The notes under the pieces: generated by a model
What the model was told of the DNA's origin: nothing
Seen by the model: the letters and a program-made list of their open reading frames with translations, nothing else
Databases searched by the model: none
Shown: positions 1 to 64,000 of the stretch, in pieces
How positions within the stretch are numbered: the first letter of the stretch is position 1
Layout: each line of letters begins with the position of its first letter
Position numbers and translations under genes: made by a program
From: Pseudoscleropodium purum
Taxonomy: Eukaryota; Streptophyta; Bryopsida; Hypnales; Brachytheciaceae
Assembly: GCA_963969395.1 (NCBI GenBank)
Contig: OZ017795.1
Location: 21,495,063 to 21,559,062 of the forward strand
Direction of reading: 5' to 3'
DNA: 64,000 nt

Positions 1-2669
1 TCCGTACTTGATTGTTGAATTTGCTGATTTCGAAGGATCTTGCTACTTTGGGCATCTCCCGCTATCAGAATATCACAAAACTTGTTGGAGTGCTTTATAA
101 ACATGAAAGAAGCTATAATAATTTTTAGTGAGATTTTATCGCACTCATGGTAATTTCCACAAATTTTCTACATCAAATTCGGATAGTTGATTGTTCGAAA
201 AAAAATCTAGGATGATTAGAAAAATCAAGACTTTTTGGAGAATCTCTCATGGAATTCACCAAGAATTGTGCAAGTTTACAATTTCACCTTGCATCTATGG
301 AAAAGAAAAAGAAATCCAACTACCTTCTTTAATTTTCAGTGAAATAGGGAATCTTTTACGAAAAGGAAAATCTTGGCGAAATGATGGCTCCGTTGGACTC
401 TTGCTTCAAATTAGCATACTTAGATCGTAGATGCCCTTTGATGCTCTAGTTTGAGTTTCTTCATCTATAGGCTAATAATTAAGGTTTCTAGTATTTCATT
501 GATGGAATGGGGAACTAAAACCTATCATGGGAAATCTATACTAAAATTCTCACAAGATTCCTTCAAACCAATTTTAACCAATTTGTGTCTCATTATACAA
601 GTAGGTGTAGATAATCAGGCAATTTCTATTAAATATACTTACTATGTACAAAAGGTGGGTTTCTACCCTATCTACACGTGGGTTTGTGTTGTATATATAT
701 AAAACTAGGCATAAAGTGACTAGGAGGTGTATTGATATGTGCAACATAGGTTTTGGTCCAACACGCATTCCCAGTCTTTTCTCACCAAAAACCACACTTA
801 AAACTATAGGAAATTGAAAAAAATAAAGACTGAGTTCCAAGTGACTAAATCGGGACTCACAAGGAGGAAATGCCGTAAATTTACATGCAGATGAGGCCAT
901 GCGTTGCTTTCAAAGCAACTGACAAGATAGTCGTTGGGCCTATCAATTAGCAACCATACTTCATCAACTCATAACTTTCAAGTAAAAAAATTAGTTTTCA
1001 AGTTTCTTAGCATTTTTGATAGGTGATTTTAATCCCTACAAAGATAAAAACTCAAAATTCAAAAAATAGTAAAATTATAGAAAAAATCTAGTGTCTTTAA
1101 AACAAAATAGATGACAATCCAAAATCTTTCAAAAACAACCAAGTATTAATTAGAGCTTATAATCATACAGGGGCAATTTAGAAGATCTTAGAACTAGCTT
1201 ACACTTAGAAAACCAAGCTAAAATCCATAAGATAATGAAGGATGAAGTTTAGAATGGAAATTAGATGAAAGTAAAAAATTTCCATCTGATTTGAGTCAAA
1301 CTTGGAACTAAGTAAATAGATTTTATCTTAAAACCACAACTGAAATCCAAAGTCAATTTGAGTTTTGGAATCAAGAGAAATCAATGGATGAAGTTTGAAT
1401 TGCCCTTTTAAAGTTGAAACTTCATCCAATTGTAATTCATTCACAAAAACTCCAATTAAATCAAATTTTACCACTTAGAAAATGGCAACCTTTGATCTAC
1501 AACTTAAGATAGATTAATCTTTTCTACAAACTCTTTACCTCAAAAACATAGAGTCCTTGCTTAATTTGGCCGTTTGGCTTAACCCTTTAAGGACTAAGGG
1601 GACACAATGTGTCTTCTTTAAATTTTCAATGGCAAATACCCAATAGGGTGAAACAAATTTCAATATTTTGTAAACTAGGGACTTGTAGAATAACAAGTTG
1701 AAGTACTTGTTGAATTCTTTGATTTTCAAAATTTCAATGTAGGAAGTATTTAAAAATTTATTAAGGAAATATAGTCTAATAGGAAAAGGGAACAAACATA
1801 ATTTGTTTACAGTGAAGGAAATAGTGGAGATGGAAAAATACATTTTCTTGGACATTTCTAGTCTTTACTTTAATTTGCACAAAAAAACTAGGTTTGGAGA
1901 AAGAATTTCAAATTTGTATTTTCAGCAATTTAAAAAATACAAAATCCAATCTAGTGTGATTAAGAATACAAAAATAATAAGAATGATTCCAAAAATTTTG
2001 GAGATGTTCCAAAAAATATGCTAATGATATCAATTGTTAAATTTCAAAAAATTATGCATGTATAAATTTTTTTAAATTTTGTAGGATTCAATTTGATCAA
2101 TTTTGGCTTTCTACTCTTTTTGTTTGAAAATGTCTACAAATTTGAGAGATTTTTTTATTTCTCGATTTTTAAAATGGAAAACACTATATTTGCCTTATAT
2201 TCTAAAACGATCTTTTAGGAGGGCAAAAAAGCATTATTCATCTTTTTATCATTTTTCTTCTCCAAAAGTTATGTTTTTTGCCTAAAGAGTTGATCATCCA
2301 AAATTGTTATAATCTAAAAATCCAATAGGCAATATTTTCCACAATTAATTTCATGTATACTAGATAAAGTACTCTTCACTTTTATATGGTTAAAAATTAA
2401 AAATTTCAAGCTCATCCATGTTCAAAAAAATATCAAAGTGGGACAATTCATTGAAAACCTCCATTGTGAAAACGTTGTTAGGCCTTGACAAATTAAGTTT
2501 GCTTTGTGTTTTGAAGTTTGTAGTTGTTTCTTTTGTAGTTTACATCAATTAGAAATACAAAAAATCCTTTTTAGTAAAGCATAGTGGATCACATTTAGGC
2601 ACCTTGTAGGATATTTTGCAATCCAAATTGAAGAACTTGGTTGCACTTGTTTAAAACTAAGGGTGGATA
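1..2669. other. AT-rich intergenic DNA, no gene seen
   Basis: I find no exon with recognisable protein similarity, no RNA gene and no transposon end in this stretch. Reading frames are short, AT-driven and on both strands. It is probably decayed repeat DNA upstream of the tandem array that follows. Confidence 0.6.
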
Positions 2670-4475
2670 TTAAAAATGAAGATGATAGGCCACTAAAATA
2701 GGCTACTTGATAGTACATATGGCCCACATAACTATACACTTTGTAAACCTTTTGAATGAAATAGCCACTATAGTCATAATGACAATCCGTAGTAATAGGC
2801 CACTATAAGAGGCTACTATGACAATATAGAGGTGGCCCATTTGAATAGTACACTTATTGAACTGTCCATAAAACTACCACTATGGTTAAGATGAGAAGCT
2901 ATCAGGACATGTTGTACAATAGTATATTTATTTAATTGTCCATCAAATTTCCACAATGGTTAAGATGATAGGCTAGCAAGACAGCCATGCAAGAGTACAT
3001 TCATTCAACTATCATTGAAATTGGCATGATCGTAAAGATGATAGGCTAGAAGGACAAGCCATGCGATAGTACTTTCATTCAACTATCAATAAAATTGTTA
3101 CAATGGTTAAGATGCTAGACTACAAAGACAACCCATGTGATGGTATTCTTAATGAATGGCCAATGAAATTGCTACAATATTGTAGATGATAGGCTAGAAG
3201 GATAGGCCATGCAATAATATACTTATTCAACTACCAATGAAATTAGCATGATGGTTAAGATGCCAGGCCACAAAGACAACCTATGTGGTGGTATCCTTAT
3301 TGAGTGTCCAATGAAATTGCTACAACTCTATAGATGACAAGTTAGAAGGAGAGGCCATGCAATAGTACACTTATTCGAGTTCTATCAATGAAATTGGCAC
3401 AATGGTTAAGATGACAAGCCACAAGGACAACACATGTGATGGTACCTTTATTGAGTGGCCAATGAAATTGCTACAATATTGTAGATGACAAGCTACTAGG
3501 ACAATCCATAGGATAGTATACATGGCCAACATAATACTATGCTTGAGTGCTAATCAACTAATAAGGAATCCTTCTATGAACCTCCTAATTTAATTGCTAA
3601 GGAAGACTTCATTCACTATGCTACTATTATGATGTTTTTAAGAGCTTACTATTGTAGCTACACAAATCATATGATGTACACCTGTGTATTTCAAAAATGA
3701 AATTTTGGTTCATTTTTCAATAATGTGCCCTTGGCATGGTCTTTCTAGGCTTCATGATTTTTGTAGACAAAGTTTTGAATGAATTAATGTAGGGAAGTGA
3801 AAACAACCAATGTGATGGTATCCTTATTGAGTAGCCAATGAATTGCCACAACACTGTAGATGACATGCTAGAAGGACAGGCCACATAATAATACACTTAT
3901 TCAACTATCAATGAAATTGGCACAATAGTTGAGATGACAGGCTACAACGATAGCCCATGTGATGGTATCTTTATTGAGTGACCAATGAAATTGGCACGAT
4001 ACTGTAGATGACAAGCTAGAAGGACAGGACATGTAATAGTACACTTATTCAATTATCAATGAAGTTGGTAGGATGGTTAAGATGACAACCTACAAGGACA
4101 GCCCATGTGAAGGTACCCTTATTGAGTGGCTAATGAAATTGCCACGACATTGTCGATGACAGGCTTTTGGAACAAGCTGTAGGATATTACACATGGCCCA
4201 TGTAACATTATGCTTAAGTATTATTCAATTGGTAAGTAATCCTTTTATGAACCTCCTATTTTAACCACTAAGGAAGGATTCATTCACTATGCTACTGTTA
4301 TGATACTTTTTAAGAACTTACTATTGTAGTTACACAAATCATATGAAGTACACCTACGTATTTCAAAAATGCAATTTTAGTTCATTCTTCAATATTGTGC
4401 CCCTGGCATTGTCTTTCTAGGCTTCATGATTTTCGTGGACAAAGTTTTGAATGAAATCATGTAGGGAAGTGAAGA
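2670..4475. repeat. 75-bp tandem array with a ~671-bp higher-order duplication
   Basis: Diverged monomers of about 75 bp recur, each recognisable by a core such as GATGACAGGCTA followed by a CCATG-containing segment; examples begin near 3031, 3110, 3185, 3257, 3333, 3409 and 3484, and again near 3850, 3934, 4007, 4081 and 4155. Two monomer types alternate, so the effective unit is about 150 bp. A longer non-monomer block (about 3511-3803) reappears at about 4182-4475, so the array has a second-level duplication with an offset of 671-672 bp. No coding function is apparent. Confidence 0.8.
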
Positions 4476-4555
4476 AAATGAAAACATGTAGAAGCAAAGA
4501 TTAGACGCCTAGATTCTACTCATGCCATGATTTATTTTACCAAAAAAGTTGAAAA

Positions 4556-5948
4556 ATCTACGTCCCATGGACTCTCGTAGGGGTCAATGGAAAAGCTTTC
4601 ATCCTCCCCGTGGTCTTTGTTCGTTCCACTTTCCCTGTCCACTTGTCCCGCGAACTGTTCGTTCTCCCCGTCTCTCTCCCGCCTGGCTCGCAAAATCCTG
4701 AGAGGCAACGAATTTGGTTGCTCCAGTAAAGTTTCGAAACGATGGCGACAACAAGCTCTTGTCGACAACCCATAATAAGCTTAACCCACATTGCGATGAT
4801 TCTCCAACCCTCTCCGTTTTCCCCGCTGCCGAATAGACTACAGCAGAATAAGCCCCGCCTCTGGAATCTATGAAGACAGAGCGTCAAGTGCGGGCTTCCC
4901 CTGTGCACACAATGCGGTTTCCGCAGTTCTTTATTTCGTCCTCACGCCACACATTTCCTCGCATTTTTACTCTGCAGTGATGAGTTCTGGTGTGGTGGTG
5001 AAAGAGGGTTTTGGTGATTTTCAGAGCTCGAATTTCAGAGTTAGGGTTACTACTGAAAGCGAGCTTGTCCTCATGGAGTCCTCGGGTTGTCCGCAGCTGA
5101 CAGGGAAAATGCTCCCGACGAAATAGCGATTATCTGCAGTTGCGATGTTATCCTGGTTGAGTTGGCAGAGACGAATGACGAGTTTATGTGAATTGAGTGT
5201 CGACTGTTAGAGATGAGAACCTTGAAGGTGCCCCGTGGTGGAGGCTGTTGCGAGAGTTGAGGTTGTTGGATTTGTTGTTGGGTTTGTAATTGTCAGGTGT
5301 CTTTTTTCCTGGTCGCGGTTTCTTGATTACTTTCCTGACGTCGTGCCGCTGTCTCTGGAATTGCTATTCCTTCTTCGAGAGAATTGGAGAAATGGAGAAT
5401 CGGATGAGTAGTAGCATCGTGGTAGCGAGACTGCTGCATTACAGGGTCTGTATTCGTTACGAGTGTCTTTCTATTTTCAGGAGCTAGCTTTTAGAGTTAT
5501 CCTATTTCTCCGGGAGCTTGAGAAAAATATTGTAGAGAAGAATGCGGTGCCTGGTTTTGGAGTCTGCATGAGTTGATGTGGAAGAAGGTAAGGTGTCTGC
5601 ATTTACGGCAGCTGCGATTCTCGGTTGTTAGGTTTTTTCCTGATGGTGGTTCTTTAAACTTACTTATTCCCTGACGTTGTGCCGCCTGCTCAGGATTGAC
5701 TTTTCTTTCTTTTGGTAGATATTCGAGGATTGGATAATTGGAAACTTTGCTAAGTGGGTAGCGTTGTGACAATGAGACTGCTGCAATAAAGTATGGGAAT
5801 CCGTTACGAGAGTGCTGCATGTTTTGCAGTAGCTAGCTTTAGAAAATAATTCCAGGTTTCTTCAGGTGCGAGGAGATACCAGAGGGAGGGAGGGAGTCCG
5901 AATGCAAAGGATCTGAAGTGGCGTTTGATAGCTTTTTAAAAATTCGTC
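4556..5948 (+). promoter_or_regulatory. GC-richer promoter/5' leader region of the MORC gene
   Basis: Base composition changes sharply at about 4560 from AT-rich repeat DNA to a CpG-containing, C/T-rich segment and stays mixed up to the MORC start codon at 5949. No protein-coding exon could be recognised in it, and its reading frames are short and overlap on both strands. Its position directly before an intact gene suggests promoter plus 5' UTR, possibly with a leader intron. A purine run (GGGAGGGAGGGAG) lies near 5885. The transcription start cannot be read from sequence alone. Confidence 0.5.
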
Positions 5949-8900
5949 ATGTTTCGAGAACCTCAGGCGGCGCGGGCCATGACTGCCCCGCCCAGACCAG
6001 CAGTTTGGAAAGGAGCAATGTATTCTAATGGCAAGATTATCAATTGTGTGGAATGCCTGGATCCACCTATTTCACTGTAAGTACATGTTTTGCTCTACTC
6101 CGTTTTGTGGAGTTCTTTTTTAAGAGTTTTAGGGTTTTGTACTTATTATCGTAGTGCAACCAATTTTGCAGGCCAGAAGAGCTGCTACTGGAGAAGTCGT
6201 TTAAAGAGTATCTACTTTTCGACTCCACGGGTATGAATAGGTTTGTATTGAAGCCACTGGGAAACTCTGCCAGGTTTTTTCATAAGTGGAAGGAGTTTAA
6301 TGCGTTTATACTTGACCAAGCGAAGGTGGCAGTGATCAAGTTGGATGAGTGGGACCTTTTTATCCCACCTCCAACTTGTACTCCTTCGCCGACTAGTTCT
6401 ATCAATGTTTATTACCGGCCGAAACTGGCAACTCCAGTCGCAGGGAACCACAGCTCTGCCAATGTCCCTCGTCATGTTGGATATCCATCTCAAACTCAAG
6501 GTGAGCATCTATCTGTCCAAGTGCTATTTCTTTTGTGATTAGGTTCTTAGTCTTCATCCGTAAACCTCTTGGGGAGTTTGTTTGCACAAATTTGGCATCA
6601 CAGTCTGGAGGATCTGCCTGAACACCTTTGGAATCTATGAACAGTGAGCCAAGAAAAGGATGCACGCTGTTATGGGTGCAATTGGGTTCAGAACATCAAG
6701 TTTAAGGTTGATACCCTGCTGAACTGAAGTGTCGTGCCACAAGCATGTGATTATTGTAATGAAGCATCATGAACTAAATTAAGAGGGTGCTTTGTCTTCT
6801 GAGAAACGCATGTGGGGTGATATTACTCTGATTCAGGCCCTCAAGTGAGAGTGGAAACCGTTCCTCGTTCTGGAACCCATGTGCACCCAAGCCACCTGGA
6901 AACACTGGAACAGATGCATGCCGCTTGGGTATTTGGAGCAGTTGCAGAGCTCATTGATAATTCTCGGGATGCTAAGGCGACACGGTAGGGTTTGAGTAAT
7001 GTGTTCTCTGTATTCCTTTACTTCTCATTCTCCTGTTTTCATAGTCTTCCCCTTTCGTGATTTCTCTGCATCAATATACCTGCCTGCGACTTCCTTGCCT
7101 TCACTTTTGGCATTTTTGTTAATGATCACTGGGTTCGGATTGGCTGGCTGTGTTTTTGCAGTATTGATATATTGATTGAGGAAATGGTGTTAGAAGGAAA
7201 CGGAACTATCCCCGTACTTCAGGTACTTGACAATGGGCGTGGTATGGATCACGCCGAAATTGTTAAAATGTTGTCATTTGGTCACAAAAGACCGGAGGAA
7301 TGTGATGCAGAACAGATTGGGCACTTTGGAGTTGGGTTTAAGGTATGCAATTGGATGAACCTACATTCGATTTATTAATCGCAAGGGGTTGTGCAAGTCA
7401 CTACATGAATATTCAGGATATAGTTGTGTTGTTGGTTGTCAGTTTCTGTGCGCGAAAGAACAACGTTTTTGAAGCCCATATTGTTGATTAGGGGCAGATT
7501 AATCCCCGTACTATTCCATTTTAGGCGTGCTGTTGATTTATTCTCTACGTGCATTGACGTCCTTAAAAATCCTTGGAGCTTTGAATGGCTCGTTGGGTTC
7601 TGACCCTGATTGCTTTTGCAATGTGCAGACCGGTGCAATGAGAATTGGTAAAGATGCTATCATCCTTACGCAAACCAAAGACACGTGTTCTATGGGTTTT
7701 CTTTCGAAATCGTTCAATTCTAGCCTTGAGGTTCGTTCTTTGTTGAATGTTTCATGTTTACTTGATTCTTGCGCTGTTTCCTTCAGTATGAAATGTTTCA
7801 TGCTCTTAATGATCACTGTGTGCACACTCTAGCAATCAAATCTCATGTTTCTTCTTCTCATCCAGGAACTAGAAGCCCCAATCATAACCTACAAGAGGTT
7901 TGCAAGCGGGCAAATGGCTCTGGATGAGAGTGTGTGTACCAAATCAGACGAAGAAAAATGCAAGACAGCTGTTGCAAAGTATTCGCCTTTCAAGAATGAC
8001 TTGAGTATTGGAGCTCAGTTTGCTAAAATTGAGAGCACAGGTACTCGCATTTTTGTGTACAATTTGGAGCAATGGGACGGCAAGTGCATCTTTGAATGGA
8101 CAACGAACGAAGGTCTTGGGATTGAAGTCAAAGTTGGGAGAAAGCCACAGACTGATATATTCATACGTTCACGTCGCGTTCGAGTTCGAGCTGGGCAGAC
8201 CAGTAAGGAGGTGCGAGGCTCTTTACTTTCTTTCTATTTTGACAACTAAGTCTTAAGGTATGTTTTAAATCATTCGTGGTTGCATGGACTCTACTGTGGC
8301 CATCGAGCTGAAGGAGGCCAAATTTTTCTTCTATGTTCGAATGAAATCTTTATAGGCATGTCATTGGTCATTGTATAGGATGACGGAGTGCATGCAAATT
8401 AATTATGCCTCTATACATACATGTAGTCGTTCGCTGAATGAGAAATTGACAAACGATTTTTTTTGTTCCAGGTTCCTCTTGACTTCTCATTGAGGGCATA
8501 CACCGAGGTCCTATTTTTGGTCCCCAGCATGAAGATCTTCTTGCAAGGGACTCCAGTAAGAATTTAACGATCATTCACTGAATTTGATGACAGTTGCAGG
8601 CTATACATTTGCACTCTGATGACAGTTGCACTCTACTTTGTACCAGCTTGTGTACTAAGGGTTGCAAGAGTAGTACTTTTGTAAATATGAACCCCTGGAG
8701 AGGTCATGTTGCATTCTAAATTTTTAAAAGATATTTTTCAGGTGGTTTCAAGAAATTTGGCCAAGAATTTGCAGAACATGCAGAAGTTCGAGTATCTTTT
8801 CATTCATGAAAAGGATCCGACGAAGAATAAGTTGATTCCTCTAACCCTTGGGAAACGACCAACGGAATATACCCGTGGGAACTGCGGGATCTTTCTTTAC

Positions 8901-10702
8901 TGGCATGGACGGCTTATCGAGGTTACTCTCTCTTAGAGTCGATAGTCCTTTTTCACAACATGCGATAGTTTCTCTCTTTTGTTCATGGTAGGCACTGGGT
9001 TGATGATGTTTTTATTGAAGAGTTGAAATGGCTGATGTTGGGTGCAGGCTTACAAGCGAGTAGGGGCGATGGTGCATAGTGCTGACATTGGTCGTGGAGT
9101 TATTGGAGTCATGGATGTTACTGACATAATGGTATCCACCTTTATGAGTATCTGATTGGGGATATTTTTGTTTCACAGGATTCTTTCTGAATGTCGGCTT
9201 GTTCTGCAATGTTGAGAAGTTTGCCCTTTTGCTAAGCCTTTCTTGGGGTTATGGATTCCGTTACACCCAAATTTTGTTTTTCAATGCTGTACTTTGGCAT
9301 TACCATATTTTATGTCATTTTTTTAATTTCGATCTTGTTATCCAAAAAAACTCTTTAGAAATTGTGGAACTTCGTTATGGTGGCAGGATTTTGGTAATGG
9401 GAAAGTGGGGGTGCTGAATAACAAGCAAGGGTTCACTGATAGTGATAGATTCTCTAAATTGGAAGAGTGGCTGGAGAAGTCCTTTTGCGAATATTGGGAT
9501 GATAAATACGATAAGTTTGGACTGGTTGGTCATGATCTCCTACTTCTAGACAATTGATGTTGCATTTGGTTGCGTTTCTGTTGATACCTTTGTTAGCTCC
9601 TTTGTATGCTTCAGTCCATTCAATAGAAAAATACAAGCGGCATTTGAGGAGAGCTTTAAAGGGACGCCTTGAAGGAGTTCGAAATTCTGAGGATTCTTTG
9701 GATTTGGTTGTGCAGTTTCAGAAGGAGAATTTAAAGCAGGGTGAAAAGCTTGAGAAAGATTCGGAATGGGTTCAGTGCCAAAAGTGCGAAAAGTGGCGGG
9801 AGCTTCCCGAAGGCTGTTGTGCTGATAGCCTGATTGGTGCCTGGTGAGTGTCTCACAGCATATCTGCATTTTTGCATGGACTTAGTACATTGATGTACAT
9901 TTAGTGGCTCTTAGTATTATGCTTGGTTGAGATCGATGAGATGCTGCCATTTAATAGAAGCGTCTTTGCTTTCAGGTTTTGTTACATGAAACCCTTCGAA
10001 GGAAATTGTTCAGTCCCGGAGGTGAAGAAAGAACATGTTGTCACAGTGGGATTAAACCGTGATGGTAATAAAAAGGTGGCCTTGGTGATGTTGACAAATG
10101 GATCGGTCGAGAACCCGTTGCCTCTCAAGACAGGTATACCAACTGCATTTCTTGAATTTTTTTATGTCAATGAAAATTGATTTTTCCATGTCAATGGATA
10201 GTATTTTTTTGTCCGTTAATGTAAGGAACCCATTCCTGTGGCTTTCAGCTGTTGAGTGGTTTACAATATTAATGTGTGGGTGCGATTTCCTTTCTATTTT
10301 TTAAATGCACCCATGTCCACAAACGTCTTCTGTCTGAAATTTTAGCCACATCCAGGAAATTTGATGCTTAGCACCTCTAGATTTGGAAAATGGGAAGGTG
10401 TGAAGTACTACTTTTTCTGAAATTGAAGCTAAAGTCCTCATTAATAGACTACACATTTGTGTGCCATTAATAGACTCCATTGTGCATGGGTGATGTTTCA
10501 ACCCTACTGATCTTGATAGTCATGATAGTGTTCCGTATGATGTTGAGAATCTCAAGAGCTGATTATTTTCTGTGTTCCAGAATCATCAAGCAGCAGTCTT
10601 GACATGGGAGCTGGAAGAAACTTTCAGCGCCTGAAGCGTTTGAATCCAGGCCCGAAGACCATACAAACTGAAACCAAAAGGAACAAGTCTCAAATGCCTT
10701 GA
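5949..10702 (+). CDS. MORC: MORC-family GHKL ATPase with CW-type zinc finger (13 exons)
   Basis: My exon model is 5949-6076, 6172-6500, 6837-6984, 7162-7342, 7629-7730, 7866-8210, 8472-8555, 8742-8921, 9048-9131, 9387-9528, 9615-9843, 9976-10133 and 10581-10702. All introns are GT-AG and the joined length is 2232 nt, giving 743 aa plus stop. GHKL motifs are present: N-box ELIDNSRDA at about residues 190-198, G1 LDNGRGM near 224-230 and G2 GHFGVGFK at 255-262. An S5-like region follows, then a CW finger with W626, C629, C632, W635, W651, C653 and C662. The C-terminus is basic. MORC proteins act in nuclear chromatin compaction and transposon silencing, and CW fingers read histone H3 tails; these roles are inferred here from the family. 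The N-terminal 150 residues are not recognised. Exons 8-13 lie inside the left arm of a large inverted repeat, so their 3' sequence exists twice. Confidence 0.93.
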
Positions 10703-12820
10703 GATGTCACATTTGTATCATATCTGTGACCAACTTGGTTTCGAGGAACCTAAGGATGTCCGTTTTCAGATACTTTCAACCGACAGTTTTGTTTCTCTTC
10801 TTAGGATTAGCGCAGTTGTACAAGAGAAGAGGTTTTGTAAATATGAGGTGATCAATTTAGAAGAATGCCACGACATTGCCATGTGGAATTGGAAGTTATG
10901 GTTGGTTATGGAACCCAAAAGATATAGGGAAATGTGTTGCCTTATCTCTGGTATCAGAAACTTGGTGTTTGGCTAGCACGACTGAATTAATTAGAATTGC
11001 TATACGAAGTCTGATCATGTCAATGACAGAAAAAGCTTATTACTCAAAGATTTGAAACTCAAGAATAGAAGTTGCCAATGAGAATGGTGGTCTTTGGACA
11101 CCAACAAATAGTACGAGGGCAGGAGTGGTGCTCAAGGCCCCAAATTGAGTAGCATGCTATGACAATATTCATTGGTGCCTAAAACTGGCCATTGTAAAAG
11201 TGTTCAAATTTTAACTTCAAAACCAGAAAAAACAAACTATTGAAATGCTCAAAAAGTTCCACATGTCATCTGGAATTGGTTCAGTTTAGGGTGACATGAA
11301 CCTCTCGAAACTTGACATGGAAATTCAATTTCATCTGAAATAAATCCTCAAGCACAATGAATTCTCACAGCAAAAGAATTTATTTTTATTTTATTTCAAA
11401 AAACACATGAAACCTAAAGAGAGTGCACAGGGAAATCCAATGGTTGATTGAATTGTTTCAACAACCTCCAAAACATCTTGCTCCATTCTTCGTATTCATT
11501 TATCAAGTACATTTAAAGACTAAGGTGTACATACTTATAATCGCCACTTGTAGCAATAGAGCAAAAATTGACTAGAATTTTGGACAAAGGGAAAAATTGT
11601 GTTTCTTAGTTGACAAAAGAAGGCATGCAAAATTAGAAGAAGAGAACTTTGCCCATAAATGGAGAGATATTCACTTCATTTGAGGTGAAGACCAATAATT
11701 GATAAGAAGGTTATGTATATGTTTAAAGGAGAAAAATGAGTAAATAGAATTATAGATTCCCAAAGGTCACATGTTCAATGACTTCTCCCAATTGCTTCCT
11801 TCACTAGTGATGCTCATACTTTAGGTGTTGATATTTAGGCAAGGCCAATAATGGGTTCTAATGCCTTAAGAAAAATGGTACCTTTCATTATCAATTTCCA
11901 ATTGCCACCTTCTCCTCATTGGAATCACGTTCTGCAACAATACAAATGAAATTCATTCAATACAAAAGCACCTTCAAATTCAACACACCAGACAAAAGTA
12001 CAAATGAATTCTTTCAACAAACAAATTTGTCCTCATATTGAACACAATATAGCCAAAACAACGCATGAAGATTAGTATACCTCATCCAATGCTTCTTTAG
12101 GGTTTAGGTCTTGAGAAATACCTACAATTTGGAAGCAAAGCGTCCAGTTTTAGCTCCATTTGTTGGCCCAATTCAATTCGTGTTTCTTAAGTTCCGTACC
12201 TTTCTACTTCTTCTAATGTTGCCAAGGAGCCTAAGGCTTCAAGCATATGGTAGAAAACTCTCAATTATACATTGAAAATCCATGCACATCATGACCATAT
12301 GTGCAAACTATAAGAGCACTATCTCTTCACTTGCATGCACACAAAGTAAGGTCACTTCTTGCAAATAAAAATTCTTCTCACGTCCACAAACCTAAACACA
12401 CCAAGAACTAAAGGATGTATAGAAAATCTTCATGACATCATTTAATGTTGAGTTTAGATAGAAACAAACGACCAAAAATAAGCGTGTTCAATCTTGTTGT
12501 ATTGTCATTTTGATGTGCCTAGTTTTTTTCATGTAAATTTAGACACTCTTAATGCCAAACAAAACTAGTTGAGAACCCTAAACCCTAAACCCTGCAAAAG
12601 TATTGAGTAAATGTGCCTCAAAATCACAGAGCAAAGAGATTTGACATATCTATAAGGTATTGAAGATATTAAGCTTGAAGTAGAGGAACACATGCAATCA
12701 TAGTACAAAGACAAAGTGGGTGAACAAGTGACTAGATGTTGATAAAGAACCAATATGTCAAGAATCATTTTTTTCAAGAAATGCATTTTCTAAACAAGAG
12801 CAAAAAAAGCAATTTCTGAA
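10703..12820. other. Intergenic region between convergent MORC and EIF1AD-like genes
   Basis: This AT-rich stretch sits between the MORC stop codon and the minus-strand EIF1AD-like block. It must contain both 3' ends. No further exon is certain, although short exons of the EIF1AD-like gene could lie in its right part. It is fully contained in the inverted duplication. Confidence 0.6.
12574..12593 (-). repeat. Short plant telomere-type motif (left copy)
   Basis: The sequence AACCCTAAACCCTAAACCCT is nearly three units of the plant telomere repeat. On the minus strand it directly follows a TTTTGCAG that could act as a splice acceptor for the EIF1AD-like gene. Such motifs also occur as telo-box regulatory elements. 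The same motif is present in the right arm. Confidence 0.75.
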
Positions 12821-13405
12821 CTATGGGAGAGGAAGCCTGCTATAGCCTACCTTATCGTTGCTACTCTCATTTGATTCTGCACATTCGTACGTATTCATAG
12901 CATGTTGCCGATTAGAATATACCTCAAGTGGTAGCAACCTATCTTCATCCTCATCATCGTCATTACCAATGCAAGCATCTTCTTCCCCTAAATCTTCTCT
13001 TTTCAAGGTTCTAGTTTTAGCATCCTTTGCATCCTCAAAAACTAATCTCTCATCCTCAAAAGACTCAAGCCACCAGGAAACAGACTTGCGAAGTGCCTGC
13101 ACTTGATTCTCAAGCAAGACTCTAGAGATCGTACCCATGATCTTGTTTTGAGCCTCCGTGGCCTTTTCCATGTCTACCTCATCCACAACCACGATGGTCC
13201 CCGTCTTAATCCAAATTGTCTTTTGGAACTTCGTAGGGAATAAACGTAGAGTGGAATCACCCGCCGCGTTCTCTGCTTCCATGATGTTGCCACCGTGCAA
13301 TGCTACAATGCGTATCAACACGTGCTCGGGTTTAGGCTCCTCCACCTCGTGCTCCAAGGCCTCCCGCTTCAAATTCTTCCTACCAGCTTTCGTGATACTC
13401 TTCAC
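12821..13405 (-). CDS. EIF1AD: EIF1AD-like S1/IF1-fold RNA-binding protein (left copy)
   Basis: The 194-codon frame matches the EIF1AD family, small nuclear proteins with the S1/IF1 fold of eIF1A. The start has KAGRKNLKRE, a family-typical opening. The fold core has IRIVALHGGN, LRLFPTKFQKTIWIKTGTIVVVDE and a later segment ending in WWLESF; the tail is acidic (EEDACIGNDDDEDEDR) with a PLE-SNR motif like that near the C-terminus of plant homologues. The frame opens with GTG rather than ATG and an in-frame stop lies just upstream, so the true ATG is either in an upstream exon or lost. A donor-like AAG/GTAGGC near 12860 suggests the last residues before the stop are intronic and a short terminal exon is missing from this model. 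The gene is tail-to-tail with MORC. The right arm holds an identical copy. Confidence 0.8.
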   Translation of the reverse strand: MKSITKAGRKNLKREALEHEVEEPKPEHVLIRIVALHGGNIMEAENAAGDSTLRLFPTKFQKTIWIKTGTIVVVDEVDMEKATEAQNKIMGTISRVLLENQVQALRKSVSWWLESFEDERLVFEDAKDAKTRTLKREDLGEEDACIGNDDDEDEDRLLPLEVYSNRQHAMNTYECAESNESSNDKVGYSRLPLP

Positions 13406-13888
13406 AATTCACAATTGCGCAACAAAAATTGTGGAAGAAAATGCGCAAAGTAAATAGCAAAACAAACCAGGAAAATGAAGATGTTCCAAATCCTAATTTC
13501 CAAACACTAGGCCTTCACACATGAGGCTAACAAAGGCCGTGCAATGTTGCAAGTGAGGGCATGGAGATGTGGGTTTGCTCCAAGGTGCCCTCATGGTCTA
13601 GAGATAACCAATTGTGAGGGCTAGGCCTCGCGGTATTGTTACATTGCGTGAGTTACCACGGAAAATTTAGAAAAAGTTAGGAAATAGTTTAGCACCTAAC
13701 AACGTAAGCAACTTCACAACAGGTCCCACCAGCTCTCTCTTTCGCACAAAGTCGTGCACAAACCACCTACACCAAAAGACTGTGGGGTTTTGTGTGAGTT
13801 TAGTTTGAGTGTAGTTTGACTATTGGACAAAGTGACTTAGTTTTTTTTTTATTATGGAGCTTCTAAGGAGGGGACGGCTACTAGATTC

Positions 13889-14680
13889 ATGCTTGATTAT
13901 GAGGAGGGTGATGTTCATGAAGGGACTCAAGAGAGTGGTAGGAGTGGTATTTCAAGTTTGAAGAGGGAGTGGAAAGAGGGGATTTTGAGGTTTCTTGTGG
14001 ATACGTGTGAAGAGAAGTATTGGAAGTACAACTGTAAGCCATTCAAACAATCAAATTGGAAGTTCTTTGTAAGGGAGATCAACACACATTTTCCAAATGA
14101 GCCTCAAAGATCTTGGCAACAAACACATGACAAGTGGAAGAAGATGAGGACAATGTATTTGGAGGAGAAGGTGAAGCAAGACAAAATTGAAGTACCACCT
14201 TCTAGTTGGACACCATGGTATAAGATCTTTGACAACATTTTTGGTGGTATTGCTAAAATCAATGGAGTGCCGCATAGTGTGGATTAAAGTATTTGTTTGC
14301 AATAGTCTAAGGTTTATATTGTGAGTGATGATGAAGAGAATACATTGCCTAATATTCCTTCTATTCCTGCTTCTACTAGTGGTACTTCTTCATTGTCACC
14401 ATGCACACAAGCAGCTAATTAGCCTGGATGTGAGGGACAAGTGAACAAGAGTGCATCTAAGAGGAAGAGGAAATTGGCTACAAGAGATGAATCCATTGCC
14501 TCTGCCATTATCCATTTTTCGAATGGGATAATAGAGGTTGAGAAGATGAAAGTGCAATTGGCTAAGTCGATACTTGATTCCAAAGAGGGTAGAGAAATGA
14601 TGATGAAGGGACAACTACAAATGGCAGTATTATTTGTTGAAGTCCTAAAGCAGAAGGACTCTTCTAGTAGTTCAAAGTAG
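13889..14680 (+). pseudogene. PIF/Harbinger ORF1: Myb/SANT-like DNA-binding protein, interrupted
   Basis: The first 132 codons (13889-14287) read as a trihelix/Myb-like domain with tryptophans spaced as in Harbinger ORF1 proteins (LKREWKEG, NWKFFVREIN, RSWQQTHDKWKKMR) followed by SWTPWYKIFDNIFGG. A stop at 14287 separates this from a second frame (14441-14680) with a basic patch SKRKRKLATRDE and an amphipathic, probably coiled-coil helix, the usual C-terminal part of these proteins. In family members this protein helps the transposase bind DNA and enter the nucleus. Here the two parts could be joined by splicing or be broken; I favour decay. Confidence 0.7.
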
Positions 14681-15111
14681 AAATTGCATCTTTTGTGTCC
14701 TTCACTTTGAAGAATTTAGGGCATTGGAATGTTATTCCAATGTTGTATGGAATTTGGGTTGATTTGTTTTGAGTTTGTTTGGATTTGTTTTAAATTCTAC
14801 TACATTCAATAGAAGATATTTTTTTCTCAATGACTACTTGTATATATAAACATCTATGTGAATTCAAAGCTTTAATCATCATTAGGGTTTTCAATAATTC
14901 ATTGCCTAAACAATTGTTGTCTAAGGATTTCTCCTTGACATTTTAAATGTTCTCCTTCTCTATGCACAACCACACAAGTAATCTTTCATTTCCAAATCCA
15001 ACTAGTGGATCTCTTAGTAAACCTACAGTAGCCATGTAAGGCTTTAGTTGGTTCAACATCTCACAATAATTGTGTAACCAACAACATGCTATTGTGACTC
15101 TAGCAACTTTG

Positions 15112-15837
15112 TTAGCCGCTAGAATGAAAATGCCTCAAAATTCTCCATCTATCCTTGAGTGAGCCAAATGTTTGCTCTATCACAACTCGTCCAAAATTCG
15201 TAGACTTATCAAACCGTTTTTTCTGTACATTGTTAGGGGCCTTCCAATTCTTCATCAAATAGGTGCAAATTAGATAGGTGGTGTCTCCAATAAAAAAAAA
15301 GGTACAACTAACACCTCCAACTTGAATCACAAGTTCTTGCAAAATCTTTTTTTTTTTCAAATCCTTGTATAAACTTGAAACTTTGAATTGGCCACCATTA
15401 TGCACTTCTCCAAGTTGGCTTGTACACATATTCTCCAAAATCTTCAATGAAATGCATACTGCTTGTAGTACAATTGAGTTGAATTTTTTCGTATTGAAAA
15501 AAATTGTAGCAACTAAAGTAACTCTTCTACTTGGATTCTTTGCTAATGGTATATGTATTCCATCAATTACTCCACAAATGTTGGACAAATCCGTAATTTC
15601 TTCAAAATCCAAGATGATACTATGAAGCTGGTCTCCACTTGGAATGCTAATGTAGTGACTAAATAATTTATCACCATCCATAAGTATGTCACATACAATG
15701 TCAAAATATTTTCTAATAGTTGAAGCTCCAATCCTAAAACAATTAGTCAAGTGCTCCGGACTATGACCATGTGCAAATCTATAAATCACACATGCCACTA
15801 TTTTTCTAATTTCCATTTGAGGCTTCACTTCATTCAC
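15112..15837 (-). pseudogene. PIF/Harbinger DDE transposase (DDE_Tnp_4-like), probably inactive
   Basis: The 241-codon frame has the Harbinger nuclease layout. A helix-turn-helix-like start contains LTNCFRIGASTIRKYFDIVC. The first catalytic Asp is in CGVIDGIHIPL and the third acidic residue is in VVIEQTFGSLKDRWRILRHF. Where the family has a His-Asp pair for the second catalytic Asp, this copy reads GEVHNGGQF (codon AAT at 15397-15399), so that Asp is replaced by Asn. The frame ends at FHSSG, short of the usual C-terminus. The gene is oriented towards ORF1 of the same element. Confidence 0.8.
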
Positions 15838-16472
15838 ACATACTTCTCAAGAAAAGAGTCAACATGTTTAACTAATTATCAAATGCATCATAACTCATTC
15901 TATAAAACTTTTTGAACTTATTGTCGTGCATCTCATTACTTGATCTCCAAACTACTCTTTCTACAAAGCTCTAATGTGTCACTTGCCTAGGTTCTATCCA
16001 AAAGAGGCATGAAGCATGTGCTTTCTTCCTTGTGCTAAGCAAAAACAACAATGGAAGAAAATGGAAACCTATTGAAGTCCCAAGCACCTCATTAGCCTTT
16101 GATTTATAAGTGGAAGAGTTTGCCATTGTCATGGAGAGCATCATCCACATAAGCACAACTTGAGTGCAAAAAGAAGGCCCCATTTTTGCTCACAAAACTC
16201 TTCCAAATCATTTATCAAAATGAATTTGATGCTCAAAACTTAACAAAAAGAGAACTTCAAAAACTTGCCACTAAACACAAAATGTAAGTCCAAAAAATCA
16301 TCTAAGCCTTTTCTACAACCTTCACTATTGTTTCCAAAAAAATTATGCAAAAAATGAATAAACATACCAAGATAATTGCTCCCAAAGTTCAAGCTCTCCC
16401 AAGTTGCTCTTCCAAACTCTCCCAAGTTCCAAGCGAAATAGCTTTCAATGATTGAATTGTCAAATCCCCACA

Positions 16473-17547
16473 ATAGAGATAGAAAGAGGTTGCATTTCTT
16501 TCCATTGCAGGGAATCCGTTGATAGGAGTAAAGTGGATTTCACCAGCAGCCATGAAGTGGGGAAAAATAATGCCCTCACCTGTTGGGTTGCGTTGCCAGG
16601 CAACTGGGCCATCCAACTTGGCACAAGAAAGGTGGAGGTCAACTAAGACCCATTTGGAGGCAAATAGGGTCCCAACGGGAGCGCATATATGCAGTCCTAC
16701 ATCTGCAAATACTGTGATACCGTCGCTCCTTCTATTTCAAAGATTATTATTAGATTCTTCAACTACCAGTACTCAACATCAAATCTAGTTGAGGGGAACA
16801 AAAGCATCACAACCTTTTGGCCACTCAGTTTTTTAGACACAAGTAGACCATCGATTTCAATGACATTTTCAAAGTTTTTGGTTTCCAAGTTCCTAGTTCT
16901 CCAAATTCATCCATGACATGTTACATGACATAGACCCCTTAAAATCCGACATGGACACAAGTAGAATCTAACATGACATTTGCGAGCAATGCCCTAGAAT
17001 GACAATAGGACGTTAGATGTGACATTAAGGTGGACATTGCCTACGATGCATGTATTTTTTAGTAGACATCATATTGAATGCCAGTGTGTTCAATTGGCGT
17101 TCAGTTCAACAACAAGGATGCGCCTCCAGAGATGTCTTTTTCAATAAGAAATGCAATGTTGCATCTTCTTCAATACACTCTGTTGCGCAGTTGACGATGT
17201 TTGCATGGACATTCTATACAAGTATTTGTGACAACTATTATGTAGAATTCAACATTAACGAAGACATGCATAATGCAGGGATCACGTCCAACAATACAGC
17301 TTACATGTGGTTTCTGAGAGAACAACAAACATGAGTTGTTGAGTTGAATGTGCAAGACTCAAAGTGGTTACAACAACAATGAACATTAAAAACATAAAGA
17401 AGATAGTATAGGAGGAAAACATGTATTACAAAATGCAAAGTCTTGTACATGTGCTACATCTCAACTAAAATAGGCTATGTTGAACATCAAGAAGATTGTT
17501 GGGAATATTTCTTTTGCGAAAAAAAAGTACAAACATTCTTAGGGTCT
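16473..17547. other. Intergenic spacer, no gene seen
   Basis: I see only short overlapping frames on both strands and no recognisable protein, RNA gene or transposon terminus. The segment fills the gap between the PIF/Harbinger element and a hAT-type MITE. Confidence 0.5.
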
Positions 17548-17555
17548 AATACTCC

Positions 17556-17856
17556 CAGGGTTGACAGGACGTCCGGACGCGGACGTTGTGTCCGCAGCGT
17601 CCGATGACATTCACGTCCCGGCGGACGCAACATCCGCCTGTCCCCCGTCCGCCCCGTCCGCCCATCTGTCCGCTCGATTGCAGCCGTCCAATTGACGCGC
17701 GGACTGATCTGGTTTGCACGATCTGGGCGTTTGCCTCGGGCCGTCCGCCCCGCCCGTCCTCTTTCCGACGGCGGTCGGGACACTATGTCCGCTAGCGTCT
17801 GGACGTCCGGAAAACGGACGCTATTTTGGGGTGGACGTTGACATTCGTCAACCCTG
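17556..17856. mobile_element. 301-bp hAT-type MITE with 8-bp target site duplication
   Basis: The element opens with CAGGGTTGAC and closes with GTCAACCCTG, a perfect 10-bp terminal inverted repeat. It is flanked on both sides by the 8-bp direct repeat AATACTCC (17548-17555 and 17857-17864). An 8-bp duplication and a CAGGG-type end are hallmarks of hAT elements. The interior is strikingly GC- and CpG-rich, with many CCGTCCG/CGGACG motifs, unlike its AT-rich surroundings. It encodes nothing. A relative lies at 36507-36849. Confidence 0.92.
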
Positions 17857-17864
17857 AATACTCC

Positions 17865-19124
17865 ACTAATTTTGACACCTACATATTATACAACTGCAAT
17901 TGCCAAAAATTAACGCGTTTTGTCAAATGTAAAATAAAGCATGCTAGAATGTCATATGCCACATCCGATGCGACATGCTAAAACACTATCTCACTTCTTC
18001 TGTTGAGTAGCTAGTTTCTTTCCAATTCCACCTTGTATGATTGCAATGGAAGTCAAGACACAAGACGGTAAAATGCTAATGCAAAGAAATCCATACTAGA
18101 GGGTTTCATAATACAATTCAAGAAACATTCACCTCCCAACTCTCTTAAGTTGATGCATCTTAAATCATAAAGAAAAGTCAGTCCTATTTACCTTTATAAG
18201 TGCTTGGGTAGGCTTTGAGAGACCCACTGGCTTTGGTAGGGTAGTTTTTGGAACTACTGTTTTTAGAGCAACGTTTGTTGTCTTGGACATCTGCAAGTTC
18301 TTAGTACCACGTCTGGCCGACTTGATGAGTCTTTAAGAACTTTGATTTCTTCCTATAACACTGTCACACTATTAGGCTTCACATTTTGAAAACGTCCAAA
18401 ATTCCCAATCATTCCCAAGCTACCTAGATGAAGGAATACAAACATTAGCCTATGTAACAACTAACAAGGCACTTCCTAAGTTGACATGTAGTACAAAAAG
18501 AGAAGAAAAATGGGGCACGACAGCAAGCCACATGGTAATGACAACAAAAGCTCTATCTGCGTAGTCAATTCCCAAAATGATTAGACTACCGACATCAGCT
18601 GCCTTAGATTTCACATTTTATGTTGTTAGAAGTGATGTTCGACTAGACATCAATCTGGACACCAAATAACAATCAGGGAGGGTTTAGGGACAATGCATAA
18701 TAGAACACTTTGACGGCTTATTCTACGGAATACAATGAAAGAACAATTTAGTAATAGGACCTTTGTTGGAGACGTCTTCAGCAGTTGGGAGGTCATGTGT
18801 GAGGACTCCTATTGTCCTTTACCTGTGCCGCTACTTCAAGATCCAACGTCCCTTTCGTTTCCAATTTCCTTGTCAACGTTGCAAGCATGCTCTTTCCTTC
18901 ACCAACATCTCCATCTTCCCCCTGAGCTTCTTCAGCTTGTTCAGCATCTACGTCCTGAACATCACTCGGCAAATCTTCCAAAGGAACAACAACGTCAATT
19001 GCAGCAATGTTGTCTGCGATGTCCTTCTTAGACTATACACCAACTGCAACATCTTTGGCAACACCGTCATTGACATCTAAAGTGACAGGCCATGCAACAT
19101 CCATTGCCACTATGAGATTCAACA
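17865..19124. other. Spacer with a decayed acidic frame, no gene assigned
   Basis: No intact gene is visible. On the minus strand about 18793-18981 reads as an acidic stretch (DVQDVDAEQAEEAQGEDGD) that may be a remnant of a CACTA accessory protein or simply low complexity. I do not assign a function. Confidence 0.4.
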
Positions 19125-20361
19125 CACTACAAAAAAAATAGTGAATAAATGACTGGAGGAGTGGAGGAAATGACTGTAAAGTGACTATATGTTCAGAACA
19201 ACTAAAAATGTCTATGAATTCCATAATTGCACCAGCACTGGGGCAGCAACATTAGAAGAGTCATTTGGCAATCATTTTTCTAAACCGCGGATGAGGGTGC
19301 AATGAAGGTAGACTTTCATCTACGATTTTTAGTTCTCCTTGGGAATGAGATAACGTTGGGAACTAAGGTAAGTCAGCGGCGGACGCCTTAGTCATTAAAA
19401 AGTCACTTCAAGTCACCAAATAATACTTTGCATATCTTTTTAGTGAGTAAGAAATGACTTAATGATTCTGGGTGGTTAATGCTGCCCGCTGTGGCGGACT
19501 TTAGGCAGGAAGTAAAAAATTTGGAGCGTGTACCTAGTCTAGGACTTCAAAGACGCAGCTTCCGGTAACTTCAATGAGACTCAGAAATGACTACCCTGAA
19601 GACAAAGTGCTGAATGAATTGATTTCCACTACCACCACTGGGCCTATAAAGGGGCTGACGTGGACACTAGTCATTCCGGGGCTACTAATATGTGACTTTG
19701 ACGTTTCTACATGGCGACTCCAAAATGAGTCAAATGACTGACATATAAGCGTAGTTTACAAGGTGCACGTCTAGTACATAATAAACATTTAAAATGAACG
19801 AAGGTCCCTTACAGAGACCACCACTGAAATTACACCATTATTTTGGTGGACTTCAAGTATAGGCTTTCTACCACCTTCCTAATATTTGATATAGTTTCAA
19901 GAGTAGAAGGATATATTCCATCACATTTCACATCATCAAAAATGATCAAACAATGAGTTCCTTAGTCCAAAAGACCCACCAATATCTTGTCAAGGATCAT
20001 TTGCAAGAACTTCTTTTCAACATTTTCACTTTGGAGGCCAATAAGGTCAGAGATGTGAGAAATCTCCACTCGAAAAAAGCAACAAATCAAACAGTAGAAA
20101 GTCTGCTCAAGTAAGGTGTCGTATAACGATGACAGATGGTGATGTAGAACTGGATCTTCTTCTAATTTCTCTTTGTAAATGTTCAAGGCTTCTTCTAAAT
20201 TCTTCAAGGACTCAGAATAGGGTATGCTTTTTCTAAAAGGCGTCCCAAATTCACTACCAAAAATGATTGTCCATGATGACTTCCACTTGTTTGCCAAATG
20301 ACTACTACAGTCATTTTTCAGTCATCTTATAGTTATTGCAGACATTGACTTTTAGGTAGTG
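19125..20361. mobile_element. CACTA-type element segment carrying an RPN6 fragment
   Basis: The left end reads CACTACAAAAAAAATAG, a classic CACTA terminus. The right limit reads GTAGTG at 20356-20361, whose reverse complement begins CACTAC and continues into the same kind of subterminal DNA. Copies of AAATGACT/AGTCATTT crowd both ends (about 19145-19770 and 20295-20330), as expected for transposase-binding subterminal repeats. The flanking triplets (ACA and CAA) do not match as a 3-bp target duplication, so this may be one end of a larger nested element that includes the tnp2 gene to the right. Confidence 0.65.
19962..20240 (-). pseudogene. RPN6: Captured fragment of the proteasome lid gene RPN6 (PSMD11)
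   Basis: On the minus strand the frame reads EEALNIYKEKLEEDPVLHHH followed by LYDTLLEQ, then VEISHISDLIGLQSENVEKK and LQMILDKILVGLLD. This is the junction between the helical repeats and the PCI winged helix of RPN6, a scaffold subunit of the 26S proteasome lid. A short non-matching stretch after LLEQ suggests a retained intron or decay. Only this part of the roughly 420-residue protein is present, so it cannot work as RPN6. It lies inside CACTA subterminal sequence, which points to gene-fragment capture. Confidence 0.8.
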
Positions 20362-20369
20362 CAATTAGT

Positions 20370-20480
20370 GCTCAGGGTATTCATACATTGCCTAAGTACC
20401 AATGTCCACAGAATTGGATCTTCTTTTAATTTCTCTCTGTAAACGTTCAAAGCTTCATTGAAATTGTATGTGCTAAAAAA
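20370..20480 (-). pseudogene. RPN6: Second, diverged RPN6 exon fragment
   Basis: The minus-strand frame FNEALNVYREKLKEDPIL repeats the same RPN6 exon found about 260 bp to the left, and DNA similarity continues on both sides of it (GAATTGGATCTTCTT here against GAACTGGATCTTCTT there). Downstream the frame is shifted. The two copies differ at many positions, so they are not a recent tandem duplication. Confidence 0.7.
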
Positions 20481-20676
20481 GACGGCTAATGCTCTACAAG
20501 GTTGGCAGCATGTATCAATGTATGAGCGCTTCATGTATCGGAATGACACTAATATCCTGCCCATGCTAACAAGTTTTTTTCCTTTGACAATTCTATAGCC
20601 CCAATTAAATTTACCGTTTCGATTGAAATTGGCTGGTTATAGGGAGCTCTTAGCCCGTCACTCTCCACTGTTGTGT

Positions 20677-23600
20677 TTATAAATGCATTGGATGTATCAA
20701 CGACCTCTTATCAAGCTTGTGCTTCTTTTCGTAGCACAACTTTCCAACCCGGTCTTCTTGTAACGTCTGAAAAGAAAACTTGAGTAGCTTGGCTTGGGAA
20801 AATGAATGATTGAATGGGTCTGCCAAGCGAGGCAATTTGTGCCGAAAGTTCACTACAAGGAATCCAGCCTCGTCCTTCGTATACATAGTGTTATCTCGAT
20901 TGTCTATGGTTTTCATCCACTCACAATGCAGCAAAATTATCTTTGTACTCAATGCACCATAATCCAACTCAAGTACGTCTTGAAGTACTCCCACGTAGTT
21001 CACAGAGGATTTCTCAACATTTCCAGCAGTCTCGTGGAAAACAGATGCTACCCCACTGTTGTAACTCAACAAGTATCTTGTACTGTCATCCTCCACTCTA
21101 AAGTGGTTGCCAAATGCTGTGACTCGTGCATATCTAGTAGCTCTTTGGGACGGCTTTTTTTTTAGGAGAAAGCAATCCATATGTTCTGGGTTATGCAAAT
21201 CCAAGTCTGACTCTCTTACTTTGCGTTGCATCCAATCAGCTAAGGATGGCATTTCCGGATTCTCTTGTAATTTAGTCCTCCACATCTTAGCCAATCCACG
21301 GAAATACAATTAAACCCAGAAGCAGACGGTCCGCACTCCAAAATAGACCCAGTAGGACGCGTTGTCTAGACTTTAGGAGTAATTCCCATCAGGTAGTGGA
21401 AGTTCTATGACTTCTCCGTGACTTGAAGTAGTCACTTCTATGTCGACTGCAAGTCATTCAACGTTTGCAAGACTTGAAAATGACTCCACTACAACTAATG
21501 CAAAACTACACAAGATTCCAGGTCAAAATGTCCTTAGCTTACACAAAGGACTTTACAGTTCAGCCATACTAGGGATCACAGTATCACATGGAAGAGTGAA
21601 CTCCTTAACTTACATGAATGGATCCTGCATGGCTGCAGCATTCGAGAGCATATAGTGGTGGGCCACATCTCTCAACTCGGAACTCATCACGTACGGCCTT
21701 CCTACCCCTTGCAAAACTTCTTCAGCATCTCCGTATTCTTTGTCTTCATCCCATACATGCTTGTGAGAGCCCTCAAAGTTGTGTAGGTACTCCGTAATGA
21801 ATCCAATGCATTCATCTTTCAAGTATCCCTTTGCCATGCATACCTCTGGTCGTGCCATGTTTCGGACGTGGTTCTTCAATACTTTCATGTAGCGCTCCAC
21901 TGGATACATCCACCTTGCACTAACTAGACCACACAAGTCCAATTCCTTTGCCAAATGGTACGGAAGATGAGTCATTATGTCAAAAAATGAAGGTGGAAAT
22001 TCGATCTCCAAAAGAGCCATGCTCTCTGCCGCATCTGCTTCTAGAGATGGAAAGTTTGTTGGATTGTATACCTTTGTGCCCTGATGAAATACCCTACACA
22101 TTTTCATAATAGCCATACGAGGTCCTGGTTCCATCAGATCACAAAGAGCTAGTGGCATGATCTACTCCATCAGAATATGATAATCATGCGACTTTAGGCC
22201 ACCAAAATTCTTCTTGTGGAGACACTTGCTAAGGTCTAAGGAATACCCCGTGGGTGTTTTCAAATCTTGTATGCACTTGACAAACTTTTCAAACTCCTGT
22301 TCGGACAAAACATAAGATGCTCGTGGCTTCACCATCTTCCCTACCTTACATGGGTGTGGAGCGAGCCACAAGTGCCTCCTGACATTTTGGTGTTGTAGAT
22401 TCCTTCACACTTTGACTATGTCCTTCTTCCATGATATGGTTTTCAGAAAGTTCTTGGCAAGATTCATTTTACAATGCATGAGGTCTAGCATGTAGTGAAT
22501 GAGAAGACATTGGCAGTATAGACATGACCAATAGATTAGGTACAAGTCCACAGTCACAACCTGGTTACATACTAGTCATTTCGTAGTCAAACGTTGACAT
22601 ATCCCTATAATGGTAACTTATAAATGACTTGGGAAAACTAGCTGGTGACTGGAAAGCCACGTACGAGTCCCATCTAAGGTTTTCTGCTCAAAAAGGCCAA
22701 AATTTAGAGACACTTACCCTCCAGTATGGCAATCTAAATAGAATGCTCAACCGCTACAGGCCAAAATTTTTGGAGGGGTTCCCTGCGGCACCTTCTCTGT
22801 TTCCGGTAGCTTTCTATGCCTCACACTGCAGTGCGTGCTACATTTGTTCCTCCATAGTCACAGCCCAGGGTTTCGAGTGGTTTTCCATTAATCCGTCAAA
22901 GTGGTCCTTCATACCTTCTGATCTATAAGGATGATCTTTAGGTAGCCATTGATGAGTCCTACTGTAAGTTTGCTTGGACAATTCAATAGAATGCTTAGCA
23001 CCAAGGTCTTCACCACACCATGGACACGTTGCATACCCTTGATGATCAAATCCTCCAACTGTGCCATACCCCGAGAAGTTGTGTATAGTCCATAGCAACA
23101 TAGCACGCAACTGAAAAACCTTTTCACCTGCATCCTTAGTGACGTCATGGGCAGGGACCCCGACCCAAAGCTCCAACAACTCCTCCACTAGCGGCTCTAA
23201 ATATATGTCAAACACATCACCCGTCACTGACTCCCTCCTTGGAATTAAGAGTGCCAACAAAATGAAAAACTTCTTTGTGCTCAACCAAGGGGGTAGGTTG
23301 TAGTTCAATAGCAACACTAGCCATGTTGACCATGATGTCCTATTTTGCTTGTAAGGGTTCACTCCATGAGCTGCTAAGGCAAAGTGAACATTCCTAGGAT
23401 CTCAAGCAAAGGAGGGATCCACATTTTCCTCGAAATGCTTCCAAGCTTTGGAATCGCAGGGATGCTTGACGAGGCCATCACCTCCGTCACGGTTGCTCCG
23501 ATTCTCTGCATGCCAAACCAAGAGCTGTGAGATTTTTGGATTCATGAACATGCGCTGCAGTTTGGGAATGATGGGGAAGTGCCACAATACCTTCACTAGA

Positions 23601-23935
23601 AAACAACGTCGCTCCTCGTCCCAGTATCTGCGACTGCCACACTTGGGGCACCATAGGTCTTGCTCATAGAGCCCACAAAAAGGCACATAGCCTCATTCAC
23701 ATGCATGGATGGTATTATACGTCAAATCCAATTTCCCCGTCAAGGCCTACGCAGCGTAGTAATTTCGAGGCAAGTTATTGTTCCTCGGTAGGAGATGAGA
23801 ATGCAAAATACTCAACAATTTGTTGGCGCAGTGGTTGCTTACACCATGCATAGTGCATAAATTCATCAACAAGACCGTCGCTGCGAGCTTGCTCAAAGCA
23901 GCTTCATCGTACAGAGGCTCTAGGCACCCTTGCAA
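20677..23935 (-). pseudogene. CACTA (En/Spm) tnp2 transposase, decayed, with introns
   Basis: Reading from 23935 leftwards, the Transposase_21/tnp2 segment comes first (EPLYDEAALSKLAATVLLMN, then WCPKCGSRRYW, VNPYKQNRTSWSTW and TCPWCGEDLG). A linker with HYMLDLMHCKMNLAKNFLKT and a DUF4218 segment follow (FPPSFFDIMTHLPYHLAKEL, WMYPVERYMKVLKNHVRNMA). Last is a DUF4216 segment (EDDSTRYLLSYNSGV, TKDEAGFLVVNFRHKLP). Introns probably lie at about 22715-22515 (donor after LPYWR) and 21612-21312 (donor after QDPFM); both contain AAGTCATT-type subterminal repeats. Several stops break the frame, for example TAG in HILME*IMPLALCD and stops near 23400 and 23690. In active relatives this protein cuts and moves the CACTA element. 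Confidence 0.88.
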
Positions 23936-24222
23936 CGCCCTGGCATCAAAGCTTCCGTCATTGTGAACTCCATCAGTGCTTGCAGCTGGAGGGCGCTAGT
24001 CGTCACTGTCAAGTCTGTCAGTCCCTTTAGAGGGAAGAGGATGCTCATCACGACATTCCTCAGCCTCCGCAACATCATTGTGGAACACCTTTGGCATACA
24101 TTTCTTCATTTGTTGTGCAAAATTCACTTCTACATTCACTACATGATGCCGGTCAATGCATTGACCTAGATGTCATGTAGTACACCACACCTCCACACCA
24201 ACATGCAATTGCACATCGCCAA

Positions 24223-24840
24223 ATGTATACCTTTGGCATACACTTCTACATTCGCTGTGCAAAAGGGGACCGTATCACATGTGATTCAACCGTCATAGCT
24301 TCATTCATTGAACAATTGTGGTGGGGGCTTTGTAATGGACACCCTATAGGGGTCAATAGAGAGTATGTGGAATCCATTGAAGAGATTTTGGAATTGGACT
24401 ACAAAAATCACTTCACCACAATACTTGTATACGATTGGGTTCATTCTTTTGGTGTAGATCTTTGACACCCTACCATCAAGAAAGATGAATATGGGTTTGT
24501 CGTTGCAAATTTCAACCGCATGGATGGAAAAATCCATGTTGACTCTTTCGTTTTTCCCTTGCATTGTCAAAAAGTTTTCTTTGCCGAGGACACTCAAAGG
24601 CTAGGTTGGAAGGTGGTATGTCATACAAACATGAAGGGGAGATGCGGATAGCTACAACCGAATGAACGGAAGCTAGCAATGACAGATGTTGGAGATGAAG
24701 ACACCTTTATCGGTTTGTGATCAAACATTGTGGAAGCAGAGCCCAACAAAGCAGTGAGCACAGTTGTTAGAATATACATCCCCACAATATTACAAGATAC
24801 AATTCCAGAAGGCAATAGCATTGACTAATGGAATTACTGT
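24223..24840 (+). pseudogene. Second CACTA transposase remnant (DUF4216 region), opposite strand
   Basis: The plus-strand frame matches the DUF4216 part of CACTA proteins: FIEQLWWGLCNGHPIG, VESIEEILELDYKNHFTTIL, then after a stop KKDEYGFVVANFNR, PLHCQKVFFAED and GWKVVCHTN. It runs opposite to the tnp2 gene next to it, so it belongs to a different, truncated insertion. Stops at about 24464 and later show it is dead. Confidence 0.75.
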
Positions 24841-25844
24841 CCATTGACTTTGATGTTTAGTAGGACATCCAAAAGGATGCACCATGGAAGATGTTGTGGA
24901 CGTTGTCAAGCATGTCACATACGATGTCATATGTGGACATTATTTGCAGTGTGTAATATAGAATTGCGGAAGGTGTAATTTCCACCCATTTATCGTGTAA
25001 TTTGCAATCATAGATGTGGAATTATAGAATTCTCTGTGATAACATATTGAAGTGGTTGAGTGAATTGTTTGTCAAAGTTCTCATATATTCCTATTTTTAT
25101 TTTAATTTTTTTGCTGCTTATGAAGCTTATGCAAAAGAAGTAAGGACAAATCCTCTACAAATGTTATAGTACAATAGTGAAGAACTTGAGGATTAATGCT
25201 TATAAAATTGCATTGTAATTGAAAGCTGCACTGCATGTACTTAACACGGCTAAGTTAAGACATACAATTCCACGTTTTTGAAATTTTTGGTTCCTTTGCA
25301 AAAAAGATAGCCTAAAATAGGGCTTATTTAGTCCACATCCTTTGATTTCTCCTGAATTAATGAAGAAGAAGAATAACAAATAACAAATGAAATCTTCTAC
25401 ATTTTGGATGGTCTCCTGCATTTCAACACCATTGAAGTAGGATTGTTTGTTTCATTTGCACATAATGAAGTCTGATCGAGCAAAAAAAACTAGGAAGGGA
25501 ATGATCCATGGAAAAAAATGGCATGACAATGGAAATAAAAAAATTTGCTAATACAAAAAAAATTAGGAAGGAAAAGATCAAGGAAAAATGAATGGCATTG
25601 AATTGGTCTAACAAAAATTTTCTAATCAGGCCTTCTAAATAAAGAAGGCAATGATCAATGAGAAATAAGTGGCATTGAATTAAAATGAAAATAATTTTCA
25701 TAATGAAGCCAACCAAATTTGGAAGGGAACGACTAGTGCAAAGCAAATGGCACTAAAATTGGAATAGAAACCCATTTTGCTAATCAAGCAAAAAAAAATT
25801 TGGAAGGAAATGATTAATGAAAAATAATGAATGAAGTTTTCTTG
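24841..25844. other. AT-rich spacer, no gene seen
   Basis: No coding similarity is evident. The second half contains loosely repeated phrases such as TTTGGAAGGGAA next to ATGATCAATGA, which may be the diverged edge of the following tandem array read on the other strand. Confidence 0.5.
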
Positions 25845-26505
25845 ATCCCCATTAGTTTGGTTTCATTTAGGTTCCTTCCCCCTTTTTCTTCTTTTTAAAT
25901 TATTTGGGTTTGATTTTAGTTCCTTTCCCCATTTTTTCCTTAGTTTGGTTTCATTTAGATTCCTTCCCTTTTTTTTTTCTCTTTTTAAATTATTTTGGTT
26001 TCATTTGAATCCCTTTCCCCATTTTTTTGCTTGTTCCCCATTAGTTTGGTTTCATTTAGGTTCCTTCCTCTTTTTTTCTCATTCCAAAATTTTTTGGATT
26101 GAATTTAGTTCCTTTCGCCATTTTTTTCCTTGATCTCTATTATTTTGGTGTCATTTAGGTTCCTTCCCCCTTTTTTCCTCTCTCCAAATGATTTAGGTTT
26201 CATTTGTATACCTTTCCCCACTTTTATTTATTGTTCCCCATTTGTTTGGTTTCATTGAGGTTCAGTCCCCCTTTTTTTCTCTTTCCAAATTTTTTTGGTT
26301 TGGTTTTAGTTCCTTTTCCCATTTTTTTTTTTGCTTGATCACTATTAGTTTGGCATCATTTAGGTTCCTTCCCCCTTTTTTTCTCTTTCCAAATTTTTTG
26401 GGTTTGATTTTAGTTCCTTTCCCCATTTTTTTCTTTGTTCCCTATTAGTTTGATTTCATTTAGGTTCCTCCCCCCCTCTTTTCTCTTTCCAAATTATTTT
26501 TGTTA
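25845..26505. repeat. ~100-bp tandem repeat array, about seven units
   Basis: Each unit carries TTAGTTTGGTTTCATTTAGG followed by TTCCTTCCCCC, a T-rich tract, then a TTAGTTCCTTTCCCCA-like block. Unit starts lie near 25848, 25942, 26037, 26140, 26236, 26342 and 26441. Long T and C runs give strong strand asymmetry. Apparent ORFs here are only translations of the repeat. Confidence 0.8.
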
Positions 26506-27462
26506 TGAGAACTTTGGATTACTTCGCACAAAATAAACTCTAAGGTATGGCTTGTTTAGTCCACATCCTTCAATTTCTCTCAAATTAATGAACAAGAAGA
26601 GTATGAAATAACAAATGACATGAAATGCATTTTGGGTGGTCTCGTGATTTTTAACACCATTGAAAGGTTCTTGTTTGTTGCATTCTCCATCTTCGAACCA
26701 TTCATTCTTTTACATGCTCAATGAAATTCAAACTTGAAATGCAAAGCGTTTCTCAAATTAAGCACATGGTAGGAGCACTATACTGAAGACTATTTGATTC
26801 TTTAGGTATTCATTATTGTTCTCTCACTCCATTATTTTTTGTAGAGACCTAAAAAAATTCAAATATAGTCAAGTGACTCCATGTCATATTCAAAGAAAGC
26901 AAAGCCAATCATGGTGTTTATTTCCTATTTTTTTGAAATTCTCGTCAATGTATTCATCCTCCAAAGCTTTTATTTATTTTTTACCTTTCCTTTAATTCAT
27001 TCACTTTATCTACATGATAATATAGATGAATGTGAACAATTGATCATATAATCACAAGCATCAATTAGACACAATATGACTTGGTCATGCAACACTACGT
27101 CCAATATTGCCCATCTATGTAAACAATTCTTATTGGAAGTAGATGAAGCAACTGCCCCCTGTAGCCATTTTCAAGCTTGGTTAGCGTTTTCCTTGACCCG
27201 GCAGTAACTACATTGAACTCCCCTATAGTAAAAACCCTAGCAGTGGTTGATGTGATATAATCACGTTTTACATGACGTCCCAAAAATTTCCACTAGTTAT
27301 TTATAACATCACTTTGCATAGCGCATCAACAGTGATATTCATTTGTTTCCAACTGAAATTACCTACATCGCAAGAAACGCCACACAAAATTCGTAGCCAT
27401 AGCAATGCTTTTGGCAAAACAAGTGAACATCAATTTCTACATCATGCGTTGCTGCAAAATAA

Positions 27463-27489
27463 GGCATAAAACGCGGGTTTTTTATAGTG
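27463..27489. mobile_element. CACTA-like terminus abutting the right inverted-repeat arm
   Basis: The sequence ends in GGTTTTTTATAGTG; its reverse complement begins CACTATAAAAAACCCGCG, the form of a CACTA terminus. Only three bases (CCA, the length of a CACTA target duplication) separate it from the first base of the right arm at 27493. I could not find the partner end. It may belong to the DUF4216 remnant at 24.2 kb. Confidence 0.55.
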
Positions 27490-27554
27490 CCAGTTTGTTT
27501 TGCTATTTACTTTGCGCATTTTCTTCCACAATTTTTGTTGCGCAATTGTGAATT

Positions 27555-28139
27555 GTGAAGAGTATCACGAAAGCTGGTAGGAAGAATTTGAAGCGGGAGG
27601 CCTTGGAGCACGAGGTGGAGGAGCCTAAACCCGAGCACGTGTTGATACGCATTGTAGCATTGCACGGTGGCAACATCATGGAAGCAGAGAACGCGGCGGG
27701 TGATTCCACTCTACGTTTATTCCCTACGAAGTTCCAAAAGACAATTTGGATTAAGACGGGGACCATCGTGGTTGTGGATGAGGTAGACATGGAAAAGGCC
27801 ACGGAGGCTCAAAACAAGATCATGGGTACGATCTCTAGAGTCTTGCTTGAGAATCAAGTGCAGGCACTTCGCAAGTCTGTTTCCTGGTGGCTTGAGTCTT
27901 TTGAGGATGAGAGATTAGTTTTTGAGGATGCAAAGGATGCTAAAACTAGAACCTTGAAAAGAGAAGATTTAGGGGAAGAAGATGCTTGCATTGGTAATGA
28001 CGATGATGAGGATGAAGATAGGTTGCTACCACTTGAGGTATATTCTAATCGGCAACATGCTATGAATACGTACGAATGTGCAGAATCAAATGAGAGTAGC
28101 AACGATAAGGTAGGCTATAGCAGGCTTCCTCTCCCATAG
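27555..28139 (+). CDS. EIF1AD: EIF1AD-like protein (right copy)
   Basis: The coding block is identical to the minus-strand copy at 12821-13405, including the GTG first codon and the donor-like AAG/GTAGGC before the final residues. The two copies point away from each other across the 14-kb spacer. The 5' flanks differ beyond position 27493: here the upstream sequence is a CACTA-like end, while the left copy has single-copy-looking DNA. The copies may therefore use different promoters, and at most one is likely to keep the original one. Confidence 0.78.
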   Translation: MKSITKAGRKNLKREALEHEVEEPKPEHVLIRIVALHGGNIMEAENAAGDSTLRLFPTKFQKTIWIKTGTIVVVDEVDMEKATEAQNKIMGTISRVLLENQVQALRKSVSWWLESFEDERLVFEDAKDAKTRTLKREDLGEEDACIGNDDDEDEDRLLPLEVYSNRQHAMNTYECAESNESSNDKVGYSRLPLP

Positions 28140-28366
28140 TTCAGAAATTGCTTTTTTTGCTCTTGTTTAGAAAATGCATTTCTTGAAAAAAATGATTCTT
28201 GACATATTGGTTCTTTATCAACATCTAGTCACTTGTTCACCCACTTTGTCTTTGTACTATGATTGCATGTGTTCCTCTACTTCAAGCTTAATATCTTCAA
28301 TACCTTATAGATATGTCAAATCTCTTTGCTCTGTGATTTTGAGGCACATTTACTCAATACTTTTGC

Positions 28367-28386
28367 AGGGTTTAGGGTTTAGGGTT
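28367..28386 (+). repeat. Short plant telomere-type motif (right copy)
   Basis: AGGGTTTAGGGTTTAGGGTT directly follows TTTTGCAG. If that AG is used as an acceptor after the EIF1AD-like donor, the repeat would encode the last residues (GLGFRVLN then stop) in phase. This is a possibility, not a demonstrated exon. Confidence 0.7.
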
Positions 28387-30257
28387 CTCAACTAGTTTTG
28401 TTTGGCATTAAGAGTGTCTAAATTTACATGAAAAAAACTAGGCACATCAAAATGACAATACAACAAGATTGAACACGCTTATTTTTGGTCGTTTGTTTCT
28501 ATCTAAACTCAACATTAAATGATGTCATGAAGATTTTCTATACATCCTTTAGTTCTTGGTGTGTTTAGGTTTGTGGACGTGAGAAGAATTTTTATTTGCA
28601 AGAAGTGACCTTACTTTGTGTGCATGCAAGTGAAGAGATAGTGCTCTTATAGTTTGCACATATGGTCATGATGTGCATGGATTTTCAATGTATAATTGAG
28701 AGTTTTCTACCATATGCTTGAAGCCTTAGGCTCCTTGGCAACATTAGAAGAAGTAGAAAGGTACGGAACTTAAGAAACACGAATTGAATTGGGCCAACAA
28801 ATGGAGCTAAAACTGGACGCTTTGCTTCCAAATTGTAGGTATTTCTCAAGACCTAAACCCTAAAGAAGCATTGGATGAGGTATACTAATCTTCATGCGTT
28901 GTTTTGGCTATATTGTGTTCAATATGAGGACAAATTTGTTTGTTGAAAGAATTCATTTGTACTTTTGTCTGGTGTGTTGAATTTGAAGGTGCTTTTGTAT
29001 TGAATGAATTTCATTTGTATTGTTGCAGAACGTGATTCCAATGAGGAGAAGGTGGCAATTGGAAATTGATAATGAAAGGTACCATTTTTCTTAAGGCATT
29101 AGAACCCATTATTGGCCTTGCCTAAATATCAACACCTAAAGTATGAGCATCACTAGTGAAGGAAGCAATTGGGAGAAGTCATTGAACATGTGACCTTTGG
29201 GAATCTATAATTCTATTTACTCATTTTTCTCCTTTAAACATATACATAACCTTCTTATCAATTATTGGTCTTCACCTCAAATGAAGTGAATATCTCTCCA
29301 TTTATGGGCAAAGTTCTCTTCTTCTAATTTTGCATGCCTTCTTTTGTCAACTAAGAAACACAATTTTTCCCTTTGTCCAAAATTCTAGTCAATTTTTGCT
29401 CTATTGCTACAAGTGGCGATTATAAGTATGTACACCTTAGTCTTTAAATGTACTTGATAAATGAATACGAAGAATGGAGCAAGATGTTTTGGAGGTTGTT
29501 GAAACAATTCAATCAACCATTGGATTTCCCTGTGCACTCTCTTTAGGTTTCATGTGTTTTTTGAAATAAAATAAAAATAAATTCTTTTGCTGTGAGAATT
29601 CATTGTGCTTGAGGATTTATTTCAGATGAAATTGAATTTCCATGTCAAGTTTCGAGAGGTTCATGTCACCCTAAACTGAACCAATTCCAGATGACATGTG
29701 GAACTTTTTGAGCATTTCAATAGTTTGTTTTTTCTGGTTTTGAAGTTAAAATTTGAACACTTTTACAATGGCCAGTTTTAGGCACCAATGAATATTGTCA
29801 TAGCATGCTACTCAATTTGGGGCCTTGAGCACCACTCCTGCCCTCGTACTATTTGTTGGTGTCCAAAGACCACCATTCTCATTGGCAACTTCTATTCTTG
29901 AGTTTCAAATCTTTGAGTAATAAGCTTTTTCTGTCATTGACATGATCAGACTTCGTATAGCAATTCTAATTAATTCAGTCGTGCTAGCCAAACACCAAGT
30001 TTCTGATACCAGAGATAAGGCAACACATTTCCCTATATCTTTTGGGTTCCATAACCAACCATAACTTCCAATTCCACATGGCAATGTCGTGGCATTCTTC
30101 TAAATTGATCACCTCATATTTACAAAACCTCTTCTCTTGTACAACTGCGCTAATCCTAAGAAGAGAAACAAAACTGTCGGTTGAAAGTATCTGAAAACGG
30201 ACATCCTTAGGTTCCTCGAAACCAAGTTGGTCACAGATATGATACAAATGTGACATC

Positions 30258-32218
30258 TCAAGGCATTTGAGACTTGTTCCTTTTGGTTTCAGTTTGTATG
30301 GTCTTCGGGCCTGGATTCAAACGCTTCAGGCGCTGAAAGTTTCTTCCAGCTCCCATGTCAAGACTGCTGCTTGATGATTCTGGAACACAGAAAATAATCA
30401 GCTCTTGAGATTCTCAACATCATACGGAACACTATCATGACTATCAAGATCAGTAGGGTTGAAACATCACCCATGCACAATGGAGTCTATTAATGGCACA
30501 CAAATGTGTAGTCTATTAATGAGGACTTTAGCTTCAATTTCAGAAAAAGTAGTACTTCACACCTTCCCATTTTCCAAATCTAGAGGTGCTAAGCATCAAA
30601 TTTCCTGGATGTGGCTAAAATTTCAGACAGAAGACGTTTGTGGACATGGGTGCATTTAAAAAATAGAAAGGAAATCGCACCCACACATTAATATTGTAAA
30701 CCACTCAACAGCTGAAAGCCACAGGAATGGGTTCCTTACATTAACGGACAAAAAAATACTATCCATTGACATGGAAAAATCAATTTTCATTGACATAAAA
30801 AAATTCAAGAAATGCAGTTGGTATACCTGTCTTGAGAGGCAACGGGTTCTCGACCGATCCATTTGTCAACATCACCAAGGCCACCTTTTTATTACCATCA
30901 CGGTTTAATCCCACTGTGACAACATGTTCTTTCTTCACCTCCGGGACTGAACAATTTCCTTCGAAGGGTTTCATGTAACAAAACCTGAAAGCAAAGACGC
31001 TTCTATTAAATGGCAGCATCTCATCGATCTCAACCAAGCATAATACTAAGAGCCACTAAATGTACATCAATGTACTAAGTCCATGCAAAAATGCAGATAT
31101 GCTGTGAGACACTCACCAGGCACCAATCAGGCTATCAGCACAACAGCCTTCGGGAAGCTCCCGCCACTTTTCGCACTTTTGGCACTGAACCCATTCCGAA
31201 TCTTTCTCAAGCTTTTCACCCTGCTTTAAATTCTCCTTCTGAAACTGCACAACCAAATCCAAAGAATCCTCAGAATTTCGAACTCCTTCAAGGCGTCCCT
31301 TTAAAGCTCTCCTCAAATGCCGCTTGTATTTTTCTATTGAATGGACTGAAGCATACAAAGGAGCTAACAAAGGTATCAACAGAAACGCAACCAAATGCAA
31401 CATCAATTGTCTAGAAGTAGGAGATCATGACCAACCAGTCCAAACTTATCGTATTTATCATCCCAATATTCGCAAAAGGACTTCTCCAGCCACTCTTCCA
31501 ATTTAGAGAATCTATCACTATCAGTGAACCCTTGCTTGTTATTCAGCACCCCCACTTTCCCATTACCAAAATCCTGCCACCATAACGAAGTTCCACAATT
31601 TCTAAAGAGTTTTTTTGGATAACAAGATCGAAATTAAAAAAATGACATAAAATATGGTAATGCCAAAGTACAGCATTGAAAAACAAAATTTGGGTGTAAC
31701 GGAATCCATAACCCCAAGAAAGGCTTAGCAAAAGGGCAAACTTCTCAACATTGCAGAACAAGCCGACATTCAGAAAGAATCCTGTGAAACAAAAATATCC
31801 CCAATCAGATACTCATAAAGGTGGATACCATTATGTCAGTAACATCCATGACTCCAATAACTCCACGACCAATGTCAGCACTATGCACCATCGCCCCTAC
31901 TCGCTTGTAAGCCTGCACCCAACATCAGCCATTTCAACTCTTCAATAAAAACATCATCAACCCAGTGCCTACCATGAACAAAAGAGAGAAACTATCGCAT
32001 GTTGTGAAAAAGGACTATCGACTCTAAGAGAGAGTAACCTCGATAAGCCGTCCATGCCAGTAAAGAAAGATCCCGCAGTTCCCACGGGTATATTCCGTTG
32101 GTCGTTTCCCAAGGGTTAGAGGAATCAACTTATTCTTCGTCGGATCCTTTTCATGAATGAAAAGATACTCGAACTTCTGCATGTTCTGCAAATTCTTGGC
32201 CAAATTTCTTGAAACCAC
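30258..32218 (-). pseudogene. MORC: 5'-truncated MORC copy (exons 8-13 only)
   Basis: Exons mirror the intact gene at 32039-32218, 31829-31912, 31432-31573, 31117-31345, 30827-30984 and 30258-30379. They would encode about residues 440-743 with the complete CW finger and C-terminus, but not the GHKL ATPase. No MORC promoter or exons 1-7 are present beyond 32259. The open frames are undamaged, in line with recent origin. If transcribed from a foreign promoter it could make a CW-only protein, and any transcript would share long sequence with the functional gene. Confidence 0.92.
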
Positions 32219-32302
32219 CTGAAAAATATCTTTTAAAAATTTAGAATGCAACATGACCTATCCACATAATATGATGGGCACTAAATTCAAGAATTTGTCA
32301 AT

Positions 32303-32689
32303 GTGACATCATTTAATATACTCTTCGCATATTTGTATAGTTCATGGCTTAAGTTCATCCTCCCAGCCTTTGAAAGCAAGGTGGTTTTTGCTATTCAATA
32401 CATGCCATTGCTTTCGGTGATGGTGCCCTTGTGCTTTCGAAGCTTGTCTTTGGATGCTATTCTAATTATACTTGCAGTGCGTGCAACAACGGAGATAGGA
32501 AGTTACATTGTGTTGTTGTCTTTAATGCTTGTGAATGATTGTTGAAATGGAGACTTCATGATTGTACTAAGAAACGTGATGAAAGTAGAAAAAGTTAATG
32601 TTTCAACAAATAGGGCTTATGCATGTAGCCACAAATGGATACAAGACACTAAGCCAAAATGAAAAAAGTGTTGAACAAGACAAAGGCAA
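32303..32689. other. Spacer right of the inverted repeat, no gene seen
   Basis: A single 80-codon hydrophobic frame starts at 32303 but has no recognisable similarity. I see no transposon end at the outer break of the inverted repeat. Confidence 0.4.
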
Positions 32690-33010
32690 CTAAATATATA
32701 GGTGGGACGAGCACGGGTCGAGCAACCGCAAGTGAGAAGGGGCGCATGCAAGTCGTAAAAGGGCGATCACGTGAATCAGAGGGCGACCGTGGGCCTAGAG
32801 GTGCATGCAGGCTCAAGTAGGGCGACCATGGGTCCAAGTGGGGTGCATGCAAGTCCAGAAGGGGCAACTGTGAGTCATGTGGGTGCATGTGGGTCCAAAT
32901 GGGGCAACCGGGGTTTTTAAAAAGAGACTTCTCGTACCCATAGTTGCCCACCCATGGTCGCCCATCATCCACGGTCGCCCCTCCAGGTCATACCCACATG
33001 CGCCTGCAAA
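32690..33010. repeat. GC-rich fold-back-like segment with ~20-bp diverged repeats
   Basis: The left two thirds repeats phrases such as GGGCGACCATGGGTCCAAG and GGTGCATGCAAGTC. The right third carries the opposite orientation (CCCATGGTCGCCC, CCACGGTCGCCC), so the segment could fold on itself. Composition differs sharply from the AT-rich flanks. I could not identify terminal repeats or a target duplication, so its class is open. Confidence 0.6.
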
Positions 33011-33059
33011 ATATGCCATGCAAACACCATGTGGCTACCAAATAGGCTATGGTAAATAA

Positions 33060-34398
33060 AAGTAATTTTTAAAAAGTAAAAGGATAAAATTGACTATACT
33101 AGACGGATGGGGATTTGCTAGACGTCCAACAAATTTTGTTTGTCATGTTGTTTGTTTGTTAGGGAAGACAACCCTACAATAGAGCACCATAGTCCTTTCA
33201 AAACTTTGAGGTACAAATGTATGAATGTCAACCGAACACTCAATTTGCAAATCTTTGGGATAACTATTGAATATATTGATGTGTGCTAGTATGGATATTA
33301 TTCATAGAAATACTAAGGAAACACACACTCTAAGTTGGGGATTTGTAGAGATCATGGACCATTGTAAACTAAGAGGAGAACTTCTTAAAATCCCAGTGGT
33401 CGTAGATAGAATCCACTTGTCTCTTTGGGTGCACTTGAGTTTCTTGTGATGTCTAAAGAAGCTTCTTAGGAACAATATATATTATATATTTGAATTTTTT
33501 ATTGCTATTGTTACTAAACATGTGGACCAATTTTGTTTTTGAAGACTAAACTTCCTAATACCTTTTAGATAAATATTTAATGAGTTTGAATATGAGATTA
33601 TGTGTTTGAATAGGCCATCCATGTAGTTCTAGAATATGTAGACAAAATGTTTTTCATAAAAATAGAATTTTAGAAAGGTTAAATGTTTTGTTATATAAGA
33701 AGGAATTTGGTGAAAATTATTGTCCATGTACCGCAGACTATTGTACATTTACCTATGCTATTGTACATTTTATATAAGTCAAAGAAATGGAAATCTTGAA
33801 TAGGTAATCAATATCCTCAAGTTAAAAGTAGTTGTCCTTTAAAGTTCCAAAGCCCTTTAATGCTTTAATTTGAACAACTACGTTTGATTTTTAATCCTAT
33901 TGTGAAAGAGGTCTCATAAATTATCTTATGTTTTTTAATAAAGCGTTCATGCTCTAAACACACCCACCTCCAAAAATGCATAGTATTTAGACATGTTGCA
34001 TTATCTTTGTATCAGAAATTTACATTTAGTTTTAATTTCAAGGGGGGTGCTATTTAAGTGCTCTTTCCATTTGAACTTCAAAAATTCATAACTTATTATA
34101 GAAAGCTTTTAAAAATATGATTCAAGTTGGACTAGATGCCAATTTCACATATCTTTCAAGGATAATTAAGTAAACAATATTTCTTGAAGTTTCTCCACCC
34201 CAATATTGTTTCCAAATATTAAAAGGTGGATTAATCTCGGACAAGATTGGTTGCACAAGTTCATATTGAACATCTTGAATTTGCATGAGCTGGTGGGTAC
34301 ACCTGATAAGAAAACAATGATTTCCTCTTATTCTCATCATTCATAGGAAAAAATTGACATGATCATTTTATTTATTTTAAAAATCAGCAACTAAAATA
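33060..34398. other. AT-rich spacer, no gene seen
   Basis: Frames are short and show no similarity that I recognise. There is no transposon terminus or RNA gene that I can support. Confidence 0.5.
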
Positions 34399-34420
34399 AT
34401 GTCGACTTCGTAGGATAATA

Positions 34421-34563
34421 AACAAGAAATCAACGATTTAATCCAAGAAGATAATGAACAAGAAATCAATGATTTAATCCAAGAAGATAATGAACAAGAA
34501 ATCAACGATCTAATCCAAGAAGATAATGAACAAGAAATCAATGATCTTATCCAAAAAGATCAT
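34421..34563 (+). repeat. 36-bp coding tandem repeat, four units
   Basis: Four 36-bp units begin at 34421, 34457, 34493 and 34529 and are nearly identical. In the frame starting with ATG at 34399 they encode the 12-residue unit NEQEINDLIQED. That frame stays open to 34671 (90 codons) except for one TAG at codon 5, which suggests a real coding history. Confidence 0.85.
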
Positions 34564-35416
34564 GAAATTAGGTTTTGTGGCTCTTCCATGTCCATGTCCA
34601 GGCCACATGCAAGGAGCTTGTTCAATTTCCATGTTCAAGTGGGCATGCAAAAAGTCTTGGAATTATCCTAAAAAGAACTAGAAGATTCTGATACTTAATT
34701 ACTATACATGCCAAATATTGCTCAAGCACTGAGCTTCGGATCTAGTCAAGTTGCCAGAATATTGGAGAATCTTTCTAATGCTTTCTAGCACTGACCTTTA
34801 CCATAACTTGAGATTTTTTTAGAAAAGGATAGAAGAACTAGGTCTTTCTAATAATTTTGTGTCATCTCTCTTTCATTTTGCTTGTGTCGGTTGGTTTAGT
34901 GATCTTGCCATTTGAACAAGTCTTGTTGTATATCTCTATAGCTAGCAACAAGGGAAATAGCAAAGACGAGGAGTCAAGCCAAGGATAGTATAGAAACCTC
35001 TGACCTACAACATCCTCCGGTAGTTCAAGGAGTAGATGAGCAAGCTTCTGAGGTTTGATATTACATATTTTTTTTATTTCTTTCAATTCAATGTTTTCAG
35101 AGGCTCATGTCAAACGACCTCACATTGGATTGTATTTTGAAGTTTGTAACTTCTAATGCTTGAACCAATGCTGCACTTGCTTGTCGTTTGTCATGTCATC
35201 GATGCTACCTATTAGTCTATCATGATTGAATTTTTTGCACCATGGTAATTTTCATCTTCTGAGTATGACCTCAGTCTCGAAAGCATCTTCTAGCCAATTC
35301 CTTGGGGACACCAGTTCTTTGCTTTAAAATCTTCAATGCAATTCATGAATCTTCAATTAAGTTCGTAAATCTTCAATGCAGCTTGTGAAATACTATAGTT
35401 TGTAAATCAGCTTGAC

Positions 35417-35502
35417 AAAAGTAAGAGTACCAAAAGGTATCCTCCGGACCTTAGTTAAGTCTGACTGGTGTCCAGTGGATACCTTCTAATACTTTTACTT
35501 TC
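35417..35502. repeat. Near-palindrome, hairpin family copy 1
   Basis: The 5' half AAAAGTAAGAGTACC...GGTATCC pairs with GGATACC...AATACTTTTACTTTC in the 3' half. The centre reads TTAGTTAAGTCTGACTG, like the centres of the other family members. Confidence 0.75.
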
Positions 35503-35554
35503 TATTACTATGGAAAGAATTTCATTTTTCTAAAATATTTGATTCTCTTATTTG

Positions 35555-35885
35555 CATGGTTGTCATAGTGGACAGACATCCGGTTTGCCCGTCCATCCAA
35601 TTCGCCCGTCCGTTAGAGGTCCCGCCCGTCCGATATAGTCAACACATAGTTGACTTTTTGATAACGGAAGAATAGGCCACGTGGATGCCATGTAGATTAA
35701 GGAACATGCTGGGCGCGGACGAGATCGTCAAGGCCCTGGATTTCACATTCTGAGGTGACATGTCATTCCGCAAAATTGCACAAGTTACAAAATTAAAGCC
35801 GTTCGGACCGTCCGTCCATCCGGTCTGGTTTGCCCATTCGTCCGTCCCGTCCGATGACCCTAACTCGCCCGTTATGACAACCATG
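35555..35885. mobile_element. 331-bp hAT-type MITE with 8-bp target duplication CTTATTTG
   Basis: The ends are CATGGTTGTCATA and TATGACAACCATG, a perfect 13-bp inverted repeat. CTTATTTG flanks both sides (35547-35554 and 35886-35893). The interior is rich in CCGTCCG-like motifs, as in the other two MITEs, but the terminal sequence differs, so this is a separate family. It has no coding capacity. Confidence 0.92.
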
Positions 35886-36389
35886 CTTATTTGTTTCACC
35901 CTAGCTTGTTGTATAAATCAATTTTAGATTGTTTGGAAATGTGTAACTGCTTGATCAAATCAACACATCTTGTACACCTTACATCGACTACTCCAATATC
36001 TTGGTAGACTTACAAAGTGACAAGAATCTAGATTTAGAATTTTTGAACTTGTTGAAAAATGATTTTGCTCAGTATGTTTAGGTACTCAAGTGCTCAGAGT
36101 TGGAGTGTGCTCAGGTTTAGAAGCTCGTAGATGGGCTTTAGTTTGAGATCAATTTTGAGGTCCACCTTACATTAATTTGAAATCAAGAATATCAAATTTT
36201 TTTATTTTACTATGTTTAGTACTTGACTCTTGCTCTAGCCAAAACTAGTCTGTCAATTTCCAAAATTGTAATTTGAAAGAATGAACTAGGACTTTGTGAA
36301 AATTATGGTCTTTTGATTTGATTTTGAAATTTTTTTTTAATGTGGAGTTCAAATGAGCAAGTTTGTCTGTTTGTGATGAATGCGATCAT

Positions 36390-36475
36390 GAAAGTTCAAG
36401 TACCGTAGGGTATCCTCTGGACTTCAATTGGGTTTGACTGATGTCCAATGGGTACCCTACGGTACTTTCACACTT
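36390..36475. repeat. Near-palindrome, hairpin family copy 2
   Basis: GTACCGTAGGGTATCC in the left half pairs with GGGTACCCTACGGTAC in the right half around a centre reading TTGGGTTTGACTG. It lies 31 bp left of the hAT-type MITE at 36507. Confidence 0.8.
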
Positions 36476-36506
36476 TTTTTGACATCCAGGCCTTGGAACA
36501 CCATAT

Positions 36507-36849
36507 TAGGGTTGACAGGACGGTTGGACGTCCAGGACGTTCGGACGCAGACGCTGTGTCTGCAGCGTCCGCTGACATTCGCGGTCCCGGCGGAAGCAGT
36601 GTCCGCCGGGACCGCCCCGTCCGCTCCGATACCCGTCCACCCTGGTACGGCCGTCTGATCGACATGCGGACTGATGTGGTCCGCATGATCTGGGCGTCCG
36701 CCTCGGGCCGTCCACCCCACCCATCCGCCCTGCCCCGCCCGTCCGCCTTCCAACGGCGGGAGGGACGCTACGTTCGCTGGCGTTCGTAAGAACAGACGTC
36801 CAGATTACGGATGCTATTTTGGGGCGGACGTACTGATTTGTCAACCCTG
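36507..36849. mobile_element. 343-bp hAT-type MITE with 8-bp target duplication CACCATAT
   Basis: The element starts TAGGGTTGAC and ends GTCAACCCTG, with CACCATAT at 36499-36506 and again at 36850-36857. Its terminal 20 bases and its interior (GTCCGC and CGGACG motifs) match the element at 17556, so the two belong to one family. The first base T instead of C is the only mismatch in the 10-bp terminal inverted repeat. Confidence 0.92.
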
Positions 36850-36863
36850 CACCATATGGATAG

Positions 36864-36948
36864 GAAGTTTGAATAACGCAAGGTACCCACCGAACATCAA
36901 TCAAGTTTGATTGGTGTCCAATAGGTATATTGTGGTACTCAAACTTTC
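36864..36948. repeat. Near-palindrome, hairpin family copy 3
   Basis: The left arm begins GAAGTTTGAATAACGCAAGG and the right arm ends GTACTCAAACTTTC around a centre TCAAGTTTGATTGG. Pairing is weaker than in copy 6, consistent with age. It starts seven bases after the right target duplication of the MITE. Confidence 0.7.
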
Positions 36949-37234
36949 TGTCATCTTTAAACAATATCAATTTGTTTTAATATTTCACTCACTTAATTTG
37001 CTTATATATTTGATGCATGCTAAATTAAAATGACCTTCTGTTTGGTTTTAGCTCTAGAGTTCTTGGTGATTGAAATATGCATAGAATTTTATTAAATGAA
37101 GATTTTAAGCTTTATTCTTTAAGAATATATAAGAAATAGACAAATTGAAGGATAGGTATAAGCTTCAAAGTAGGATGAAATTGTGCTTGCGAAGTAAAAT
37201 TCACTATAAATGTGGTGAAGATGAAAAACTAGAC

Positions 37235-37322
37235 CCAAAGTGAAAGTATTGCATGGTTATCCAAAGAGCTTAGTCAGGTCTTAATAGGGTTTGAGGGTCC
37301 CTTTATAGTACTCCCATTTTTT
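37235..37322. repeat. Near-palindrome, hairpin family copy 4
   Basis: The left arm CAAAGTGAAAGTATTGCATGG pairs imperfectly with the right arm ending TATAGTACTCCCATTTTTTG. The centre reads TTAGTCAGGTCTTAATAGG. Confidence 0.65.
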
Positions 37323-37516
37323 GTCATTTTACCCTTATTGTGTAGTCAATTATCAAGTTCTAATAAAGATTTTTATAATTAACTTGGTGTGATATTACCT
37401 TAAATGCCTTCACCTTTTCTAAGCAAAATTTGTGATGATATTTGTTTTCTTAATTTCAAGTACTTCACTACAAGTTTGATGAAAGACACTCATTTTCTAT
37501 GCAAATTTTCATCATT

Positions 37517-37609
37517 GTCCAAAAGTGGAAGTACTATAAGGTTTTTCCATGATCCTAGTTGGGTCCGAATGGGTAGTTGGTGTCACTTGTAGTACTTCCA
37601 TTTTTTGTC
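37517..37609. repeat. Near-palindrome, hairpin family copy 5
   Basis: The left arm has AAAAGTGGAAGTACTATAAGG and the right arm has TTGTAGTACTTCCATTTTTT, with a centre AGTTGGGTCCGAATGGG. Confidence 0.75.
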
Positions 37610-37816
37610 ATTCTATTTTTATATTTTACCAATTATCTTATCTTGATATTGAATTCTGAATATGATATTTTAAATAAAGAACATGAATTCTTTTTTTCAT
37701 CCAAACAAGGATTCTCTTAAGATTTATTAAGATTTAATCTAAAGTAGTTCATGACTTATTTGAACTTGTTTGAACAAGGTAGATGTCATCTACTTTCTAA
37801 CAAAGTCTTCATACTT

Positions 37817-37910
37817 GACCAAAAGTGGGAGTACTATAAGGTACCTCCAAGACCCTATTTGGGTCCGACTAGGGTCTTGGGGATACCTTGTAGTACTCCC
37901 ACTTTTGGTC
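37817..37910. repeat. Near-palindrome, hairpin family copy 6 (best preserved)
   Basis: The arms are 37817-37857 and 37870-37910, 41 bp each. They pair at 38 of 41 positions, and the three differences are all transitions. The loop is 12 bases, TTTGGGTCCGAC. An RNA copy would form a long, nearly perfect stem of the size of a plant microRNA or small-RNA precursor. Confidence 0.92.
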
Positions 37911-38754
37911 CCTTCTTTATTTTATGGTCATTTCAATTTCATTTAGTATGATGAATCATGCAATAAATTATTTCCTATTTCATTTTTTTGACGCTTTCAA
38001 TGATTGAATTAACATTATTATTTTTTGAATATGCAGTTATTCACAATTGAAGAACACCCTTTGTTGACTCCACCCCCCCCCTAATTCAAAGTGCAATTAT
38101 CCTAGGGATAGATGTATGTGGCCGGTCAGAGATGATCATTTGTGCCAAAGCAATTGCCCACATTGGATGTGAGATTGTTCATCATAAACAAGTTGAACTA
38201 GACTTGGTAAATTTAGATGACATTCTTGACACTTGTGACCATGCAGTGGAAGCCTCAAAACAGTAGGGTTAGTAACCCGAGAAAATGCAAGTTGAAGTAG
38301 GTTGTGTGAGCACATGAGAATACTAATAAAAACAATAGGAGGAAGCCCATGTTCTCACTTGAGAGTTCCAACACTGAATACAATTCTAAAAAGCAAACTT
38401 CTATTTCAATTTCCAGTCCAATGTTAGAAGACACTTGTGATTGTGCCTGTAGTGCTAATGTGAATAGGCATGAGTTGGTATTTATTCATTTGAGCTTAGG
38501 TTCAGATGAAAGTATTAACATTGATTCTATATAAATGAAATCTTCCTATTCATAAAGCTTTTTGAAATCATACCTTGTCTATTATATGTATTAGTTAAAC
38601 TTTTTCAATTCATTGTGGTATTTAAAAAAATTGCATTCATATTTTAGAAAATTATTCGTGTAGTAAGGCTTACAGCCTAAATGTAGTTGAAAAAATGAAT
38701 AAAAGTTGTATTTATCATAAATTGAATACCACTCTTTTCTTTGTAGATGGAGGA

Positions 38755-39425
38755 GCTGTCATTAGCTTTAACTTAAGAAGAACATCATGGGATTAAAGGA
38801 TAGACAAATGATGCAATCCACCTAGAGATTGGCATGGATGAAGACAAAAATCTTCAATATACGGTTGGCTTTGATGAAGAAGAAGGCAAGGAATTGTTGG
38901 AGGATGAATTCTAGTGTTTGCAATGATTTGACTTTGTGGCCATTATAAAGACTTTGAAGATGAGGCTAGAAAAATATTCTTGTTTGCACATCCCTTTACG
39001 TAGACTTGTCCCAATGAGTATGATGAGGCCGACACTTTCATCTAATCTTAAAAAACTTGAGCAGGAGTTCGTTTTTGGATATTGAGAAGGTGTTGCTGTA
39101 TTCTAATGTTCTATGTGTCAACAACAAATGAGGTTGGGGAGAGTTTGGACTTCTTGGTTGAAGAGATGAACAGCTGGGGATCACTATGGAAGAAAGAAAA
39201 TAATGATTTCATTCAATATGTGGAATCAATTCCAGAGTTGAAGTTCATGACGAACTTGAAGTTTTTTGTGTGTGATGGGAACCACCGACGTTTATCATGG
39301 ATGAATCACATCAACAATGTATGTCTAGCTGACCCTCTTTGTCACTTTGCAATTGACTGCATTGTTCTAGATACAAAAGGGAGAATTGAGTTGGTCATGC
39401 AAGTGATACATGATATTAATAAGTA
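38755..39425 (+). pseudogene. ParB/Srx-like exon block of the decayed gene
   Basis: The frame passes through LHIPLRRLVPMSMMRP and LKKLEQEF, then after a frame change through FVCDGNHRRLSWMNHI and ends before a GTAAAA donor at about 39426. ParB-type domains place a short strand with I-P-x-x-x-L/I-x-P first and a Gly/Asp-x-His-Arg motif at the core, and DGNHR fits the latter. Several in-frame stops (TAA, TAG, TGA) are present. ParB-like domains bind nucleotide or DNA, and in phages they are often fused to DNA methylases. Confidence 0.55.
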
Positions 39426-40802
39426 AAAAAATCTATTATTTCATAAAAAACTATTTTGGTATATATGTTTTTTGAACATAATGTGATTCCTATATTGGTA
39501 TATGTACATTGATTTTATTTTTTATTTTAAGATCCATAGAAGATTCTCACGTGAAGACCAATTTGGTGCACACGCTTTACTAGGTGCAAAAATACAGGCT
39601 TTTTTCCTTAGAGAGGTTTCTTGCAATGTCAAGACCTTTTAAGAGAAAAAGATGTGTTGTCCAGACTTCTGTGAAAAAATTGTGGTATTCAATGCCTTGT
39701 GAAGTCTTCACAGCATTTGTTTTCTAGGTAAGAAGTTAGCATATTTAATTTATGACCTTATTTTTTGTTGAGTTTTGAAGTTCTAAGATTATTAATGTGC
39801 TTGATTATTTTAATACAATTCAATTTTGACATGTTTGGTTTTTTTAGCAAGAGATTGCACAAGAAGTAGATCTATATTTAAAGAAGTACAACAAAGTGGC
39901 ATCCTTTGAGGAGAAGTATAACTCTAGGATTGTTGATGCTATGAGGGCAGGTGCAAAAGACATGACCCGGAAATTGTATGTGAAAATGCAGAAGCTTTTG
40001 GCCGTGGCAAACCTTGCATTTGGACCCAAATTTTTGGAAGAGGTGAGATTTTGTTGTAGATGAATAATTTATTGTGTCATTGTTCTTCATCATCTTTTTT
40101 TAATAGTCTAAATTTCTTTATCTTATATTGCAGATTGAGAAACATTACACTTCAAACGATTTGCTAGAGATGACTTTAGAGAAATTGCAATGGTTGCAAC
40201 ATGCAACACCTCCGTTGCTCAGAAGATCAAATTGATGAAGTGGTGGAACCTTTCAAACAACTCAAAAAAAGCTAGGCAGTTCTTTTCGAAGCCAGTTTTT
40301 AAAGATAAACTAGGGGCATTTCTCAACAAATTTGTTTGGTGGTCAAGGTAAGTACTTTTGTTTATTGTATTTGAAAAATTTTCATAAATAGTGTTTGTTT
40401 TTAACTCAGTAAGCCAGTAATGATTTTCAATTCACTTCTTATAATTTTTACAAACATAAAGAAAATACTTGGATTTATCATACAGATTGAGGATTTTGTT
40501 CTAAAACACTTTGAGAATGATGTGAAAAAGGACAATTTGAAAATCAACTACAATGTCCCAATTCAGCTAGAATATCTTCAGGAGTACATTGATGGTTGGA
40601 GAATAAAACTCTGGGATTAAGCATTTGGACCTGCTTTCAAGGGATCAAATACCTTTAAAAAATTACTCTTTTTTCAATTACAATAGATCAAATCAAGTTG
40701 TTAAACGAGTTCTTTTTTGGTATTAATTTTAAGTTATATTATGTGCATAATGGTTTTTTCAATTGATGAATAAAAAATTTGTAATGTTGTTCTTTGAAAT
40801 AC

Positions 40803-40890
40803 CGAAAGTGAGAGTACTAGTAGAACCTCCCCAAACCTAAGTCAGTTCCGACTAAGGTTTAGGGGGATCCCTTTGGTACTTAAACTTTTG
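40803..40890. repeat. Near-palindrome, hairpin family copy 7, inside an intron of the ParB-like pseudogene
   Basis: The left arm starts GAAAGTGAGAGTACTAGTAG and runs to CCTAAGTC. The right arm starts GACTAAGGTTTAGGGGGATC and ends TACTTAAACTTTTG. The loop is AGTTCC. It lies between exon-like blocks 40488-40618 and 41087-41632. Confidence 0.8.
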
Positions 40891-41929
40891 AACTTCTTAG
40901 AAATAGAGAGCTTGATTTGTGTTGTATTCTAATGAGTATATTATTTTCCTGCTTGCACTTACATATTGCATTTCAAAGATTCTTATCTACACATGTTTAT
41001 TAGGTTGTAGACATTGTCATTATTTATTGTGTTCTTGGGCTGAAATTTTGAATTTGCATTTCATAATTATTTCCGTGGATTGGTCCAGTTACTACAAGCT
41101 TGAGCTTCTTGCAAAGAATGCTATAGCACGAGGGGATCTTCCTCCATTTTTGTTGACATGGGTGGACCATAGCTTGGCAGAATACATATATACCACTAGC
41201 TAGCTCCGGACATTCACAACAGCTCATCTTGCTAGAGGAGGGTGGTATCTTGATTGTCTAATGACATTCACTCATCCTTTTGAGAGTGTTTATTATAAGT
41301 CTTTCAATGGAATTGGTGTTATAGATTTGGAGGTTTCCAAATTTGATGAGATGATTGAAGCAAGAAAAAAGAAGGCTATTGCAAGGAGGATGCGGGCTGA
41401 CAAAAAAAAAAAAAAAAAACAAGAGATTCGAGCAAAAAAAGAAAAGAGAGAAGCTGAGCACTTGCAAAAGCTGGTGGAGAAAGAGGAGGCAAAGGCCAAA
41501 GGCCAAAAACAAATCGAAGGAAGTGGCCAAGTTCCAGCATCTTCTACGATGGATCAAAGCTCTGAGATGCAAAGTGGACCTCGTAGTAGAATGAGAGGAA
41601 GGCCATATTGCAGGAGTTCACAGAAGACATGATAACTCAAGGTATACAAGTCATAATCCTTGATGATGATGACGTCACCTCAGAAGAGTTAATTCTTAAT
41701 ATATTGATCATAGACGTTCAAGATGACGTGCAGAAAAAAGCGCCAGACAACTACATTGAAATAATGAACTTCTTGAAGAAGGTAAATTTTTCTTATTTGA
41801 ATGTTTTGAATACATAGTATAATTGTATGATTTTATCATATCAAATTATAGAATGATGTGAAAATTTAATGTAGTAGTTATTGATTGACAAAAAATTATC
41901 TTGTTCCTTTCCAAATGGTGCCAGAGAAG

Positions 41930-42950
41930 GCTCAAACATATGACAATAAAGTTAACCATCATTTGGGAGTAGACCTCATCCTATTTGATTGCTAGGAGAA
42001 TTTGCTAGTTCTGGAGGTCTCCTTTCCAATGCATGTGGTGCTTAGATGGAACTTTGACCTAGAGTATGAGGCCCTCAACAATGTATTTTTCTTTGCAAAA
42101 ATGCATTTGGAGGACAATGGATGCATGATTATATTCCATTCATGGTGTGCTAAATCAAAGGGTGTCATTATGGGCTTGTGTGAGGCTTATCCTAAATTGG
42201 TTGTGAAGGCCGAGTGGTTGGGCAACAATCAAATGCACTTAACATCTACAGTAGACAAAAGCACAACAATATGAGTATTTGGCTTTTTAATTTATATTTG
42301 AAATCATTTTTCAATGCAGATTTTGTAATTTTTTTTAATAAGTATTATTTTCTATTGCATGCACACTATGAAGTTTGGAATCACCATCTTGGTGAAGGAT
42401 CTTGGTGACAATGGGAAGTCAAATTTCTCTTACAATTTCATGGAGGCACACAAAAAGGCAAAAGTTGACCTTCGACAAGATGACATGTATCTAAACTATA
42501 CTACGAAGGACACCATGTTTGTAAACGAGGCAACGTCAATTCCATGGAGGGGGGCTCAGAAAAAGGATGCAAGTTTTCTATAGTTCTTCATTGAAGGAAC
42601 AACAAAAAAATGAGATTTAGTTTTGGACTGCACAATATCTATGGGTTAGTTATTTCTATTGGATTGTGCTTTCAATTGTTATTTAATGTAATGAATTCTT
42701 AAATTGATAAATTCCATATTTCAATATGACAGGTTTAAGCATTACAACATGTCGCAGCATTGGTCACCACATTGTTGCACTAGAAAAGTAGAAGGACCTT
42801 TTTGACGCTGTACTTCTACCCATAAGGAAGCCTATTGTGGCCACGATGACAGCTGAAGTCTTACAACCGCCTCCTCAAGTGATGGCTTTACAAGATCCGG
42901 ATGTCATGAATGTGATGCCTCGGAAGTTTGTTCGGAAGGATAGACCTAGT
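41930..42950 (+). pseudogene. Amino-methyltransferase-like exon blocks of the decayed gene
   Basis: The first block reads VDLILFDC followed by a TAG, then DGCMIIFHSWC. The second (from about 42360) reads SIPWRGAQKKDASFL and FFIEGTTKK, then DLVLDCTISMG at a plausible donor (42640). The third (from 42731) continues TTCRSIGHHIVALEK and FDAVLLPIRKP. DLVLDCxxxxG followed about 20 residues later by HIVALE is the SAM-binding motif I plus acidic loop seen in DNA adenine-N6/cytosine-N4 methylases. The catalytic D/N/S-P-P-Y/W motif cannot be read in this copy, which has DC followed by a stop. Confidence 0.6.
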
Positions 42951-43280
42951 AAGTTTCCACAATTTTGACTTTCTTTTCTATATAAAATTCTTTAGGTTCT
43001 ACCCGCTTGACATGGTTTCACTTGCATTTGCAAGCGTGAGGGAATGACATGTGGACTTGTATCAAAGAAGAAACAAAATCTTTTCTTGAGTCTAGAAAAG
43101 TCTTTTAATCTTTTGGTGTATGCCGAGCAAATGGCATTGGCATTTACAAAGTTTGGTACCCTTAAACTAAAACCTATGAAACCTACATATGCGTTCAATG
43201 TTTTAAATTTTATAGATGATTTAGCATCTGAGGGTAGAGAAACTTCTGATTCTTCGAGCACCGCAGATTCTACAACTTAG

Positions 43281-46200
43281 TCTATAACGACTTAGTCTTA
43301 TGAAATATATATATCTTTTGAGCAAAACTATTATGTGTTGATTTATATTATGATTGGATTTGTGTATTTTATATCTATAATTCGAATGTCGGTTTTTTTC
43401 CTTTTCACTTTTGCATTTCATAATTTCTAGAGAATTTGTTTATAATTGTTTTTTAAAGCCCAAGGCTTTTTCTCCATCCAAAATCACTACTAAATGCCAT
43501 TTCTATAACTGTTTACCTTTAAAAAATTTAATTTCCTTTAGACATGTTTAATTGTAGATCTTGTAATAAATTAGTATAATAATTTGTGATAGAAATTGGT
43601 GTAACTTTGACTACATTCATTGCAAGATATTTGATTTAAAAAAAATTTATAATTAAATTAATTTAAGTGACTTAAATCTTTTTGAAATGAACTAATATTT
43701 TGTAAAAAAAGAAATTTACATTCACCCATGGTCCTAGGTACTTCATCCATTTTTTTGAATAAAAAATTCCCGCTCATAAGCTCACAAGTTCACACTCAAG
43801 GACTCGCATGCTAGAAACCTTGACCCTAATATTGTCAACCTAGCATCCTATACTATTGAACTAGCACCCATCTAGTCAACCCTACATGTACCACATGGCA
43901 GATCGAAAGTAGTCGGGACCCTCATGTGCCCACCAATCCAAACAACCAACAGTCTCTCTATCGGATTCCCAATCCCCTTGGCGGTTCTTGTTACTCAATA
44001 CCCTGAGCGATTTCCGATATCCTCTATCAGTATACTAGGGTCATGTTTGATGCTTTGGTCAATTTAGTCCCTTGTGGGCTGGTTGACTGGGTTATTATGT
44101 TAAACAATTTTTGATTAATCAAACATTAAGGATTAAACTGAATTGATTTTCCAAAAGAATATACAAACATAAAATTAATGGATGTGATATAATAAAGTTC
44201 AAGCTAAACTAAAATGGTTTAAATGAGATTTTTAAACCATTCCCCAAATTAGAATCATAACATAGAAAAATAAATCATTGAGCTCAAGATATGACCAAAT
44301 AACAAATGATTCTGAAGAGGATCTTATCCAAAATCTACAAATCTCGTTCTTTCATGAACCGGCTTTCTCCAAATATTTCCTTGTAAGCGATGGGAGTGAA
44401 AATGTTAAGTTGTCCGCTTAAATGACTGATTTTTTAAGTTGTGGAGTCAAAGCTTTGCAATGTGGGGACAACCCCAAGCATTAACGAACAAGATTCCACC
44501 CTTAATTTAGAGAATTTTGGAAAGAAATCAATTTTTGATTGGGTAGAACTTTTGCATATGGAAGCAATCCAAGGAAATCTTATTTAAATCTTAGAGGAGG
44601 TATACAAGACAACATTTAAACCGAACTTTAGGATTCAAGTTAGACCAATTTTGGTATTCAAATTCAAAATCTAAAGGAGGTATGTAGGACAACGATTAAA
44701 CTAAACTTTCGACTTAAATTCTTAAGCACAAGTTTCAAGTTCTTAGTTTTTAAAGGAGGTATGCATGACAACGTTTAAACTAAACTTTAAAAACTAAATC
44801 AAACCATCCTTGTTGTACAACATGAGTTGGTTAAGTATTTGATTTTAAAACCTTTTGGCAAGATCTAGTCCTACTGCCTTAAGAGTTTTAAACCAAGTAC
44901 CTGTTCAATGACAAAAGATATGAGTTTGGGAATCCAACTTCCAACACTCTAAAAGAAAACAATGATCAAGAATTTGAGAGTTTCGTGAACTTATCAACAA
45001 AGTTGGAACAATTTTAAAGGAACCCAAAGTCCTTAAGACTCTTTACTAATACAAAGTAAGAATGGAAGTAGAGATTTAGTCCCCCCAATAGTGATGGTGT
45101 ACCAAGAGAGAATTGTATTTAATAGAGTGTCGATATACCAAGTAGATTTATCCGACAATATTGTCGATACAAGAATGTGCCAGAGCCTTGGTAGTAAGAA
45201 AATGAGAATAGTGAGAAATAATGGATTTTAAGAAAATGAGTTTAGAATAGGTTGTGAGAAACAAGGAGGGAAGGCCCTTATATACTCATGGAAAAGGGCC
45301 CACCTCCTCGTTTACTACGAGATATTTTGTTTTTTCCTATCTAAATAACTTCCTAACTAACCTAAACTACTCTAAGATATGTGTCCAATAGACCTTTCTT
45401 TAGTCAACGGAAAGGTTCTAAAACAAGTTCTTGAAAAGCCTCAATTAGCCTTAGGAATAATGCCTAAACCAAGTTTGTTGACTTTTGAAAGATTTTGGGA
45501 ATCAAATCCTAATTAACTCTAGATATTTTATATTTAATCTAAAGTCAACTCCTAAATAACCCTAAAAAAGTCAAAATTGACTTTTTAAGATAAGATTTGA
45601 AGATCTAATCAAATTAAACCTTGTTTCTTCCCCAAGCCATCTAAGAATTTACCTTTACTTACCACAATTTATGCTAAAAAAGTCAAATTATGAGTTGACC
45701 CTCGTTATCTTTTAAGAAACAACTCCAAATACAAAATGAATTGTACCATCATGTCCAAAAAAACCAAATTAGTTGAAGGAACCCCCTTCCCCCTTTTCCT
45801 AAGCCATTCTTTAGTGGAAAAAACACTCACAATAATTTCAAAGGAAGGTAAAAACTCTAACTTCTGGAATTCATGGTTTTTGAAGAATTTGAATGGTCAA
45901 GGTTGTTCAAAAGATTCAAAAAAGTAAGAAAGGACCCCTTGCTTGTACAAATCAAACACCGTTAGCTCTTGGTTTGCTAGTCAACCCACCGCCATGTTGT
46001 AAATTCTTGGAAAATTCAATGTCATTGCCAATTTTGGTACTTTTGCCTATTAGAAAGTTTTCAAACTTGACAAGGCACTTATTTAACACACAAAATACTA
46101 ATCTAATTTTTAGTGGGATTTTACCACACTCCAAGTAATTTCTATGAATTTACTAGTAGCTTCAAATGCGGTTGATTTTCCATGGAGTCATTATGACAAC

Positions 46201-47400
46201 TTATAAAATCCTAAAACTTTTTAAGAAACCTTTAAAAAATCCCCAAAACCTTAGGGTAAAAACAAACTTCCAAATGCATTGTTCATGGAGATGCTAAAAT
46301 TAGCAATTTCGTAATAATTTCCACCTAAGGGGGAAATTATTCTAGTACCAGGTTTGTTATAGATGACTAGCTCTTCTATTGACTTCCTAGCATGCTTTTA
46401 TCCTAAAAGCACCTCTCTGTAAGCTCCAATCTTCCTTTCCTTTGTCTACTTTTGATTTTGGTTGATATTTGGCAATTTCTTACAAAATCGACATAAAGAA
46501 TTCAAATTCTCTACGAATTGGATTCTATAGACTATTAGACTCTTTAAACCTAAAAATAGACTATTATGCTTAGCCAAATTGTCACATGTACTTTAGTGGT
46601 CATAGACAAGACACTAGGTTTGCCTAACTCTCATATCCTCACTTTTTATTCAAACATGCTATTTTAGCCTTAAAACCTCTCAACTAATACTTAAAAATGT
46701 AGAAACATGTTGAAAAATATATTTTTTACTTTTAAGCCGATTCTTAACTTCATTGGCAAGGACTACTACTAATTTCACTCAAATTTTATAGTTTGTACAT
46801 ATTTGCATAAATATTTGCTAAATGCTGCAAAACATATACAAAAAATAAATGCAGAGTTTCAAGTGCCAACTTGAGGGATCACACAAGGCTGCTCTAAATG
46901 AATCTAGGTAGCGCGTTCAAGTTCGAGTTTATCCCTATGAAAATTCAAAAGAGAAGAAAAAGACTATCAACCCTCCTAAAAAAGAAGCGCTTATAACTAC
47001 GCAAGCAATTATGGGAATGTCTTCAATAATTTGTTGTAGCTAGAATTGTTTATAAGCATTTCTACATAATCAAATTCAAGCCATTCAATCCCTAATCCAC
47101 GTAGACGGTAGAGTATTTTAACGTGTCAGGTCTACTTGACGTGCACAAGCAAATCCACCATGATTCCGATGGAAGAGAGATAATCACCTTAATAAATTGT
47201 GATATTTGTCCCACTACCTAGTGGACCATCCATAGAGTCTCAAGAGCTACCTTCTATAATTACAAAGAGATGGCTAAAGACAATAAGCAACCAGAGGAGC
47301 ATAGTAATTTAGGCTTGAAGAAATCCCAAACACACACACTACAAGTGATAGCCACCCTCTGAATTCTATTAGAAAACTCTACTGATCCCATGTTGCACAA
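43281..47400. other. AT-rich spacer, no gene seen
   Basis: No protein similarity was found apart from possible far 5' remnants of the DUF7869-like gene after about 46.9 kb. A three-copy repeat lies at 44594-44800. The remainder contains only short random frames. Confidence 0.45.
44594..44800. repeat. Three-copy ~80-bp repeat
   Basis: The phrase AGGAGGTATACAAGACAACA followed by TTTAAACCGAACTTTA recurs with small changes; the copies are offset by about 80 and 79 bp. The intervening sequence is also related. The purpose is unknown. Confidence 0.7.
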
Positions 47401-47579
47401 GTCAAAGATACTTCAATTAAGGGAGAAAGTTTTGTCTAAAGTCCTACCATCTGCATTTTGGTGAAGGGATAAGTTGTTTGAGATCAACAATACCAAATTG
47501 ACCTTTTACTTGCAATGTATTTTTGCGAGCAAATTGAATAGGATCCGACATAATTCATTTCCAGTCTTTCAGAATACAC

Positions 47580-49250
47580 TTCAAAGGCTCGTAGAGATAA
47601 TTTTGCTCGTTGTAGTGTGTGTGATAAACTCAAGCAACTTAGGAGTGCTTGCACTCCACATTTAAGGGCACAAAAAGTATGGACTAACAAATTAAAAGTT
47701 CACATTCAAGAATAGAAAGCGCATAGAGAGCTGTACTATACAAATTGTTCTTTCTCTTAGAATTATCCTTAGAAGGTTTTCACCATCATGCAAAACAAAA
47801 TGGATCACTTGAAGACAACTTCTCCACATTTCCCTCATAAGAGCAAGGCAAATGATTCTTTCATGAAGTTGCTGGTCGCTTTTACAGGCATGATTGCTCA
47901 TGGTCATGGAGACGTGCAATATGCACACTATGGCTTGGACATCTTCCCAACAGATTCCAACCACACCATAGGATCCATTGCAAAATCGTTGCGAGATCTT
48001 AAGTTTGAACTGAAGGTTTCTTCACGTCAATTGTTTGATACAGGGGACATGATTCATCCATTGTCGAAAGCCATATTACATGGCTCAAAGATTTGCATGG
48101 ATTTCTTACTATTAGGCGTGAAGAGGTTGTTGAACCTCAAACCCTCCCCCCCCCCCCCCCCCCCCCACTCTATTTCTTCAACTAGACAATGCTGTTGGAG
48201 ACAACAAGAATCATTAGGCTTTTGCATTTTGCTCCCTCCTTGTATACAAAGCCGTTTTTCGTGAGGTATTAGTTAATTTTCTCATTGTTGGGCACACTCA
48301 TGAGGACATTGATGCTCTTTTTGGTCATTAAAGCAACAAGTTGAAGACAAATAACTACCCTACACTTCCAAAGCTGATGAAGTCTTTTATGGATTGTGAA
48401 GCACAACCTATAATCCCTCATTTCATTGAAGAGGTTCCTAACTTCAAGCAATTTGTGGAAGGATACTTGCATACAGGTGATGATTCTCTAATGGATCATT
48501 CTCAAGCTCAACAATTCAAGTTTTACAGGGATTCCAACAAATGGCCCTTGATGCAATACAAAATTCTTTATATGGATGCCGATTGGTTGCCCAAGGAAAG
48601 AGGGGGAATTTGCTTGTGGAAGAAGACAACAAATAGGCGCCCTAAAGTACCAAAGGGTAGTTCCAAACCTTTGGTTCCGCAGCTAATGCAAGGCTTTGAT
48701 GAGGTTTACAAAGGTTTAGATGGGTACATTGTATTATAGGGTGCAATGGCAAATCAAGAATTATTTGGAGATTTTTTAAGGAAGAATGAGATAGTGAAGC
48801 GATATTAGGAAGGTGTAAGAAACGCTTTCAATGAACCTCTAGTGAGGCATGAAGCATTGCAAGATGGATTTTGGCCTCATTCGGTAGTCACCAATGAAAT
48901 CTAGGGTCAAGGCCATGATGATGGTACAATATGTGTGGAGTTTGTAGAAGATGCACCCTTTGTTGGAAAAAAATGTGACCGTCTTGCTTTGTCATTCAAT
49001 GTTTATCGTAATGTATATGCAAGTTACTTTCTTGTGGTACGTCCTGCTAATGGTAACCCTGTCCATTTTGGCTTGCTCGAGCACTTACGAACCTTAATTT
49101 AGATCCAAAGCATGTCAATTCCATTCAGTTGCAATATTGGACTCCCATATCTTTTCAGCACATTGACAAGGACACATATTCAAGGTGGGACACCAAAGTA
49201 CCAAACAAGGAAATTCATGGTGTGAAGACAAGGCCATCTCCACTAGCTAA
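47580..49250 (+). pseudogene. Decayed DUF7869-like gene
   Basis: Successive frames give ARCSVCDKLKQLRSACTPHL, then KMDHLKTTSPHFPHKSKAND and GMIAHGHGDVQYAHYGLDIF, then after a poly-C tract VGHTHEDIDALFGH-like sequence, LPKLMKSFMDCEAQPIIPHF, KFYRDSNKWPLMQYKIL and QDGFWPHSVV. This order matches the DUF7869 family of large plant and protist proteins, whose biochemical role is not established. Stops interrupt nearly every block, and several are TAG where Gln is expected from context. The part downstream of 48739 lies in the same general frame after a stop. It may have been part of a mobile element. Confidence 0.65.
48146..48166 (+). repeat. 21-base poly-C tract
   Basis: An uninterrupted run of 21 C follows ACCCT inside the decayed DUF7869-like gene, where it would encode polyproline. 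The minus strand is a G21 run capable of quadruplex formation. Length error in the assembly is likely at such a run. Confidence 0.9.
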
Positions 49251-49300
49251 ATACACAATGAAAAATTCCACAAAATTTTTTTACACTCAAAAGATGATTT

Positions 49301-49424
49301 TTTGAATGGTCAACCACCTTAATCTCCAATGGTAAATTCCTAGAAATTACTTTGCTTGCAGTAAAATCTCTCTAAAAATTAGAGTGAATTTCCCATTGGA
49401 GATTAAGGTGGTTGACCATTCAAA
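49301..49424. repeat. 39-bp inverted repeat with 46-base loop
   Basis: Arms 49301-49339 and 49386-49424 pair at 38 of 39 positions, starting TTTGAATGGTCAACCACC on the left. The loop is 46 bases. It lies just past the last recognisable part of the DUF7869-like pseudogene and is unrelated to the hairpin family at 35-41 kb. Confidence 0.92.
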
Positions 49425-50286
49425 GAATTTGTTTTGGGATCTCTTCAAAGAAATTGAGGTCCCTTCAACATTTGCTAGTATTTGCAAGTATTGCAATTTG
49501 TTGTAGTAACTTGTATTGAATTTCTGTAAAGTTGTGTTTAAGTTTATTTTTTATTGTACTAATCTTAGAACTTATCCCCCATCGTACCTTGGTGATGCCG
49601 CTTTAGGGGGCCTCAAGTGCATACTTTTTAATAAAATTGTACTAGTAACTTCTCTGTACACTAACTTGTATGAGAAGTCTTTAGTTTATACTAATAATTT
49701 GTAAACTAACATGTGTGTAGCCATTCATTATGTTCTACTAACTTTGATTTGAAGAAACTTGTGTTTTAGCCTTGAGTTTGACCTCTATGGCAAAGCTTTG
49801 ATTTTGTGTAAATAAATCTAGAAAGATTTATACTAAAAATTTAGTATGTTTTTTAAAACCACAATGCTACTTTGATTTCATAGTATTCTTTTTTCTTTAG
49901 TAAAACCAAAACTGCACTTGTGGCAAAAAATATGAAAATTATAGGACTACTTGTTAGTATATTTTTTTCTCAAATTAGTGTAATTTTTGTTGAACAAAAT
50001 ATCATTTTTAGTGTCTTTGTTTTATTTTTTACTTCTAAGAACCATTTAAGAAAACAAAAAAACAAAAAAACTTAATCTTCTAGTACCTTTTTCTAATTCC
50101 TCTCTCATTTTGAATCTCTCTATTAATCTCTTTCCCTTCTTTGACTCCTCTCTTTTCTCTTTTCCTCTCTTCCCTTTCTCTCCTTGTTTGGTTTTCCTTT
50201 CCTTTTGCCTTCAAATCCACCCCTCTTTTGACCTTCATCCCTACTTTCCCTACCTTCCCCTCCTCCCCCCTTTTTCATTCTTTTCC
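49425..50286. other. AT-rich then CT-rich spacer, no gene seen
   Basis: No coding similarity is apparent. Positions 50105-50286 are a strongly pyrimidine-biased stretch (TTTCCCTTCTTT and similar), whose opposite strand gives a spurious Glu/Lys/Arg-rich frame. Confidence 0.5.
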
Positions 50287-51388
50287 CACTAGTAGAAAAA
50301 TACAATGACCAAATCAACAAAACTTAACACAAAAGTGTTGAGTTTTTTTCGTTGATTTGGATATTTTTGAACATAAAAATGTTGATTTTTTAACAAAAAA
50401 TTGGTTAATTTATTTGTTGATTTGGTCACATTTTTTTTTAATAATAATTTTTTGAATTTCTTTTCCACAATTGAATATCCAATCCTAAAATGCCATGTAG
50501 ACACTTTAAAACATCCATGTAGCATTGTCAAGTGGCACCTACCACGTGGATGGCTCCAGATGTCACGTGGCGGGTGCCACATAGCAAATGCCATCACCAA
50601 GGATTGAACCTTGAACCTCATGGATGAGGTTCAAAATTCAATCCATTGCACTACTTGTAATTTCACATGATAACAAGTGGTGTAAAAACTTATCTATGTA
50701 CTTTTTTGAATTTTTTCTCACGGTCACTTTAAGTGAGTAGATTTTGAGAAAAAATTTTACCTCATAAATAGACATTTAAAAAAAATTTTGAATTAAAAAA
50801 AGTTGGAAAATTGAGCTATCTTTCACCTTCAACAATCCATTTGAGATTTTGATCTTTTAATCAAAAGTTATGAACAAAATTTAGAGAAGGTGTTTAAAAA
50901 TGTAAAAAAGAATGTCTATTTCCACCCCTCTGTGAATATTGTTCATAACTTTTGATTGGAAGATCCAAATCTCAAAAAACTTATTGAAGATGAAAGATAG
51001 CTTATTTTCACAACTTTTATTTGTTCAAAGATTTTTGAAAAAAGTTCATGTACAAGACCAAAATCATCCCAAAAGTCTGTTGACTTTAATAGACATCAAA
51101 TTGTGTACTTATTTTATTTTTTAAATTTACATTATATGTTGAAGATTCCCAAAGATTTTTAAAGATTCTTAATGATTTAAAAAAATATATATATTCTAAA
51201 AGATTCCAAAAAAATTAATAAATTTTTGTTGATGTAGTAATTGAACTATTCAAATCAACAAAAAAATGAAACTATATTGTTATTTTAGGCATAGTTAACA
51301 AAATTTTTTAAAAATAGACAATACAATATCCAAATTAATAAGAAACTATTGATGTTTTGTTAATTTGAGCACTATTTTTCTACTAGTA
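50287..51388. mobile_element. Non-autonomous CACTA-type element, ~1.1 kb
   Basis: The left end reads CACTAGTAGAAAAATACAAT. The right end reads CACTATTTTTCTACTAGTA, giving a 15-base inverted match (CTAGTAGAAAAATA core), with a final A where CACTA elements end in G. Subterminal motifs CCAAATCAACAAAA and TTGATTTGG repeat near both ends. There is no transposase. A 3-bp target duplication could not be settled because of the changed last base. Confidence 0.75.
50601..50644. repeat. 44-bp near-perfect palindrome inside the CACTA-type element
   Basis: GGATTGAACCTTGAACCTCAT faces its reverse complement across two bases, with two mismatches, both transitions. The GGTTCAA/GATTGAACC strings resemble a tRNA B-box, but no tRNA fold is present. 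Confidence 0.85.
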
Positions 51389-54300
51389 TCTCCAACCCCT
51401 CCTATGCCTTCTTCTCACAACCCAATATCCCCTCCTCTGTGGCACCTCTACATATGGACGGGACTTTCACCTCCTTGCCTAGCCTCCCTACCCAGGTTCC
51501 TCAATGAGCGAGGCTCTAGGTAGAAGGTTGAACTCAATTAATGAGTGAGTTCTCAACCTACTAAGTGTTCCCCAAAGCTAGGCAAGACTCCGTGTAGAAC
51601 CCCTCTACCAACTCGAGACCTTGCCAATGCAAGTATGCACCAAATGAGAATTTTTTTTTTTTGATTGTAGAATAGAAATTACAAAGATTGCAAACACAAG
51701 AATGTAAGTAATTGGAAGAGAAGGGGGAAAAGACTAGAATAGTATAATATGAAAAGCCTTCTAGTGGCTCAAACTTGCAATGGGACATTTATAAAGAACT
51801 TTGCACCTTTAAATAACCCCCAAACAACTTTTTTTAGCACCAAAAAAGATCTCTTTGAAATTAAATAGGCTTCTCTTGGTAGTTTGCATTGGTAAGGAAG
51901 GGCTTTTTCAAATCCAAGGAGCCCTAATTTAAAAAAATATGTATTAATTAATTTTTTTAATAGTAGTGTAAATTTTCTTCAAATGAACATGAAGAAGGTG
52001 CCTTTAGCAACAAGAAACTGCTCTTCAAATTTGAGAAGCCATCTATTGAATTTAAAAAATAAATATTATTATTATTATTATTTTTTGAATTTTTTGAAAA
52101 TACAAATTTTCTTTTAAAGAAAATAATTTTGAAATTTTGAAATTTCAATTGTAGTTCAAATAACCTCCCAAATTAATGAAAAGAAGGTCCTTAATTCCTA
52201 AATGCCCAAGCCTTTTCAAGTGTGTTTTGACTATGAAAAAAGAGCATAGGCTTACAATTAACTTTAATGAAGCAAATTATATTTTTTCAGAATCTAAGTG
52301 TATAGATGTTTAAAAACTTGCATTTTAGTTTGACAACCAATTTTGAGTGAAAAATTGCATAGGAGTTGTGAGATTATAACAAGAGAAATGTGTATTTTTT
52401 CATTTTAGTATGCTACCCCTCCCCACAATGTTTCAGAAATTTGCACATAAATTTATTTTGGAATTGGAGGTGACATGAACAACTACAAATTGAATTAGCA
52501 CACTAAAATGTACTTTCAAAAAACTTAATTTCACATGAAACCTATCAAATTCACTACACAATCCATTTTGCAATTATTGAAATGCAATTCATTTTTTAAA
52601 GTATAAATCACAAATAACTCCAAATAGACACTTGCAGTTTTAAATTTTCAATGGTGAAAATCATGAAAACACTAAGCTCTTTCCATTGGAACCATTTCCA
52701 AATCAAATGCATAAGTATAAGTTTTTAGATCTCGAATCAAGTGAAATTGATGAAGTTAGGAAAATGAAGTAAAATTAACAAGCTTTATTCTACCACTGAT
52801 GGATATACATAGCTTTAAGGACCTCTCAAAAATCAAGTGTTGATATTTTTCACTGAAAATGAAAGTTTTCAATAATTAACTCTAGAACTACCCCCATTTT
52901 TCTTAAAACAATCATACAAATTTAATTGCCCTTCCTAAATTTAGCCTTAAATTTTAGATTGACTATATATAGTCAATTAGGTAGTTAAGAGTTAAATAAC
53001 TTCTTTATTTTTAATTCAAGGTGCTTGAACATCAATCCTTATCTTAAACAACTAAGTTTTTAATCTTGTTCAATAGACATTCATCATCCAATGCAATGAC
53101 CAATAGATGTATTTCATTCAACAAAGTCAACTACAAAAAATTCATTTAAATCCATTCATCTCCATTCATCCTCTTTAAACTCATTTATATCCATAAATAT
53201 TTATCCTAAATCATTAATGTAGGCATCTTATGGTGAAAAGTTTTAAATTTTTCACAAGATTTTTCAAAAACAATCACTATTCAATGCTCATTGCTTGCTA
53301 CTCAACACTTGTCACTCCTTGCTCATACTTAAGCAACCCTCTCTCCAATTGTTCTTATAGTCGATTGATCGAAGGTATGAGACTTGACCATTAAGGAGTG
53401 CATACATATCACCCTCCAAAGGACATAATCCCTCTACCAAAACTTAGAATAAGAAAAAAGTAAAATTAATTGACATAGAATTAATTGATATGAATCCATA
53501 TTATGAATCAAAATAAAAACATTAAAGCACTTGGACAACACTTTTTAGCCTCAAGAAAAACAAATTAAACAACTAGGGTTGATCATCAAAATACATCATT
53601 GAAAATACAAAAAGACATTGGCAAAGTGTAGGTTTCATTTAATACTTTCTATGATATTTGAGTTCTTGAATGTAAAGATAATAGTCACCTCTCAACATCA
53701 AGACCTATTGTTCAATACTAGACCTAAAACATCAAATTGTCAAAGATCGCATCTATCACGGCCCCTTTCTTTTTTGTGAACCCCATAAATGTCACCTAAG
53801 TCTCAGAATTTCTTTTTTTTTCTTTTTTATTCATTTTTGTAAGTAATTACGGTAAAAAAAGGGCTAATAAAGTGGAATTAGAGAATAGTTAGAAAACCCT
53901 ATGTTTATAGGGTAGTATTCCAAAAAATCTTGAAACTCCATTAAAGTTGTATCTTAATGATTTTAAAGTCTAAATAAATGTTTAAGCATTGATTCAGAAG
54001 GCTATTAATGATTTTAACTTAAAATTGAAGATAGTGTAAATACTAACACTTTAGAAGAATTTGGTCCATAATAGTGTAAGCAACCACATTGGCTAAGAGA
54101 GACAAAACAAAATTTATAGACACTATAAGTGGTAGTCATAGTAAGAAAAAAAGTATTTCATAACAAAAGAACATGTGAAGAGTATAATGGAGAAGCTAGA
54201 CTGCCAGAATTCTTTTGTATGTGATTGATTCCTCTTCAAAGGAATTAAAATATCAAGATTCCCTTACACAAAAAAGATTCCTCCTCAAAAGAATTAAACT

Positions 54301-55340
54301 GCCAACAAAATACATGTACAAAAATAATTTTTGTATGATGGAATCAAATTCCAAAGAAGTAAATTTATTTCTCCTTAAAAAACTACAAGATGAACTTGAA
54401 AACTTGTATAGAGGATTTGGAGTCTTCATAAAAGTTATTTAAAAAGTTTCGTAAATTTTTTAATTACAAAATAGGACTCTATAGGAAGTCAATTAGAATT
54501 ATTAAAAGTAGATAAATTCATATAAATTCATTTGATGATGGTAAAATCCCACTAAAAATTAAATAGTGTATTTAGATCTAAATGAACGCCTAATCAAGTT
54601 TTGCAACATTTTGACAACAACTACTTGAATTGGTTGTATTAACAATTTTTAACAAAACTTTAAAACATTCCATACGTTGACTTTCAAATTACAAACATAC
54701 GAAGGTCAAATTGAGTCATCTTAAACTCTACTTTAACATTTTTGGACCTTCTAAACAACCCTAACCAAACAAAACTAACAAAAAATGCAAATCCCAAAAC
54801 TTAGGTTTTTTACTTTTTATTTGTTAATGGAAAACACTATCTTTTATAAAAAATTTTAATGTAAAAATTGAAGGTTAAAGAGTCCCTAGGTTAATTTGAA
54901 TCTTTTGAATCCAATAGAACAATCCGTTTTTCAATCAAAGTTTTTCTTCAAAAATTAAAAAAGGATTAACAATAGGGTAGAAATAGGCATAATAATAATT
55001 GAATTTGGTAGTTTTAAAATTACATAGGTAAGTGGGGGCCTTAAAAACATATAAAAAAGCCCCCACCGACTCTTTGAATCCCCTTTTTTATTGTATTTCG
55101 TTAACACCTTTCAATAGATAGCTACATAAAATGAAAGTAAATCGACACACAAAAGAAAGAGCTTCAATAAATACAAGACTAGAATCAAACCACACAATAA
55201 ATTTGACAATGTACACACTTAGATGGATAAAATAAAAACATGCCACTAATACCAAGAGACACAATATGCATAAAAACATATGTCATTTTAGGTAGACTCC
55301 AATAAACTAAAGTAAATAAATAAACTAAAGTAAATCACAG
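51389..55340. other. AT-rich spacer, no gene seen
   Basis: I recognise no exon, RNA gene or mobile-element end over this 4-kb stretch. Frames are short and consist of AT-biased residues. Confidence 0.5.
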
Positions 55341-56244
55341 TACTGAAACTACTTACCCTCAATTACAAGCATTCTGGACCAATTTCTAGGGTGCAAGTCA
55401 ACATCCACATTCACGAATGATGCACCATTCACAACCTACATTCAAAACATAAACACACTGTGAATGAAAATTAAAATAAAATGCCAAATAGGATAATACC
55501 GATATTCAACTGGTACAGCTCTTGGACTTAATGTGCTCGATTGTACAACCCAAAAATCACCGTCCAAGTAAAAACAATGATGGACTGCAGAAAGCCGAAT
55601 TTGAGGGTCACCTAAACCAAGGAAGGAGAACCACAACATCAAAGAATGTAAATTTATATTCCCTTCCGAAACATCCCGTTGGAGTTGAAGAAACATACCT
55701 CGTCTACAACATTGTCCACTAACTCGACAGCAATTGCAAAGCACCCAATGTTCAATTAGATTTCCGTTCCATTTAGCCCAATACAACATCCATTTGTGAC
55801 AACAAGAACTCAATCTTGGAAAATTGGATCTCCAATGTGGAAACATATTTATAGAGGAACGGTTCAAGGTAAAAATTCACTCTAGATAATCCTCCCCATC
55901 ATAAAGATTCGCCAGTTGAAGAACATCTCTTCCAAAACATAAAAAAAAGCATGTGGAAGTGGAGTATACCCCCAAGGGCTCATCTGTGACCAGTTGCATT
56001 AGAGTGCAGAAACTTTGGGTGAACCCTAACATAGTCAATCCCACCTAAATGCATAAATAAAAAACGGGTCAGATAACGTCCGATCTCACAGCAGTGAACA
56101 AATACTCCAAACGTCTTGGCAACATGAAATGGACATCTTTGCTTCACTCTCGCCATAGAACGGACACAGGGTGTCTCCTAAGCAGGGGCTAATCAGGTAC
56201 AATTTCAGTCATAGAATGATGAAAATGAAATAATGCTCACGAAC
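55341..56244 (-). other. Exon-like but unassigned DNA downstream of the GCN1 fragment
   Basis: Composition rises to that of the gene-fragment region on the right, and splice-like AG/GT sites occur on the minus strand. A 141-codon minus frame (55442-55867) shows no convincing family match. It could be further captured sequence or GCN1 intron. Confidence 0.3.
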
Positions 56245-56834
56245 CTGTCATAGGGTGCTCTACGGATAGTAGGAATTAGTTCACTCATGTAGGACACCAA
56301 TTGGTGCTTGCCAGCACTTTCCATCACTTCACTTAGCCTCATGCTAAAACCCTGCATAAAATAAAAGTCGTTCGGGAAGACATTGAAACGCACGAGTGTT
56401 GCGACAAATAATCAAGATTAAGAATTGGCAAAGATATCCACCTGTCATGTGCTTGGAACTCGGTCATCGAGACTCTTTGCCAAGATAGGGATTATAGACG
56501 GAAGAACCCTTTCTCCTAGTTTCCGAACAAGCTCACCAAGTGATCATCCAGAAATCTAAGAGAGTACACAAAATCAACATTTTCATTTCACCAAGAACGA
56601 TTGAAAGCAGCAGAAAACATAATGAAGTATCTGAGCCTCTCTTTAAAAAGAAACAATGATATCTTCAACTTCGACTGAGAAATTTTCAAATCTTGTTTTG
56701 GGATATTATACCTGTCGACACTCAGACGAGGCGGAGGCAAGAGAGTCAATTAAAGTCCTCATATAAATTGGCATCATCTCCTTCAACGTTTTCGGTGTAT
56801 TCGCAACGATTGTCTTCCACAGATGAAGCGATGC
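56245..56834 (-). pseudogene. GCN1: GCN1 fragment, three exons with nonsense codons
   Basis: Exon 56712-56834 reads ASLHLWKTIVANTPKTLKEM then LIDSLASASSECRQ. Exon ~56450-56560 reads SLGELVRKLGERVLPSIIPI then LAKSLDDRVPST. Exon 56245-56351 reads MRLSEVMESAGKHQLVSYMS then ELIPTIRRAPYD. These are consecutive exons from the HEAT-repeat (eEF3-like) part of GCN1, the ribosome-associated activator of the eIF2-alpha kinase GCN2. Introns remain, so this is a DNA-level copy. Two TGA codons interrupt the middle exon (before SLGELV and after PST) where Arg is expected. The whole protein is about 2,600 residues; only about 110 are present. Confidence 0.85.
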
Positions 56835-56939
56835 CTACAAACCGCACACACAATGCAGAACGAATCGAACACCATATGAAAGAATGTAAGAGTAATAGCT
56901 TGCAAGAGTGAAACGCAACACCAAGTCTAGTGGTTTACT

Positions 56940-57500
56940 TATCGAACAGCAAGGCTAACATCGGATTACACCATATAGACTGCAGCCAAGACCTCATTCT
57001 GGCGCTCGGCACCTAAACTGTTAACAATGGCTCTACCATGAGCCTTAGTGCTTGCACCCTTGTCATTGATTTTCAAACCCTGATTCCCACTACAGCGTCG
57101 TAGAAAGGCTCCAACTTTCCCAACAAAAACTCTCAAATCAGAACGTGGCAGAGGAAACCAAGAGGCGCTAGATATATATCCTTCCACTACGATTTCCCGA
57201 ACTTCTTGCCAATGTCGACCAGCTCCATGTCTCTCCCTCTATACTTTGACACAGTTATCTGTTTTACGTGGCACTAAATCACTGCCTATCTCTCTCCTCG
57301 CATCGTGAACTCCTCAGTTGAAGCTTCCCACACCGCACTCCTTCGCCCTGAAACTCATCCCTCCTCCTTGCACTGAATTCTAAACCTTGATTCCCACCAC
57401 AGTGTCGTCGAAAGGCTCTAACTTTCCCAACAAAAACTCCCAAATCAAAACACGACAGAGGAAACCAAGAAGTGCACCAGAGTTGCAACACGACGCCAGC
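56940..57500. repeat. Duplicated ~95-bp block about 310 bp apart
   Basis: The stretch near 57075-57170 (CTGATTCCCACTACAGCGTCG and on through CCAACAAAAACTC) recurs near 57387-57480 with about one change in eight bases. On the minus strand both encode a similar SWFPL...VFVGKV...GNQGL string, of unknown origin. Confidence 0.7.
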
Positions 57501-57603
57501 GTGAGGGTAAGCTTCGCATGGTGGTCCGTGACAACTGGACTTGCCAAAGCTGGCCCCCAAGAAACTCCGGAAATATCGTGTGTTCCCCCTTTCCGAACAC
57601 CAG

Positions 57604-57876
57604 GACCTCAATGGAAGTCAGGTACAAAGCAGGTAACATCAAGACCTCGATCAAGATCGGGTATAAGGAGGGTAACACAGGGACCTCAATCAAGGTCGGG
57701 TATGAAGCGGATAGCATCGGGACCTTGATAGAGGTCGGGTATGAAGCGGGTAACATCGGGACGTCAATCGAGGGCAGGTATGAAGCAAGTAACACAGGGA
57801 CGTCAATCGAGGTTTTGGATGAAGTGGGTAACACCGGGATGTCAATCAAGGTCGGGTATGAAGTGGGTAACCTTGA
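57604..57876. repeat. 39-bp minisatellite, seven units
   Basis: Units start at 57604, 57643, 57682, 57721 and so on at a constant 39-bp step. On the plus strand they encode the 13-residue unit TSIKVGYEAGNIG in a frame open from 57518 to 57904. On the minus strand they encode PTSID/VPMLPASY-type units. The array lies between the GCN1 and BEACH fragments. The constant open frame on both strands simply reflects the 39-bp period. Confidence 0.88.
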
Positions 57877-58069
57877 TACCCATTCCCGAACTAAAGCCGG
57901 GTAGAAAGTTGCAAAATTGTAGCCTTGATTATGGGAGCACTATACATGAATTAAACACATGTATTAAACCATTGTCCAGCTTTCTAAGCAGCGAATTCTG
58001 TGGTCCAATGATTTTGTGCAAGCAAGATCCAACATACCAGAAAGCAACATGGGTGACTACGGTGTAGAA

Positions 58070-58635
58070 ACATACCTTGTCATTTGCACCGGTGTTTTGT
58101 CTTGGCAGGTGCTGGCTCCAAGCGTGGGTTACATGTGCTTGCTCCTGCAAAGATGGACCCTCCCCTGAAGCATCAGCTGCACCGGATCGCTCTTCAGAAT
58201 TACGAAAACAATCGGTATCCACCTCAGCATTGACGACTTCCGTATCCTTTGCCTTTACGTGAGCATCATCATCTGCAGTGACACAAACATATGGCACCAA
58301 ACTTCAGCAGTTATAAAAGCTTCTAAACCCTGTCCAAATGAAACGAATAAGAAATAAAACAAAAATCAATCTATGTATGAGCATGTCACATCAATACATG
58401 AATTGCAGACTAACCACAAGATAGACTCTCTTCTGTCATTCTTCGCATGCCTTCCAGCAAAAAATGTCTCACTCCACCCATAAGTAGCTCTACAGAATTT
58501 CCTCGTTCATTGACAAGATCCACTGGGGGATCCTTAGAGACACCGGTAACAGGATGCATGAATTCTCTGTTGAAGTGATAATTTTTTCTGAGCTTCAATC
58601 TTCGCCTCACAGGATCTTCCATTTCATCCAACTTC
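58070..58635 (-). pseudogene. Probable BEACH-domain protein fragment, two exons
   Basis: After an AG at about 58636 the frame reads LDEMEDPVRRRLKLRKNYHF, then VDLVNERGNSVELLMGGVRH and FLLEGMRRMTEESLSC to a donor near 58415. The next exon starts after GCAG near 58275 with DDDAHVKAKDTEVVNAEVDT and runs to a donor near 58070. An E-D/G-P-x-R-x-R-x-K-L-x-R-N-Y string is typical of the stretch before the PH-BEACH domain in plant BEACH/LYST-like trafficking proteins. The BEACH domain itself is absent. Assignment is moderate. It follows the RPC2 fragment directly, so splicing could fuse the two. Confidence 0.55.
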
Positions 58636-58698
58636 CAATGAAGAATGACATCATTTGGGAATGGTACGGAAAATGAACAGAATGTGGAAGAAAATGAC

Positions 58699-60925
58699 CT
58701 GAAATAGAAGTTTACAAGCATATGGAAGTTTCATTGTTGCAATGTCATCACCGCTCTTGCATGTAGAGCAAAGACAAATCTTAAGCTTGTGGTGGTAATA
58801 GCCAATCATTCCGCATTTTATGCACACCTGCCACAACATGATAATTTACAAATTACTGAATCAAAAGAGGAGACAAATGGACGCAGAAACAACAAAACTA
58901 TCAGATTCTGTTCCGTCACCCTGACAAATGTAGAACGAAAGCTGAACAAAAAGACAGCTTAATGAAAAATGTGGACAAGAAAGCGAACCTGGATTTGAAA
59001 CTGATCACTGAATATCATAAGACGTTCTAGTATCATCATGCTGGCACCATCAGCAATCAAACAATCGCGCTCCATTTCACCAAGCCTCAAATCTTCAAGA
59101 AAGGGAGACACAAGATTAAGAGAACAATCAGGATGACACGCAATTGCAACATAGAGTAGTATACGAGGACACTCAATTACCTCCTTCTCGACTTCTTCCT
59201 TCTGTGGGTTGTCTTGTGAGTACCACGCGGGGACCGCGAGCACGTGCATGCATTTTATCCAACACCTGGTTAAAAAATATAAAATCATGTCATTAGAAGC
59301 AGTAAGGACACACTGTACAACCAGAAAGCCCATCTCATGGCTATCCGATAAGAGCTATAGAGGACCCTGCTTAATTTGCATATGTTGAAAAAGACGTTGC
59401 ACGCAACTAAAAATCGCATGCTTCAAAAGTGACAAACGGCAACTCAATCTCCTTCATGACGGCTACCAAGGAAGAATCATACCATGTGCTTCAACTTCTG
59501 GTAATAAATGGGTCCCATGAAAATATACGCTTGCAAAGGATTCCCAGTTATACCTGCAACAATGTTTGAGAGTCAAAACACGGCCAAAACGAACGAGTGA
59601 TGAACTTGCAAACGAAACGACGCCTGGATTATATCTCATGCGTGAAATTGCAGACCTGAATAGGTAAAATCCTTGCCACTGTAATTGAAGCCGTGCCTCA
59701 CCAACGTTTCACTGTCGAACAAAGAACACAAAAAAATCAGACTTCAATCGGGGTTCAAGGATTCACGAATTCCATGCACCCTAAAATAAGTGTAATTGGA
59801 AGAGCTAGTCATCTCCTCGAAGCCAAAAAATTATGTGCAACTCAAGTTCGAAGACTTTGCATTAGAGAAGCCTCAAATCGTAGCATTGGAGACAGGTACC
59901 TGATGGTTGATACTTTATCAGCATGCCAATTGGGCTCGCCGAAGGCACTTCCATAGTGAAACTTTCCATTATGCAAACCTGTCTTTCCCCCTAGCAGCTC
60001 GATCATTTTCCCAACAGTCATTCGACTGCCACAAAACAAGGACGGAAATCCATATCATTGTAGTCAATGAAAATAATGAAACCACGAAGAAAGAGATGGT
60101 CACAAGACATGTCCAGTGGATATAGGACTATTAAAACAAAATGGAAGCAGGAGAAATATACAAATTTCGATACCAGAGGTGGAGACGAGTATAAGTGCTC
60201 TCTAGTATCCTCTCTAACGACTCCATTAAGACCTCACTGGACAAAGCGAACCTAGGAAATCCATGGGGATTCATAATCAAATCTGGGCAGATCCCACGCT
60301 CGGAAAATGGACGTTGAGTCTGACGAATGAGGCACTTGATGATGAAGTGGTTCTCATCGTTGCTTGTGAGTGAAAACTTATCCACAACTGCAGTTTCTCC
60401 AGCTGCTCCTCTGTAGGTTTGCAGTGCACTCTTGTACGCCCTGTTCATAAATATCTCAGTGAGCTAGTCATTTCAAAAGTATGTCGACTACAGTGCATTT
60501 GAAGGTAAGGCTCAATCCTCGAGAAACCAAAAACGAGATCTGCGGTTTAGGGTTTACAGCAAAGGCATCCAGAATTCGTACGAGTCAGGCATTGCCATAG
60601 GATTGTTGACATTATTCCTGGTATCAATTGGGCTTTGTTTGTTCACGTAAATGTCTCCTTGACGTATCATCTCTCCAACTGCAGCAATCCCATCCTGGTC
60701 TTGTAACTGAACAAGAACTCAGATTTTAGTTATAAGCAGTACCGGACTTGGCGGGATAACACAAATGAACCTGCTACGGCATGAGAAATAACAAATAAGT
60801 GGGGTGATGGGTTCTTGACCTGTTGTCTGGCAACGACTTGGATACCTCCCTTGGCCGAGCTTTGCAATTCGGGAGCCATGATTCGATCTGAAGTAGGCAA
60901 GATTCCCTTATCTCTTTCTATTGAG
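58699..60925 (-). pseudogene. RPC2: Partial RNA polymerase III subunit 2 (RPC2) with introns and an internal deletion
   Basis: Minus-strand exons in order: ~60838-60925 (TSDRIMAPELQ), 60582-60706 (GDIYVNKQSPIDTRNNVNNP), 60251-60440 (PFSERGICPDLIMNPHGFP), 59900-60025 ([20 protein letters not shown]), 59656-59711 (SETLVRHGFNYSGKDFTYS), 59483-59553 ([20 protein letters not shown]), 59181-59265 ([20 protein letters not shown]), 58989-59092 ([20 protein letters not shown]) and 58699-58827 (VCIKCGMIGYY to ACKLLFQ). This is the hybrid-binding region, clamp and intact CxxC...CxxC zinc ribbon of the second-largest Pol III subunit. The third exon joins IRQTQRP directly to FSERGIC, omitting a block of about 25 residues (with GDKFSSRHGQKG) that is near invariant in all second-largest subunits. 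The N-terminal two thirds and the last exon are missing. Confidence 0.9.
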
Positions 60926-61113
60926 ACTCATTGTATTTGTAAACTCTGCATAATTCTGAGCCCAAAATTCGAGGCCAAAATATTAGCCCTCCCGTGCAGT
61001 TCTGAAGACTCGTTTTTCATTATTACACTACTTGCGGAACGCAAACCTTCACATCCCGCAACGATTTGAATGATACGGGAATTCAATACATACTCAACAG
61101 TTGGATTCATCAT

Positions 61114-63295
61114 CTACAACAAAAACTATGAAGAGTGTCGCATGGTGGACCATGTTAATAAAACAATTTGCAGAGGGAAACACTGTAGTACCAGTTTCAT
61201 CTTGCCTTCCTCGTCTCTTTCATAGCAAATCCGGACATTGCAACACGCCGAGGTGGAGCCAGAAATGCCAGTTCGCTGTATCACGAGTTCACCTGACCAC
61301 CTGCCGAGTAGCGCTTAGATTCTGCTCCCAGGCTTGTCCACAAGGTCCCATTGTGACTCACAAATATTATCAACTAGACTGAAATCGAGTACATACAATG
61401 CATGGATGCAGATGAATGGTGGCTAGTTTGGCTAGTTTTCACCTTCAGGGACCACCTTAAAAATAGACCCCAACCTGCAACAAGAAACACGGATCTTGAT
61501 CCTAAACAAAAACAAAAAAACGAAGACCAATTGTACACAACAATACAAAATTGAATTTCCAAACACGTCTACCAGCTCGAACATGCATGGAATCTGAAAT
61601 CCTGTCTACTGGACTGAACTGGACCTCGTTTAGAGAGTTTAGAGAATTTGACGGTGACATTATAAACCTAAGTAATACACTGAATTTGAAAAGTGACCAG
61701 GGATCGAAATAATGCGGCCAAAGGTAAGACGTACAAATGAAATACTGGTAAATCCTTTAAGAACAATGCAGTTGCAAATGAAAAGTATCATTAAGTCTAG
61801 CTAAACTCTACAAACCACATTTGGAACAATAAACCAGAATCTCTCGCAAATCCTGCACAGTAGACCGATGAAGGGTTTCATAATTCAAAGCCAGACTTAA
61901 TCCGAAATCAATCTGAATCAAAGGATAGAACTCCCCAATTACAAGACAAAAATGAACTGAAGGACCTTAACCTACGCACTCAGATAACAAAAAACTCTGC
62001 TCAGTGCTTACAGTGTCACAGTTAAGTTGCGAAATTATCCAAGTGCAGGAACGCTGAAAAGCTCATTCAACTCAGAAACTGGTATACTTACCTTAAGAGA
62101 TTCAATACCTTTTACAAGATCTGTATTCAAAGGACTGGTGAGCTTCACCAGAAAAGAACATAAAAGTACAAGTTTTGACAATTATATGCACTTGGATGTC
62201 AAGAGCACAAGTTTATAAGTTTTAAGGTTATATGCACTTGAATGTCAAGTGCATAAGTTTAAAAGTTCTTACAGCTTTGACCTCTTTAACCTGACAGATC
62301 GGGGTTCCAAAAACTTACCACGACGTAGTTTGAAACTGCGACAATTACCCTACAGTTACCAAAATCGCAAAACATTCGAGAATGACAGTCTACAGACAAT
62401 GAAGTACAAGAGAGCTTTGAAGTATTTTGTTAGGAATCAATACCTTTCACAAGTTCCGGATTCAAAGGACTGTTACACTTTACCAGAAAAGAACATAAAA
62501 GACACATAAAAGGACCAATTCTTACAGTTACGTGCACTTGAATGTCAAGTGCACAAGACCTTACTCTGACATATTATGGAAGTGTGACCAGTGTGGTGTA
62601 GTCAGTGACATTCCAGAACGGCAATCCCCCAAAAAATGTTGTGCAAGAGAGCTTTGAATCATACCTTCCGAGCTATCGATCTCTTTCACAAGCTCCGGCT
62701 TGAACGAACTCGAATACTTCACTTTTTGGTTCGTAAAGCTCTTCGTAATAAAATCCTCCGTTTAATGATCAATAACCTCCCCTCCCCTGTCAGTGGAACA
62801 AAAAAGAGCCTCACATCCACTATCAGTTGACTCCCATTAAACGCTGCATCTGTCACCCACAGCTGTTCACTTTCAAACCTCACCACAGGATTATTTATGA
62901 CGGACAAGTTTTCCAAGGAGTGCACCGTCTGGTCCTTGAGAGAGTTCCAGAGAGAATCATTTGCACTATTAACAAATTCGGTGAATACATGTGATTATAA
63001 ACACTTCAAAAACAAAACTCAAATTAATGATAGCAATAGAAGTCAATAAAATCTGGACAGATGTGCTTGACTAAAATTTAAAAAATTAGCATAGGCACTA
63101 CACATTTCTAAATGCGTTGAAAAGGGCTCATGCAGAGTTGAAGGCGTGCACAACAGTTTAATGTGACGAGGAAGTGATCTTTCATTGAAATTCTTTAACA
63201 TTTGACAATGATTTAAGCAACTTTCCAAAAACATTTCATGTAAGCACTGATTTAATGCCTAAGGAGGCTAATGCATTACAACCAAATTCTATACA
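61114..63295 (-). other. Exon-like repeated segments, unassigned
   Basis: Three diverged blocks near 62080-62220, 62400-62570 and 62637-62740 share the phrases ATACCTTTCACAAGTTCCGG, TTCAAAGGACT and CCAGAAAAGAACATAAAAG. On the minus strand they encode related peptides (SPLNTDLVKGIESLK; SPLNPELVKGIDS; SSFKPELVKEIDSSEG), the first ending at a GTAAGT donor. A further minus frame at 62719-62925 reads HSLENLSVINNPVVRFESEQ. They look like a triplicated exon of an unrecognised gene, possibly another captured fragment. Confidence 0.45.
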
Positions 63296-63880
63296 ATGAC
63301 GGTGTTATCAACACCAAAGAGAAAGTCACTGACCACCAAAGTACCATCTAAAATGTCCCCAAACTCAACACCCTCATCACCACTACCCTCCTCATCAGAA
63401 TCGTCCTCGCTACCATCGTCTAAGATACAACAAACATCTATTCCTATTCGTAATTTGCCAATCCGACCCCAGGGAGCATCTTCCTCTACTCCGCCAGTCT
63501 CGCCTCCTGCTCCCCAGGTCTCCGTTGCTCCTCCTCCCGTCCCCGCTGCTGCTCCCCAGGTCTCCGTTGCTCCTCCTCCCATCCCCGCTGCTGCTCCCCA
63601 GGTCTCCGTTGCTCCTCCTCCCGTCCCCGTTGCTGCTCCCCAAGTCTCCGTTGCTCCTCCTCCCATCCCCGCTGCTGCTCCCCAGGTCCCCCCCACTGCT
63701 CCCCCACTCCCCCCTGCTGCACCTCCAGACCCACTCTCTCCCAATCCTCTTGCAATCAAGCCCAAACTCGTTCGCCGTGTCGGTCTGGCGACATGGTATG
63801 CTCTATGGAGCTCCCAAAATGTTTGTGTAGATACAGCATCCAAACATACCCTGATCCGGGGCACTGTGGTAACACAATAA
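63296..63880 (+). CDS. Proline-rich repeat ORF, unknown
   Basis: The 194-codon frame begins MTVLSTPKRKSLTTKVPS, passes through a Ser-rich part and then four copies of a 14-residue unit APQVSVAPPPVPAA. It ends with LVRRVGLATWYALWSSQNV and a stop at 63880. No family is recognised; the Pro/Ala/Val repeats resemble cell-wall or linker sequence. The opposite strand is also open across the same repeat because the period is divisible by three, so the coding strand is uncertain. A remnant of a retroelement coding region is another possibility. Confidence 0.35.
   Translation: MTVLSTPKRKSLTTKVPSKMSPNSTPSSPLPSSSESSSLPSSKIQQTSIPIRNLPIRPQGASSSTPPVSPPAPQVSVAPPPVPAAAPQVSVAPPPIPAAAPQVSVAPPPVPVAAPQVSVAPPPIPAAAPQVPPTAPPLPPAAPPDPLSPNPLAIKPKLVRRVGLATWYALWSSQNVCVDTASKHTLIRGTVVTQ
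63509..63676 (+). repeat. 42-bp tandem repeat, four units
   Basis: Units begin with GCTCCCCAGGTCTCCGTTGC at 63509, 63551, 63593 and 63635 and are almost identical; a partial fifth starts at 63677. Odd and even units alternate CCCGTCCCC and CCCATCCCC, which suggests an 84-bp higher-order step. Confidence 0.9.
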
Positions 63881-64000
63881 TCTGAGACCCCCACTGTTGG
63901 AGGTCCCACGACACTACTGAAACCAAACCTCGACCTCCTCAACGAATTAAAATTCGAAGGAGGCTGAACGTGGAGCACCTTGACGCGAAGAGGGTGGCTC

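Follow-up and report, generated by a model that had tools for sequence, protein, structure and literature searches.

ParB-methyltransferase accessory proteins have been published for algal transposons, and therefore the kind of protein described here is already known (PMC12477816). The giant transposon of a brown alga is a Sola1 element of 21.5 kb, and for a domain of its 1104-aa protein the predicted product is 4mC or 6mA (PMC12477816). VANC of the Arabidopsis VANDAL Mutator-like elements has a demonstrated anti-silencing activity with noncoding tandem repeats as its targets (PMC5735166). DNA-modification-type proteins also are carried by fungal TET/JBP transposons, beside the transposase (PMC12730594), and certain dinoflagellate and charophyte transposable elements carry a DNA methyltransferase (PMC5890265). 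Transposons have few accessory proteins for coping with methylation of host DNA, and most of these are unrelated to one another.

The locus analyzed here lies in a stretch of 64,000 nucleotides (the window). With identity and architecture judged jointly, it is very probably an old, decayed copy of an accessory gene that belongs to a family of large terminal-inverted-repeat DNA transposons in this plant-like genome. The product of the spliced gene, at least ~1100 residues long, connects a ParB/Srx-like segment through a middle part and a lysine-rich linker to a permuted amino-methyltransferase-like domain. As in the algal Sola1 element, to which it was compared by architecture only, a single long protein of a giant DNA transposon contains both domains (1104 aa in the alga; at least 1108 aa in the present family, with ParB assigned by motif). 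Unlike the 21.5-kb brown-algal element, the elements here measure 16 kb, produce 10-bp target duplications, occupy a plant-like host and possess a degenerate catalytic motif. The host, the target duplications and the degenerate motif IV look new relative to the algal systems, and no land-plant protein of such a kind was found in titles and abstract openings of the open-licence literature searched. The family resembles VANC in that a DNA-transposon accessory protein and noncoding tandem repeats, which are targets in VANDAL and variable in number here, occur in a cytosine-methylating plant or, here, plant-like host. The fungal elements differ in encoding a dioxygenase, in belonging to other superfamilies and in target duplications of 2–8 bp (PMC12730594), and those of dinoflagellates and charophytes are retrotransposons with a C5-cytosine enzyme whose activity was shown (PMC5890265).

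Four motifs noted in an earlier, sequence-only reading of this DNA were confirmed within the interval given there, all on the + strand: IPLRRLVP (38990–39013), CDGNHRRLSWM (39271–39303), DLVLDCTISMG (42614–42646) and HIVALE (42768–42785). The copy is collinear with a gene at another site in this genome, with DNA identity of 59–63% over 38879–40721, 41087–41806 and 41966–43382 and protein alignments with E of 2e-75 to 1e-14 per stretch, and therefore the motifs did not arise by chance. The gene extends from ~38.3 to 43.3 kb. An acidic exon that lies upstream in young copies (e1) may have left a remnant at 38334–38447, where the tblastn match was weak (39% over 44 aa, E 0.058), and convincing matches to the element begin at ~38.75 kb. 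The first part of the ParB-like exon (38750–39082), recognized by tblastn against the protein of an intact copy (X015), by frames and by IPLRRLVP, is followed by a frameshift and then by the second part (39109–39423), which runs from CDGNHRRLSWM to HDINK and is 53% identical to X015 (L015) over 105 aa. This frameshift between the two halves, together with several in-frame stops, bears out the decay claimed previously, as judged by frames and alignment to the same-genome gene. Two exon remnants (young-copy e4 and e5; 39848–40351), with collinear tblastn matches and open frames, lie between the ParB-like and methyltransferase parts, followed by remnants of e6 (40486–40662; 54% over 59 aa, E 1e-14) and e7 (41090–41787; 52% over 177 aa and 51% over 65 aa, E 1e-57), the latter with a conserved GGWYL region and then the lysine-rich linker. 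Methyltransferase exon e8 (41930–42271; tblastn E 2e-75) contains motif IV (VDLILFDC*EN) and the next strand, and was recovered in the search of its own genome as C1:21537025 at 54%. Exons e9 (42365–42646), which extends to DLVLDCTISMG as the first half of motif I, and e10 (42729–42965), with HIVALE in the motif II region, were each placed by tblastn and motif. The remnant of the last exon, e11, reaches its stop codon (43062–43280; tblastn to 43241, ORF 43011–43280). All these features are on the + strand, as is a degenerate transposon 3′ terminus at 43773–43823, for which the counterpart in young copies is ...CTCACACGCTAGCAACCCTG (76% over 51 bp, E 6e-5).

The left limit of 34399 proposed earlier was not supported: 34399–37810 gave no match to the young element when compared without its 5′ ~6 kb. 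The interval 34414–34566 is a 36-bp tandem repeat, and 37811–37916 contains short matches to a repeat within an intron of the young element. A search for the 5′ terminus of the window copy found none. The right limit of 43280 coincides with the last-exon stop codon and falls slightly short of the degenerate element end.

The X015 copy provides an open frame of 1108 residues with nine GT-AG introns and no stop; this is a minimum length, as no in-phase junction was obtained between the ParB-like exon and the exon preceding it. The ParB-like and methyltransferase-like segments occupy one gene model in young copies, open in X015 and X006, contrary to the outcome named earlier as refuting the reading, in which intact homologues never have the two in one protein; these models, predicted from DNA, agree with the single spliced gene envisaged earlier. 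Searches of 5.8 billion proteins, one of which scored the best 7996 candidates, revealed no homologue at E 0.01, and the collection therefore may lack such plants. ParB/Srx proteins are marked by an I-x-L-x-x-L-x-P start, a DGxHR box and a following N. These marks are the majority pattern in an alignment of 17 copies, and the ParB label thus applies at the motif level: the motifs of the ParB/Srx-like claim stood, whereas profile searches did not support it, with no match among Pfam, NCBIfam, PHROGs or PDB profiles or by hhalign, which was a weak test with two ParB sequences only.

A methyltransferase fold is supported by comparisons of the corresponding part with PF01555 (E 2.5e-5, although its 24.8 bits fall below the cut-off, 26.7; E 0.0014 for the whole protein), a PHROG profile (E 7.2e-9) and M.HpyAVI/DpnA (PDB 5hfj, 5hek; E 2.1e-5). 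Pfam recognized the methyltransferase domain alone in the intact copy, and neither this domain nor ParB in single pieces or a read-through version of the window copy. Exon order and the DpnA alignment place motif IV before motif I, the beta order of M.HpyAVI/DpnA (match at E ~2e-5), in line with the permuted beta-class domain suggested by the sequence-only reading. Canonical catalytic motif IV is [DNS]PP[YFW], with DPPY in canonical enzymes. Unlike M.HpyAVI/DpnA, the catalytic aromatic is absent from all six lineages read: D-L-Q-E in the young family (D-L-Q-stop in one copy), D-C-stop-E in the window copy, and EYPN, EYPD, DMPK and DIPD in four old copies taken from the methyltransferase-exon matches in the genome. 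Motif I of the young-copy gene is NTGATG rather than FxGxG. The domain is probably catalytically inactive, judging from these motifs, and because motif IV has lost the aromatic the methyltransferase part is more likely to bind DNA or cofactor than to transfer methyl groups. Thus, the DNA modification attributed to the protein earlier is unsupported.

A protein that is active in 4mC/6mA methylation and thereby marks the DNA of its transposon, the role suggested for the algal relatives, would be in keeping with the homology to amino-methyltransferases (PF01555, DpnA and PHROG), with Asp/Glu at the first and Pro at the third position of motif IV in all four old copies read, and with low dN/dS on the ParB-like exon; in view of the missing aromatic and the altered motif I, this reading is unlikely. 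Descent from an endogenous large DNA virus is far less probable: ParB and methyltransferase genes do occur in viruses, but the ParB-like part has no relative in viral contigs or phages (one chance phage match, E 0.8), the gene has at least nine introns, and a transposon unit of 16 kb is defined. The phage origin suggested earlier would be conjectural: the ParB-like part has no close phage or viral relative in these searches, and the methyltransferase part is 22–29% identical in the 30 listed of 245 phage records. Neither ParB nor methyltransferase appears among the gene annotations of the Wolbachia phage WO record.

The assignment to a transposon, absent from the sequence-only reading, derives from the genomic repeats. 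The ParB-like exon has at least 150 matches in its own genome (313 Mb), many with stops, and the spread as a repeat suggested earlier was thereby verified, the window holding one decayed copy. The methyltransferase exon has at least 147 matches. A methyltransferase match lies downstream on the same strand for 76 of 147 ParB-exon matches (controls, 1 and 0); the other 71 lack a linked match among the matches listed, for which decay may be one cause. The young subfamily is a terminal-inverted-repeat DNA transposon of ~16 kb. Ten copies compared are 97–98% alike with a common sharp 3′ end, and 5′ and 3′ termini were paired in 12 elements, eight of 15,997–16,464 bp and four of 19.8–36.0 kb. The inverted repeats are imperfect (17/23 bases identical between ends), and target duplications are 10 bp in all three elements with the 5′ flank read; the X009 5′ end gave no match within two mismatches. 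The near-identical 16-kb copies, shared termini and 10-bp target duplications show the mobility of the family, and the ParB-methyltransferase-like gene is almost certainly a transposon gene. A family of ordinary host genes that serve in the nucleus and happened to be amplified would fit the low dN/dS and the splicing, but the termini and target duplications of the young subfamily rule this out for those copies, and it is highly improbable in general given the 16-kb units with paired inverted termini, the at least 150 matches, many with stops, and methylation-type decay.

Target duplications of MULEs are 8–11 bp, a range that includes the 10 bp of the young elements. No transposase was found in these elements, read without their 5′ ~6 kb, in MULE, hAT and KDZ searches: none of 22 genome matches to MULE transposase PF10551 fell inside the 12 elements, hAT transposase gave no match inside them among the 150 of 664 candidates scored, and KDZ transposase gave none, with a positive control that was silent too. 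Plant-type CACTA genes, together with the CG and CHG bias of the mutations, point to a plant as the host.

In the transposon-gene reading, the protein would bind DNA of its own element through the ParB-like part and the repeats near the gene; variable-number, noncoding tandem repeats lie upstream of the gene in eight of ten young copies. The protein may shield the element from silencing, or mark it, as VANC does for VANDAL elements, with the methyltransferase part serving in DNA or cofactor binding rather than methyl transfer. Changes present in no more than three of the ten young copies give C-to-T values per site of 0.37 at CG, 0.44 at CHG and 0.09 at CHH, a decay of methylation type, as in plant repeats methylated at CG and CHG. 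Between subfamilies, dN/dS on the ParB-like exon is 0.05–0.28 in the eight of 22 pairs with computable dS, which exceeds 2 in four of the eight. For the present protein, as a DNA-binding factor, the anti-silencing role shown for VANC is put forward tentatively and by analogy. VANC is not known to have a ParB or a methyltransferase domain. It is a rather doubtful extension that a large plant transposon, whose superfamily makes 10-bp target duplications and has no recognized transposase, would have converted a ParB-methyltransferase of prokaryotic type into an anti-silencing factor that lacks catalysis, binds DNA, recognizes the noncoding tandem repeats of its own element and is maintained by selection in the different subfamilies, VANC-like with a wholly different origin.

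With this family, the ParB-methyltransferase kind known from algae is extended to a genome with CG/CHG methylation-like repeat decay, and the young copies are suited to experiments. The findings raise the question of whether a methyltransferase fold may be useful without catalysis in the contest between transposons and silencing.

Within the window, the decayed copy (~38.3-43.3 kb, + strand) contains all four motifs that the sequence-only reading had described, at the expected places, and the decay it had proposed is evident from a frameshift within the ParB-like exon and several stops. The left limit of 34399 given there was not supported, as 34399-37810 lacks any match to the compared part of the element, which lies downstream of the 5′ 6 kb. 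A 36-bp tandem repeat occupies 34414-34566. The copy retains a degenerate 3′ transposon terminus at 43773-43823; a search for its 5′ end did not find one.

The gene model was established with ten ~98% alike copies elsewhere in the assembly (the young family), in which ten exons join in phase from the ParB-like exon onward. In one of these copies, X015, which is carried by an element of 35.6 kb, the nine introns have GT-AG ends and no stop interrupts the 1108 residues counted from the ParB-like exon. Attempts to join e1, the acidic exon upstream, in phase to the ParB-like exon failed, and the whole protein would be at least 1108 residues long. Copy X006 also has no stop, with one broken donor, and the remaining eight copies possess 1-35 stops under the same model. 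The segments proposed to form a single spliced gene are thus united in one model that is open in X015.

The anticipated spread as a repeat was apparent in the assembly (313 Mb, 52 contigs; the window is C1:21495063-21559062), which includes at least 150 matches to a 99-residue ParB-like piece (best 150 of 263 candidates scored) and at least 147 to a 103-residue methyltransferase-exon query (best 150 of 214). Some of the listed ParB-like matches have long open frames with no stop. Linkage was assessed with the 147 of 150 ParB-like and 146 of 147 methyltransferase matches listed, second pieces of split matches being omitted. In 76 of 147 cases a methyltransferase match followed on the ParB-like strand at a downstream distance of 1.5-9 kb (median 2.8 kb), compared to 1 in reversed order, 0 on the opposite strand and a mean of 0.35 with random placement, which shows that the two segments are parts of one unit; the other 71 had no partner among the matches listed. 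Contig C49 (12.7 Mb) harbors 35 of the 147 ParB-like matches listed versus 6 expected by length (p 2e-17), a density of 2.75 per Mb versus 0.23-0.49 on the nine other long contigs whose lengths were available, among the matches listed and with C45 not computed. C49 is perhaps a repeat-rich or sex chromosome.

The repeat unit is a transposon. The ten young copies share a sharp 3′ end, ...CTCACACGCTAGCAACCCT(G), beyond which the sequence differs from copy to copy; nine termini are exact and one has a single mismatch. The opposite side bears a related inverted terminus, CAACGACGCTAGCGTGCGAGCAT, identical at 17 of 23 bases. Both ends were located in 12 elements, comprising nine young copies and three others, whereas the 5′ end of the tenth, X009, was not found within 2 mismatches. 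Eight of the 12 span 15,997-16,464 bp and four, which presumably carry nested insertions, 19.8-36.0 kb. Perfect 10-bp target duplications, ATTGGTAGCA, AGTCTCAACA and GCACTAGAAG, flank all three elements whose 5′ flank was examined. The 5′ terminus pattern of old copies occurs 175 times genome-wide with up to 3 mismatches (reversed control 0), and these occurrences represent a broader set of elements whose ends are related. On contig C40, a MULE transposase match (17876452, -) lies ~7.5 kb upstream of one old ParB-like match (17868870, -), in the same orientation.

Elsewhere in the window, a perfect 4772-bp inverted repeat (8696-13467 and 27493-32264; arms 14 kb apart) that contains an eIF-1A-like gene (PF01176) either arose by inverted duplication in recent times or is an artefact of the assembly. 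A CACTA-type transposon lies at 20677-23401 (-; Transposase_21 3.9e-47, DUF4218, DUF4216), a Harbinger-type DDE_Tnp_4 transposase fragment at 15112-15846 (-; E 1.4e-10), a broken gene matching DUF7869 in two frames, both under the curated cut-off, at 47773-48739 (+), and a fragment matching RNA polymerase Rpb2 domain 7 at 58959-59354 (-; E 1.1e-11).

The proposed methyltransferase homology was recovered in X015, although below the PF01555 cut-off: the METHYLTRANSFERASE part of X015 matched PF01555 at 2.5e-5 (24.8 bits; cut-off 26.7; whole protein 0.0014), PHROGs at 7.2e-9, and DpnA and CcrM in PDB at 2.1e-5 and 0.057. The read-through of the window copy reached only 0.09 with DpnA. Motif IV precedes motif I, in the permuted beta-class order suggested. 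Canonical enzymes have DPPY at motif IV, which reads DLQE in the young family, DC-stop-E in the window copy and EYPN, EYPD, DMPK or DIPD in the old copies read, four of many older matches and so a small sample. The aromatic is absent in all six lineages. Asp or Glu persists, and the four old copies also have Pro in third place. A fair reading of these motifs is that the methyltransferase part would be an inactive or unusual enzyme. The ParB/Srx-like assignment is carried by the majority pattern of 17 aligned copies (IPLCxLVPMPMVRP, FYVSTTNEA, KFFVCDGNHR, MHDINK), which resembles ParB/Srx boxes, but ParB was undetected in every profile test (Pfam, PDB profiles, NCBIfam, PHROGs, and hhalign with only two ParB sequences). 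ParB identity is probable, and gains weight because an accessory protein of a giant algal DNA transposon with both domains and nearly the same length has been published (PMC12477816). This kind of transposon protein is therefore already known. Compared with that algal case, the elements here differ in their 10-bp target duplications, degenerate catalytic motif and a host that appears plant-like from its CACTA genes and CHG decay.

Codon positions vary equally within the young family (113, 95, 101) and copies therefore decay freely once inserted. Among changes private to single copies, 308 of 408 are G-to-A or C-to-T; per site, such changes in up to 3 copies reach 0.37 at CG, 0.44 at CHG and 0.09 at CHH, a bias that is the signature of cytosine methylation of the plant type. 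When the ParB-like exon was compared between subfamilies, dS was saturated in 14 of 22 pairs; the 8 with computable dS gave dN/dS values of 0.05-0.28, four of them with dS above 2. The protein thus probably benefited the mobile lineages. Upstream of the gene, eight of the ten young copies carry variable tandem repeats, which recall the VANC targets that form tandem repeats in Arabidopsis VANDAL elements, as set out in PMC5735166. By analogy with VANC, the ParB-methyltransferase-like protein may therefore act as an anti-silencing factor.
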